Shown here: positions 1-64,000 of the stretch, in pieces | How positions within the stretch are numbered: position 1 is the stretch's first letter | Layout of the letters: every line of letters starts with the position of its first letter | Origin: Mytilus galloprovincialis | Lineage: Eukaryota; Mollusca; Bivalvia; Mytilida; Mytilidae | Direction of reading: 5' to 3' | NCBI RefSeq assembly: GCF_965363235.1 | Contig: NC_134847.1 | Location: 73,352,268-73,416,267, forward strand | Length of the DNA: 64,000 nt | The notes under the pieces: model-generated | Told to the model about the DNA's origin: nothing | Databases searched by the model: none | Seen by the model: only the letters and a program-made list of their open reading frames with translations | Made by a program: the position numbers and the translations under genes

Positions 1-298
1 ATGTAACAAATATATTTTGTGCTGATTAGAACACGGCTGTTGTTAAAAATTGTAAGTGGATATAATAGTAACCAATAGCCACGAGGTTTTTGTTATTATT
101 TTTTACTTAAATGTAGAGCGTATTTTAGATTACAATTTCTTCTTTATTCTTAGCTGCAACATGTTTCTATTTTGTTATATATAAATAGGAGGAAGTTGAA
201 TGGTAAATTCGATATTTGTGACAGTCTGGGTTTTTTATTATAAATTTGATACTCCTTATTGCTTTTTGCATTTTATTTATAAATGAAATTATTCTCAC

Positions 299-554
299 AA
301 TTTCCTATATCTGAAAAACAGTCGCAAATTCCTGTTGACCATTCCCTTGTTCCATAAATATCCACGAGCTTTAATGGATTTTGTTGTGCGTGTGGTTGCT
401 GAACTATTACTGTGGTTGTTGACTGTTGTTGTCCACTGTAACCTCCCATTGGTTGACCGTAATTTGACACAGGCTGGCCATGAATCTGTCCAGCTGGTGG
501 AGGGACGTGAACTTCAGGATACATTTCTGTTTTGCTATCGTTATTGGGATCCAT
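299..554 (-). CDS. PLAC8-family gene A, first coding exon (partial gene)
   Basis: This is the first coding exon of a PLAC8/cornifelin-like cysteine-rich protein; the remaining exons would lie left of the window. The ATG is at 554-552. The exon encodes 85 residues plus one base and stops at a GT donor (298-297, gtgagaat) inside the Cys codon of FSDIGNC, the same phase as all the other genes here. Residues 1-60 are Pro/Gln-rich and contain MYPEV and a run of polar residues. The conserved PLAC8 opening EWSTGICDCFSDIGN closes the exon. The sequence just before the ATG (attaaaag) ends in AG, so a 5'-UTR intron may abut the start codon. PLAC8 proteins are small membrane-associated or cytoplasmic cysteine-rich proteins of diverse roles, so no specific function is claimed. 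Positions 1-298 look like its first coding intron. Confidence 0.8.
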
Positions 555-3500
555 CTTTTAATAACAACCTATTTGAAAATAATAAATAGTTCTATAACTC
601 TTATCTATGGCACACGTATTCTTCTATTATTTATATGATCAGAATTTTACGCCAAGTTGTTTCAGTGTTGTTTCAATCAAATAAAATCAATATTTGAACC
701 AGACACACAAAAAGTTATAAAGTGCATTAAGAAAAGACTTTTGTCGTCCGAACAACTTTGAAATCCGAGAATTCTTATAAGATGATTGCAAAAAAGGCTT
801 CCAGAGAGGTATAAAAACAAACACGAAAAACCGTAAACTACTTACAGCAAATGCAAAAAAAAAATCAAACTTAAATTGACTGCTTTTAGCAAAACAAATT
901 CTTTTCAAATTAGGGAGTAATTACAGTAATTTATTTTGAAACATATATACCTGCTCCGATAGAAGTTGAATCGTTGTCATTTCCAAGAAATAAAAAAAAA
1001 CACTATTGTAGGATGAATGCGAGAACAGAAATGAATTGGGACGTAAGGGGTTCATTTTATTCTAGCCAAACGCAAATACGACCACCAAGATGACCAATCA
1101 AAAGACACTAAGTGGTCAACATTCGTCGTAAAAAAAGGAAACAGTAGTTTACCGCTGTTCATAAGTCATAAATCGATTGAAAGAAACAAAATCAAGGTAA
1201 CAAACGAAAACCGACGGAAACACATCAACAACAGGAGAAAAAGGGAAGAGATGAAATAATACCGTACGTTCTCAACAGTTTAGAGTCAAAAGCTATGAAT
1301 AAATTAAAAGAACCAATCAAATATCTGCCATGACATCTAAAGCATGGAAATAACAAAGACCATTAAGATATGACAGAAGACATAAACTTTTTAAAAACTG
1401 CATTTTGTTAAACTAGCTTAAAGTACCTCTATACCAACATCACAGTATTACAATTAGGATGGCATTTTGTTACCGATAATTAAATATCACAAATCGAACA
1501 ATTGTAACGATCATCCAATTCGTGATTATAACACCATATTACGCAGTATCGATGATGGAAGTGTTTACCGGCCTTGACTGGCTTTACAGCCCTCGCACGG
1601 TCGATAACATAAGCAGTATCGATTTCAATCGTTCTTCCTTATAATTGTGATGGGGATTTTTTTTAATGTTGTTGTGTCAGTACCACATCCTGGTAACAAC
1701 AATAGCACTACATGTATAACTCGATAAACGGGTTAACAAATTTGAACGATTTCGATTATAAGGTTTCACTGCGAATATACGAGTCTTTCACTGATTACCT
1801 GAAAGCATAAAATGTTAGCTGGAACATGTAAATATCCTCTTTTAAAGTTTAATTTCTAGGAAACGTCGTGTAAATCATTCGTGGAACATTGATTTTATCG
1901 TGTACAAGATTGGATAGGAGTGTTTCCAACAAGTATAAAGGACATCAATAGACAATTTAACTAAATATTATTTTGTTACATTTAGCCTTCTATCAAGACA
2001 AATTCAAATTTTTATAGTTTATATTATTATATTATTATATTGACCAATTTTTAGGCAATATAAAAGAAAATCAGATAATTCATTTTTAATAAAATGATGA
2101 ATTATTCCCAACACACGAAAAAGTAGATAACCTAGGCAAATCATGACAAAACTTTTAGAACTTTTCTTTTCAACTTTCTAATATACTTTCCAATTATTTT
2201 GCTTTGATCATCATAGATGTGACTTATGTACATAAATTGTAAAAACGTTCGTCATATGAGACTTGATATGGTATTTTTCTGAACTTAAAGATTTTTAAAA
2301 AGGTGATTTATTCGAATCTGTCTATTTGTATAGATGGTTCTACAACGGTTTGGGACTGATACAGCCTATTGAATAAAATTTCTAACTTATACGTTCTAAC
2401 TGTAGCTTAACAAAATTTCAAAATGTTCAGACAGAAACTATTACCTTCCCTCATTGTATGGGAAAATAATTGGTTTGGTCTGAATGGGACCAATTTGATG
2501 CTTTAGCAACCCGTCTACTTAAAAGACAGAATACATGTCACAAGTTAGTAAGGACACCGACAAACTGTATCGATCAACCGATTCGGGATTATAACATCCT
2601 ATGACGCAGTATCGATGGTGGAAGTGTTTACCGACCTTAACTGGCTTTACAGCTCTCGACAATTTGAATTAACAAATATTTCGGAAAATATCAATTAATA
2701 CTTTTATAAGGACAAAAAAAAATACGGAGCAACGAGAAATGTTTTTTGCTGAAATGTCCCAAAGTTTTCTAAATTTCTAGAGGCTTTTCTGCTATGTGAT
2801 AAAGTATCAAAGTTTCGTATCGTGAAAATAAATGGACGCAGACAGAAAGAGCGAATATGCATACTACTTTTCTCATAAGGTTTGTATGCGAGTATGTTTT
2901 TTATTTGCTTTTTTTTAAAGGAAAAAAACATACCTTTTGACAGAAAAATATGTCCTATTGTAGCATGTGTAGTAGCTAGAGTGAACCAATACTAAATACA
3001 AACATGTGGTAATTGATAAATGCACTTGACAATAGTTATCAAATTGCGACAGGGAAAACATAAACTTCTGATATATTATTCATACACAAGAACATATGAT
3101 ACAAGTAAATCAATAGAAAATTTATAAGTTGCTAAATTGTTGATATTAGAAAAAAAACAAATTGCGTCAGCTCACAATATAGAATAATTTGCTAAATGCA
3201 AGTAATGTCAATATACTTATAATTAAAAAACAAACATATTTTTCTCATTTACTGTTAATTAACTTTTGTACCTTATTTCGTTATATATATTTCCAACTGT
3301 TTTTGGGAACTTTGCATTTAAAATACAAAAAAAAACCCATCTCGGGATATACCGAAACTCACGGAATGAAGGCCTATAATGAATTTTTTTCAATATATAC
3401 TGTAAGCTCTCCTCCAACAAGAGATTAATAGAAAACTTATGACGACAAAAACATGAAACCGGTGAAAATAATGAACAGAAATAACTCGTGTGTGTTACCC

Positions 3501-5300
3501 TGTTATTGTTAAAGTAGGTCAAAAGTATGCTGTTTAGAACATGCATCGATATTCATGTTACACCAACTTTATAGTTCGTAAAAAGCAAATGGATAACCCT
3601 TTAAAATACCAACTTGCTATTAACCAAACAGTTCCGTGAAATGTACGAACTGGAAAACAGCATATTGCGATTATCTTTAAAAAAAAAAAAAGAAAAGAAG
3701 AAGATAAATGGTGAGTTTGCAAACTAGCTTACACCTCTGCGACCTGGTACAATTTTGAAAAAGGCAGGTATATGCAATCATTATATTTATTAGCAACTCA
3801 CTTGCCGATATGTTAAAACCTATTCAGTACAATATAAACAAACTTCGTATTTTGTCAATCCATTAAGTTATAGATACATTCCAATATGACATCGTTGAAT
3901 ATCTATATCATAATGAAACATTTCAAAATGGATACCACAATTTCCTATGTGTCAAATTTAGAAAGGACATGAGAAATGGGTCACAGAGACAACAATTCGA
4001 CCAAAGAGCAGAAAACAGCGACAGGACACCAAAATGTAATGGGTCTTAAATACAGCGAGAAAATCCCACACTCAGAGAGGCGGGCTTTAGCTGTCCCCTA
4101 TTAAAAACAAGTTTTCTAGTTCAGTGAAAAATGTACGTCACACTAAACTCCAAAACATAAATGAACTAAAACAATAAAAAAAAAAAACATGCAAGAGTAA
4201 CAAAGGCCAGGACAGGAGCAAACATAGTTTAGTTAAACATGTTTTGTGCAAGTACTTTAGTTAGATTGAAGCTTATTTCATTTTACACACTTTTCCAAAC
4301 CCTATTATCAAATTCACTCTAGAGAGAAACACTCTGCCTTTTGGTCAAGTTGTTGTCATTTTAATGCATTCCCCATTCCCATTCTCAATTTTACGTATAC
4401 AAGAATTTAGTTTTGGTAAAAATCTTACATATCTTTATATAATCATATGTTTGGTTGTTGGATCATTATCTGCTAGTTTAAATCTAAGTTTTTTCTATGA
4501 ATACATATATAGATATAGGAAGATGTGGTATGAGTGCTAAAAATACAACTATTCATCCAAGTAACAATTTATAAAAGTAAACCATTATAGGTCAAGGTAC
4601 GACCTTCAACACGGAGCCTTAGCTCACACCAAACAGCAAGCTATAAAGGCCCCAATAATTACTAGTGTAAAACCATTCAAACGGGAAAACCAGCAGTCTA
4701 ATCTATATAAAAGCTGTAAACAAGAAACACTTATGAACCACATAAACATACAACAACCACTGAACATCAGATGCCTGACTTAGGACAGGTGTAAACAATT
4801 ACAGCGGGATTAAACTGTTAATGAGAAATACATAGTTATTGATTACCTAATATAGTCTTTGGATTTCCTTATAATAGTGTGGTATCTCTAACATAATTTT
4901 ATTATCTGCACTTATTGTTGTAAGAATTATTATAACATAATCATCTTTGACATTGATTATCGTGTCTGATTTTGAAAATCGCGATTTGATAAAATTGATT
5001 GCAGACGACGCATAAAGTTAAGGGGTTAACAAAGGTAATTGTTGTCTACCAAAAAGTAAAAATAACAAAAATACCGTACTCCGAAACAAACTGAAAGCTC
5101 TTATCAAATGGGAAAATCAAAAGCGTTGGAACATAAACGAATGGATAATAACTGTCATAAACCTGACAGGTAGTTTACTCCAACAAAATGTTTTGATAGC
5201 TTGAAGTCCGCAATATTGAACATTTTTGCAAGAGAATGCTTTAGGTTGATGCTAAACGGTCAAATAATATGATGTTTGTTCTTAATTTGGCCTTTTAAAC
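555..5300. other. Intergenic stretch upstream of gene A, repeats only
   Basis: No supportable coding exon is seen. The stretch is AT-rich. It holds a minus-strand copy of repeat family R1 (about 1090-1260), two copies of family R4 (about 1500-1620 and 2575-2665), a minus-strand copy of R2 (about 4500-4830) and a minus-strand copy of R3 (about 5045-5165). All open frames here are short and match nothing I recognise. Confidence 0.55.
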
Positions 5301-5314
5301 TTTTTTGTATTCGA

Positions 5315-5358
5315 GCGTCACTGATGAGTCTTTTGTAGACGAAACGCGCGTCTGACGT
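5315..5358 (+). ncRNA. Hammerhead ribozyme, type I, solitary copy
   Basis: Stem I strands GCGUCA (5315-5320) and UGACGU (5353-5358) pair over six positions, one of them a G-U wobble. The core is CUGAUGA (5321-5327). Stem II is GUC/GAC around a short loop. GAAA follows, then a very short stem III (ACG CG CGU) and the cleavage triplet GUC, with predicted cleavage after 5352. All core nucleotides expected of an active hammerhead are present. It lies at the 3' end of a truncated retrozyme copy in the A-B intergenic region. Confidence 0.75.
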
Positions 5359-6388
5359 ATATAGGAAGCAATTAAAATAAAGTAAACTTCTTCTAAATAT
5401 GAATAAATTAAAGAATTTTTTTCAGAAAAAAAGTATATGTACTTTTATTATGTTCAGGAAGCAATCCCCCCGACATATTCTCCGTATGCAAAGTGACCCC
5501 AGTGTGACCCATCTCGTAAAAATCCGGTGATCGTAATACACATGGATGTCCTTAAAATAAACTATTATCTGAATTTACATGTTAAACACGTGCTCAATTT
5601 CCATGCTTTTTTGTTGATATTTTGTTGATTGTTGACAAACAGGTGACAATCGTTAAACTTCGGCTTCAAAACACGAACTTTAATTGCCTGCCATATTTTC
5701 ACAACAACACAAACCGATTGAAAAAAAAATTGACGATTATATGAAATTTATGCGAAAAAAATGAAAAATTCGTGCACAGAAGACTAAGTTTATGATGTTT
5801 GAATGCATTGGTTCAAGAATTTGAAGAACATTATTTTTCACTGGTCACTCGTTTCTTATGACTTTAAGTTATATTTAGCATTGAGCACTTCGGTGTTGAT
5901 ATGAATATCAATTATGTGGTCATTTTTATAAATTTCCGGTTATCAAAAGTATGAATTATTCGAAATACAAAGGATTTTTTTTTATCCCAGGCATAGATTA
6001 CCTTAGCCGCCTTTTGCACATTTTTTTGGAATTGTTGGTCATCAATGCTCTTCAACTTTGAACTTGTTTGGCTTAATAACTATATATCAATGATACAGCT
6101 AAATCTGTTCAATACCCTGAAACATCTAGTAAATGAAAGCAAGGTTCAATCAATGACAAGATAATGTTTACTATCGAAATGAGTAAATTTGTGTATGGGT
6201 AAAATACCCCAGTATCACTTGCATAAGAAGTGTCCCTTTCTAGTTGATACAAAATTCCATAACTTTCATATAGTTAATGTCATCTTTTTGAAAGTTTCAC
6301 GAATACCATCATGACTAGGTTATACACGACGAGGACCCTTAGTTATATAGGAACTGCAAACACATTTAGATCAATTGAATTCACCTTA

Positions 6389-7051
6389 GGTAGCACTCCA
6401 CAGTTAGGTGTGTAGTTTCGCATTTTGGCCCCTGTGGATTTTTCAAATATGAGAGCTAGTGTGCAATAAAATTCATTTTTGGATAGCTGAGTATTAAAAT
6501 AGCCTTTGTATTGGGTTTATATGAACACCAAGAGTATGTAATGTATGTAATATAGGCTGTTTTCTGTATGACAGTCCGTATTTGCATGTCCCTACCATAC
6601 ATTGGTCCGGCAATTATTGTAATGTTTTTTTCCAACTTTTTATCGCACGAACTTTGTGATTGGATTTTACGAAAAAATGAGGCGAAAGACACCCATTTTT
6701 TATTTGATCACTAGGAAGATTTATGAAAACAGTTTCTAAAAAGGTATTACTCAAAGGCATTGAAATTCTAGTTTGATCCAAATTTTGGGGGGATATGTGA
6801 CATGTCCACCCCCCTTTTTGCAATATTTTCTGGTAAATAAATGCAGAATGTTGCCATGGATACACATAAAAGGAATTTATTTTCACTCTTTTAACTTTTG
6901 AAAATCAAATCTATGGAACATACTGATTACATACATATGCACATGTACAACACAAACAGTTAGGTTAATGTATTAGAAATCCAGGAATAGGAGATGATAA
7001 ATCATTTTGTGGCTCATTTTTAATTTCATTTTCTAACTGTGGAGTGCTACC
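6389..7051. mobile_element. PIF/Harbinger-like non-autonomous DNA transposon
   Basis: A 663-bp element is bounded by perfect 19-bp terminal inverted repeats: ggtagcactccacagttag at 6389-6407 and its reverse complement at 7033-7051. The flanks carry the 3-bp direct duplication TTA (6386-6388 and 7052-7054). TTA/TAA target duplications are typical of PIF/Harbinger transposons. No transposase reading frame is visible, so it depends on another element in trans. A diverged internal fragment of the same family is at about 30790-31280, without recognisable ends. Confidence 0.8.
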
Positions 7052-7289
7052 TTATGCATTTTGCATTTATCTGCCTTAGTTGTCCGTGCTATATTTGAAA
7101 ATATTTCATATCCCAGTGACTGTGGTATTCAATCGTTCAAGGAATTATTTTTTTCCTTTTGTCTTCGGTTATTGCACTTGTTGCTTGTGTAGATCACGAG
7201 TCAGGAAACAATAAGTTGTAAACATACATGCACAGGGATAATGGAGTACGGGAGATAATACAATATTATTACATGTTGTATTCAATACA

Positions 7290-7745
7290 GTATACTGTCT
7301 CATTTCATAAAGGCGAAGAGAATATTCATAAAAATGACTCGAGTTGGTATGGTATATAAGAAAATAAGATGTTGAATGAACATCAATGAGACAAATATTC
7401 ACCAAAGTTCAAATTAAGTGGATGTGAGCTTTTATAGATCACCGTTCGGCCTTCAACAATAAGAAAAACTCATACTGTATGGTCAGCTATAAAAGGCACC
7501 GATACAGAAACATATTAAACAATTCAACTTAAAAAACTGACAGCCTTATTTATAAAGAAATATTTAAGCAAAAACAATCTTGAACAGATATGTACCACGA
7601 TAACTACTGAATTACAGGCTCCTGACTTGGGACAGGCATATACAGAATGTGGTGGGGCTTAATATATTTGTGAAAGCTCAACTCTCCCCAAACCTGGGAG
7701 AGTGGTGTTACAGTACAATGTAGAAACATACTATAAAAATCAGTC
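7290..7745 (-). repeat. Dispersed repeat family R2 (representative copy)
   Basis: This is one copy of a repeat recurring through the window. Its plus-sense consensus runs from a block with 'cctgggacagtggtgtaac' on one side to 'gtctcattggcaatcatacc' on the other. Other copies or fragments: about 4500-4830 (-), 21600-21755 (+), 23690-24065 (two fragments facing each other), 34240-34430 (+), 38515-38640 (+), 48650-48915 (-), 52060-52470 (+) and 56240-56400 (+, weak). No open frame or clear ends were found, so I do not assign a class. Confidence 0.55.
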
Positions 7746-8454
7746 GTAATTTGCTAGTATTTCTTTATTATGTCCTAATAAATCTTATTACATCATTACA
7801 AGTAAGTTTTTCAAGATCAATATCGACATTTGTATTGCAAAGTAGTTTATTTAGAAATACATTTTGTAACACAAATGAATTAACATTTCAAAAGCTAGTA
7901 CCTCGAAATTAGACCATATATTTCTATCACATAAATGCTGTCAATTTGATATATTTAATATTTATAAAACAAACTACTTTGGAATATTGGAAAATTAAGC
8001 AAGGCTGTTTATATTACGGAATTGTATAAACATATTTATTTGATCTATATTGACTGACAACAGGATTTAAAAAATGAATTTGTCAGTTATGAATTTTTAA
8101 ATATGTACAGTGTAATTTATTTACTTTATAAGGGAGGATAATTAATAAAAAAAATATGGGCTTTTTTTTTCTGACAATGAAAGAGTCTTCATTCCGATAT
8201 ATAACAGTTTTTAGAAAGTTAGCCTATTGATTTATATGATATTTGGATCAGTTATTACCATTGTTTGCCGACAAGTAACATATATATTTATGATGATTAA
8301 AACATTTGTTAAAAAACCTTTTAATCAAACAGGTATATCATATGACTAAAACTGCAATTTTAATGTACATAGTTTCTATGTAATAAGAATTTTAATGTTG
8401 ATAATAAGTATAAGTATTGGTCCGTTCCTAATAGTCTTAAGGCATACGTTTATT

Positions 8455-11400
8455 TTAGATTCCCATGTTTTTCAGTTCTCTTCCTTCTTGACATGCTGCA
8501 CATGGACCACAACAACAAACAGTCATACAGTCGTTACACATGTCGCCCTACAATAATTATACATTATAATCATAATACTAATACTTGGGTTTGTTTTAAT
8601 CGAGTGAAATCATTTAAATTGATATTTTATAGTGTAATTTTTTATGTTGTATTGTTACACTATAGCTCTCTCAGCTTAGGGTGATTCTGGTGCATACTAA
8701 ACGTTTAAACCCAATGCATTGTTATGCTTCTTAACCAAACCAGGAGCCTGTTGTTGAGTGGATGCCGTTTTTTTGAGGTGGTTCCTAAATATTTTTTGGT
8801 TTTCTATTTTTACTAATGGATTAGACCTGTGGTTTTCCTGTTTGATATTTTTTACACTAGTTATTTCGGGACCCGTTATAGCGTGCTGTATGATTTAATC
8901 AAATGTTTTGTTCTAATATGTTGCATTTCTTTTCTTTGATTTTTTTTCTGTTTGATAATTTTTTATTGCAATATATTACACAAAATAAAAAAACTCTATG
9001 ATTTTCATCGTTCATGATTCAAAATGAAAGGGAACACAGATAAACATCAGCAGTTCTTACGGCAAACGAATTGTTTAAGGGAGCACAGGTAAACATCAGC
9101 AGTTCTTACGGCAAACGAATTGTTTAAGGGAGCACAGATAAACATCAGCAGTTCTTACGGCAAACGAATTGTTTAAGGGAGCACAGATAAACATCAGCAG
9201 TTCTTACGGCAAACGAATTGTTTAAGAAAGCAGGAGATAAACGGCTATGGTTTCAAATGTTGAGATTTGAATATTTGTACCATTCTAACCAGGTATGATG
9301 GTTTTACCGGATCCATTACCAATTTAACATGTAGCTGATACTTGTGCATGTAGAAAAAAAGCCCCTTAATTTCAGAAGAGAAACACTCTATCAAAGATGA
9401 AAAACACAGTGAGATTACCCGTATTCCAACCATTGTCCTTATTCTGGTCCTTATATTGATTTCTGCAGCAGGAGCACAACATGTAGTACAGCAGCATTCT
9501 CCAATACGTGACGCCAATGACGACACAGCACAACAGTAACAACACCAAGTAAACAAACCTGCAACACACATGTTTTGCTTATTAAATTTTTTTTTAACCA
9601 AGTCAGAGATTACTTTTGAGGATTTGGCACAAATTTTCGCAATGTTCGGTTTTAAAGGCTCTTTAATATTAAATTTGATTTAACTTCCATCCGATAGAAA
9701 AGAGTCTTATGTAGTCACAACTCACGTCTAGGTAACAAATTCTAAGATTGGTAAAAAAATTCACGAGTTATTTATCAAGTACTAGGATGATACAACTACT
9801 GGATGACGTTTTGTCGATGCCACTGCTGGTGGACGTTTCGTCCCCGAGGGTATCACCAGCCCAGTAGTCAATACTTCGGTGTTGACATGAATATCAATAA
9901 TGTGGTCATTTTTATAAATTTTCTGTTTACTAAACTTTGAATTTTTCGAAAAACTAAGGATTTTCTTATCCCAGGCATAGATTACCTTAGCCGTATTTGG
10001 AATAACTTTTTGGAATTTTGGATAAATGCTCTTCAACTTTGTACTTGTTTGGCTTTATAAATATTTTGATATGAGCGTCACTGATGAGTCTTGTGTAGAC
10101 GAAACGCGCGTCTGGCGTACTAAATTATAATCCTAGGACCTTTGATAACTATTTACACCACTGGGTCGATGCCACTGCTGGTGGACGTTTCGTTCCCAAG
10201 GGTAACACCAGCCCAGTAGTCAATACTTCGGTGTTGACATGAATATCAATAATGTGGTCATTTTTATAAATTTTCTGTTTACTAAACTTTGAATTTTTCG
10301 AAAAACTAAGGATTTTCTTATCCCAGGCATAGATTACCTTAGCCGTATTTGGAATAACTTTTGGGAATTTTGGATAAATGCTCTTCAACTTTGTACTTGT
10401 TTGGCTTTATAAATATTTTGATATGAGCGTCACTGATGAGTCTTGTGTAGACGAAACGCACGTCTGGCGTACTAAATTATAATCCTGGTACCTTTGATAA
10501 CTATTTACACCACTGGGTCGATGCCACTGCTGGTGGACGTTTCGTCCCCGAGGGTATCACCAGCCCAGTAGTCAATACTTCGGTGTTGACATGAATATCA
10601 ATAATGTGGTCATTTTTATAAATTTTCTGTTTACTAAACTTTGAATTTTTCGAAAAACTAAGGATTTTCTTATCCCAGGCATAGATTACCTTAGCCATAT
10701 TTGGCATAACTTTTTGGAATTTTGGATAAATGTTCTTCAACTTTGTACTTGTTTGGCTTTATAAATATTTTGATATGAGCGTCACTGACGAGTCTTGTGT
10801 AGACGAAATGCGCGTCTGGCGTACTAAATTATAATCCTGGTACCTTTGATAACTAGTAGACATGGAATATCATTGCTATGTTTAATTATTCAAAATACTA
10901 TTTTTTTCTACTCTTAGGCATATTTTGCCTGAGTCGTTTTTTGCACAACTTTCTGGAATATTTTAGTTTTGAACCTCTTCAATTTGAAATTCTTTCCAAC
11001 CGTTTTTGTTCTATTTTATGTCATTAAGATATATTTCTATTATGAATTTCCAAATACGTTGAACCATAAACGTCAAAATCCTTCAATCGCGTAGTGGAAT
11101 TAACTATTTGTGGATTCTTATAAATTATATATATAACTTTTGGACTATTTTCAATCTCGGTCTATTTCTGAAATTTATTCTTACATACTTTTGATTTTTC
11201 AACCCTATATGCTAACATTGCCTATGTAAATTTTAAAATTGTTTGTATGCACATTGAACGACAAATCTATGTGACGTATAAAATATTCTGACGTCAGACA
11301 CAAAAATCAATGAATTTGTTTGTAGATAGATGTTTTTGTGTTCTGTTAAATTGTTCCTTTTAAAATTGTTATACGATGTTGACTGATGTACCCATATTTT

Positions 11401-13339
11401 GACTATTTTATTTATTGTGTCTGTTTAGTTAACGCATCAATGTAAATATAACGGAATTTGATGAGACTGTCATCAAAGTGAGAGGGTTAGCGCTATAAAA
11501 CCAGGTTTAATCCACCATTTCTACATTTGAAAATGTCTGTACCAAGTCAGGAATATGACAGTTCTTATCCATTCGTTTTTGATGCGTTTTGTTATTTGAT
11601 TTTGCCATGTGATTATGGACTTTCCGCATTGATTTTCCTCTAAGTTCAGTATTTTTGTGATTTTACTTTTTTCAAATTGAGTGCAAATGATAAGTCTTTT
11701 GTAGGCGAAACACACATCTGGCAGAACAGATTATAAGCCTTGTTTGTCAAAATTTTGGGATTCTTATAACTCTAAACGTAATGTTTTAAAACAAATAATG
11801 ATATTGATTGGATAGCAGACCACAGCCATTAAACTACCTCTCCAATACCAAGCAAAACAAAATAAGGTTCTTCTCAACTTCGCTAGAAAGTCATAAAAAT
11901 ACAGACAACAATAGTATACTGCTGTTCAACAGACATAAATCGATTGAGAGAATACAAATATTGACAGTATATATCAAGGTTGATACGAAATTTTTCCATT
12001 AAGTTTCCCGTCGTTTTTTCTAATTACGAGACCTCCCGAATTAGACCATATTCGATATGTTTGTGTCTAAACTAACTAAACGAATTTTTCTCACATCTTA
12101 TATTCTAGTTTACAATCTACTTCGTCTGCTCTGCTAAGTTCCAATTGTGACTTATTCCCGAATATGACAGTTTTGTCGAGTGTGAATTCGCATTGTTAGA
12201 AGACAAGTCTCGGTATTTATACACCCATCATTCGTGTCCGATTTGTCATTCGTAAGTCTGTTTCGATATTGTATTATGTCTTATCGTTTTTGTTTGCATT
12301 TTATTTTTAATTTCTATGTGTATGTACAATTTACTATAATTAATCATTTTGTTCAGTAATAGGATTTTTAAAAACGATACGCATATGATTAACTTTTCAC
12401 ACAGTTATCATTTAGAAAAAAAATCGACATGACAGAAAGTTCAAATAAATACACATAGTTATATATCAATATTATTGGAATGTTTAGAAAACATATAAAT
12501 AACACCATAACAAACAAAAGCTCTTTCCAAATTTATCACTGACGTCACTTTTTGGTTGGGTTGATACATTGGTGTAACGCACAGTTCAAAATTCTATTGT
12601 GGTGCACTGTGTATGGAAGGTGGCCGCTGTTATTCTGTGGTTAACATGTTGTAATGTACTATTATATTATTTCTCTATGTATTTCTCTGTCCTGAACGTT
12701 TTTGTTTATTTGTACTGTATTCCTGTCACGTAATGTTATCGTTTTGGCAGTATGTCTAACATTTCCATATATTGGAGCTTTGGGTAGCCATAAAACCAGG
12801 TTCAACCCCCTTTGTTTTAAATTGTCCTTAACCAATATCAGGTTACACTCGGTTTTGGTTTGTTATCCTTATTTGTTTTCGCTTATTCGATCTATGATCA
12901 TAGAACACCGGTATACTACTGTTGCTTTCATCTACGTCTTGGTAATTTACTATATTATATGCTTTAGAGTTTAATGGTTTATCCCTTAAAAAGGTAAAAG
13001 GGATATAACTACAGAACCCAAATCCTTCAATTCAGTTTGCGTTTTGATTTACATTAAGTTAGTTTTCCGACGGGGGTACTAAATTAAATAATGTCTCTGT
13101 AGTAGCTCTAACAACTCTAACATTATACTATACTTACAATTTCCAATGTCAGAAAAACAGTCACACAAGCCGGTAGACCACTCTCTGCGACATTGAACGT
13201 CAACAAGAAGTAGGGGATTTTTCAGTTGTTGTGGTTGTGCGATGACAATAGTAGTTACTTGGTTTTGCATTGGTAATGGATTTCCAACTTGAGGATTGAA
13301 CTGGTTGTGTGGGTGGATTTGGTTATTTGCTGGATCCAT
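8455..13339 (-). CDS. PLAC8-family gene B (cornifelin-like), three coding exons
   Basis: The coding exons on the minus strand are 13138-13339, 9419-9558 and 8455-8547, giving 144 residues. Introns follow GT-AG and phases match: exon 1 ends one base into a Cys codon, exon 2 is 140 nt, and exon 3 starts with GDMCNDC and ends KNMGI before TAA. Residues 1-45 are Asn/Gln/Pro-rich, then come REWSTGLCDCFSDIGNC, a very Cys-rich block (WCCYCCAVSSLASRIGECCC), an Arg-rich turn (RTRIRTMVGIR) and CCCGPCAACQE. This is the normal PLAC8 layout. AATAAA directly follows the stop. The start exon has two more copies upstream (15595-15796, 18053-18254), so which copy is transcribed is open. Intron 1 carries the hammerhead retrozyme array on the opposite strand; intron 2 carries a 49-bp minisatellite. 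Confidence 0.87.
8548..9418. other. Intron 2 of gene B
   Basis: This intron lies between exons 3 and 2 of gene B. Apart from the minisatellite at 9030-9225 it is AT-rich and I see no gene or element in it. Confidence 0.7.
9030..9225. repeat. 49-bp minisatellite, four copies
   Basis: Four head-to-tail copies of a 49-bp unit start at 9030, 9079, 9128 and 9177 and differ by only a few bases. The unit contains 'aacatcagcagttcttacgg' and ends in 'cgaattgtttaa'. It sits in intron 2 of gene B, about 190 bp from exon 2. The copies are almost identical, so the number is likely to vary among individuals. Confidence 0.9.
10075..10118 (+). ncRNA. Hammerhead ribozyme, array unit 1
   Basis: Stem I is GCGUCA (10075-10080) with UGGCGU (10113-10118), six pairs including wobbles. 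Core CUGAUGA is followed by stem II GUC/GAC with a UUGUGUA loop, GAAA and mini stem III ACG-CG-CGU. Cleavage is predicted after GUC at 10112. All core residues are intact. Confidence 0.8.
10427..10470 (+). ncRNA. Hammerhead ribozyme, array unit 2
   Basis: It has the same fold as unit 1, exactly 352 bp downstream. The only difference near stem III is a cgcacg loop in place of cgcgcg, which keeps pairing. Predicted cleavage is after 10464, and the core is intact. Confidence 0.8.
10779..10822 (+). ncRNA. Hammerhead ribozyme, array unit 3 (variant core)
   Basis: It lies 352 bp after unit 2. The core reads CUGACGA, a change at the least constrained core position (U7), and stem III begins with a U-G wobble (gaaatgcgcgtc). 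It may be slower but is not clearly dead. Predicted cleavage is after 10816. Confidence 0.7.
10856..12695. other. Middle of intron 1 of gene B, repeats only
   Basis: No exon is seen. It holds an R3 copy (about 11465-11700, +) running into a decayed hammerhead (about 11679-11730), an R1 fragment (about 11850-11960, -), an R3-related segment (about 12120-12290), and the left part of another R1 copy that continues into the triplicated block. Confidence 0.55.
11465..11700 (+). repeat. Dispersed repeat family R3 (representative copy)
   Basis: The unit is marked by 'ccaagtcaggaatatgacag' and 'tcagtatttttgtgatttta'. Other copies: about 5045-5165 (-), 26090-26220 (+, partial), 38350-38480 (-), 42660-42905 (+), 49640-49735 (-) and 54370-54500 (-). 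The copies at 11465 and 42660 both run straight into hammerhead-bearing sequence, which may mean R3 and the retrozyme belong to one larger composite. Confidence 0.5.
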
Positions 13340-15152
13340 GACTAATAATAATTAACAATTGAACATTTCTCATTTTTTTTATACATTTCCTGTTTACAAA
13401 ACTTTAAAGTTTTCGAAAAACTAAAGATTTTCTTATCCCAGGCATTACCTAAGACGTATTTGGCAGTTTGGATCCTCAATGCTCTTCAACTTTATACTTG
13501 TTTGGCTTTACAAATATTTTGATATGAGCGTCACTGATGAGTCTTATGTAGACGAAACGCGCATCTGGCATACTTAATTATAATCCTGGTACCTTTGATA
13601 ACTATTTACACCACTGGGTCGATGCCACTGCTGGTGGACGTTACGTCCCCGAGAGTATCACCAGCCCAGGAGTCAACACTTCGGTGTTGACATGAATATC
13701 AATAATGTGGTCATTTTTATAAATTTTCTGTTTACAAAACTTTGAATTTTTTTTCGAAAAACTAAGGATTTTTTTTTTATCCCAGGCATAGATTACCTTA
13801 GACGTATTTGGCACAACCTTTCGGAATTTTGGATCTTCTATGCTCTTCAATTTTATATTTGTTTGGCTTTATTAATATTTTGATATGAACTTCAATGATG
13901 AGTGTTATGTAGACGAAACGCGCGTAAAGGCGTACTAAATTATAATCTTGGTACCTTTGATAACTATTTCGAAATATGTTAGAATATGAAAGTCATAGAT
14001 GAATTTTCTTTTTCTTCTAAATCACTTTTATTGTAAATTAGATTATAACTGTCTGCCAAAGATATATTGTTGATTGTATATGCATTCGTTCTTTTTTGTG
14101 CGTTTCTTTTGAGGATAGAAAGGCGTCTAGTTATCACAGATTTGGTTTTTAGCACTGTATAGAAAAAATCCATCTTTATCTTAAATGGATCCAGAAACTG
14201 ATCACTTATATTTGTACAACCCTACTGCAACGCCAATACGCACAGGAAATTGTTAAAAGTAATTCTTTAAGGTGGCTATTAAAAAATAATAGTTCACCAA
14301 GTGCATGCATTAAGGAAGTTCGCTGCTTAGTTTCAAAATTAATAGCTTTCCATAACACTAGTATATATTGATAGGGGATTAATTGAGGAATCAAAAAAGC
14401 AAAAAGAGTATAGGGGTCAATGTGCTTGTTTTCGAAATATTAGCCATTGAAATTGTGGCGGGAAAATGTTCTTTCTTGAATTTTTATAGCTTTATCATTG
14501 ACCGGTTAAAGTTCAGAAAAAAATTTATATTATATATGAAAAATAAATAAGATTTTATAAGACTTTATAAGATGTTATATTTGTTATTCTCATGGGATTT
14601 TGTCTGATGCTTGGTCCGTTTCTGTGTGTGTTACATTTTAGTGTTGTGTCGTTGTTCTCCTCTTATATTTAATGCGTTTCCCTCGGTTTTGGTTTGTTAC
14701 CCCGATTTTGTTTTTTGTCCATGTATTTATGAGTTTTGAACAGCGGTATACTACTGTTGCCTTTATTTATTTACAAATGGCTTATAATTATACATGTAAA
14801 AGATTTATAATAAGAAAAATGGGGGTCCATGGGCAAAATTTGTTCACGCATTCAAATGAATAAAACCAGAGAATTACGAAATTCTGACAAAATTTCCAAA
14901 TATAGGCACGAATGAACTTCTCCTTAAAATAAAAATTAAAGATAAAGATTGGGTGCGGCGGGGTTGAAACAATAGAACATATATTCTGGACCTGTCCATA
15001 TATGTTTAAACTATGGGAAGACCTTAACTCCTGGATATTTGAGAAGACAGAAATAGAACTAACTTTAAATATTGATTTGATTTTATTTGGTATTCTAACA
15101 AAAACAGTTAAAAATGATATAAGAAACTTAATACTTCTGTTAACAAAATTCT
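12696..15152. repeat. 2457-bp tandem unit, copy 1 of 3 (carries gene B start exon)
   Basis: The unit begins at 'acgtttttgttt' and ends inside a LINE tail at 'aacaaaattct'. Its content, left to right, is part of an R1 repeat, the gene B start exon (minus, 13138-13339), a retrozyme monomer flanked by hammerheads (13528 and about 13885), then a TTAA-flanked DNA element interrupted by an R1 copy and by the 5' part of a LINE tail. Copy 1 differs from copies 2 and 3 at a few single bases (for example atttccatat versus attaccatat, atgatcatag versus atgaccatag) and in poly-T lengths. Copies 2 and 3 agree with each other at those sites. Confidence 0.92.
13528..13571 (+). ncRNA. Hammerhead ribozyme in triplicated unit, copy 1
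   Basis: The core CUGAUGA, stem II GUC/GAC and GAAAC are intact, and stem I is GCGUCA/UGGCAU. The cleavage triplet is AUC rather than GUC, which still fits the NUH rule. Identical copies are at 15985-16028 and 18443-18486. A second, decayed hammerhead follows about 357 bp downstream (about 13885-13935), so one full retrozyme monomer is present per unit. Confidence 0.7.
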
Positions 15153-15594
15153 ACGTTTTTGTTTATTTGTACTGTATTCCTGTCACGTAATGTTATCGTT
15201 TTGGCAGTATGTCTAACATTACCATATATTGGAGCTTTGGGTAGCCATAAAACCAGGTTCAACCCCCTTTGTTTTAAATTGTCCTTAACCAATATCAGGT
15301 TACACTCGGTTTTGGTTTGTTATCCTTATTTGTTTTCGCTTATTCGATCTATGACCATAGAACACCGGTATACTACTGTTGCTTTCATCTACGTCTTGGT
15401 AATTTACTATATTATATGCTTTAGAGTTTAATGGTTTATCCCTTAAAAAGGTAAAAGGGATATAACTACAGAACCCAAATCCTTCAATTCAGTTTGCGTT
15501 TTGATTTACATTAAGTTAGTTTGCCGACGGGGGTACTAAATTAAATAATGTCTCTGTAGTAGCTCTAACAACTCTAACATTATACTATACTTAC

Positions 15595-15796
15595 AATTTC
15601 CAATGTCAGAAAAACAGTCACACAAGCCGGTAGACCACTCTCTGCGACATTGAACGTCAACAAGAAGTAGGGGATTTTTCAGTTGTTGTGGTTGTGCGAT
15701 GACAATAGTAGTTACTTGGTTTTGCATTGGTAATGGATTTCCAACTTGAGGATTGAACTGGTTGTGTGGGTGGATTTGGTTATTTGCTGGATCCAT
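15595..15796 (-). CDS. Gene B start exon, duplicate copy 2
   Basis: It encodes the same 67 residues as the 13138-13339 exon, with the same ATG, the same AG just before it (ttattattag then tc and ATG) and the same GTAAGT donor. No separate second or third exon lies between this copy and copy 1. It can therefore serve only as an alternative start exon for the exons at 9419-9558 and 8455-8547, or be unused. If spliced to another copy, the reading frame would continue, since tc + 202 nt is 204 nt. Confidence 0.75.
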
Positions 15797-15984
15797 GACT
15801 AATAATAATTAACAATTGAACATTTCTCATTTTTTTTATACATTTCCTGTTTACAAAACTTTAAAGTTTTCGAAAAACTAAAGATTTTCTTATCCCAGGC
15901 ATTACCTAAGACGTATTTGGCAGTTTGGATCCTCAATGCTCTTCAACTTTATACTTGTTTGGCTTTACAAATATTTTGATATGA

Positions 15985-16028
15985 GCGTCACTGATGAGTC
16001 TTATGTAGACGAAACGCGCATCTGGCAT
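15985..16028 (+). ncRNA. Hammerhead ribozyme in triplicated unit, copy 2
   Basis: Duplicate of the motif at 13528-13571, with intact core and AUC cleavage triplet. Confidence 0.65.
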
Positions 16029-18052
16029 ACTTAATTATAATCCTGGTACCTTTGATAACTATTTACACCACTGGGTCGATGCCACTGCTGGTGGACGTTA
16101 CGTCCCCGAGAGTATCACCAGCCCAGGAGTCAACACTTCGGTGTTGACATGAATATCAATAATGTGGTCATTTTTATAAATTTTCTGTTTACAAAACTTT
16201 GAATTTTTTTCGAAAAACTAAGGATTTTTTTTTTTTATCCCAGGCATAGATTACCTTAGACGTATTTGGCACAACCTTTCGGAATTTTGGATCTTCTATG
16301 CTCTTCAACTTTATATTTGTTTGGCTTTATTAATATTTTGATATGAACTTCAATGATGAGTGTTATGTAGACGAAACGCGCGTAAAGGCGTACTAAATTA
16401 TAATCTTGGTACCTTTGATAACTATTTCGAAATATGTTAGAATATGAAAGTCATAGATGAATTTTCTTTTTCTTCTAAATCACTTTTATTGTAAATTAGA
16501 TTATAACTGTCTGCCAAAGATATATTGTTGATTGTATATGCATTCGTTCTTTTTTGTGCGTTTCTTTTGAGGATAGAAAGGCGTCTAGTTATCACAGATT
16601 TGGTTTTTAGCACTGTATAGAAAAAATCCATCTTTATCTTAAATGGATCCAGAAACTGATCACTTATATTTGTACAACCCTACTGCAACGCCAATACGCA
16701 CAGGAAATTGTTAAAAGTAATTCTTTAAGGTGGCTATTAAAAAATAATAGTTCACCAAGTGCATGCATTAAGGAAGTTCGCTGCTTAGTTTCAAAATTAA
16801 TAGCTTTCCATAACACTAGTATATATTGATAGGGGATTAATTGAGGAATCAAAAAAGCAAAAAGAGTATAGGGGTCAATGTGCTTGTTTTCGAAATATTA
16901 GCCATTGAAATTGTGGCGGGAAAATGTTCTTTCTTGAATTTTTATAGCTTTATCATTGACCGGTTAAAGTTCAGAAAAAAATTTATATTATATATGAAAA
17001 ATAAATAAGATTTTATAAGACTTTATAAGATGTTATATTTGTTATTCTCATGGGATTTTGTCTGATGCTTGGTCCGTTTCTGTGTGTGTTACATTTTAGT
17101 GTTGTGTCGTTGTTCTCCTCTTATATTTAATGCGTTTCCCTCGGTTTTGGTTTGTTACCCCGATTTTGTTTTTTGTCCATGTATTTATGAGTTTTGAACA
17201 GCGGTATACTACTGTTGCCTTTATTTATTTACAAATGGCTTATAATTATACATGTAAAAGATTTATAATAAGAAAAATGGGGGTCCATGGGCAAAATTTG
17301 TTCACGCATTCAAATGAATAAAACCAGAGAATTACGAAATTCTGACAAAATTTCCAAATATAGGCACGAATGAACTTCTCCTTAAAATAAAAATTAAAGA
17401 TAAAGATTGGGTGCGGCGGGGTTGAAACAATAGAACATATATTCTGGACCTGTCCATATATGTTTAAACTATGGGAAGACCTTAACTCCTGGATATTTGA
17501 GAAGACAGAAATAGAACTAACTTTAAATATTGATTTGATTTTATTTGGTATTCTAACAAAAACAGTTAAAAATGATATAAGAAACTTAATACTTCTGTTA
17601 ACAAAATTCTACGTTTTTGTTTATTTGTACTGTATTCCTGTCACGTAATGTTATCGTTTTGGCAGTATGTCTAACATTACCATATATTGGAGCTTTGGGT
17701 AGCCATAAAACCAGGTTCAACCCCCTTTGTTTTAAATTGTCCTTAACCAATATCAGGTTACACTCGGTTTTGGTTTGTTATCCTTATTTGTTTTCGCTTA
17801 TTCGATCTATGACCATAGAACACCGGTATACTACTGTTGCTTTCATCTACGTCTTGGTAATTTACTATATTATATGCTTTAGAGTTTAATGGTTTATCCC
17901 TTAAAAAGGTAAAAGGGATATAACTACAGAACCCAAATCCTTCAATTCAGTTTGCGTTTTGATTTACATTAAGTTAGTTTGCCGACGGGGGTACTAAATT
18001 AAATAATGTCTCTGTAGTAGCTCTAACAACTCTAACATTATACTATACTTAC

Positions 18053-18254
18053 AATTTCCAATGTCAGAAAAACAGTCACACAAGCCGGTAGACCACTCTC
18101 TGCGACATTGAACGTCAACAAGAAGTAGGGGATTTTTCAGTTGTTGTGGTTGTGCGATGACAATAGTAGTTACTTGGTTTTGCATTGGTAATGGATTTCC
18201 AACTTGAGGATTGAACTGGTTGTGTGGGTGGATTTGGTTATTTGCTGGATCCAT
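18053..18254 (-). CDS. Gene B start exon, duplicate copy 3
   Basis: Identical in protein sequence to the other two copies, with intact ATG, upstream AG and GTAAGT donor. It is the farthest from the shared downstream exons (about 8.5 kb from exon 2). If the promoter and any 5'-UTR exon lie upstream of the block, this copy would be met first by the transcript. Confidence 0.75.
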
Positions 18255-18442
18255 GACTAATAATAATTAACAATTGAACATTTCTCATTTTTTTTATACA
18301 TTTCCTGTTTACAAAACTTTAAAGTTTTCGAAAAACTAAAGATTTTCTTATCCCAGGCATTACCTAAGACGTATTTGGCAGTTTGGATCCTCAATGCTCT
18401 TCAACTTTATACTTGTTTGGCTTTACAAATATTTTGATATGA

Positions 18443-18486
18443 GCGTCACTGATGAGTCTTATGTAGACGAAACGCGCATCTGGCAT
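18443..18486 (+). ncRNA. Hammerhead ribozyme in triplicated unit, copy 3
   Basis: Duplicate of the motif at 13528-13571, with intact core and AUC cleavage triplet. Confidence 0.65.
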
Positions 18487-19228
18487 ACTTAATTATAATC
18501 CTGGTACCTTTGATAACTATTTACACCACTGGGTCGATGCCACTGCTGGTGGACGTTACGTCCCCGAGAGTATCACCAGCCCAGGAGTCAACACTTCGGT
18601 GTTGACATGAATATCAATAATGTGGTCATTTTTATAAATTTTCTGTTTACAAAACTTTGAATTTTTTTCGAAAAACTAAGGATTTTTTTTTTTATCCCAG
18701 GCATAGATTACCTTAGACGTATTTGGCACAACCTTTCGGAATTTTGGATCTTCTATGCTCTTCAACTTTATATTTGTTTGGCTTTATTAATATTTTGATA
18801 TGAACTTCAATGATGAGTGTTATGTAGACGAAACGCGCGTAAAGGCGTACTAAATTATAATCTTGGTACCTTTGATAACTATTTCGAAATATGTTAGAAT
18901 ATGAAAGTCATAGATGAATTTTCTTTTTCTTCTAAATCACTTTTATTGTAAATTAGATTATAACTGTCTGCCAAAGATATATTGTTGATTGTATATGCAT
19001 TCGTTCTTTTTTGTGCGTTTCTTTTGAGGATAGAAAGGCGTCTAGTTATCACAGATTTGGTTTTTAGCACTGTATAGAAAAAATCCATCTTTATCTTAAA
19101 TGGATCCAGAAACTGATCACTTATATTTGTACAACCCTACTGCAACGCCAATACGCACAGGAAATTGTTAAAAGTAATTCTTTAAGGTGGCTATTAAAAA
19201 ATAATAGTTCACCAAGTGCATGCATTAA

Positions 19229-20684
19229 GGAAGTTCGCTGCTTAGTTTCAAAATTAATAGCTTTCCATAACACTAGTATATATTGATAGGGGATTAATTG
19301 AGGAATCAAAAAAGCAAAAAGAGTATAGGGGTCAATGTGCTTGTTTTCGAAATATTAGCCATTGAAATTGTGGCGGGAAAATGTTCTTTCTTGAATTTTT
19401 ATAGCTTTATCATTGACCGGTTAAAGTTCAGAAAAAAATTTATATTATATATGAAAAATAAATAAGATTTTATAAGACTTTATAAGATGTTATATTTGTT
19501 ATTCTCATGGGATTTTGTCTGATGCTTGGTCCGTTTCTGTGTGTGTTACATTTTAGTGTTGTGTCGTTGTTCTCCTCTTATATTTAATGCGTTTCCCTCG
19601 GTTTTGGTTTGTTACCCCGATTTTGTTTTTTGTCCATGTATTTATGAGTTTTGAACAGCGGTATACTACTGTTGCCTTTATTTATTTACAAATGGCTTAT
19701 AATTATACATGTAAAAGATTTATAATAAGAAAAATGGGGGTCCATGGGCAAAATTTGTTCACGCATTCAAATGAATAAAACCAGAGAATTACGAAATTCT
19801 GACAAAATTTCCAAATATAGGCACGAATGAACTTCTCCTTAAAATAAAAATTAAAGATAAAGATTGGGTGCGGCGGGGTTGAAACAATAGAACATATATT
19901 CTGGACCTGTCCATATATGTTTAAACTATGGGAAGACCTTAACTCCTGGATATTTGAGAAGACAGAAATAGAACTAACTTTAAATATTGATTTGATTTTA
20001 TTTGGTATTCTAACAAAAACAGTTAAAAATGATATAAGAAACTTAATACTTCTGTTAACAAAATTCTACATTTATAGAAGCAAACTATCTATGAAACAAA
20101 CCAATATAATAGCACTAAAAAAATATTTAAAAGAAAACTTATTAATAGAAAAAAAATAATTCTATAAAAATAAATTACTCAGTAGGGCAGAAAACTGCTA
20201 GAACCCCTGGACTCCTTTACTTTCATAAAAACAAAAAAAAAACCAAATAGACTCTACATATAATGTATATACATTTCATATCCAAACAGCCTATGTCTTA
20301 AACTCATTTTGTGCAATGTATCAAACAGCTGTGTCTATGACATATATTATATATCTTCTGTTTAGAGTATAAAACTATTATGCATACAAGTGTGTATAAC
20401 TCATTATGTTCATGTGTAAAAAAGAAAAAAAAATGAAATTTAATATAAAAAAAACTATATATATATACTTTTTCAAAACATGTGCATTTGTTATACTTGA
20501 TTATTATTGTAGTTAAATACTAACAAAAACTAACAACTGTATAAATATCTTTATTTACTAATATTAACGAGGCCGGGATAAGATACCGGTACTTGATGTT
20601 TTAAACTAACAAATGTACAGATTTCAATAAAATATGATAAATTTAAAAAAAAAAATAAATAAAAAACATGACATGCAAACATCC
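19229..20684. mobile_element. TTAA-flanked MITE interrupted by R1 repeat and LINE tail
   Basis: The left end 'ggaagttcgct' follows TTAA (19225-19228). The right end 'tgcaaacatcc' precedes TTAA (20685-20688). The ends are inverted repeats of about 11 bp. Comparison with the compact copy at 60122-60513 shows two later insertions: an R1 copy and, after 'ttccaaa' at 19815, the LINE tail. The left part recurs in copies 1 and 2 of the tandem unit from 14314 and about 16771. TTAA target sites are typical of piggyBac-type elements, but no transposase is present. Confidence 0.7.
19816..20665 (+). mobile_element. 5'-truncated LINE tail (non-LTR retrotransposon)
   Basis: This is the 3' end of a LINE. 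It contains the C-terminal zinc-finger-like signature of non-LTR reverse transcriptase proteins (ETIEHIFWTCPYMFKLW) and then about 70 further residues to a stop at 20159. A 3' UTR follows with aataaa near 20625 and a poly-A end at about 20640-20665. The upstream part is missing, as usual for LINE insertions. Its first part is repeated in the other two tandem units (from about 14901 and 17358). It sits exactly between the two halves of the TTAA element. Confidence 0.7.
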
Positions 20685-20688
20685 TTAA

Positions 20689-23600
20689 ATATACGTATCA
20701 ATATGAGCGATATATCAGTATTTTGTTGTACCGATAACCATTATCAGAACGTTTGCATACAAGCATTAATGACTTCTGCTACATCTTATAAGGATTTTAA
20801 TCAAAACTCGTATGCAATGAAACAACTTATCACAATTGAATATGTATTCTTCAATTCCAAAAGACAAGCAAAAAATGTATTCGATAATAAAAACAAAAAG
20901 CTTTAAAAACTAATTAAGATATTAAAAATATAATTTTGTAAGCTAGACCCGCGTTCAATATACATAAGACTCGTTAGTAGCACTTTGATTGCTACAGGTC
21001 AAATGCAAAAACAAATTTAAACATTGAGTTACAAGTTGCACTCTTTTTTCTTCTTTAAAAGTTAAATAATGTAAGATGATTTATAACGGATCTTCATATA
21101 TTTCCCAATGTAAATATTTCTAAAACCAAAATTATTTGCAAGCCAACATTATAAACAAAATATGCAAAGAACTTAGCCTTCAAATGACATACCCGCTATA
21201 ACAACTCAATATTCTAAACGCAATTATGCTGTTTCTGATCCATATATAGATATAAATGTTCAAGTTAAGTTTTAACAGACGTATTTTTAAAGCAACCAAT
21301 AAAATGTAAGGTAATTTCGATCAAGAACTCTTTAACAGGTATAGATAATACCTATGAATGACAAGAACTCGTTAATTGGTATAAATAATACCTATGAATG
21401 ACAGTATATAAATGTAATTTTTAGACCAAAAAGAACAAAAAAACAAACGAGCAAAACAAGATATAATGATGTTCATTATCATCTTAATTGTGTGAGACAT
21501 TTATAACTGCATATCACGATTTCACTTAAAATAATTCTTAATGTAAACCATTTCAAATGGTATAAACAAAACAAAATCTCGTTTGAATTGTTTTACATTG
21601 TCATTTCGGGCCTTTTATAGCTGACTGTGCGGTATGAACTTTGCATATTGTTGAAGGCCGTACGGTGACCTATAGTTGTTAATTTCTGTGTCATTTTGTT
21701 CTCCTACAGAAAGTGACTCATTGGCAATCATACCCCATCTTCTTTTTTTATATATGTATTTGGTTAAGTTATATCGATGCTAGCAGTTCAAAGTTTTGTT
21801 ACTTTGTTGAAAGCATCAATCCCCTTGAAATTGGAATAATAGATACAACATATGCACTTAAGGATTGTCAAAAGTTTGGTTGACGTCATACATTTAAAAA
21901 TTATACGGATACAATCAGGTTTTAGTTAACTGGTATATGATTTGATGTTTAATTATCATATGCGATTTCATCATCGATGTTTTCTTGAAATGCTAGCTTT
22001 AGAGAACTTTCAAAACTAGAGATATAATCAGGTGATACAAATGGGTAAGCAGCTGATGTCCCTCTAGGAGCATCTATCGAATTGATCATGTCAAAAGAAA
22101 TAGCTTTTATCAATCACATTTGATGGTTATGAGCAACCTTTTGAAAAATAGAGATAGTAATACAAAAAACATATACGTTTTACTACATTATCATTCGCCA
22201 ACTTCATATGGATTTTTGCAAAACATCAATTTTTAACGTTTTATTGTTTGTAATTGAAAGTCCACGGAATTTGCAACTATTTGTACATATTCTCGATTAA
22301 CAATATTCTACAACGGCAAAGTGAAACATAACGGCATCCACTGAACTTTCAAATGATTCTTTTACTAAACTATTAGCGATCCTAAGGTAAACCTCATATC
22401 TTAACTTAAATCTAAAAGTTTACCATGAATGTCAGGTCAGGAAAAACCTTTACGACAAAGGGATGATTTCAATGTCCCATTTTGTAACTTACAATTTCTT
22501 ACAACAATATTCCGGCAGCTTTTGCATATGGAGATTAATAATCCAATTTGATACGATATTCTATAGTTTGCATTTCTTCCCATGCACTATTTCCCCCAGA
22601 GAGAGAGAGAGTTAGTACCTACAATCATGCTAATAAACTTAAGATCCTAGTGTAAAGTTAAAGTCAACCCTTCGAAATCTAGTTTGATGTATTTGTTTTT
22701 ATGGTCGTTTTTTCAATGTTGTTTTCTGTGCATCTTCAGCAAAAAGTTGAACTGTTCCATTTGTAGTTTCTGCTCCATTTTTATATTAATCGGTTCTCCT
22801 GAAATTAGTTACCGCTGACGTAAGTCGTTTCAATGTTGTGTTTCGTCGATTATATTATCGTTTTCGATAAATTTATCGACAGTGTGATATGTTTGAATCT
22901 CGTGGCATAATCTTATGTAATCAAATTAGTGATCGATATGAAAAGATCAGAAGATGGAAACACATATTGATAATGCGATTAAAAAAAGCCAAAAACGAAA
23001 ATTGTTATAAAGAGACAAAACAATTACAAAACATGCATATTAAAAAGGGAGAGAAAAAAGATTGAGTAACAAGAACCCAATAAGTTCCCTGGTTAACTCG
23101 AGTGCTCCGGAATAGTACTGTGTTCCTGATGTACTTGCAGATACGTTATATGGTGATAAGAGATATTCTGTTATGTCAAAATTGACGAAAAGATTCCGAA
23201 AAGTGATGCATGGAATGCCTTCCTTTTTCTATTTAATAAGGAATTCCTTGATGATTTAATCATTCAACAAAAATACCATTGTTTCATTAACAGTTGTTAA
23301 TGTCATGATCACTTAGACAATTGTGTCGTATATAATTTGAACGTTTTCGAAATTATTGAGAGAAGAAATACTTTAACAAATGTATACTTCCGAGCATGAC
23401 AAAGAAGTTTAAAAAATTGGATTAGTTTTATTTTCATTTTTGACAAAATAATTCATGTGCCGATATAAGCCCTATAAAGTTGGCAACTAGTAATGTAACT
23501 AGCATTCTAGCTATCTAAGATATCTACGATAGCATTTGTACTATCCGTCAGTAAGTCGCTCAAATCATTTGGTTTCTGTATTTTAAGGAATGTTCAAGTT

Positions 23601-26410
23601 AATGCAACAAAACGTTTTTACTTAAAATATCTAAAAGACAGTTAAAGTAAAATATATCTATAAAAATATCTATAAAAAATGTGGTATGGATTCCACTGAG
23701 ACAATTCTCCATTCAAGTCACAATTTGTAAAAGTAAAACATTTAATGTCGAAATACGGCCTCCAACACAAATGCATGTCTTATAAATTGTGACTTGGATG
23801 GAGGGTTGTCTCATTGGCACCCATATTAGAATCAGGTGAGCGATACAGGCTCTTTAGAGCCTCTAGTTTATGTAAATTGGGCCGTTTTTTTCCTCGTTTG
23901 AACTGTTGTACACATATCATTTTGGGGATCTTTACAGCTTGCTGTTCGGTGTGAGCACATGCTCCGTGTTGAAGACTGCATTTGAAATTAAATGATTTTC
24001 TTCTACAAATTGTGACTTAGATGGAGACTTGACTCTTTTGCACTCATACCACATCTTCTTATATCCATTTACTGTCTGTCGTTTTCAGCTAGTGGCAACT
24101 TACCAACTATCTTAATTAAGGTGGATAATCGCTAAATGTTTCCTCTGACATAAATCGTTCATTTTGTAAAAATGAAAATTTCACCGTGCTTCTTTTCACC
24201 AAAATATTTAAAAACAAATCTGGGTTAACGTGCTGTATTTTCAAGCTAAACGTTTTGCAGAATTCACCATTTTTATAGATTATTCTTTAAAAAAATACTT
24301 TTTGTGAATAGAAGGAAATCTATCAGATATAACATCAAAATAAAATGTGAGAGATATGTTTCCCAGTATGCTTTTAGAAATTAAAAGAAAAAGTGGTGTC
24401 ACCTAACTTGTGTTCTTGATACAAGTAGAAAAATAAAAATTCATTCACATTTCTTTATAAAAATGTTACTATAAGAGTTGTCTTTTAGTATATTGCTAAG
24501 TTGCAATTTTTAACATAACAACTCTTATATTTGGTATTTGGAAAAACAATCTTTACATTATTCAATAAATCCCGTATTGTCTTATTTGAATAAACAGTTT
24601 TATATTTAAATTGCTATCTCAAATTTTGCAGATTTTAACGTAAAACTACACTGATGTGTATTTTTATTTTTGAAACAAGGATAGTGGTATACAGCTAATC
24701 TACCTAAAATTACCGACCATGCAAGAGCTGCATAGCCAGTCAAGTACGTTAAAATCGTTCATCATTATACCTGAAATTTACCGACCGTGCATGAGCTGTA
24801 CTACCAGTAAAGGTCGTAAAGCATTCCCATCATCATACCTGAACTCTATATCAACAGAAATTGATCTCAAATGTGTAATGCAACGTGCTCATTTAGGATA
24901 TTAAAAGTTTATAACGTTGTTCATTTTAGTTCATTGGTTCGATTATTCAAACACTTAGGTTTTCTATTCCCCTCCATAGATTGTCTTAACAGTATTTGGC
25001 ACAATGTTTTGGTCCTAGAAGCAACAATATTTACGCATAGCTGAATTACAAAAGAATAAGCTTTGTATTTTTGATGAGCTATTACAATAACTGTCGATGC
25101 CCAAGTAAAATTACTGGCCGAATGTTTCACCATCGCGTAAAAACTATGTACGATTATTATTTAAAATTGACTTTCAACTAGCTTTCAGTAATTGCACGTA
25201 CTCTTATATCGACAATTTGTGTTTCTTATTATACATTGAATGCTCGCAGATATCTTTAATCTCATAACATTCTGCATATGGCTATTTATAGTTAGGAGGC
25301 TGTAATTTACTTGTTTTCGTTAATCGTTGTATATCAATTTGCTTTCGTTTATTGTTTAATTCATCAACAAGGCCGCTAATTTTTCTCTTTTATATTGATT
25401 TATATCTTATTACATGGTGCCTTTTATAGCTTATAAACTGACTTCAATTTTGAATTAAAAAATATCTAAAGTTTTATATTGTGAAAATAATTGTATAACG
25501 TTCGAGGCTGCATGTTAATTACGTTAGCACGTCACTGGTTTTTAATATTCTGTAGTATTTGTCCGTGGTGGAATATGTTTGTTGTTGTCCTACAGGTTGC
25601 ATGTTGTGTCGACTTATATTTAATGTGTTTCCCTCGTTTGTTTTCTATCAATCGATTTATGACATTTGAACACCGATAAACTATTGTTTTTTTGGAATTT
25701 TGAATCCTAAATGCTCTTCAACTTTGTACTTATTTGGCGTTATAAATATTTTAATATGAGCGTCACTGATGAGTCTTATTTAGACGAAACACGCGTCTGG
25801 CGTACTAAATCATAATCCTGATACCTTTGATAACTATAAGTTGCCTTTATTTACTTAATCATTAATATCGGGAATATGTATATAAAAATGTTTTTACTGT
25901 ACTGTACATTGTATGTAATATCAGCTACAAAAACGTTTCTTGGTTGGCATCTTGTCAGGTTGATTTATATGTGTGTCTGAAGTCAGTTGTCTTTGTATAT
26001 ATACATTTCTTTTAGTTGCAGGATTTGAATTTTGTACAATTCTGTCTGTTTTTAATTTTGTCAATATAAGAAAACGATCAACAATTGTGTTTCGAGCTTT
26101 CGCCAGCTATAAAACCTGAAAATGTATATAACAAGTCAGAAATATAAAGGGGGTTTTCCATATTTTCTTTGGGCGGATATAGTGCAATATTTGATTTTGT
26201 CAGGAATTCGGTGTTTTGTAAATATTTTTTTGACAATTATAACAAATCTTATTTTATTTCAAATTGATCATTAGATAAAAAAAAACCTTAGCAAAAAATA
26301 CATCTATGTAGGTAAAGACTTAAATAATAAAGCAACAAATAAACGAGTTTAAATTTTTGAATGTAATACAATAGTATTCTGCTTAAAAAACAACACTTCT
26401 AAAACATTTC
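20689..26410. other. Intergenic stretch between genes B and C
   Basis: No coding exon is seen. Recognised pieces are R2 copies (about 21600-21755; fragments 23690-24065), an imperfect two-copy direct repeat of about 70 bp (about 24700-24845, marked by 'accgaccatgcaagagctg'), an R1 fragment (about 25550-25690), a retrozyme end with a hammerhead (25760-25803) and an R3 fragment (about 26090-26220). The rest is AT-rich and featureless. Any promoter or 5'-UTR exon of gene B should lie in this stretch or within the triplicated block. Confidence 0.5.
25760..25803 (+). ncRNA. Hammerhead ribozyme, solitary copy
   Basis: Stem I is GCGUCA/UGGCGU, with core CUGAUGA, stem II GUC/GAC, GAAA, stem III ACACGCGU and cleavage triplet GUC (predicted after 25797). 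All core residues are intact. It follows a short truncated retrozyme body. Confidence 0.75.
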
Positions 26411-28202
26411 TTATAATCCCATATTCTTCAGTTCCCTGGCTTCTTGACATGCTGCACACATATAACAGCACGAAACTGTCAAACAATCATTACACATGTC
26501 GCCCTACAAAGTACATTACATAAGTATATATCAAGTAATATCTGCACTTGTTAAACTGCATGAAAGATCTATTTTTGATAAAACCAAAAAAGTTGATAAA
26601 AGTATTACCCTCAAATTGACGAAAACGACAACGTCATCATACACCACACGATGATTTTGGTTAACCTGTCAGATCTCTTTTGAATCATATCTCCATTTTT
26701 TCTATCCAATCATTAGAGAAAAGATCCCAAATTCATGTATTTAGTTTTGATGTTATATTTGTTATTCTCATCGAATTTTGTCTAATGCTTAGTTCGTTTC
26801 TGTGTGTGTTACATTTTAATGTTGTGTCGTCATTCTCCTCTTATATTTAATGCGTTTCCCTCGGTTTTGGTTTGTGACCCGGATTTGTTTTTTTCTATCG
26901 ATTTATGCGTTTTGAACATCGTTATACTATTGTTGATTTTACTTGAACTATGTCCTTTTTATAACAAACATTATTCACTTTTGATTGTAACTAAAATTGT
27001 ATTTTTAAAGCCTTTCCTTATCGACGACAAAAAGCAAATAGTCGTATCAACATGTTATTAGAAAAGGAATAAATAGACTGTCGTGAACTCTCAACGAAGA
27101 ATTGGTTTGCAAATGTCGAATTTGATTTTTATATGCTATTTTTTTTCTATTTTTTTTTCTTCAAATTTGATTAGAAACAAGCAGATATCTCAGTAAAATG
27201 ATTAACATAACGAAATAAATTTCTTTCAGCGCATTACTCTTATCAATCTAAATATTGTTATATTTGTTTACTTGATTCTTAGCTTTGATGAAAATATTGT
27301 ATAGTGTAACTATAATTTTTGCGGTTTGAGGTTAACATTTATATATATATTGGATTGTATATATACGATGGATTCAAAAGCAATGCACAACAAATTATCT
27401 TTGTACAAATCAAATAGTTTTCTAGACATGTATGGTTATACACATTTTTATATATTTTTTTAGCTTAAACTTATATATCTTGAAATATATTAAAAGGGTA
27501 CGAAGATCTTGTTTCATATGAAATTGATTCTAGGCTTCTGAATAACTTTCCTAGAAAGCACCTGTAACAATTCATAATATTACGAAATCATTTTCAACCG
27601 TACAATCTAAAATGTCTCTTATGTCAAGTTTATTTATTGAACTTTATTTGTAGGTAATCAATGACATGAATTGATATAAAATTTGTATCTCAACTTCGAA
27701 TGCCAATGTAATTTTGACAAACTGAGTTATATTGGTTTCTGCAGCACTTTGGAAGTAATGGTTAAAACATTATACCGTTATTCCTACAAATATTTGATCT
27801 TTTTATATTATTTGACATCTTTCGTCTCTCTGATATTGTTTTTACATTTAAAAAATTCACCGTTTCTTTATTTTATGACGTAAACAGATTTTTAGTCTCT
27901 CAGATAATAAGTTATAACTAAACATATTTAACTAAACATATTTGGAATTTTAAATCTATATATATTATGCACGCAGGAAGTATGCATTTATTATGTAACT
28001 TTTTACTATTTGTGACTGCGATAGACTGTTTTGTTAAAACTAGTATAAAAAATATTGATCCGAAATAAACTTTCAAGTACATTTACCACCAAAAACAGAT
28101 ATGTCTGTTATCAATGAAACTTAGTATTATCAAATACTTTTATCAAAAGAAATGTTAATGTTTCTCGTCAGATCGTAGGAATACATGATCCAATATAATA
28201 TA

Positions 28203-28241
<39 letters not shown>

Positions 28242-29261
28242 AAAAAATAGATTAAGTATGATTAACAATGAGATAAATTCTCATACGCCTATTACCCAAA
28301 GACAAAATGAATTAAAAGTTAGCAAATTGATGTCAGTGTAAGTTAATTCCAGTTTTATTGTTTTGAAATAACTAAACTTACTCTTATTCCACCCATGGTC
28401 CTTATCCTGGTCCTCATATTTATTGGCGCGGCAGGAACACAGCACATAGTACAACAACATTCACCAAGACGCGATGCTAAAGATGCCATAGCACAAGAAC
28501 AACAACAAAAAGTGAACAAACCTGAAATAACAAAACAAAAAATAAAAAAATAATAATTAAAACATGTCCAGTCAAGCATGTGAAAATTGATAATGTCTAT
28601 CACACATCACTTTTTATTTATCTTATATTAACTTTTTACTTAAAAAATTTAAAAAATCTGTATTATAATGCATGATGTATAATGTATTTGCATTTGGTGT
28701 CTGGTTTAAAATAAATATAAAATTTAAAATGACTAAGTATCTCAATATTCTAATATAGCACAGATACATCCTGATAATATAGTACGACAGACATTTTTAG
28801 TCTTCATTATCAATAGCGCTCGAATACATATGTTCAAAGGTCAAATCAAATTAAAAATAAAAGAAAATTGTGGTGCCAAATCTGGTTAAAGTCGTCTTGC
28901 AAGGAAAACAGAAGTACTTTGTAGATTCGTGCTTTTGATATGTAACATTTTAATTTTAACATGTCTTAATATCAATTTTAAACTTAATGTTTAGTTACAT
29001 ACAATTTCCGACATCAGAACAGCAATCAAATATTCCAGTAGACCAGTCCCTGATACCGTGTCTGTCTACAAGTAAAAGTGGGTTACCATGCTGTTGGGGC
29101 TGTGCAATAACAACAGTAGTTGACGACTGTTGTTGTTGTTGCGGTACTTGGTCGTACCTTTGCATAGACTGAGACGATGGCGCTTGGTTATAGCTTGGAG
29201 CATTTGGGTGCTGATTATAGTTTTGAGAATTTGGATGGACCTGGTTATCTTTAGAATCCAT
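26411..29261 (-). CDS. PLAC8-family gene C (cornifelin-like), three coding exons
   Basis: The exons are 29003-29261, 28382-28521 and 26411-26503, encoding 163 residues with GT-AG introns in the shared phases. The ATG at 29261 is directly preceded by a good acceptor (tttctttcag then ac), so a 5'-UTR intron is likely. Residues 1-55 are Asn/Gln/Pro-rich, with a run of five Gln near residue 43. DWSTGIFDCCSDVGNC spans the first splice junction (about residues 72-87). Next come FCCCSCAMASLASRLGECCC, RTRIRTMGGIR and GDMCNDCLTVSCC, ending KNMGL. This is a typical full-length PLAC8 protein, predicted to be membrane-associated through its hydrophobic Cys-rich block. It is closest to genes A and B. An R1 repeat lies in intron 2. 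Confidence 0.9.
26750..26940 (+). repeat. Dispersed repeat family R1 (representative copy)
   Basis: The copy is marked by 'gatgttatatttgttattct' at the left, 'gcgtttccctcggttttggt' in the middle and a 'gttatactattgttg' end. Other copies: about 1090-1260 (-), 11850-11960 (-), 12605-12945 (+), 14575-14765 (+, with duplicates at +2457 and +4915), 25550-25690 (+), 43735-43865 (+) and 50645-50860 (-). Class unknown; it has no usable open frame. Confidence 0.6.
28195..28240. repeat. (TA)n-(GA)n compound microsatellite
   Basis: An alternating TA tract passes directly into an alternating GA tract. It lies in intron 2 of gene C about 140 bp from exon 2. Similar TA tracts lie at about 33957-33985 and 34640-34662. 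Confidence 0.9.
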
Positions 29262-30500
29262 GTCTGAAAGAAATATTCTAGTGATGATCTGACTGCCGTT
29301 TCTGAAATTCTTTAAATAAAATATACATATATGTAGAAATCCAACCGCAAAAGTCAATAAAAAAAGAGATACAGAGGTTGCTATGGTCTTTATCGAGAAC
29401 CACAACATGCAGAAACACTCAACAGAAAGTATTTTTAGTATGCAAATCCTACAAAGAAAACTTCACCACGATAAAGTTAAAACACAGAAAAACAATAAAC
29501 GCGCGAAACAAGTTTTGCTATGATTACATTGCTTCTTTTAATAGATGAACAGAGAAAAAATATAATGTGCAATGAACTCGATCTTGAGGAAAGTAGTAAA
29601 TTATAATTATCGGAATTTCTGTTAGTAAAATGCATCTTCATGCAGTTCTATATCTCATGTCGTTGGATATATATATTATTAAAAATATGAAGTATTTAAC
29701 ATGACAAAGAATCAAAATCAGACATATCAATATAAAAAAAAATCCTCAAAGATACCAGGATCGAAATAATGTAAGCCAGACACGTGTTTCGTTAACACAA
29801 AACACATCAGTAACGTTCAAATTAAAAAGGTTAAATAGGCAAATATGTTTAAATTTAAATTACCAAATTTGCTGATCCAAAATTCTCCAAATTCAGCTAA
29901 TGTAATCTATTCCTTGGTTAAAAATCCTTGATTTCGTCATTCAAACTTTTTAAACAGTTAATTTATAATTATGACATTATCAGGTGATACTTTCGGAGAA
30001 AGATCCTTACCAAGAGTGTATCCCAGTGATTGTATATTAACTCGTAATAGATACTAGAATTTAAATTTTGTCCGCTAGAAGTGCTTTTTGTCTACCCATG
30101 ACTCATCAATAACGCTTGATTCAATAAATTAAAGCCAAATAAAGTACATAGCTGAAGAACATTGAGGACTTAAAATTCCTTAACATTTTGCTAAATACAG
30201 CTTAGGTAATCTATTCCTGTGGTAAAAAAAAAATACTAAGTTTAGTACTTCGAAAGGTTTTGGTAACCAGGCAATTTATAATTATGTCCCTGAAGTTCTG
30301 ACAACTGAGCTGGTGATACTCTCGGTTGGAAGAACAGGTCCATCGACCCTTCGGTTGTGAATAAACTATTTCGAGATACCAGAATTCAAAGTTTGTACGC
30401 AAGACCCGTATTTCGTCTTTACAAGACTTACCCGTGACTTGGTATACAGTAATTTCTTAATGTAGAAAATGGAGGCTTTACTTTGATTTATAACTAGCTA
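29262..30500. other. Upstream region of gene C
   Basis: No exon is identified, although a 5'-UTR exon for gene C is expected upstream of 29261. Decayed minus-strand hammerhead remnants lie at about 29770-29820, 30070-30120 and 30390-30430, recognisable by cgtttcgt/tttcgtct and catcagtaacg blocks. I judge them inactive. Confidence 0.45.
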
Positions 30501-30765
30501 AACCTCTCACTTGTATGAAAGAGGGACGAAAGATACCAGAGGGACAGTCAAACTCATAAATCGAAAATAAACTGACAATGCCATGGCTAAAAACGAAAAA
30601 GACAAGCAGACAAACAATAGCACACAGGAAACAACATATAAAACTAAAGAATAGGCAACACGAACGCCACCAAAAACTAGAGGTGATCACAGGTGCTCCG
30701 GAAGGGTAAGCAGATCCTGCTCCACATGTTGCACCCGCCGTGTTGCTTAGGTAGCAATAAACAGT
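30500..30765 (-). repeat. Dispersed repeat family R5 (representative copy)
   Basis: The repeat is recognised by 'gggacgaaagataccagagg' and the 'ggtaagcagatcctgctcca' block. Other copies: about 33050-33275 (+), 50195-50395 (+), and a copy split at about 60885-60915 and 61575-61760 by a reverse-transcriptase fossil. No coding potential. Confidence 0.55.
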
Positions 30766-31269
30766 ATTAAAATTTCCCCATCCCTTTTTCATTGCTTTCT
30801 TGCAATATTAAGCGTATTGTTTGTGTCATATATGTGCATATGTATGTAATCAGAATCTTCCATAGATTTTCTATCCAGTATATAAAATGGTAAAATATAA
30901 CTTCTTTTGGGTGTATCCATGGCAACAATCTGCATTCATTTGCTATAAAATATTGCAAAAAGGGGAAAATAGATGTCACATATTTCCCCAAAATTTGCAA
31001 AAGTAGAATTTCAATCGCTTGAAAAGAGGGACGAAAGATAGTACACATGACACCACATAGAAAACTAAAGAATACTTATTATGAAACTGTTTACATATAT
31101 CTTTCAATAATTCCAATGAAAACCATATGTCTTTCGTCTCATTTTTTTTTTTATATAATTGCGTCAAAAACGTCGTGTAGAAAAAAAGTGTTTATAAACA
31201 TTACATTAATTGCTGGACCAATGGCCGGTCTAGCTATGAAAAAACGGAGAGTCAAACAGAAAAATAGAC

Positions 31270-32150
31270 TAATTCGGTAGGTCACATTCATGAAAGGGAA
31301 GGGTATTGTAGTTACGACGTAAGGAACATATCCGATATCATTTGTGAAACGGTTATTCCATAACGGTCAACCAACTCGTGATGGTGTCCGTAACATTTAC
31401 GAAGGGATGATTTCAACTTCACCATTTGGAACTCTTGGTTTAATAGCTTCCTTGTGAAGAGCAATCCTCTATCAAGAAAATCATGATAGGAAATGCAAGC
31501 ACAGGAATATCGTCTTAATTGGGAGATATATATACCGTATGCAGGTGCTGCTGGTATATTTCTACTTAGAAATGGAAAGTTCACAATTGGAAAGCTGAAA
31601 TCATCTCTTTTGTCGTAGAGTTTTGTTTTCAACCGACCTTCATTGTCAATTTCTAGATGTTAGTCAAGATATGAGGCCGACTTAACTGTATCTGTATTAT
31701 CCTTTATCTCTAGTTCGATGGGATAGATGTATTCAACATAGTCACCAAATTTTGAATTATTTAGTGAAAGAACATCATCTTTATAGCGAAAAGTCGAGTT
31801 AAAGAATATTGCTAACTTCTTATCTTTCTTCCTAAGAAGTTCTTGCATGAAGTCAGCCTCATAATAATAAAGAAACAAGTAGACAAGAGGGACACAATTG
31901 GTTCCCATTGGAATATCGACAGTCTGTTGAAAAACACGTTCTCCGAACGTTACAAATATGTTGTCACTCAAGAAATCAAGCATCTTGATAATGTCAGTTT
32001 CAGAGATTTTTTTGTTTGAATCAGAGTGATCCTTTACAAAGTAGGATTTATCCCCCTTTAAGACAAGATACTTGTATCTACGTTGACCATTCTTTTTTAT
32101 GAAGCAAAGCAATACCAACTCTTTCAATTTGTCTTGAAAGACGCATTACA
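31270..32150 (-). mobile_element. Fossil reverse-transcriptase element, Penelope-like (tentative)
   Basis: This is a decayed remnant of a reverse-transcriptase element. Recognisable signatures include an IPMGTNC block and an FRYKDD catalytic-region block, followed by a downstream SFPIVNFPF block. These match a single-ORF reverse transcriptase family common in bivalves that I tentatively place with Penelope-type elements; it is not LTR-like as far as I can see. It is broken in several places and truncated at both ends, and so is old. Related fossils are at about 34740-36620, 44540-45000 and 61010-61560. Confidence 0.5.
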
Positions 32151-34739
32151 ATGTGTAAACAAAACAAACAGACATATAATAGGTAAAAATTACAAAAAAG
32201 GGGTACAGAAGTCCAAATTGTGTTATAATCTTAAATCATTATAAACACAACCAAATATGTCAAAAAAGAAAAACAAAATGTCATATAGGCAAGTATATGA
32301 ACAAAAATGAAAGACAATAATACAAATATAACCACCGCGAAAAAAAAACACACTATAACACATAAATAAGATGACAAACAACGTCAGTACCTAAAATTTA
32401 TACTTCAAGCCCATCATGTATTATTTGTGAAGTTGATACCGAATATTTTTCAACAAGGTCTTGGTACCTTATTGAAAAACTTTTTTAGACGGGAAAACTC
32501 ACAAAATAAAAAACTTACTTGTTCGCGAACTATTCGTCACAGTTTCTATGGATTTCTTATCAACTAATATCTTATATTCAAGTGACGATTATATAACATT
32601 GAATATTGATTATAAAGAAGGGAAATAATCAATTCTTTTGTATGTTTGTAAAATAATACTGAAGTACTTTGATTTAAACCAGATAAAAGTTATATGAATG
32701 AAGAAAATTTTCCGGATAATAAAAAAAAAAGAGCAGGACTGGCATTTACATTAAGTCTAATGCCTTTTTGGTCATATTGGTTCAGAATGTATAGCAAATT
32801 ACAATATATACTATATACTTGTTCTTTGTGTTTGATAAAGTAAGATTAAGCAAAAAAGTGATTAAACAGACGAAAATAACTTTTAAGTGGGTAAAACACT
32901 TAACAACTCAACCAGCGGTGATAGTTTTGCGTAGTTCGTTCACTTTACCCTTGTACGTAATAATATTATATATTTCAATGAAAGTAAGCTTTACATGAAT
33001 TTGACCTACCGAATAAGACTATTTACCGGATTTGTAATAACATAATCAACGCGACGGGTGCCACATGTGGAGAAGGATCTGCTTACTCTTCCAGAGCACC
33101 TGAAATCATCCCCAGTTTTTGATGGGGTTCGTGTTGCTTAGTCTTTAGTTTTCTATGTTTTTTCTTCTGTAATATTATTGGTCTGTTCGTCTTTTATTTT
33201 TAGCCATGGCGCTGTCAGTTTATTTTCAATCTATGAGTTTGACTCTCCCTCTGGTATCTTTCGTCCCTCCTAATTATCACTGATATATCATTATTTATTA
33301 CCACAAATTGCTTAAAACATTTACTAGTATTAAATTCTTTCATAGATACAAAGGTTTGGGTCTACCTGTCACATCATAACCATCTGTATGCAGCCCATAG
33401 TTTAGATATTAAGTGTAAACTTATCGATCCTTTACAAAAACTCATCGGATATTCATTTTCAATGTAATACAATTTTTTAATGGTGTTCTTATCGTTAAAG
33501 AAAAGGCTTTGTTATCAGATAAAAAGATTTCTCTAATTCTTCGTCAATTTATCCCTTTTTGCACCATTTGTATAAAATAATTTAATCAACGTGTGGTTCG
33601 TTTGATCTCAGTTCTTCATTGGTTAAAATCCGATTATGACGTCGACTTTTCTTGTTTTCCTCTGAGTTTCCTATTGTGACGGCATGAAAAAAGGCGACCA
33701 TGTCTGGTGACGTCACATAGAAAGAACACATCTTTTTGCAGATCAGTCGAAAAGAAGGAATAAGTTTCCCTGCGTTTTGTATGAAAATCATTAGAGAAAC
33801 AGATTCCACCACCAAATCTCGTGTAATACGATATTTATCCACTCTCGACAGTTAGATTTAAAATTTTTAAAACGCTCGGCGAGCCTCGCGTTTTAAATTT
33901 GAAAATGTAACTGTCTCGATTGGATAAATATCGTATCACACTCGATGCAGTGGTAGAATATATATATATATATATACATATATAATCGCCAAACAGCTAT
34001 CAACATTTACGGTCTTCTAACGATAGATGTAGTAGTGAATGCAAATACTCTCAGATATGTCCTTTGTGTCTCAAGTCAGTTTGTTTGTCGTGTGGATTAT
34101 TGTGTGTGCTTTGTCGAAAGGATGTGTCAAGCTTTCGGTGATATCTGATGCTTTTGTGCCAATGTTCCAGACAAAAGGTCTGTTTAAGTGCCTGTAAACA
34201 TTTTAAATCCCGCTACAATCAGTGGTTTTTATTTGTTGCTGTATATCATATTTGTTATTAGTATTGTTTGTACATGAATTAGGCCTAAAAGTTAAAGTTT
34301 TTTTCGTTTCAATTGTTTTACATATGTTGTTTTGGTACCTTTTAAGGCTTGGTGTTGTTCATTGTTGAAGGCCATACAGTGACAAATAGTTAGAAAGTTG
34401 CATTATTGGCAATCGTACCACATCGTATTTTTTTAAATTGAATTACATGGAATAATCACAATTTACTTTATATATGACAGAATGCAAATAACATGTTACG
34501 GTCAATGTGAAATCAATTTTGTTTTTAATCTATATTGATTTGAAATAAGTTTTCATGTTTGTTCTATCATTTACCTGCAGGTAATGGTAAAAACAACCTC
34601 ATATATTTTACTTTGTCATGATTTACCAAAGGTTTCATAAAATATATATATATATATATATCAGAAATTGTCCGAATTAAAACAGTGTGACTGTCAAAAT
34701 TGACTGATAGACCACATCATATCTTTCTTACTAAGATGG
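32151..34739. other. Gene-free stretch between two element fossils
   Basis: It contains the R5 copy at about 33050-33275, the foldback element 33806-33956, a TA microsatellite and an R2 copy (34240-34430). No coding exon is seen. Confidence 0.5.
33806..33956. mobile_element. Foldback-type MITE
   Basis: Two arms of about 49 bp are inverted copies of each other with some mismatches. The left arm holds 'tacgatatttatccactctc' and the right arm 'tggataaatatcgtatcaca'. They surround a short GC-richer centre (cgctcggcgagcctcgcg) that is itself partly self-complementary. No coding capacity. A TA microsatellite abuts the right end. Confidence 0.65.
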
Positions 34740-36620
34740 AAATCGTAAATACAAATTCATTGTATTAGGTCATGAACAATTTATTTTGACTTTGGAGAAC
34801 CACAAGGATTCCAACATCAAACACACCGAAAAGGACATCATTAAAATGCTTTGATGTAATACGATGTAGATGAAAGAATGAAATAAATCAAAAAGACAGT
34901 TTATAAGTTTTACCGTCACCATTACGAATTGGTGTATGAATTTGATGGCTGTGTATTTGCATGACGAGTGATCCATACGTTGCAAGAGTCATTTGTCCTG
35001 TTTGATATCCCTATTCGTGCGATCTCCCGTTGTTTTGTTTTTACTTTAATTTGTATGTTTCTTTACCATGTAAAGTTGAAACATCAATAAACTATTTTGC
35101 CTCCAATTAACCAGTATCACTCGAATCCAAGCGATGACAAGTCATATTATTATACTTCACGTTAAAATGCAAGATTGTTACTGCCTATTACGAGGGAGGT
35201 AACCTAGTCTATCCTATGGCTCATCGGGAGACGATTTTTCGAATATCATCCTCTCTTGCAGACCAATCAAAAATCGATAATTTAAAAGGACAATGAATCT
35301 AATTTACATCAATTATGTTTAAAATAATGCGTTATGCGTTTTGGCAGAACCTTTTTCATAAAAAATACATGTTGCTTCACTTTTTTCGTTTTTAAATATA
35401 GCTTCGCCTTGGTTGACAATCTTTCCTCAGAATAACAACCTGCTCTATCACCCTCTTAACTATTTACATAACGAAAACCGAAAATTAGAAACTTGATTTA
35501 ATTCTGCTTTAGTTTTCAAAATTCTTATTTTGTAAAGAACCACACTCATTCTATCAGATAATACACTGAAGATGATATTTTCAAAATGCTGGACTTTTTG
35601 ATCTACAATATATTTATTGAGTTTGGAGGATTGATATTTCAACAGACAGGCGGTATTTCAAAGGGTACTAATTGTGTATTCTTACTGGCCGATTAGTTTT
35701 TTTCTCTCGTATGAAGCAGAATTTATTCAGAAACTTCTTAAAGACAATACGAACAAGAATGTGTCTCTAGTACACGGATGCCCAACTCTCCCTGGCATTT
35801 TCTATGTTCAGTGGACCTTGAAATTGAGGTAAAAACTCTAATTTTGCATTAAAATTAGAAAAATCACATGTGTACTAAGCTTCAACTTCTACAAAATCTA
35901 CCTTGACCAAATACTTAAACCTGTAGCGGGACAGACGGGATGACTAACGAACGGACAATCAATAGACGCAGACCAGAAAACATAATGTCCCTCTACTATC
36001 ATAGGTGGGGCATAAAAAAGCTTCTTGCAAAATTTCGTAATTTTACTTTCAGATATATTGATTGAATAAAATTGAGAATGGAAATGGGGAATGGAATAAC
36101 CCATTCTTCAGTCAGTACTTACATCTCATATATTTCAATGAACTTGAAATTAAGTATACTACTGATACTAGAAGGACTGATTCATACTTTGATCTTTTCC
36201 TCAATGTTGACACAGATCGCGACTTCACACTAACATCTATGACAAATGGGAGGATTTCAACTTTCTAATTATCTATTTCCCATTTCTCATCCTCGTTTTA
36301 TGTTAACATATCTCAGTTGATGCCCGTTCATGTTCGCACTATACCGACTTCATAAACAGAAGTGTGCTCCTTACGCAGAAACGGCTCAAACAGAGTTATG
36401 AGGAGGAAAGATAAATGAAACTCCGTAAATTTGAAGGACACCGTCACGAATTGGTTGATCTATACGATGTGTCTGTGTCTAAACTACTAACGACATTTGT
36501 ATTACCAATGTCATTGCAACTGATCGGGCGGAGCTTACGTTTTAATTTGCATAAGGACAGTCTATTTGAAGATGTGTGTGATAAGGATGATGGCCGTTAT
36601 AATTATAATTGATTTCTAAT
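34740..36620 (+). mobile_element. Fossil reverse-transcriptase element, Penelope-like (tentative)
   Basis: This is a second, more decayed remnant of the same family as 31270-32150, on the other strand. Short stretches are similar to that copy, including a KDIIKML block, an FQQT/KGTNC block and a downstream RHELVDLY block. Unrelated DNA of several hundred bases lies inside it, and a bivalve-type repeat is at about 35915-36030. It is heavily broken and clearly old. Confidence 0.4.
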
Positions 36621-38156
36621 CTACTATTAGTGTCACCAAACGGATATACAAATGAACTGAGTGTATGCTATGGGACGAATAACTGGACACTTCATTGATG
36701 AGTTTATCCCGACACAACTGTCTAAAGATAGACTGGTCTTAAATGAACGAACCGGTTGAACCCCGCCCAGTCAAGTGAAATAAATCAAGTAATACCACGT
36801 CTTAAATTATGGTTTACATCTACGTCTTCTGGTCTGCTAATAACTGAACTGAACTATTCCCAAATATGACAGTTTTGCCGGGTGTAAATTCGCATTGCTA
36901 TATGACATGTCGTAATTTATACATCAAACATTCATGTATTAAGTTATGGTGTTTTTCGGTAAGTCTGGTTGAATATTGTGTTATGTCTTACGTGTTTGGT
37001 TTGAATTTTATTTCTATTTTTTCTATATGTATGTTGAAGTTAAGGTTATTAATAAGCTATATAATTTTTAGTTTAAGTAACTATATGCACAGGATTATTT
37101 TGTTTATATAGAAGAAAAACCGACATGGTGAGAAGAAACAAATAATTACATCATTGCAAACACAATTCCATTTTAATATTCTTGTCATGGTTAGAAAATA
37201 CATAAAATAACAACATTACAAACTCAAACCCAATTCTATATTCTATCTTTAAAAAGGCCAATTTCTCCTGATTTTTGTCGTAATTTATACAACTTTTTCC
37301 ATCAAAAATGAAATTGGTTTAGTGTGTCCTTAATACCTATACGGCTGCTTCGTGAAAAATTGTGCACATCCTGCTACAATCATGAAACTTGGCACAAAAT
37401 TCCCCTAGTATTAATCTTTGATTTCAGATAGGGAGGCATTTGAAAAAAATGTCTTACTTCCGGTTAAATTCAAAATGGCGGACAGTAAACTTAAATTAGC
37501 CCAATATCGAAGGCTGGTATATTAAAAGGTGTTATAATCATGCTACTACCACAAAAAAAAACAATAAAGGGAGAAAGATACCAACGAGCGAAAAAATATA
37601 AGTCCAATTAATTCAAATATCAACAAAACACTACACACAAAGCTCAGAAATAAGCAAAACAAAAACAAAACCTCATAGGATAAGTCTCACCTGAGTCAAT
37701 AGTTACATCCGTCGTGTTTCACATCGAAAGCTAAGTTACAGCCTATTAAATTAATAAATTTTAATAACACGATATATTCTTTTTGATCGAGACAATTTGA
37801 AAGGTAAAATAATAAAAACAATGAAACAACCAATGTTATGCTGTATTTAGTGAGAAGTTATATCCGCCGATCTACTCTGTTGGCTCGTTTAAACACTTTG
37901 CATTCAATGTCCAAGATATAGCAACACACCACATAAAGGAAAATTTCATGTTTGCAACAATATGTCATATACTGTAGTTAGACATATCAATTTTCACTTT
38001 GTGTTTAATACGTTTGATGTGTAAATGACTACACATATCATACATGTAAAATTGTTATAACAAATCGTTGTCTCGGTAAGATACATAGTATTAACTGTTT
38101 AACCTATATGTCAAATATAGCACTTAGTCACTGTTGATGTTTTCTATTTTCCTGTG
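36621..38156. other. Gene-free stretch downstream of gene D
   Basis: An R3-related fragment lies at about 36820-36990. The remainder, including a short 'aaaatggcggacag' block near 37480, shows no exon or bounded element. Confidence 0.45.
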
Positions 38157-41147
38157 TCACTTGATACCCATATTTGTAAGTTCTCTATGATCCTGGCATG
38201 TGGAACAAGGACCACAAAATGTAGCTGTTACGCAATCTGTGCACATGGTTCCCTATAATATGACATAACACATAAAAAATAAAGTAGTTTAAAAGTCAGT
38301 CATCAAGGATAACGCAGTAAGCGTATATTACTGTTAATTGTAATCTTATATAAAAAATAAAAATCACAAAAATACTGAACTCAGAGGAAAATCAATTTGA
38401 AAAGTCCATAATCACATGGCAAAATCAAAAAACAAAACGCATCAAAAACGAATGGACAAGAACTGTCCATACTTATATAACATACTTACTGTAATGCTTT
38501 CGTTGAAAAGGGATGTAATATGCAGTATCAATTTTTGCTCATTATTGAAGGCTGTACGGTGACACATAGTTGTTGACTTCTATGTCATTTGGTCGCTGGT
38601 GAAGAGTTGTCTCATTGAGACAATCATACCACACCTTCTAATTTTTATATTGTTGAGATTAGTCCTGTTATAATTACAATGGATAACGGTTGAGAGTCTA
38701 CACGAATTGGTAATAATACACCTCTAGACAAAACATTGTTTACTCTTCATGATTCATGACTGTACTTTATAACACTTAGACGCTTATACTAATATGTAAC
38801 ATGCATACCTGCCAACTGTCACTATTTGCGGGGGATTTCCCCCATGGAGGCTCCCAAATTGAAATTTTTAAAGAGCAATTATGTCCACAATTTTAACAAA
38901 ACAATTAATTTTACAATGAACTGAGGCTTATAAAAGTATGAAGAAGCCAAAAAACAACATTACACTGTATTTGAAGGCCTCCTTGAAGGTTTTTTGGGAG
39001 TATGGCAGCCATCTTGCACGCAAAACCCCCATGGGCATTTTGAAAACTTGGCAGGTATGAACATGAAGACTCAACAATAGATAAATGATACAATAAAAAC
39101 AAAATAAACAGGAAAGTTAACACAGCATTTAAAGGTACGAAGATGTTATTCATCTTCGGTTATAAACTGTAAAATATTTAATATTTCATTCAGCAACTGT
39201 GTTTTGTTTTAAATCTGAGTTAAACCGCTGAATTAGGATTAACCAAGATAAATTATTTCTATTGTTTTGGCCATGTGATTCTGTATAAGGTTGAATAATT
39301 GCTGTTTGATTAAGATTCATTGTCTATTTCAGGAACAATAAATGTTCGTTCTAATCCAATAAAATTGTAATCGTTTTTTAACTATTTTTGAGAAATATGT
39401 CTTTAGTAATACAGTTGTTGGTAAAGCTAGTTCGAAAATAGATTCAAATAATCATCTACTCGACTCTATCAATATTATTCGATTTAGTGGGGGTATTTTT
39501 AAATTCCATATAAAGCTTTGCTTACTTACCCTAATTCCACCAACGGTTCTTATTTTGTTTCGAATAGTGATATTACTGGCAGGAACGCACATTGGCATGC
39601 AGAAATGTTCTCCCAATCTGGACCCGAGGTAGCACAAAGAACAAGGATGACACATGCATGTTAGCAAACCTGGAATATACAAGTTTAGGAAAATGGTGCA
39701 TCTTCAGTGTTACTATTTCCTGTAATATTCCAAACCAACATAATACTTCAAAAATTTAAAAATAAGTTATAATGGTAATGTTAACATATCTTTATTGCAT
39801 TATCCATTGAGAGAATAAAAATTAAGTCATTGAGTACATTATTTTTGGAGGATAATAAAGTATTATCTTTATCTTCCCGTGAAAAATGGGAAAGAGATTT
39901 AAATATGCAGATTGAGGATTGGAATGCTATTTATTCCATGCCCTTCATTATAACCAGAAACTCTTTTTTGCAAAACTTTCAATTTAAGATTGTTCATAGG
40001 ATTCTACCATGTAATTCATTTTTATTGAAATGTAAATTAAAAGAAACTGAACTTTGTACTTTTTGTTCAGAATTTAAAGAAAATATTTTTCACATTTTTT
40101 GGGAATGTAATGTATCACAAAACTTCTGGCTATCCGTTATTGATTGGATTAAAAATTATGGCATTCTCCAGCCTTTCAGTGCAAAAGAAGTCGTGTTAGG
40201 TGTGTCTGAGGATTTTGTTAACAGTAAAACAGTTAACAATATTTTGTTGTTATTCAAATACTATGTATACAAATGTAGATGTAAGAACATATCCCCCACA
40301 AAATATGGTGGGGTAGAATATTTAAAATATTGGATTAATATAGAAAAATACTCTGTATGTTTCTTAACCCCTGTACAAAAAGTAAAAATGGATCAGAAAT
40401 GGCATATGTTAGAAGCAGCTTTTATTTAATTTATTTGATTAATTAACAAAATCTTTTTGTAATATTTATATATATATCTTATTATATCCATATGACTTAA
40501 TTGATTTATCAAGTATTACTTTATTTTTAAAATGTGTATCGAATACTGTAGTATGTAATTTCACATGTTTCATCATCAAAAATAAAATAATTACAAAAAA
40601 AAGTCATTGAGTAACTAAGGTTCTACTTACTCCGACAAAATTAAACATCCGGAGACTTGGCTATGATCTTAGTCTGCTTTTGGTCGAATAGCTACTGAAG
40701 TGTTTATGAAAATTGTTTTCAACACAATGAGTTTGTATAGAAAGGATCTTTTACGGTATCAAAGCTCAGATATGCTTACGATATTGAACTGGTCATTTGG
40801 TGTGGGATTTTTTCTTTCCTTTTTTGTTGTATTTTATTCTAATTTGGTTTTTGGATTTTAAATGAGTATGTTGAAGGACTTAAGCTAGTTTACTAACTCA
40901 GTTGAAATGAAGGCAAACATCCAAAAAATCTGTCAAATAAGACTTGTAATGACTTACATGTTGCTGGGTCAGCTAAACAGTCAAACAGTCCTGTAGTCCA
41001 ATCCCTGTGTCCTTCAAAAGATGTGACCATCAAAGGATTATTTTGAAGCTGTGGTTGATTGACCACTGGTTGGATGTATGGTGGTGGTTGGGTTGAACCA
41101 TAGTTTACCTCTGGATAAAGAGGTTTTTTTGTTTCATCAGTACTCAT
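38157..41147 (-). CDS. PLAC8-family gene D, three coding exons
   Basis: The exons are 40958-41147, 39530-39669 and 38157-38252, encoding 141 residues. The introns are GT-AG in the shared phases, and exon 2 is again 140 nt. The N-terminus is shorter than in B and C and contains PLYPEVNYGST and a PPPY motif at residues 21-24. PPxY motifs can bind WW domains, which is suggestive only. The PLAC8 core follows: RDWTTGLFDCLADPATC, TCMCHPCSLCYLGSRLGE, CVPASN, NKIRTVGGIR, then GTMCTDCVTATFCGPCSTCQ and a C-terminus at TNMGIK. It is closest to gene E. Intron 1 holds a LINE tail in antisense and intron 2 holds a 256-bp inverted-repeat element and R2/R3 copies. Confidence 0.9.
38804..39059. mobile_element. 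MITE in intron 2 of gene D
   Basis: A 256-bp element has 12-bp terminal inverted repeats, CATACCTGCCAA at 38804-38815 and TTGGCAGGTATG at 39048-39059. It is flanked by the direct repeat AACATG (38798-38803 and 39060-39065). Subterminal sequences are also complementary in part (gggggatttcccccatgg versus aaacccccatggg). It is non-coding. I do not assign the superfamily because the duplication length (6, possibly 8) is ambiguous. Confidence 0.75.
39837..40600 (+). mobile_element. 5'-truncated LINE tail with 13-bp target duplication
   Basis: An open frame runs through the first part, with its stop just before 40430. It encodes the C-terminal region of a non-LTR retrotransposon protein, including a zinc-finger-like pattern CTFCSEF...HIFWEC followed by an FW. 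A short 3' UTR ends in A-rich sequence at 40593-40600. The insertion is bounded by direct repeats aagtcattgagta at 39824-39836 and 40601-40613. The frame has no visible stop within about 195 codons, and the duplication is perfect, so the insertion looks recent. It is antisense in intron 1 of gene D and related to the LINE tail at 19816-20665. Confidence 0.88.
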
Positions 41148-44100
41148 ATTTGATAATCTATGAAAAGTAAGATAGCTTCTACTGATAATATGTTGAAGTT
41201 CTTATTCCGAAACATAAGTGCATAGTTTGGTGTGTGTATATTGAGAAAATACAATAGATCTCCGACAAAGACGTATCTGTAAAATATTCATACCATGAGT
41301 CTACACATCCCGTATCCACATAATGTTAATCCGGTATTTAACTTGTGACATAGATATGGATAAGAATACGTCTTGACTAATAAAGGTGAAATAAAATCTA
41401 CATTTAAGTTGTCATTGAACTAATATGACAAGTAAAAAAAAAGAAAAGTCAAAATATGTTTTCTTATGTAGTAAATATGATAACATGTACTATTTTGTTG
41501 GTAACAAATAGAAATATGTGTAGACCTTATCACCCTTTGATTCAATTTATCAAAATAGTAGACAATTGTACAACATTATTGGTCAAATAATTTTGTTATG
41601 CGTTTAGATCATCGTAACATTCACCATAACAGCCGTAAAAATAAAATTGCGGTAGTTTTTTTGTTTTTTTTATAATTATTGTTCAATCGGGATTCCTCTT
41701 GAATCACCACCTCACAAAAAAATTCCGGTCAAATAAGAAAACCTAAACAAAATAACTTCTTTTTTTCATGATGAAGTCTGGCTGCAATAATTGTTTTAGC
41801 ATTAAAGTTTACCTGGGAACGTCTTGCTGAGGTATCACCTAACTAATTTCACCATACACGTTTTACATATTTTAAGGTATATATATGCATGATTTGTGTA
41901 ATAATCACGAGATTTTATGTAAACAATTTTATCTATATTTGCATTTAAGACGATAAGTGTACCTTGACAATGTCTATGTATCTTTTATCAGTATGTATTG
42001 CTCAATAGTAATTGTTGGGTGATAACACTAGTTTCAAAATCTAGTGAAGTATCAATCACAAATATTTAACAAATTTTAAACTACTTTCCTTTATTTATCC
42101 AATGAAAAAAAAATATGAAATGGTTGTTCAAGAGTAATTTTATATGAAAAGGTTTCATTATTACTTGAACTACTATCTAAAAAAACCTAACTTGTTGAAT
42201 AATAAGTTAACGTCCAATTATATCAGAATTAATCAGCTTTCACAATAGGCTACAGTTAACAAAAGACATAACGATTTAGAGTGTTGAACAATCGGGAAAT
42301 AGCGCTTGACCAAGCAAATATACTGTTACTGTGCCAATGAAAATAAATAATGTGTTCGACTTCCAGTCAAATGATTTGTCATTGTTAATCTAAAACTAAA
42401 TCGCAGAAGTACCGTAGTAACATCAAGTTTGAACTTTTCCATTTTGAAGACGTCACGTATACCCATGGCGTTTATGTGCATAAATTATACATGAAGATTC
42501 TCGGAATTTTATGATTTATCAAATTTGAAGATTTTTTTTAAGATCTAGCGTACTGACTACTATTTCTTTTGTAATGCATTAAAATCGGAAATAAACTGCT
42601 GTATTTGAAGAATTGAAGCCTTAAATTGGAATTTGATAGTTGCAAAAATGTCTGTTTTGTTCACGCATCGTTGTTAATAAAATGGCATTTGATGCGACTG
42701 TCATACAAGTGAGACGTTTAGCGCTATACAATTAGGTTCAATCAATCATTTTTTACATTTGCAAATGCCTGTACCAAGTCAGGGATATGACAGATGTTGT
42801 CCATTCGTTTGATGTGTTATAAATTTGATTTTGCCATTTGATTAGGGACTTTCCGTTTTGAATTTTCCTCGGAGTTCAGTATTTTTGTGATTTTACTTTT
42901 TTTCGAAATACTTAGGATGTCTTATTCTAGTCATAGATTGCCTAAGCTGTATTTGGCAAAAGTTGTTGGAATTTAGGGTCCTAAATGCTCTACAACTTTG
43001 TACTTATTTGGCTGTATAACTATTTTGATCTGAGCGTTACTGATGAGTCTTATGTAGACGAAACGCGCGCTTGGCGTATTGAATTATAAGTATGGTACCT
43101 TTGATTACTTTTAAAACGTCTATTATTTAAAGGTTGACGAAAAGGCAAACAACTGTCTGAAACACAACAAAAAAACCAAAGATGAGCAACATGGCCGCAG
43201 CAATTTTAGGGCTGATCATTTGTGCCTGTGATGATAAGGAAATCATGGTACCCGAGAGCAACAGAAAAAAGATTAGATTTTTCTTGGAGTTCGGTATTTT
43301 TGCAACATTACTTAATTTGAATCATTTGGACACGACTGTGTATTGGAACATCACAACATTCGAAGTGCTCCTGTGAAAAGTAGTCCTACATTATGTGTTT
43401 TGTGTGTACATAATGAAGGACACTTCTGGAGTTTCATAAATATATATTAGTTCGATATTCAGAATGCTTATTATGTCATTTTTGTCGGGATATTAAATAT
43501 TTTCACTAAGTTTTAGCTATTTCTAGTATAGATTAGAAAATAGAAAAATAACATCGTATTAAGTATGGTCCATCCTTTCTGGATTTAACGGAACTAGGCA
43601 CAATAAATTAAATTGATAATAAATCATTGATATGTATCCATAGAAATACGTCTGTGGCGTACATAAATGTCTCAATTTGGCATTGCTCTTGAATATTGTT
43701 GCACATATTTATAAATTTTTTGTTGTTTTTTTTTGCAGATCAGTGTTTCTGTTGTTCCATTGCTTCCCTCTTATTTGTTATGTGTTTGGTTCGTGACCAG
43801 GACTTGTTTCCACTTAATCGTTTTATTAGTATTGATCGCGGTATACTACTGTTACATTTATTGATGACGAGAACTAATTAAAACATATAATCATATCAAG
43901 TATGACCGATAATATATCAACGATGTAAAGTCATTGGACAACTCATTTACAATAAAAATAAACATGGATGAAATAAGTACTGACAAATAGGACAAAGAAA
44001 ACTAACTGCAAACATAAGTTATGTAATTGTTTTTCTTATTTAAATCTGGTTCACTTAGTATTGATGGAAAAATAATATTTGTGACCTTAAAATTGTGATC

Positions 44101-44539
44101 TCATAAATAGGACCAATGAGCACTTTATTCAACAATAAGTATGCTTTTACATTGAAAACAAAAGCTTTATTTTCTACTGTGTTCACATCATACTTGCTTC
44201 AAGATCGCGTGTTGTGGCTCAAATTGGAAAACGAAAAATATGAACAGATATAATATAGTTCATAAGATTTAAGAGTTTATTTTGACGTTCATTTTCGCTG
44301 AAGAAGTATACATTTTCTTTTAATGATCAGCTGAATCCCGCCTCTGATAAAAACTATCTCTGAAACTGGCATCATCAAGATAGTTGAATTCTTGATTATT
44401 AAATTTTATTACCTTTTAAAGACATTCATTAAAAAACCAATCGGCATTTCTCTGTTAACTAACTATGCTCATATTCTTGCGTGTTTGTTCGTTCATTTAC
44501 AAGGAGCAGACTTAATATAGAAGTACTTAGTAAGAATGA
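41148..44539. other. Intergenic stretch upstream of gene D
   Basis: No exon is seen. It includes an R3 copy (about 42660-42905) followed by a truncated retrozyme with a damaged hammerhead (43034-43077), and an R1 fragment (about 43735-43865). The rest is AT-rich. Confidence 0.5.
43034..43077 (+). ncRNA. Hammerhead ribozyme remnant, likely inactive
   Basis: The core CTGATGA, stem II and GAAAC are intact. The cleavage region reads gcgcgcttgg instead of gcgcgtctgg, losing the required U before the cleavage base, and stem I has a G-to-A type mismatch. I judge it inactive. Confidence 0.6.
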
Positions 44540-45000
44540 AAAGGACCTTGCATTCCCCTATAAAATCAAGTCGATATAAATGATACCAAGTCACTAAATG
44601 ATGAGTTGATAGACTATGTTGAACGCACATATCCCATCAAACTGAAAATGTAGGATTCCACTGATACGGTAAAGTTGCCTCTTGACTCAAATGTATAAAT
44701 AAACAAGCGAGTTTTTTTAGAACAACACTTTACGGCAAAAAAAGATCCTTTCAGCTTCCACATTATGAACATGTCCATGTAGCAAAATTCCACCAATGCC
44801 GGCATAAGGAGTACAATGTATATGTTTTCTAGTTATAGCTATATTTCAAATTTGTGTTTTCTTGAAAAGGGAACCTCTGAAAATCATGGGTTCTAAGTAG
44901 TGAAATTGAAGTAATCTGTACGTACTCACTCACGAGTTGGTTGGTCGTTATTTATCCTAGATGACGACGGATATGTTTTATACATCAATTCCGTCCCCTT
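44540..45000 (+). mobile_element. Fossil reverse-transcriptase element fragment
   Basis: A short decayed fragment of the same reverse-transcriptase family as 31270-32150. It is recognised by a DYVERTYPIKL block and a DPFSFHI block. It is truncated at both ends, broken in several places, and old. Confidence 0.4.
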
Positions 45001-45594
45001 TTCCTTTAATGACCTCACCGAAGTTGCTCTCACAGGAGTTACACATGATTGAATCATAATTCTACGACAGTTGGCACATGTGCACCAGGCAGGGTCTGAT
45101 TCCCTATTAGTACAAAAGAGATCACTCCCGATATGTTCGTGGTGTTCAGTCATTTGTTGTGGGTTTTCTGTTATATTAATTGAAAGTTAAAGAGTCGTAT
45201 GAAAAGCTTTGTTACCTGATTCAATGATAATTATCAACAGATTAGTTCATAATTGATCGAAACTACATCTTTTGTGATGATGTTTGTTTAATTCAATAAA
45301 GAAAACCAACCATCTGACCCAGTCAAACTATAATATCATACTGTTTGTAAGCGTATTCGACTATAACAAAACTCGATGCATTCAGACGTCGGAATGTTTT
45401 AAGCAGAATGGAATTAAGGACAAAACGAAATTCCGATAACCATCAGGACAATACTTTTAAAAGATCGATCTATATATAAAGAGTTAAACAACAGTTTGTA
45501 TTCGTTTTTTAATTATCATACTAAGTAATATGACATTGTTCTGAAATTATGTTAATCCAGGTTTACATTGCTTTAGAAATATAAGCACCAGTAT

Positions 45595-47558
45595 CTATGG
45601 CACGCCCATGTTAGTCAGTTCTCTATGTTCTTGACAGGCGGCACATTGACCACAAAATAATACTGTTGCACAGTCGTTGCACATCGAGCCCTGTAATAGA
45701 AAAGAGTTACTGTAAAACTAAAATATAAGATGTAGATTTGTTTAGGATAATTCATTAAAACGTAAAATTTCACAATTCACTGTCATTCCTTTTAATCACA
45801 ATATACAATATTTAAACACAAATAGAAAAAACCAGTAAAACTACCAGATATGTTTTATGAATACTCAATTTTTAGGCTCTTTATTTTCATCTCTAACAGC
45901 TGTACTCAAACTTTTTTTAAGCAAATCAGTATAAAATATTAAGCAAATTTCCAATCATGTTGCATATGTTCTGCTACGACCTTAATTAACTGATATCGAA
46001 GTATCTAACTCAAACTGAAGTGGAAACTCGTGGATATGACATGGTTGAATATGACATTATGTATTAACTTATCATAGATACCAGGATTGAAATTTTGTAT
46101 TAACGCCAGACGTGTTTCGTCTACAAAAGACTCATCAGTTACGTTCGGATCAAAAAAGTTTAAAAGGTCAATTAAAGCAAGATTTTGAAGAGCATCGAGG
46201 ACCACAAATTCTTTAAAGTTTTGACAAATACAGCTAATGTAATCTATTTCAGAGAAAAAAAAACAAATTGTACAGTTATTTACGATTCTTGTTTAGGATA
46301 ATTCATTAAAACGTGAAATTTAACAATTCACTGTCATTCTTTTTAATCACAATATACAATATTTAAACACAAATAGAAAAATCCAGTAAAACTACCAGAT
46401 AGTTTTTATGAATTCTCAATTTTTAGGCTCTTTATTTCCATCTCTAACAGCTGTACTATAACTTTTTTAAGCAAATCAGTATAAAATATTAAGCAAATGG
46501 TTGAATATGACATTATGAATTTACTTATCATAGATACCAGGATTGAAATTTTGTATTTACGCCAGACGCGTTTCGTCTACAAAAGACTTATCAGTGACGT
46601 TCGGATCAAAAAAGTTTAAAAGTTCAATTAAAGCAAGATTTTGAAGAGCATCGAGGACCACAAATTCTTTAAAGTTTTGACAAATACAGCTAATGTAATC
46701 TATTCCAGAGAAAGAAAAAATAATTGTACAGTTATTTACGATTCTTGTTTTCCTGGATTCAACATTTAATTATTAGTTCATCAAAAATACTAGTAGCAAA
46801 CTTTTTTTTCAATTGAATCTGTAAAGAGTTCACTATGAATAAATTATCTCAAGACAGTTTTGTAATGATTACCTTGATTCCACCAACAGTTCTTATTTTG
46901 TTTCGAAGGGTTATGTCACTTGCAGGAACACATAAGGGCATACACATATTTTCTCCTATTCGTGATCCCAAGTAGCAAATAGAACAGGGGTAACACATAC
47001 AAGTGAGTACAACTGAAAAAAGATACAAAATATATGAATACAAAGTAGGATAAATAAAAGTCACTATGTGTTGTTTATACTGTAGGTAAAACATCCGTTC
47101 AATAAATATAATTTGATATGTTTTCAATTACCACAACAGTGAAATAATTTCATTTGTTCTTGACTATATTTTAGAGAGCTATTATGAATGACAATTTGTA
47201 TTGCAAAATAAATATAAGACGTATATTATGAAGTTGCATTACATTATTATCAAATGATAGATTATCGTATGTCTGATGTTGACCTGTTTGAATTTTTTGT
47301 CATAAAAATTTAAAACATACATGTATTTGGCTCTGCACAACAGTCAAAAAGATCTGTGGTCCACTCCCTATGCCCTTCAAAGCCTGTGACCATTAAAGAA
47401 TTATTCTGCATTTGAGGTTGCTGAACAATGGGTTGGTTAGGAAAGTTAGATTGTTGAGACGGTGATCGATGGTAGTAACTTTGAGGTTGTTGAGAAGTGA
47501 CATTGGTAGATCCATAGTTAATCTCTGGGTATAGTTGATTTCCTCCTCGATACTCCAT
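45595..47558 (-). CDS. PLAC8-family gene E, three coding exons
   Basis: The exons are 47321-47558, 46873-47012 and 45595-45690, encoding 157 residues in the shared phases. The N-terminus has LYPEINYGST as in gene D, then a Gln/Ser/Pro-rich stretch. The core reads REWTTDLFDCCAEPNT, then TCMCYPCSICYLGSRIGE, CVPASD, NKIRTVGGIK, and GSMCNDCATVLFCGQCAACQ, ending TNMGVP. At the exon 1-2 junction the split codon is T+TT (Phe), where every other gene here has Cys at this conserved PLAC8 position. The last residue of exon 2 is Lys rather than the Arg seen in genes B-D; gene F also has Lys there. Intron 2 contains a partial 550-bp tandem duplication with two sense-strand hammerhead motifs, and a further hammerhead lies about 380 bp upstream of the ATG. 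Confidence 0.88.
46103..46144 (-). ncRNA. Hammerhead ribozyme in gene E intron 2, sense strand
   Basis: On the minus strand, core CUGAUGA, stem II GUC/GAC and GAAA are intact. Stem III is very short (AC-AC-GU). The cleavage triplet is GUC. Stem I ACGUAA/UGGCGU has one mismatch. It is possibly active but weaker than the consensus. It lies in the sense direction of gene E pre-mRNA. Confidence 0.6.
46559..46600 (-). ncRNA. Hammerhead motif in gene E intron 2, damaged core
   Basis: Partner of the 46103 motif within the direct duplication. Stem I (ACGUCA/UGGCGU) is good, but the core reads CUGAUAA, changing the essential G8. It is probably inactive. Confidence 0.6.
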
Positions 47559-47934
47559 ATTCGTATATATTAAAAATCAGTTTGAAAAATACTTTTTATT
47601 TATTTTTAATGCCTTATTTAAAATTTTCCTGATGTTTATAGTCGATCCTCACTATGGACTTCTATCTTGTGTTTATGTTGACATAAAAAGTCATATGACC
47701 TATGTGCTATTACAGGTGAGTAAGCATCTAACTACCTCAACTTGAAAGCTGGTTAATCAATAATAAATTCGTAGATGCAATTCTGGAAAAACTCGTCACT
47801 GCTATAATAAAGTAAGTATTATAAATTTTGTATAGAAAACTGATACTGACACCTTCCTTTCAAATTTAAAGTTTTGTTCTTCCAGTCAAGGCGGAAGTTT
47901 TTAGTTAGCAAAGGTACCAGGATTATGATTTAAT

Positions 47935-47978
47935 ACGCCAGACGCGCGTTTCGTCTACATAAGACTCATCAGTGACGC
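47935..47978 (-). ncRNA. Hammerhead ribozyme upstream of gene E, intact core
   Basis: Stem I GCGUCA/UGGCGU, core CUGAUGA, stem II GUC-UUAUGUA-GAC, GAAA, stem III ACG-CG-CGU and GUC cleavage triplet all match the array consensus exactly. It is sense to gene E and about 380 bp upstream of its ATG, so it could lie in the 5' UTR or 5' intron of that gene. Confidence 0.8.
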
Positions 47979-48314
47979 TCAGTTCAAAATAGTTATGATA
48001 AAGCCAAACAAGTACAAATTTAGAGCATTCAGGACCCAAAATTCCCAAAAGTTGTGCCAAATACTGCTAAGGTAATCTATTCCTGGGATTAGAAAATTCT
48101 TAGTTTTTCGAAAAATTCAAAGTTTTGTAAACGGAAAATTTATATAAAAATGACCATATAATTGATGTTCATGTCAACACCGAAGTGCTGATACTGGGCT
48201 TGTGATACCCTCGGAGACGAAACATCCACTAGCAGTGACATCGACCCAGTGCTGTGTAAATAGTTATCAAAAGTACCAGGATTATAATTTAATACGTCAG
48301 ACGCGCATTTCATT
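47935..48314 (-). mobile_element. Retrozyme monomer with terminal hammerheads
   Basis: This is a minus-strand copy of the retrozyme repeat. A complete hammerhead lies at 47935-47978 and only the 3' part of a second (gaaatgcgcgtc and stem I) at about 48285-48314. The spacing is close to the 352-nt unit of the array. The body contains the same structured block (cccagt...actgg) and 'atcaattat/gatgttcatg' segment. It sits 5' of gene E in the same orientation. Confidence 0.7.
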
Positions 48315-51237
48315 ATTTAAGGTAGATCAGGATTGAACAATTACTTTATCAAGATTTTAAAAAACGTCATACATTTTCTCGATACATCTGTGAAAAAACA
48401 TCAAAAGTGGCTAAACAGTCAGACGGGATCCAATTCATTTCAATCTGACAAGTCATTTTATTTACGTTCAACTAACAAATCCTTAAATGTAGAATAAATG
48501 AATTGTTAACTTCGGATTATGTCATTAAGTAACTTGCTTTTTCTCTTTTTTTTATATAAGTAATAGTACTAAACTTATATATTTCAAAGGTTTGTAAATG
48601 AAATATGGTGTTTTGCAAAGGCACAAATTAAAATAAGATATGTCAGAAAGGCACATCAATGCAAAGAAAATAAAACAATATCTAAACAGACAACAAAAAG
48701 AACTATATCTCACCGTTCGGGATTCCACAATGAGTTAAACCCATACCATTTAGTCAGCTATAAAAACGACAATCATTGAATTACCGGCTCCTGAATTGGG
48801 ACGGGCACACACATAGTGTGGCGATGTTTAACTAGTTTCAAAACGCCAACCCTCCCCTAACCTCGGACAGTGGTGTAACAGGACAACATAAGAACAAACT
48901 ATAAAACTCGGTTGCTTTCATGTGAAATGAAAAGCAATATGACAGAATCAATTGATTCTTTCTTCAACCAATCAAGCATCAACATTTGTATGAATTAAAC
49001 ATTCACTTTAAATATAAAAGAATCATCTAGCTATTTTGTTTTAGATCGGTTGATTTAATGTAAGATTTTTTTTCAGATGAACTATTTTTGTTCGTTTAAG
49101 ATTTCAATAAATTTTGATAAATTGACGATGAACTAAATAGTTTTACAAGGAAATATTACCTTTCACATTACCCGTTAAATCGATACTTAAGCTTATTAAT
49201 AAATGTATATGAATGCTCGCAAGAAACATTTTTAATTAAAAGAATCAAATATCATAAAAATCATAAAGTTATGTTATGTTATTCTATTGAAGTAACCAAC
49301 CTCTTATATCGTACGAATAAATGTAAGCTGTTTGTTCTCGAGAGTATAGATAATTACGGAAGTATTCGCTAATCCCTCTTATATAATCATGTGATAATTT
49401 TAGAACGAGACTGTACAATACATTTCCGATTACAACAATTATAATATGTCAATTGATTTCTTCCGTTTCGAAATTGTTTGTTTTTCGAAAAATGTTGTTG
49501 TCTTGGAAAAATGAAAAAATGTAAAATTAAAACTTCAAGGTACTATTAGGCGATTGAAATTAAGTCTACAATTTCATTTTAAATGCACCCATTTAGCACA
49601 TGGATATATAATAAAGCCGGCAAAAGCTAAGTATTTGTACTCTAAACAAAAATAAAAATCACAAAAATACTAAACCCCTCAATCGGAAAGTCCCTAATCA
49701 CATGGCAAAATCAAATGACGAAACACATCAAACGATCCAGTTTCTTCCATTACAGATAATACGTCTGTTGCAAATTCAGTCAAAGGTACGGAATGACTAT
49801 TTTCGATTTTTCAATGTGTTAGCATTATTGCATTTTCTATCATATGAATATAAGAAGAATGTATGAAAATATAGAAAACGCTGAGAAGAAAGATTTACAG
49901 TCAAATGCAATATTAATGACGTGTTTTAAATAATCTCCAGTGAAAATAATAAAAATGGGTGAAAACCAAATACATGTGTTTTTATTATTTAACCGGTTGT
50001 CATTTAAAACCAAATAAAATCCTTTATGTAATGCTTCGATCATATCATGAATTCCGTTAACTGCGAAATTAATAGACAATTATAACAACTTATATAGTTG
50101 ACCGAAATACCGCTATCTTGGATTGATATACGCGGATATCTTTTGGTGGGAATATATTGGGAATAACTTTTATATTTCAACTAACCATCAGAAACATGAC
50201 GGATAGTAAAACAGGATCTGCCCACCCTCCTGACGCACCTGAGATCACTTCTTATTTGTGGGGTTCATGTTTTTTTTTTATTTTCTATGAAGTGTTTTTA
50301 ACTAATGTATCTTTTCGTGATCTTTTATTTGTCATGACACTGTTTATTTTTCATCCAAGAGTTTTTGTTATGTCCCCTTAGTATCTTCCGCCTTTTCTGC
50401 AGTTACATTGACTTTTAACCTTTATCTTACCTTTCGTAAATTTTCTTTTGATGAATAAGAATATCATTAACAAACTAAGGTCCTAGCTCTCTAACACAAG
50501 TTGGCGTCAAAAAATTGTTATTCTTTTATTCCCTCATAAACCTCACAGCGTATTTAAGTATCTACATCCTTTAATTTCGTTTTTATATTCTGGGTTCGAG
50601 AGTACCAGTTGATTGCAAATCAAAAAGAGCGATTCGGACGCATAAATAAAAGGCAACCTCAGTGAACCGCTGTTCCAAAGTCTTTAATAGATTAAGAGAA
50701 AACAATTCCGGGTAACAAACTTAATCTGAGGGAAACACATCAACTATAACAGGAAAAAATGGAACAACAAAAACACTGAAGTGCAACAAACACCAACATA
50801 CATAAATATAACGATACAATGGTGGTGTTTTTTTTAATTTGGTTTAAAACATTATAACAATTCGTAGTCATTCTAGTCATGATAAGATTTCATATAAGGC
50901 TAAAATATTGGAAATAAAAATTGAAAATTACTATGTTGTTCACAGCACTAATTTAACTTTTGATTCAACCAAATGATATCAGGTGAAAGATTGTCATTTC
51001 TTGACAAAACCCGTATATGTGCATAAATAAAGCTTTTCCTGAAAGATAGATATAAAGTTGTATGACTTTGAGCCCAAATGTGATTGGCTATGGTTTGCAT
51101 TAATATTCTATGGAAATTAAAAAGTTTATATCTGCTCAACTCAAGGTAAATTATTTAAACAGCTGGTTGAATTTATCATAATTTCGAGTTAAATTTTTGA
51201 AATTGCAATTTCTCACATAATAATGATTTGCTTGCTT
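48315..51237. other. Intergenic stretch between genes E and F, first part
   Basis: No exon is seen. It holds an R2 copy (48650-48915, -), an R3 copy (49640-49735, -), an R5 copy (50195-50395, +) and an R1 copy (50645-50860, -). Confidence 0.5.
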
Positions 51238-51414
51238 AAAGGAGTATGTTCGGTAGGGGACATATTTGGCCCCGATAGTAAAGTTCAATGTTACAAGATA
51301 AAAGATGTTTTAAGTTGACTTAGAGACATGTGTGATATTGTTCAATAAATCCGAATTTGAAATTTAAGCTAAAAAAAGGGGACATATCCGTGCCTTATTG
51401 AACCTACTCCTTTG
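51238..51414. mobile_element. Short inverted-repeat element (MITE)
   Basis: The ends aaaggagtatgttcggta (left) and the reverse complement of 'ttgaacctactccttt' (right) form imperfect inverted repeats of about 18 bp around a 177-bp AT-rich interior that repeats 'ggggacatat'. No clear target-site duplication is seen, so the exact ends are uncertain. Confidence 0.55.
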
Positions 51415-51842
51415 TTCTTTTGATTTCCTAATACTTGAAAGATCTCATTACTGCAGTCAGTGTCTGATAAACAATGACATAACTTAAAAGATCAGTTGCA
51501 TGTTTGCTATTATTAGTTTGAATCGCCTGACTATTTAACTTATATTAACTTGAATAAATTTTTTTTTATTTACCCTTCAACTGCAAGACGCAGATTTAAA
51601 TTGTGAACATTGATCAAAATCTACTGAGCGATAATGAGGAGTATTGTTTATTACAATGTTCATAAACACATTAGAAAAAACATATAAATGAACAAAATAA
51701 ACACAGACGAGCGAAGCGACGACATTTTACTTGTTCTGCTACAAAATATGTATTAAGTCTAAGATGCATACTTTCTTTATTGATTGTTATTGGCTTTGAA
51801 CTAGCTGTCATAAACTGCGAGAACTCCCAAATCTGTACTTAG

Positions 51843-52048
51843 TGTTCTTTGTTGTTAAGATGTACAAGTACCCGTCCACTCTGTGTTCTTTGTTGTTAAG
51901 ATGTACAAGTACCCGTCCACTCTGTGTTCTTTGTTGTTAATATGTACAAGTACCCGTCCACTCTGTGTTCTTTGTTGTTAAGATGTACAAGTACCCGTCC
52001 ACTCTGTGTTCTTTGTTGTTAAGATGTACAAGTACCCGTCCACTCTGT
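51843..52048. repeat. 41-bp minisatellite, five copies
   Basis: Five nearly perfect direct copies of a 41-bp unit contain 'gatgtacaagtacccgtcca' and 'tgttctttgttgtta'. The array lies in the left part of an R2 repeat copy in the E-F intergenic region. Confidence 0.9.
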
Positions 52049-52856
52049 GTTTTTAGATTTATTTATATTTCTATTAATCTGATCAGCAGAGTCTTTTTCA
52101 AATGATTTATATAGTGTGTTCTTATTTTGTACTGTTACACCTCTGTCCCTGGTTAGGGAGATTGTATCACCTGCTAACATGTTGAACCCCGTCACTGTAT
52201 TTTCCTGTCCCAAATCAGGAGCCTGTTATTCAGTGGTTGTAGTTTGTTGCAGAGTTACAATTTTTTCATTAATTATTTAGGCCTTTAGATTTCACGTTTG
52301 AATTGTTGACATATGTTTTTTTTCGTGTCCTTTATCGCTAACTATGCGGTATGTGCTTATAGTTCATTGTTGGAGGCCGTACGGTGATATATAGTTGTTA
52401 ATATCTCTGTCATTTAGTCTGTTGTGGAGAGTTGTCTCATTGGCCATCACAACACTTTTTGTTTATATAGACATAGTATATAGACATGCATATGTATATA
52501 TCTTGCATCTGAGTTTATAAATTGCGTTGTGAATTCCAAAACTGAAGGCATTTTGAACACATTGGTGAACTTCTCATTAGGCAAAAAGGATGGAAAAGAT
52601 ACCATGGGGACAGTTTCAAACCATGAAAAACCTCACATAACAAACAACATGACGAAAGCACGTTTTCAGTTATGATAGTTATCAAATGAACCAGGCTTGT
52701 AGACGAAACGCACGTCTGGCGAAAACACTAAATTTAATACTGGTATCCATATGAGTTTATTTACAACAACTGGGTCGATGCGACTGCTGGTGGAATTTAA
52801 TTTCCCGAGGTTATCATCAGCCCAGTAGTCAACACTTCTGTGCTGACATGACTTAG

Positions 52857-53022
52857 GAGATAACTGTATTGTATTTTAAGCTCCAACGGCATCAATTGGG
52901 GATTTGATGGTCGCAAATTAAGTTTACTGGCGACGCGTTAGCGGAGACAGTAAACGGGTATTTGCGACCATCAAATCCCAAATTGATGCCGTCGGAGCTT
53001 AAAATACAATATTGTTATCTCC
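52857..53022. mobile_element. Foldback element with arms of about 60 bp
   Basis: The left arm (52857-52919) and right arm (about 52960-53022) are near-perfect inverted copies. The shared sequence includes 'atttgatggtcgcaaat' and 'ttttaagctcc'. A loop of about 40 bp separates them. A transcript would form a long hairpin. It lies inside the interrupted retrozyme. Confidence 0.75.
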
Positions 53023-53378
53023 ATTCTAATGAAACTGACAGAAAACAACGTTAAAACATGTATTTAAAATCTGTCATATGCCGTCTGCGCTTGCGCGTAC
53101 GTCCCATAGCATCAATTGTCAATTGATGCCATGTAAGAAAGTGACGTTATCCAATCAAAATGAACGTTACAAACGTTGTTGCATTAGAATTGTCATTGAT
53201 ATGGTCATCTTTATGAATTAACTGTTTATAAAACTTTAGATTTTTTTTAAATACTAAGGCTTTTCTACCACAGGAATATATTACCTTAGTTGTATTTGGC
53301 AAAACTGTAAGGAATTTTGGACCTCAATGTTCTTCAACTTCGTACTTTATTTGGCCTTTATAACATTTTTGGATTCGA

Positions 53379-53422
53379 GCGTCACTGATGAGTCTTTTAT
53401 CGACGAAACGCGCGTCTGGCGT
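53379..53422 (+). ncRNA. Hammerhead ribozyme, intact core
   Basis: Stem I is GCGUCA/UGGCGU, with core CUGAUGA, stem II GUC/GAC around a UUUUAUC loop, GAAA, stem III ACG-CG-CGU and GUC cleavage triplet. Cleavage is predicted after 53416. Downstream, a CTGATAA-type decayed partner lies at about 53733-53777, and a minus-strand remnant at about 53828-53880. Confidence 0.75.
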
Positions 53423-54125
53423 AAATACTAAATTTAATCCTGGTATCTATGATGAGTTTATTTACAACCAATGGGTCGATGCCACTGCTGGTGGAGTTTT
53501 ATTTCTCCCGAAGGTATCACCAGCTCAGTAGGCAGCACGTCTGTGCTGACATGAATTGTCATTAATATGGTCATGTTTATAAATTAACTGTTTACAAAAC
53601 TTTTGAATTATTTAATTACTAAGACTTTTCTACAACAGGAATAGATTACCTTAGCTGTATTTGGCAGAACTGTTGGAAATTTTGGTCCTTAATGCTCTAC
53701 AACTGTCTACTTTATTTGGCTTTTATAACTTTTTTGGATTCGACCGTCACTGATAAGTCTTTTGTGAACGAAACGCGCGTCTGGCGTAAATACTTCATTT
53801 AATCCTAGTATCTATGATGAGTTTATTGATACGCCAGATGCGCGTTTTGTCTGCAAAAGATAGATTCAGCAGTGGCGCTGACTAATAAAATAATTACTAA
53901 TAATGTCTTTGTATACACATCTACCTGCATTTGTGTTTTAAAAGCTCTAGATGTTTGATCTGGAATAAATGTTTTTGTGTTATAAAGTACATGTGATATA
54001 TACACTTTACGAATATATCACTACCCAATGCAGTACATTTTGATACTGTAACATTGTATTGTATACATTTAGAAGATCCTTTACAAGAACATTACACATA
54101 AGTCTGTGTTCTTATGAAGACCTGT

Positions 54126-56180
54126 CTAAGGAATTCCCATATTTGTCAGTTCTCTTGCTTCCTGACAAGCAGCACATGGTCCACAGCACACAATTACAAG
54201 ACAGTCATCACACATTGAACCCTAAAATCAGGTGAAGATCGTGTTCAATTATCGAGACTAAATGATAATTCTATTATAAAGTATTTCAAACAAATTAATT
54301 GGTGCTAAATAAATAATCATATCACATAAAAATTCTTTTACAACATACCACGCCACAATTATATTGCACATTCCTTAAAAGTGAAACAACAACAATACCG
54401 AACTCCAATGAAAATCCAAAACGGAAAGTCCTTTATCAAATTGAAAATTAAAAGCTCAAACACGAATGGAAAACAACTATAACTTTATCATACAGGCAAT
54501 TCCTTATGTAGAAAATGGTGAATTTGGTAGCGTATGAGCTTTGTCTATATGCTATTTTCAGTTTCCTTGTTAAAACAGTTATTTGTTTTATAGTGTTAGA
54601 GATTATATATCACAATGTTGACTGTTGTTCCTCAATTTGTGACGTTATAACATATTTTTGGTTTGTGTTGCTTACACACAGTTGTCAATATTATGGAATT
54701 TTATGCGACTGTCATATAAGTGAGCTGTTTGGCTAGCTATAAAACTAGACAGACTGGCTCCTCTCCTTTAACATATTTACAATTTGTAGAACAGATATGT
54801 TCATAGGCAAACACATAAAATAAGACACATGGGCATATATTGCTTGATTGTCATGAATTTCCTCTAATGTATTTAAATTTAATGAAGCAATGTTCAATAT
54901 GTTTCTGCATCTTTACCAATGAGAAAAATGGTACCATCTTTTCTGCACCAGATGCACGTTTCGCAACCAATGTCTCTTCGGTGATGCCCGTGGCAAAATA
55001 TTAAAAAATCAAAATTCAATCCTTTCTGAATTAATACTAGTAGTATAGCACTAAAACATAAATAGACAACAGAGTCAAGATCTATCATAGGCGGATCCAG
55101 GGGGGGGGGGGGGGGGCTGGGGGGCCCGGGTCCCCCCCTTTCGTGGGAAAAATTTGGTTGATTATATAGGGAATCATTGAAGCATGACTGGAGCGCCCCC
55201 CCCCCCTTAGGTCAGTCAGCGGACCCCCTCCCCCCCCCTTAGGAAAAGTTCTGGATCCGCCACTGTCTATGTTGACTCAATGTGAACAATGTTTTAACTA
55301 GTATTCGTGTATCTTACTTTGATTCCTCCAACACTCCTTATTCTATTTCTCAAGATGATATCTCCGCCAGGTACGCAGGCTGGTGCGCAGAAGCATTCCC
55401 CTAATCGTGATGCCAAGTTACAGACAGCAAATGGGTAACAACAACATGTAAAAACACCTGCAAAAAAATGCAATGTTCAGTGTTTATCAAATTTGGACAT
55501 TACAGGCGGCTAAAACGGACATGCTGTTGTGGGATAAAGAAATAACACAGAACATTTCATGTCGCTATTCATGTTTCCGTTGATTGGTTGTGCAACATTA
55601 AAAGAAACTATCGAACAGATTGCTTCTAATATTTGAAATAATGTCATCGGTTTAAGGAAACCATCGTGATTTGGTGGATTGTTATTAAATATTTGTGTCC
55701 CTGATGACCACATATGTATTTCAATAGGCGCAGCCATAATCCCGTCCTTCTTATATCTCATTAATAAAATCAATGAATGCGAATTATCACTCTGTATGTT
55801 TACTTATGATAACGAGTAACACAACGAAAACCACTAGTTGAGCAGGAGCTGCATGTCCTCCATATTTAACTTTTGATTTTCCCAGTATAAAAGAAAAAGA
55901 TATATACGATTGTAATCATTTTTTTGTAATGTTTTTTTTTTATCGACTTACAATTGGCCATATCAGAAAAACAATCAAAGAGTCCAGTTGACCATGTTCT
56001 GTGTCCGTCCAATGTAGTAGTACCCATAAGCTGATCATGTTGCAATGTCGGTTGATTGACCACCACAGTCACATTTGAGGTGGTAATCTTGTATGGTTGC
56101 ATTTGTGGTGGTGGCCGTTCAGGACTTACTTCAAAATCATTTGATCCATATGATCGATAACTGGTTGGTAGTGCTTCCAT
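54126..56180 (-). CDS. PLAC8-family gene F, three coding exons
   Basis: The exons are 55952-56180, 55318-55457 and 54126-54221, encoding 154 residues. All junctions are GT-AG in the shared phases, and exon 2 was found by homology because it is too short to stand out alone. The ATG at 56180 is preceded by tattttacag then aca, a good acceptor, so a 5'-UTR intron is likely. The N-terminus lacks the Gln runs of gene C but has ERPPPQMQPY. The core reads RTWSTGLFDCFSDMANC, TCCCYPFAVCNLASRLGECFC, CVPGGD, NRIRSVGGIK, GSMCDDCLVIVCCGPCAACQ, ending TNMGIP. It is closest to gene G in its last exon. A G/C-run element sits in intron 2 only about 50 bp from exon 2. Confidence 0.9.
55086..55265. mobile_element. 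MITE with G/C homopolymer runs in gene F intron 2
   Basis: The ends 'ggcggatccag' and 'ctggatccgcc' are inverted repeats within a 180-bp element, flanked by the direct repeat TCTAT (55081-55085 and 55266-55270). The interior contains G runs and C runs of more than ten bases in an otherwise AT-rich region. The terminal motif (tggcggatccag type) is one I have seen in many animal short DNA transposons. The superfamily is not certain. Confidence 0.7.
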
Positions 56181-57780
56181 TGTCTGTAAAATACTATAAG
56201 TAAATCATATATCTTAATATTTCCGACTTATTTTACGGTCGTTGTCGTTTGTTGCTGTAAGTCGTACTTGTGTTTTGTTTTGTTTGTTGTTGTGTAAATA
56301 AATTAGGTGGATGGTTTTCTCGTTTGAATTGTTTTACATTTTCATTGTCGATGCATTGTATTTTTTTATATGTGTTTTCCTCATAGCTAGGGGTCGTGCG
56401 ATAGTTGTCACTTTTGCAATACCCGATCCTAATTTTTTCTCATAAGCACGTGCATCAAAGTGCTTAAACCGGAAAATCCTGTTTAATGATACACACAATT
56501 TTTATGACTGAATAAGAAATATATTCTTCCCTTTCTCTGTCTTTTTATGCCGAATAATTTATAAAGATCGATATACAAAATATAAAAATTAAATAAATGA
56601 GAAACATCGAATAACACCTCACTCCCTTTCACGATTTTCTAATGGATTAGTTTTGTTAGATATAAAAATTATCTGATAATATTGTGGTAATATTTTTTTA
56701 TCTTTTTTATAATGTCTTTCATGAATTCAGATTTTGTATTTTATTACTTTTTGTTGATAATAACAAATTATTGAATATGACCTGTTTAATATATTTTCGT
56801 TTATTCGGTCAGATATGTTTACATGTTATATCATCATTTTTTTGTTTATCATAATGTTCAACACTCTTTACGGTGACGCACATTCGCAGACAATAGTAGT
56901 TTTTTTTATCGTTGAATACCATTCGAATAGTCCAAATTATTACCCTCATTTGGATTAAAGTATAGGCTGTATCACCGTGTAATTCTGTTTAGACAATAAT
57001 TTGTATTATGACTGTCTTATTTTTCTTTTGGCAACCTTTATCATCTGTAACTGTTCAAAATGTACAAGGTAACTACGGTATCAAGATGTGTCATTTTTAA
57101 CCGTCATTATACTGTTGGATAGGGGAGCTTTAATTATCCACACTTTTGCTGTGGAATGGAACTAGAGCATGTAGATTAGACTCCGAAATATCATTATTTA
57201 CAATACCTTTCAAAATGTCTGCTAATATCTATAAATAATGTAATGTATGTTGTGTCCTTTATGGATGCTTTCAAATTATTCTGTTATCCTTATTCTGTAA
57301 AGTATCAAAAGTCTTTCCCTATTTCACATAACCAAAATGACAAAAACAGTTTCCAGTGATCTAAGTTTACATACGACCTAATTGGTGATATCCGTTTTCT
57401 CTAATCATATGATTTTTATTAAGTTGTTTCTTCCGTTGTAAAGGGATTTCCATTGACTCGAGATTATTATACAAAAATACTCGCCTAACGGTAAAAAAAA
57501 ATAACATTTATTCATTCACATCGGCAACTATGATTGAAAGCTATTTTAACTTTTTGATCATTGAAAAAGTAATCAAATTCAAACGGCAATGCAAATCATA
57601 ATTTAAAAAGGACAAACAACACACTACCGTAGAGAAACTAGAAGAAATATAACAGACAACAACGATATCCACCGGATCACAGGCTCCTGACAGGCAAATC
57701 AAAAACGTAGTGGTATTCATTTTTTATGCCAGAGCCCAACCGTCTCCCATACTGAAATTAATTATAAAAGGTACCAGGAT
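56181..57780. other. Upstream region of gene F
   Basis: No exon is recognised, although a 5'-UTR exon is expected. A weak R2 fragment lies at about 56240-56400, and an R2-like segment at about 57590-57760. The remainder is AT-rich. Confidence 0.45.
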
Positions 57781-57791
57781 TCTAATTTAGT

Positions 57792-57835
57792 AAGCCAGAC
57801 GCGCGTTTCGTCTACATAAGACTCGTCAGTGACGC
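57792..57835 (-). ncRNA. Hammerhead ribozyme upstream of gene F, variant core
   Basis: On the minus strand, stem I is GCGUCA/UGGCUU and the core is CUGACGA (U7 change), with stem II GUC/GAC, GAAA, stem III and GUC intact. It is possibly active. The adjacent retrozyme body is truncated and followed at about 58209-58253 by another copy that lacks the cleavage site. Confidence 0.6.
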
Positions 57836-58253
57836 TCATATCAAAATATTTATAAAGCCAAACAAGTACAAAGTTGAAGAGCCTTGAGGTCCCAAAATTC
57901 CAATATATATATTTATTCTATATCTATGAAACTTTTGTAGGTTTTTCTATATGAATGGTGGTTGAATAAATAAGTATATTCACCTACGGAAAAAGTATAT
58001 TTTCAGCGCAAAAAGGCCAGAATTAAGACGCACAATTACTTAAAAGGTGATAAAAAACAGGATTCTAAACAGTTTTTGAAATATATTAACAACCAGAAGT
58101 CAGAAAAACAGCGAATACCACCACGTTAGACTCGGAAAAACAAGACGGCCTATACAGACCAACAGAAAGCAGAGGCATTGAATACGCAGTTTAATTAGTT
58201 ATCAAAGGTACCAACGTTTCGTCTACATAAGGCTCATCAGTGACGCTCATATA

Positions 58254-60121
58254 AAAATATTTATAAAGCCAAACTAGTACAAAGTTGAAAAGCATTGAGG
58301 ATCCAAAATTCCAAAAGGTGTTGCCAAATACGGCTAAGGTAATATATGTCTGGAATAAGAAAATCCTTAGTTTTTCGAAAAATTCAATGTTTTGTTACAG
58401 CACACCACATGTTATAAACAGCTGCGTCATGAGCGCATGATACGCCCCTCAATTTTTCAAAGAGTAAAGTTCAACAACTTCTCCATGTCTTATCAGAAAT
58501 TCACGAAAAACTGAAGAGAGGTTATCTTAATATATATATTAACCAGTCACCACATTTTCATGATAACTACTCAAAGCATTGTCTGAAATCTGGAACAACC
58601 CCCCCCCCCCCTTTTCCTCATTTTTTTATGAATAAGATTCCATAAACAGGCGTATAAAAACCATTTGGAAAAATTATGACAAGTAAGATAAGTTGCAGCA
58701 CAAAATCAACTAACAAAGACAATGTACACGAAATACTGTCATAAGTGTATTTGTAGTAAGAGAAAACTTATTCGAACCCCAATTTCAACTGATAACTTAC
58801 CCATGATTATCTGAACTACAAGTTCAATTAGTTTACCTCCAACGGAACAAGAGTGAATACATCCTTAAAAGTATCAGAAACACATGATCTTGACGTGTTA
58901 TGCCACGTTATTAGTATCGGCGGTCATTTGGACCATAAGTTTATCAAAGCAAAACATATATAGAGGTCAATGTGCTTGTTTTCGAGATATTAGCCATTGA
59001 AATTTTGGCGGGAAAATGTTATCTCTTGATTTTTCTTAGCTTTATCATTGACAAGTTAAACTTCTCAAAAACTATTAGAAAAAATTAAGATTTTATAAGA
59101 CTTTTAATTTCCTGTTTACAAAACTTAAGGATTTTCTTATCCCAGACATAGATTACCTTAGCCGTATTTGGCACTTTTTGGAATTTCGGATCCTCAATGC
59201 TCTTCAACTTTGTACTTGTTTGACTTTATAAACATTTTGATATGAGCGTCACTGGTGAGTCTTATGTAGACGAAACGCGCGTCTGGCTTACTAAATTATA
59301 ATCCTGGTACCTTTTATAATTAATTTCAGTATGGGAGACGGTTGGGTTAATTATTTACAAATGGCTTTAAAGCTTTAATCCACTGAAATCGTTTTGTCTC
59401 ATTAGAGGGCATAACATGTAGTTTAAATGGAACCAAACAAAAACAGTCTTCGTGATTTTGTCCGTGTAATTCACAAAATGATACGTTCCAATCATTTAAT
59501 TTAGTTCCAATCATTTAAGTTACGACGATTATTAGAACATCCATTAACAGCACAAGAATTTCCACCCCCTTTCCCATAATTTTCGTTACTTGCCATGGTC
59601 ATATAAACATGAAATATGTGGAACAAAAACGTTATAAATGACCGATAATTATATAGACTATATAGGTTATTGATTGCACGTGCGTTATCATTCACGAGTG
59701 CTATGGCCGACGCACCACGTGACCTCTTAATGGCAGCGCACATGTTTTTGGGATAAGACTTGGATAAACCTGTCTATACATGCAAAAGATTTGTAAAAAT
59801 GAAAAATGGGGGTCAATGGGCAAATTTTTTTTAAGGCATTCAAATTGATAAAACCAGAGGATTTCGAAAATCTGACAAAAAATCCAAAACATGACAAGCG
59901 AACATCCTTAAGTCATGTATTAATATGTTAAAAAACAAAACCAATGCCACAAAAACGCATCAAAATAAAGACGACATAGTGATTATGACTACAAAAGGCC
60001 CTTCAGTGAAGTTGAAATAAAAAAGTTAGAAAGGCAAAATAGAGTACGAAATTGGAGACCATTGAGGAACAAAATACAGCTATGGTAAATAGTTATCAAA
60101 GGTGCCAGGATTTTAATTTAA
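58254..60121. other. Composite of nested repeat fragments
   Basis: No gene is seen. It contains part of a TTAA-type element (left part about 58960-59105; right part about 59780-59907, ending in TTAA at 59908-59911). This is interrupted by a retrozyme end with a hammerhead of altered core (59244-59287, CUGGUGA, probably inactive) and other DNA. Further retrozyme sequence follows at about 60000-60120. Confidence 0.5.
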
Positions 60122-60513
60122 GGAAGTTTGCTGCTCAGTTTCAAAATAAATAACTTTTCATAAAACAATTATATATATTGATAGTGGATTAGATGAAGAA
60201 TCAAAAAAGCAAAAAAAAATATAGGGGTCAATGTGCTTGTTTTCGAGATATAAGCCATTGAAATTTTGGCGGGAAAATGTTCTCTCTTGTTTTTTCATAG
60301 CTTTATCATTGACCAGTTAAAGTTCTCAAAAACCATTAAAAAATAAATAAAATTTTATAAAACTTTTACAAATGGCGTATAATTATACATATAAAAGATT
60401 AATGAAAGAAAAATGGGGGTTCATGGGCAATTTTTTTAAAGGCATTCAAATGGATAAAATCAGAGGATTTCGAAAATCTGACAAAATATCCAAAACATGA
60501 CAAGCAAACATCC
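60122..60513. mobile_element. TTAA-flanked MITE, compact copy
   Basis: A 392-bp element has ends ggaagtttgct (60122-60132) and agcaaacatcc (60503-60513), inverted repeats with one mismatch. The flanks are TTAA at left (60118-60121) and TCAA at right (60514-60517). It inserted into a minus-strand retrozyme just beside its hammerhead: without the insertion the flanks rejoin as the usual 'aatttaatacg' sequence. It provides the reference for the interrupted copies at 14314, 16771 and 19229. Confidence 0.75.
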
Positions 60514-60515
60514 TC

Positions 60516-60880
60516 AATACGTCAGACGCCCGTTTTGTCTACATAAGACTTATCAGTGACGCGCAGGTCATTATAGTTATAAAGCCAAAAAAGTACAAAG
60601 TTGAAGAGCATTGAGGACCCAAAATTCTTTAAAAAAATTGTGCTAAATACGGCAATCTATCTCCGATAATTATATTTTTAAAGCACTTTATAGTTTTTTA
60701 TAATCAGTGAAATACCGGTACAACATTTTTTAAGCCTGTTATTTATATCCTTTTGAAACCAATGTATTTAATTGTAGGTACCTACATGTCTGAGATTAAA
60801 TCTTCACCTAAAAGATAATAAGCCAATGTAGTGTTTATCATGTTTAATAAACTGTGCAGTTATTGATGTAAACGTCATCA
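60516..60880 (-). mobile_element. Retrozyme fragment with decayed hammerhead
   Basis: A minus-strand hammerhead remnant at about 60516-60560 (core CUGAUAA, so probably inactive) is followed by a short retrozyme body to about 60660. The rest is AT-rich without features. Confidence 0.5.
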
Positions 60881-61009
60881 AGTGGAGAAGGATCTGCTTG
60901 TTTCTAAATCCGTATGGGGCAGACTTCATACAGGTGCTTCTAAATAATAATTAAAAGAAGCCAGGTTACCCTTCACGTAAAGTTCCCCTGTATGGATGAC
61001 GTCTTCTCA

Positions 61010-61560
61010 CTACTAGTATATAGATGATTCAAAGTTTGGTGACTATTTTGAGCGCATCTATTCCAACGAACTTCAAAAATAGGATATAACATGTACAAAT
61101 AAGTTTGCCTCATATTTTAACTCATATCAAAACTGACAATGAGGATCGGTTGAGAACTAAACTTTATGACAGGAGAGCTTTCTTATTTTATACTAGCCCT
61201 TTCCATTAATATGTAGCAACATCACAGTAGAGCCTGCATATGGAGTATAAATCTCCCCGTTGCTGTCATACGCTAGTTCAAAGTTTACAGTTCCAATCAT
61301 GATACTTAATAAAGTGGTCGATTCTTACAAGGAAGCTTATGAACTAAGGGTTTGTCGAAGTAAACTTATAGTCGTCCCATCAAAAGTTTTACTTACGCTG
61401 TCATGATTTGTTTAAATGTTATGATAGTAAATCCGTGTCACAGCTGGTCACGGATGAGTTACCATTGTCGTACCCACACGATTCTGTACCTTTCCATGAT
61501 CGAGACTTCACAAAATACTACTTTTAAAGTTTATACCAAATTTGCACTTGCTGTGAGCAA
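61010..61560 (+). mobile_element. Fossil reverse-transcriptase element fragment
   Basis: A decayed piece of the same family as 31270-32150, recognised by a DDSKFGDYFERIY block near its left end. It is broken in many places and old. It lies between the two halves of an R5 repeat copy. Confidence 0.45.
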
Positions 61561-61760
61561 ATTATAAAATGTTAACCCCTGAGATGACCTCAGGATTGTT
61601 GAGGTTCTTTTGCCCTGTTTTTAGTTTTCTATGTAGTGTTTGTTGACTAATTGTGTTGTCGTCGTTTCACGAGGATTATTTGCCATGGGTATTGTTGCCT
61701 TTCTTTAACTAACGATTTCGTTTTTAAGCCTCTTCTTTTGCATCTTGTTTTTTTGGGTTT

Positions 61761-63457
61761 TTTTGTTTGATACTTGTTCTCAATGTACTCTATGCACTCT
61801 CTTTGGCTCACGATTTCTGCTGGGTAAGATAACTTTGAACATTATTCTTTATCTTTCTGCCTTTTGGACTCGGAATGATTGCATGGCTGATGATTGGTGG
61901 TTGATTTCCTGTGGCAACTAGGACATGCATATTCAAAACGAGAATATATTTATTTCACGTAACAGGTTCAGATGGTTATTAATAGGAATTTCACATGGTA
62001 GCAAGCTTACTTGGAAACATACTTCTGACTTCCAGCTCGCTAATACTTATAAATATCACATGCTAAGCGGATAATCACCAATTTCAAAGTATGTATTGTT
62101 AAAAAAAATACATCTTCATGCTACAAATAAGATAAAATCCACAAGATTCAAGCATTTATTGAAAAAAGTTAATACAACAAAACATTGATTAACATCAGGA
62201 AGTGGCAAGTAATTTTGTATTGTTCTAACACATACATATATTCACAATTTTGAAGATGTAATCAGAATACTAATACAATTCATTGTGCTCAATATGAACA
62301 GTTATTGTTGTTGAACAAATACCAATTTAACAACAGCAATGAAAACACAGTAGTGAAAAATGAATTGAAATCTTAATGCACATATTATTATAGAATTTCA
62401 AATGTGTGTGCAAATATAAATAAAGGTACTCGGATTTCATTTTGATTGTCCTGTTTAGTTTTCTGATGGTTAAGATCATGTATATCAAATGACGAATGTG
62501 TTAAACCATTTGATGTGTTTTAAGTTAAGATGATACCGTAACGCACCAGAGTTAAAGTCATACACATAAAACTGCAATAAAGTGAAAGAAATATAAATAT
62601 AAACGCAACAAAGTGAGAGAAAAAAATATACATATGTGATCTCATATAAAATATGATAACAAAAGGTCAAGACATTCATTGTCTAAATGCTTTAAGATAA
62701 GGAGTAAGAGATTTTTTCCTCGTTTAAACCTGTATTTATATTATTGAAAGGCTTGCATTTGTCCTCATATTTTATAGAAATTTCATTTTGAAGTACATAA
62801 ACTATGCAAGGTAATTACTAAATCTAGGTACAAATTAAGTATAGGTATACACAAGTAAAGTTTGATTATGTTGAACTTTGTTTCATTGAATTCAAAAGTG
62901 TAGAAAATTGACGGAAGATTAAAGTCTTTCATCTATTTGTATTTTATTTTAAATCCCCACGCTTTTAACCATATGTTCATCACTTATTATGCAACCGTGG
63001 AGACAGAATAGCTGAGTGGTGACCGGTGGGGAAAATAAGAACATTAATCTTGAATAATTCAAAATCTTTTAGAGGCTCTTATCTCTGATCCCTCACTTTT
63101 GAAAAATCTTGAAAAGACATATGGCAAAAATGAATTACTGCTTACAAGACGGTTTCTGTATCTCAAACATCTACACTGTTTTAATAAAAAATAATACAAA
63201 AATGTGCTCTCATATAAAATTGTTCCTTCGTAAGAAATAAGTAATTCATTTACAACATTTCAAACTGGCTTGTTTGTATACAGTCACATAAAATGGAAAT
63301 GATTGTTTTCAGTAGTACAAAACACTATCTAGTGTTCTATTCAAAATAGTCTTTACAAACTCTTTACACTAGATTAATAATTAACCAATATACAGCTTTG
63401 ATTGGTTATTGGATATAAATAACCGTCATTAAGCATCTTTCTCCAGATGACATTACT
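61761..63457. other. Gene-free stretch downstream of gene G
   Basis: AT-rich sequence in which I see no exon, bounded element or structured repeat. Confidence 0.5.
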
Positions 63458-63553
63458 TTAAGGAACTCCCATGTTGTTGAGCTCTCTGGCTTCTTGGCAA
63501 GCAGCACATGGTCCACAACATAAAATCACACAACAATCATCACACATGGAACC
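63458..63553 (-). CDS. PLAC8-family gene G, last coding exon (partial gene)
   Basis: This is the third coding exon of another PLAC8-family gene; the other exons would lie right of the window. It starts after a ttttag acceptor with GSMCDDC, continues CCVILCCGPCAACQEAREL and ends NNMGVP before TAA (63460-63458). Its length, 96 nt, equals that of genes D, E and F, and its sequence is nearest to gene F. The rest of the window (63554-64000) is its intron, with an R4 copy at about 63860-63940 and no other exon. Confidence 0.85.
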   Translation of the reverse strand, partial: GSMCDDCCVILCCGPCAACQEARELNNMGVP

Positions 63554-63859
63554 CTAAAATCAGACTTAGTCTAGTTAAAACGTGAATGATTTGATTAAAT
63601 AGTTTTACCGTCATAATATAAATGATACCTGCTTTAATAGCCAAGGTAAGTTGTAATTTGATTAAATGTTGCATGCTACTTCAGCTCCTTGAATCAGAGC
63701 TGAAAAGTGATAGAAATAATGCACTTATCTCTAATTTTCTGCAATATTACTGAATTCGAATCTCTCAAAGGTGACAGTTTCCGTAATTTAGCATTTTCGT
63801 ATGTGTTACCGGTACTATTTATGTATGGTGACTCCCCCCTATTCTGTGGTGAATGTCAA

Positions 63860-63940
63860 AAAGGGCTTGATGATGGAAGTGTTTTACGACCTGAAATGGT
63901 TTAACAGCCCTCGCACGGTCCACTTCATTGAATTCCGAGT
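63860..63940 (+). repeat. Dispersed repeat family R4
   Basis: A short block with 'gatgatggaagtgtttt' and 'acagccctcgcacggtc' shared with about 1500-1620 and 2575-2665. The class is not known; only three copies are seen in this window. Confidence 0.6.
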
Positions 63941-64000
63941 GCCAGTGTGGTTGTCTTGCTGTTTTGTGACTATAATCTCTATACTGCAAATAAGTTCTTT

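Follow-up and report, generated by a model that had tools for sequence, protein, structure and literature searches.

A non-LTR retrozyme array of Mytilus galloprovincialis and a hairpin it has in common with a probable Penelope-like element

The array and its setting

The window, the whole 64,000-nt stretch of Mytilus galloprovincialis DNA that was analysed, carries a tandem hammerhead array on the plus strand at 9813-10855, next to a PLAC8-like exon on the minus strand at 9419-9558. The exon borders were set by eye from the sequence. When this exon (taken as about 9419-9558) was conceptually spliced to an exon ending near 13138, also on the minus strand, the product matched PF04749 with an E value of 1.4e-7 and 32.7 bits, just below the cut-off of 34.4, and the single exons searched separately gave no PLAC8 match. 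A sequence-only reading had placed the array antisense in a PLAC8 intron, and this agrees with its position between the two PLAC8-like exons on the opposite strand. A segment of about 2,457 bp is repeated three times in tandem at 12696-20073 with 99.7-99.8% identity; each copy holds a PLAC8-like first exon, giving three candidates for the first exon, and about 1.6 retrozyme units.

Tandem Repeats Finder gave a period of 352, 3.0 copies and 97% matches for 9813-10855. The tandem 352-bp array proposed earlier for 9785-10855 was thus recovered except for its start, since unit similarity begins at 9813, 28 bp later. The array consists of a 300-bp 5'-truncated copy, two full 352-bp units and a 39-bp 3' piece. 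The full units differ from each other at 12 of 352 positions; compared with either one, the truncated first copy shows 5 differences over 300 positions. The GC content is 37.1% (36.9-37.2% across measurements), and no stop-to-stop frame of 100 aa is listed for the array. Inspection by eye gave one 5-nt candidate for a target duplication and none that was clear, and none is claimed.

Three complete type I hammerheads, 352 bp apart, had been read from the letters of the array. In a 2.1-kb search, the Rfam Hammerhead_1 model (RF00163) matched all three junctions on the plus strand, at 10075-10118 (32.6 bits, E 1.1e-5), 10427-10470 (29.6 bits, E 9.9e-5) and 10779-10822 (30.8 bits, E 4.1e-5). The GUC motifs end exactly at 10112, 10464 and 10816, the positions after which cleavage is predicted. 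In this covariance-model check, which had been proposed along with that reading, the E value is at or below 1e-4 for all three, and all three lie 1.4-4.4 bits below the curated gathering score of 34. Because of these scores, Rfam run at default settings over the whole window reports no match. Of the 37 Hammerhead_1 matches listed for the rest of the genome, 29 pass the cut-off, with only the best candidates scored. The GUC ends bound two predicted unit-length RNAs of 352 nt, 10113-10464 and 10465-10816 (both plus), each flanked by two GUC sites and each as first proposed. Beyond the last cleavage site, a 3' tail at 10817-10855 (plus) stops at the usual 3' end of the family (TTTGATAACTA). Further Hammerhead_1 matches in the window, with 29.3-33 bits, come from other retrozyme insertions and lie at 47935-47978 (minus), 53379-53422 (plus), 57792-57835 (minus) and 25760-25803 (plus); one of these four, at 53.2-53.8 kb, belongs to a diverged retrozyme subfamily.

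By eye, a box-like sequence, TATAAATA, is seen at 10408-10415 and at the equivalent places, about 12 bp upstream of the ribozyme in every unit. The retrozyme unit was also compared with the upstream stretches of one U6, four U2 and two U1 genes. The best 18-mers match the snRNA upstream stretches at 12-14 of 18 positions (raw counts), and we claim no common snRNA-type promoter element. The U6 snRNA genes are arranged in tandem, in a long run of at least 48 units of 717 bp at G000 C10:45081980-45120804, and the U1 genes and most U2 genes among the matches listed are also tandem.

Copies of the family and their usual 3' end

The window array is a non-LTR retrozyme of a kind known in this mussel. 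Its features are a type I hammerhead in each unit, a unit of 352 bp (within 150-450 bp), a GC content below 50%, a non-coding sequence and many dispersed copies. Cervera and de la Pena (2020, PMC7229834) describe about 5000 type I hammerheads in 350-390 bp repeats of M. galloprovincialis, with self-cleavage in vitro and abundant circular RNA on northern blots. The array resembles these non-LTR retrozymes in its type I hammerhead, tandem repeats of such a size, low GC and copies in the thousands (PMC7229834). The retrozyme reading of the array, with its hammerheads and 352-nt units, is thus in line with that account, to which it was matched by description and not by sequence identity; the consulted sections report neither a fixed 3' end nor a module shared with Penelope-like elements (PMC7229834). 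By analogy with the published kind, the window array itself would also release circles.

We searched 1.385 Gb of genome for the ribozyme core and the tail of the family. The ribozyme core pattern CTGANGAGTC-N7-GACGAAACGCGCGTC gave 16,572 matches, compared with 0 for the reversed control, and the 26-nt tail with at most one mismatch gave 21,533 matches, again compared with 0 for the reversed control. In 52 of 55 tail matches a recognisable ribozyme lies just upstream, and the other 3 have a mutated one; these 55 come from loci around the first 30 places where the tail matches exactly, with overlapping loci counted twice.

We compared the array ends by BLAST in 91 distinct arrays from 90 retrieved loci (L001-L090) and the window stretch. 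The 3' end lies at unit position 36-50 in 60 of the 91, and at 39-46 in 57 of those, which puts the usual 3' end about 41 nt beyond the cleavage site. In the same 60 arrays, 5' ends fall throughout unit positions 1-322. The loci L061-L090 favour a fixed 3' end because they were retrieved by the tail itself. Among L001-L030, which were retrieved by the ribozyme model with no tail required, 25 of the 30 loci end at 33-49, and the other five matches (L005, L013, L020, L023 and L028) extend only as far as the ribozyme. For 31 arrays the BLAST match ends outside 36-50. Many of them are diverged relatives, with 67-86% identity and an early stop of the match; others, at 88-92% identity, remain unexplained. 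Of the 20 arrays in the window, 9 have their end at 39-45 (7 of 18 with the triplicated segment counted once), and the remaining 11 stop elsewhere, mostly at 304-352. Since the 3' end is mostly fixed about 41 nt beyond the cleavage site, the templates span that site. Ten arrays only 72-132 bp long include the cleavage site and were thus not copied from a linear monomer cut by the ribozyme.

T T follows the array end (46 and 47 of 57 arrays), and since T T is also the unit's own continuation, target and template are indistinguishable at these two positions. Metazoan non-LTR retrozymes, where they have target duplications, show ones longer than 4 bp. Flanking direct repeats of at least 5 nt (5-9 nt) were found in 11 of the 57 arrays compared with 3.35 in shuffles, and 0 of 300 shuffles reached 11; the sample was 58 arrays longer than 60 bp, from which one with no recognisable end was dropped. 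For 93 full units, the mean divergence is 1.9% within loci (152 pairs) and 5.6% between loci (4126 pairs), averages that do not come from independent arrays because a few retrieved loci overlap. Units of single loci differ by up to 11.7%.

A hairpin common to the retrozyme and a tandem reverse-transcriptase element

A reverse-transcriptase (RT) fragment in the window, at 31663-32145 on the minus strand, led us to a second family, here called the partner. The fragment is the RT part of a broken partner copy at 30515-32145 (minus), in which the end of the ORF and the 3' UTR follow as separate pieces; the copy stops at 30515, where the partner usually has its 3' end. A second piece of the partner 3' UTR at 32991-33282 (plus) ends near the hairpin position described below. 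Among the matches listed, the partner has open frames of up to 1024 aa, and among the 150 matches scored, RT matches lie 3345-3371 bp apart at six places, which marks tandem copies. One tandem junction is spanned by L101, in which, on the reverse strand, the upstream ORF runs to nt 369 and, after a gap of 370 nt, the next frame is open, from nt 740 on.

Penelope-like elements combine a reverse transcriptase and a GIY-YIG nuclease in a single ORF. The domain matches of the partner are weak. RVT_1 was matched in L100 with an E value of 1e-4 (22.5 bits, cut-off 29.6), and GIY-YIG was matched in a different copy, L101, with an E value of 0.026 (15.3 bits, cut-off 22.6). One clade of Penelope-like elements has an N-terminal GIY-YIG. 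Comparing the sequence with those of solved structures yielded no convincing match (best E 0.33). A hammerhead in the pseudo-LTR is reported to be common in Penelope-like elements, and none was found in the partner among matches to E 5 in L098-L101. The partner shows two Penelope-like traits, namely tandem or partly tandem copies with pseudo-LTRs, and a fixed genomic 3' end that precedes sequence continuing in the tandem copies. Taken together, the sub-threshold domain matches and the architecture suggest that this RT-coding tandem element is probably Penelope-like. The window also holds a zf-RVT ORF remnant at 39785-40429 (plus), with an E value of 1.4e-6 and a score above its cut-off, which is a fragment of another retroelement.

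The retrozyme and the partner have a hairpin in common. It is about 65 nt long and lies in each full retrozyme unit directly beyond the usual 3' end, with retrozyme copies ending about 7 nt before it. The reverse strand of L101 at nt 677-746 aligned with window positions 10509-10579 at 86% over 71 nt (85.9%, 80.6 bits), and the best of 300 shuffled L101 sequences reached 31.0 bits. The other hairpin modules of the array, also on the plus strand, are 81.7% identical to the partner over 71 nt (10157-10227) and, in the first truncated copy, 84.1% over 63 nt (9813-9875). Outside the hairpin, retrozyme and partner gave no convincing alignment, and the common part of their tails is a short GGTAYCTTT-like stretch.

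In the partner, the hairpin lies at the repeat/ORF junction. It is present in all six tandem junctions examined (L101-L106), of which L105 has lost the 3' half by deletion. Leaving out the tandem junction pieces, there are 15 distinct 3'-UTR matches for the dispersed partner copies. The match ends at nt 669-683 in 11 of the 15 and at 669-676 in ten of these 11, and the stretch shared with the retrozyme starts at nt 677. The other 4 of the 15 stop earlier. These results show that the two families share a hairpin and also an end point just 5' of it.

The hairpin is kept as a structure. From 59 distinct sequences, 35 passed an identity filter and 29 of these were aligned, one of them from the partner; 94.3% of the cells are paired, compared with 30-55% in slid versions, and 10 cells have changes on both sides, compared with 2.1 in shuffles. 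For a rival middle helix the share of paired cells is almost as high, at 92.9%. A 32-nt stretch of the partner-form hairpin, with at most one mismatch, gave 168 genome matches compared with 0 for the control. The partner-form hairpin also recurs with a spacing of about 112, 174 and 135 bp at G000 C7:85774071-85774438, C5:43628086-43628813 and C9:75596699-75597273, which may represent further small repeats that carry the hairpin. On its reverse strand, the retrozyme hairpin slightly resembles a hammerhead core, and a both-strand Rfam scan to E 10 lists no minus-strand hammerhead there.

A proposed route of movement

The array itself is of a known kind, and what seems new is how the retrozyme moves. 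The Anolis Penelope protein starts reverse transcription internally and requires RNA beyond the start; it favours ATT or AT-rich DNA, and the genomic tail reflects the internal start (Frangieh et al. 2024, PMC11167929). With the shared hairpin, the coinciding ends and this precedent, the simplest reading is that the partner protein copies the retrozyme as the Anolis Penelope protein copies its own RNA. We therefore consider it likely, with a probability of roughly 0.7 judged from genomic sequence, that the retrozyme is a non-autonomous element whose circle is reverse-transcribed by the Penelope-like partner protein via the common hairpin, from an internal start.

The proposed steps are as follows. 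A plus-strand transcript of the array would be cut by its hammerheads, and the 352-nt units would be closed into circles. The partner protein would recognise the hairpin of about 65 nt that both elements carry, and copying would start internally on a nicked AT-rich target, at a point that lies a few nt 5' of the hairpin and about 41 nt beyond the site of the earlier cleavage. Reverse transcription would then circle the template for a variable length, sometimes for several turns. Such rolling copying would fix the 3' end, let the 5' end vary from copy to copy and build tandem arrays whose units are alike. With the hairpin located 3' of the point where copying starts, no insertion would have the hairpin downstream of its own end, and only a circular or multi-unit template could supply it. 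This need would explain the tandem habit of both families, and the hammerhead would gain a purpose, since it would make the circle.

The rival that survives best keeps the same partner and the same start site and takes an uncut multi-unit transcript as the template, with the ribozyme dispensable for movement. We regard it as possible, though doubtful. A linear multimer leaves the same genomic ends as a circle, so the ends do not distinguish the two templates, and in vitro the ribozyme mutants of the Anolis element left insertion unchanged (PMC11167929). Against it, northern blots show mussel retrozyme RNA mainly as circles (PMC7229834), and the ribozyme core is kept in thousands of copies. Less probable still, and in our judgement unlikely, is that different machinery, for example that of a LINE, moves the retrozyme and that the hairpin was only inherited from Penelope-like sequence. 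The lack of a detected hammerhead in the partner (L098-L101), the largely different tails of the two families and the zf-RVT remnant in the window are consistent with this explanation. However, inheritance alone does not predict that separate insertions in both families should stop at equivalent points just ahead of the hairpin. Pattern searches that required some other sequence upstream of the tail or ribozyme gave 7, 8 and 176 matches, and the contexts of those checked (all 7, all 8 and 100 of the 176) were mostly single or retrozyme variants; the matches listed include no autonomous element in which a different repeated sequence leads into the exact tail or ribozyme. An ordinary tandem satellite, grown by unequal exchange or DNA circles with the hammerheads as passengers, would account for tandem, similar units and for the arrays with at least seven full units, and is very improbable given 21,533 tails and 16,572 cores in the genome and, among the loci examined, one usual 3' end, variable 5' ends and many arrays shorter than one unit.

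As to why the partner protein would copy retrozyme circles, we lean slightly towards a hijacking of the ribozyme-less Penelope-like element, in which a ribozyme brought by the parasite would stand in for the tandem transcript on which the host element depends. The circle would display the element's own hairpin, and the element's protein would start a few nt before it and run round the circle.

The proposed route has its closest likeness in Poseidon of Anolis carolinensis, which has an internal start 3' of the hammerhead, a genomic tail, AT-rich ATT targets and tandem repeats (PMC11167929). Unlike the retrozyme, Poseidon is autonomous, its main start lies 111-118 nt inside the ORF, and its hammerhead is active only with protein added (PMC11167929). 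The LTR retrozymes of plants also use hammerhead circles as retroelement intermediates, but they have type III hammerheads, LTRs, a PBS and a PPT, and their proposed helpers are Ty3-Gypsy elements (PMC7761336). For metazoan retrozymes, the same review states that no conserved motif points to the helper retrotransposon (PMC7761336). Among the papers listed on retrozymes, Penelope-like elements and Mytilus hammerheads, the titles and the opening lines of the abstracts announce no helper-revealing motif for animal retrozymes. For the hammerhead satellite DNA of newts, we know of no helper. This satellite resembles the retrozyme in its type I hammerhead within repeats of about 330 bp, and differs in coming from an amphibian (PMC7229834).

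If the proposed copying by the partner protein is true, the hairpin would be the first sequence tag linking an animal retrozyme to a helper. A structured module at the usual 3' end of both families would turn the open question of the helper into a defined in vitro test. A signal downstream of the copying start would also be a possible reason why Penelope-like elements and animal retrozymes occur in tandem.

The 5' ends show a cluster of their own. In 19 of the 60 arrays the start lies at unit positions 254-293, a stretch of 40 bp; the sample is biased and the cluster is unexplained, and it may reflect either a stop site of reverse transcription or the sampling bias.
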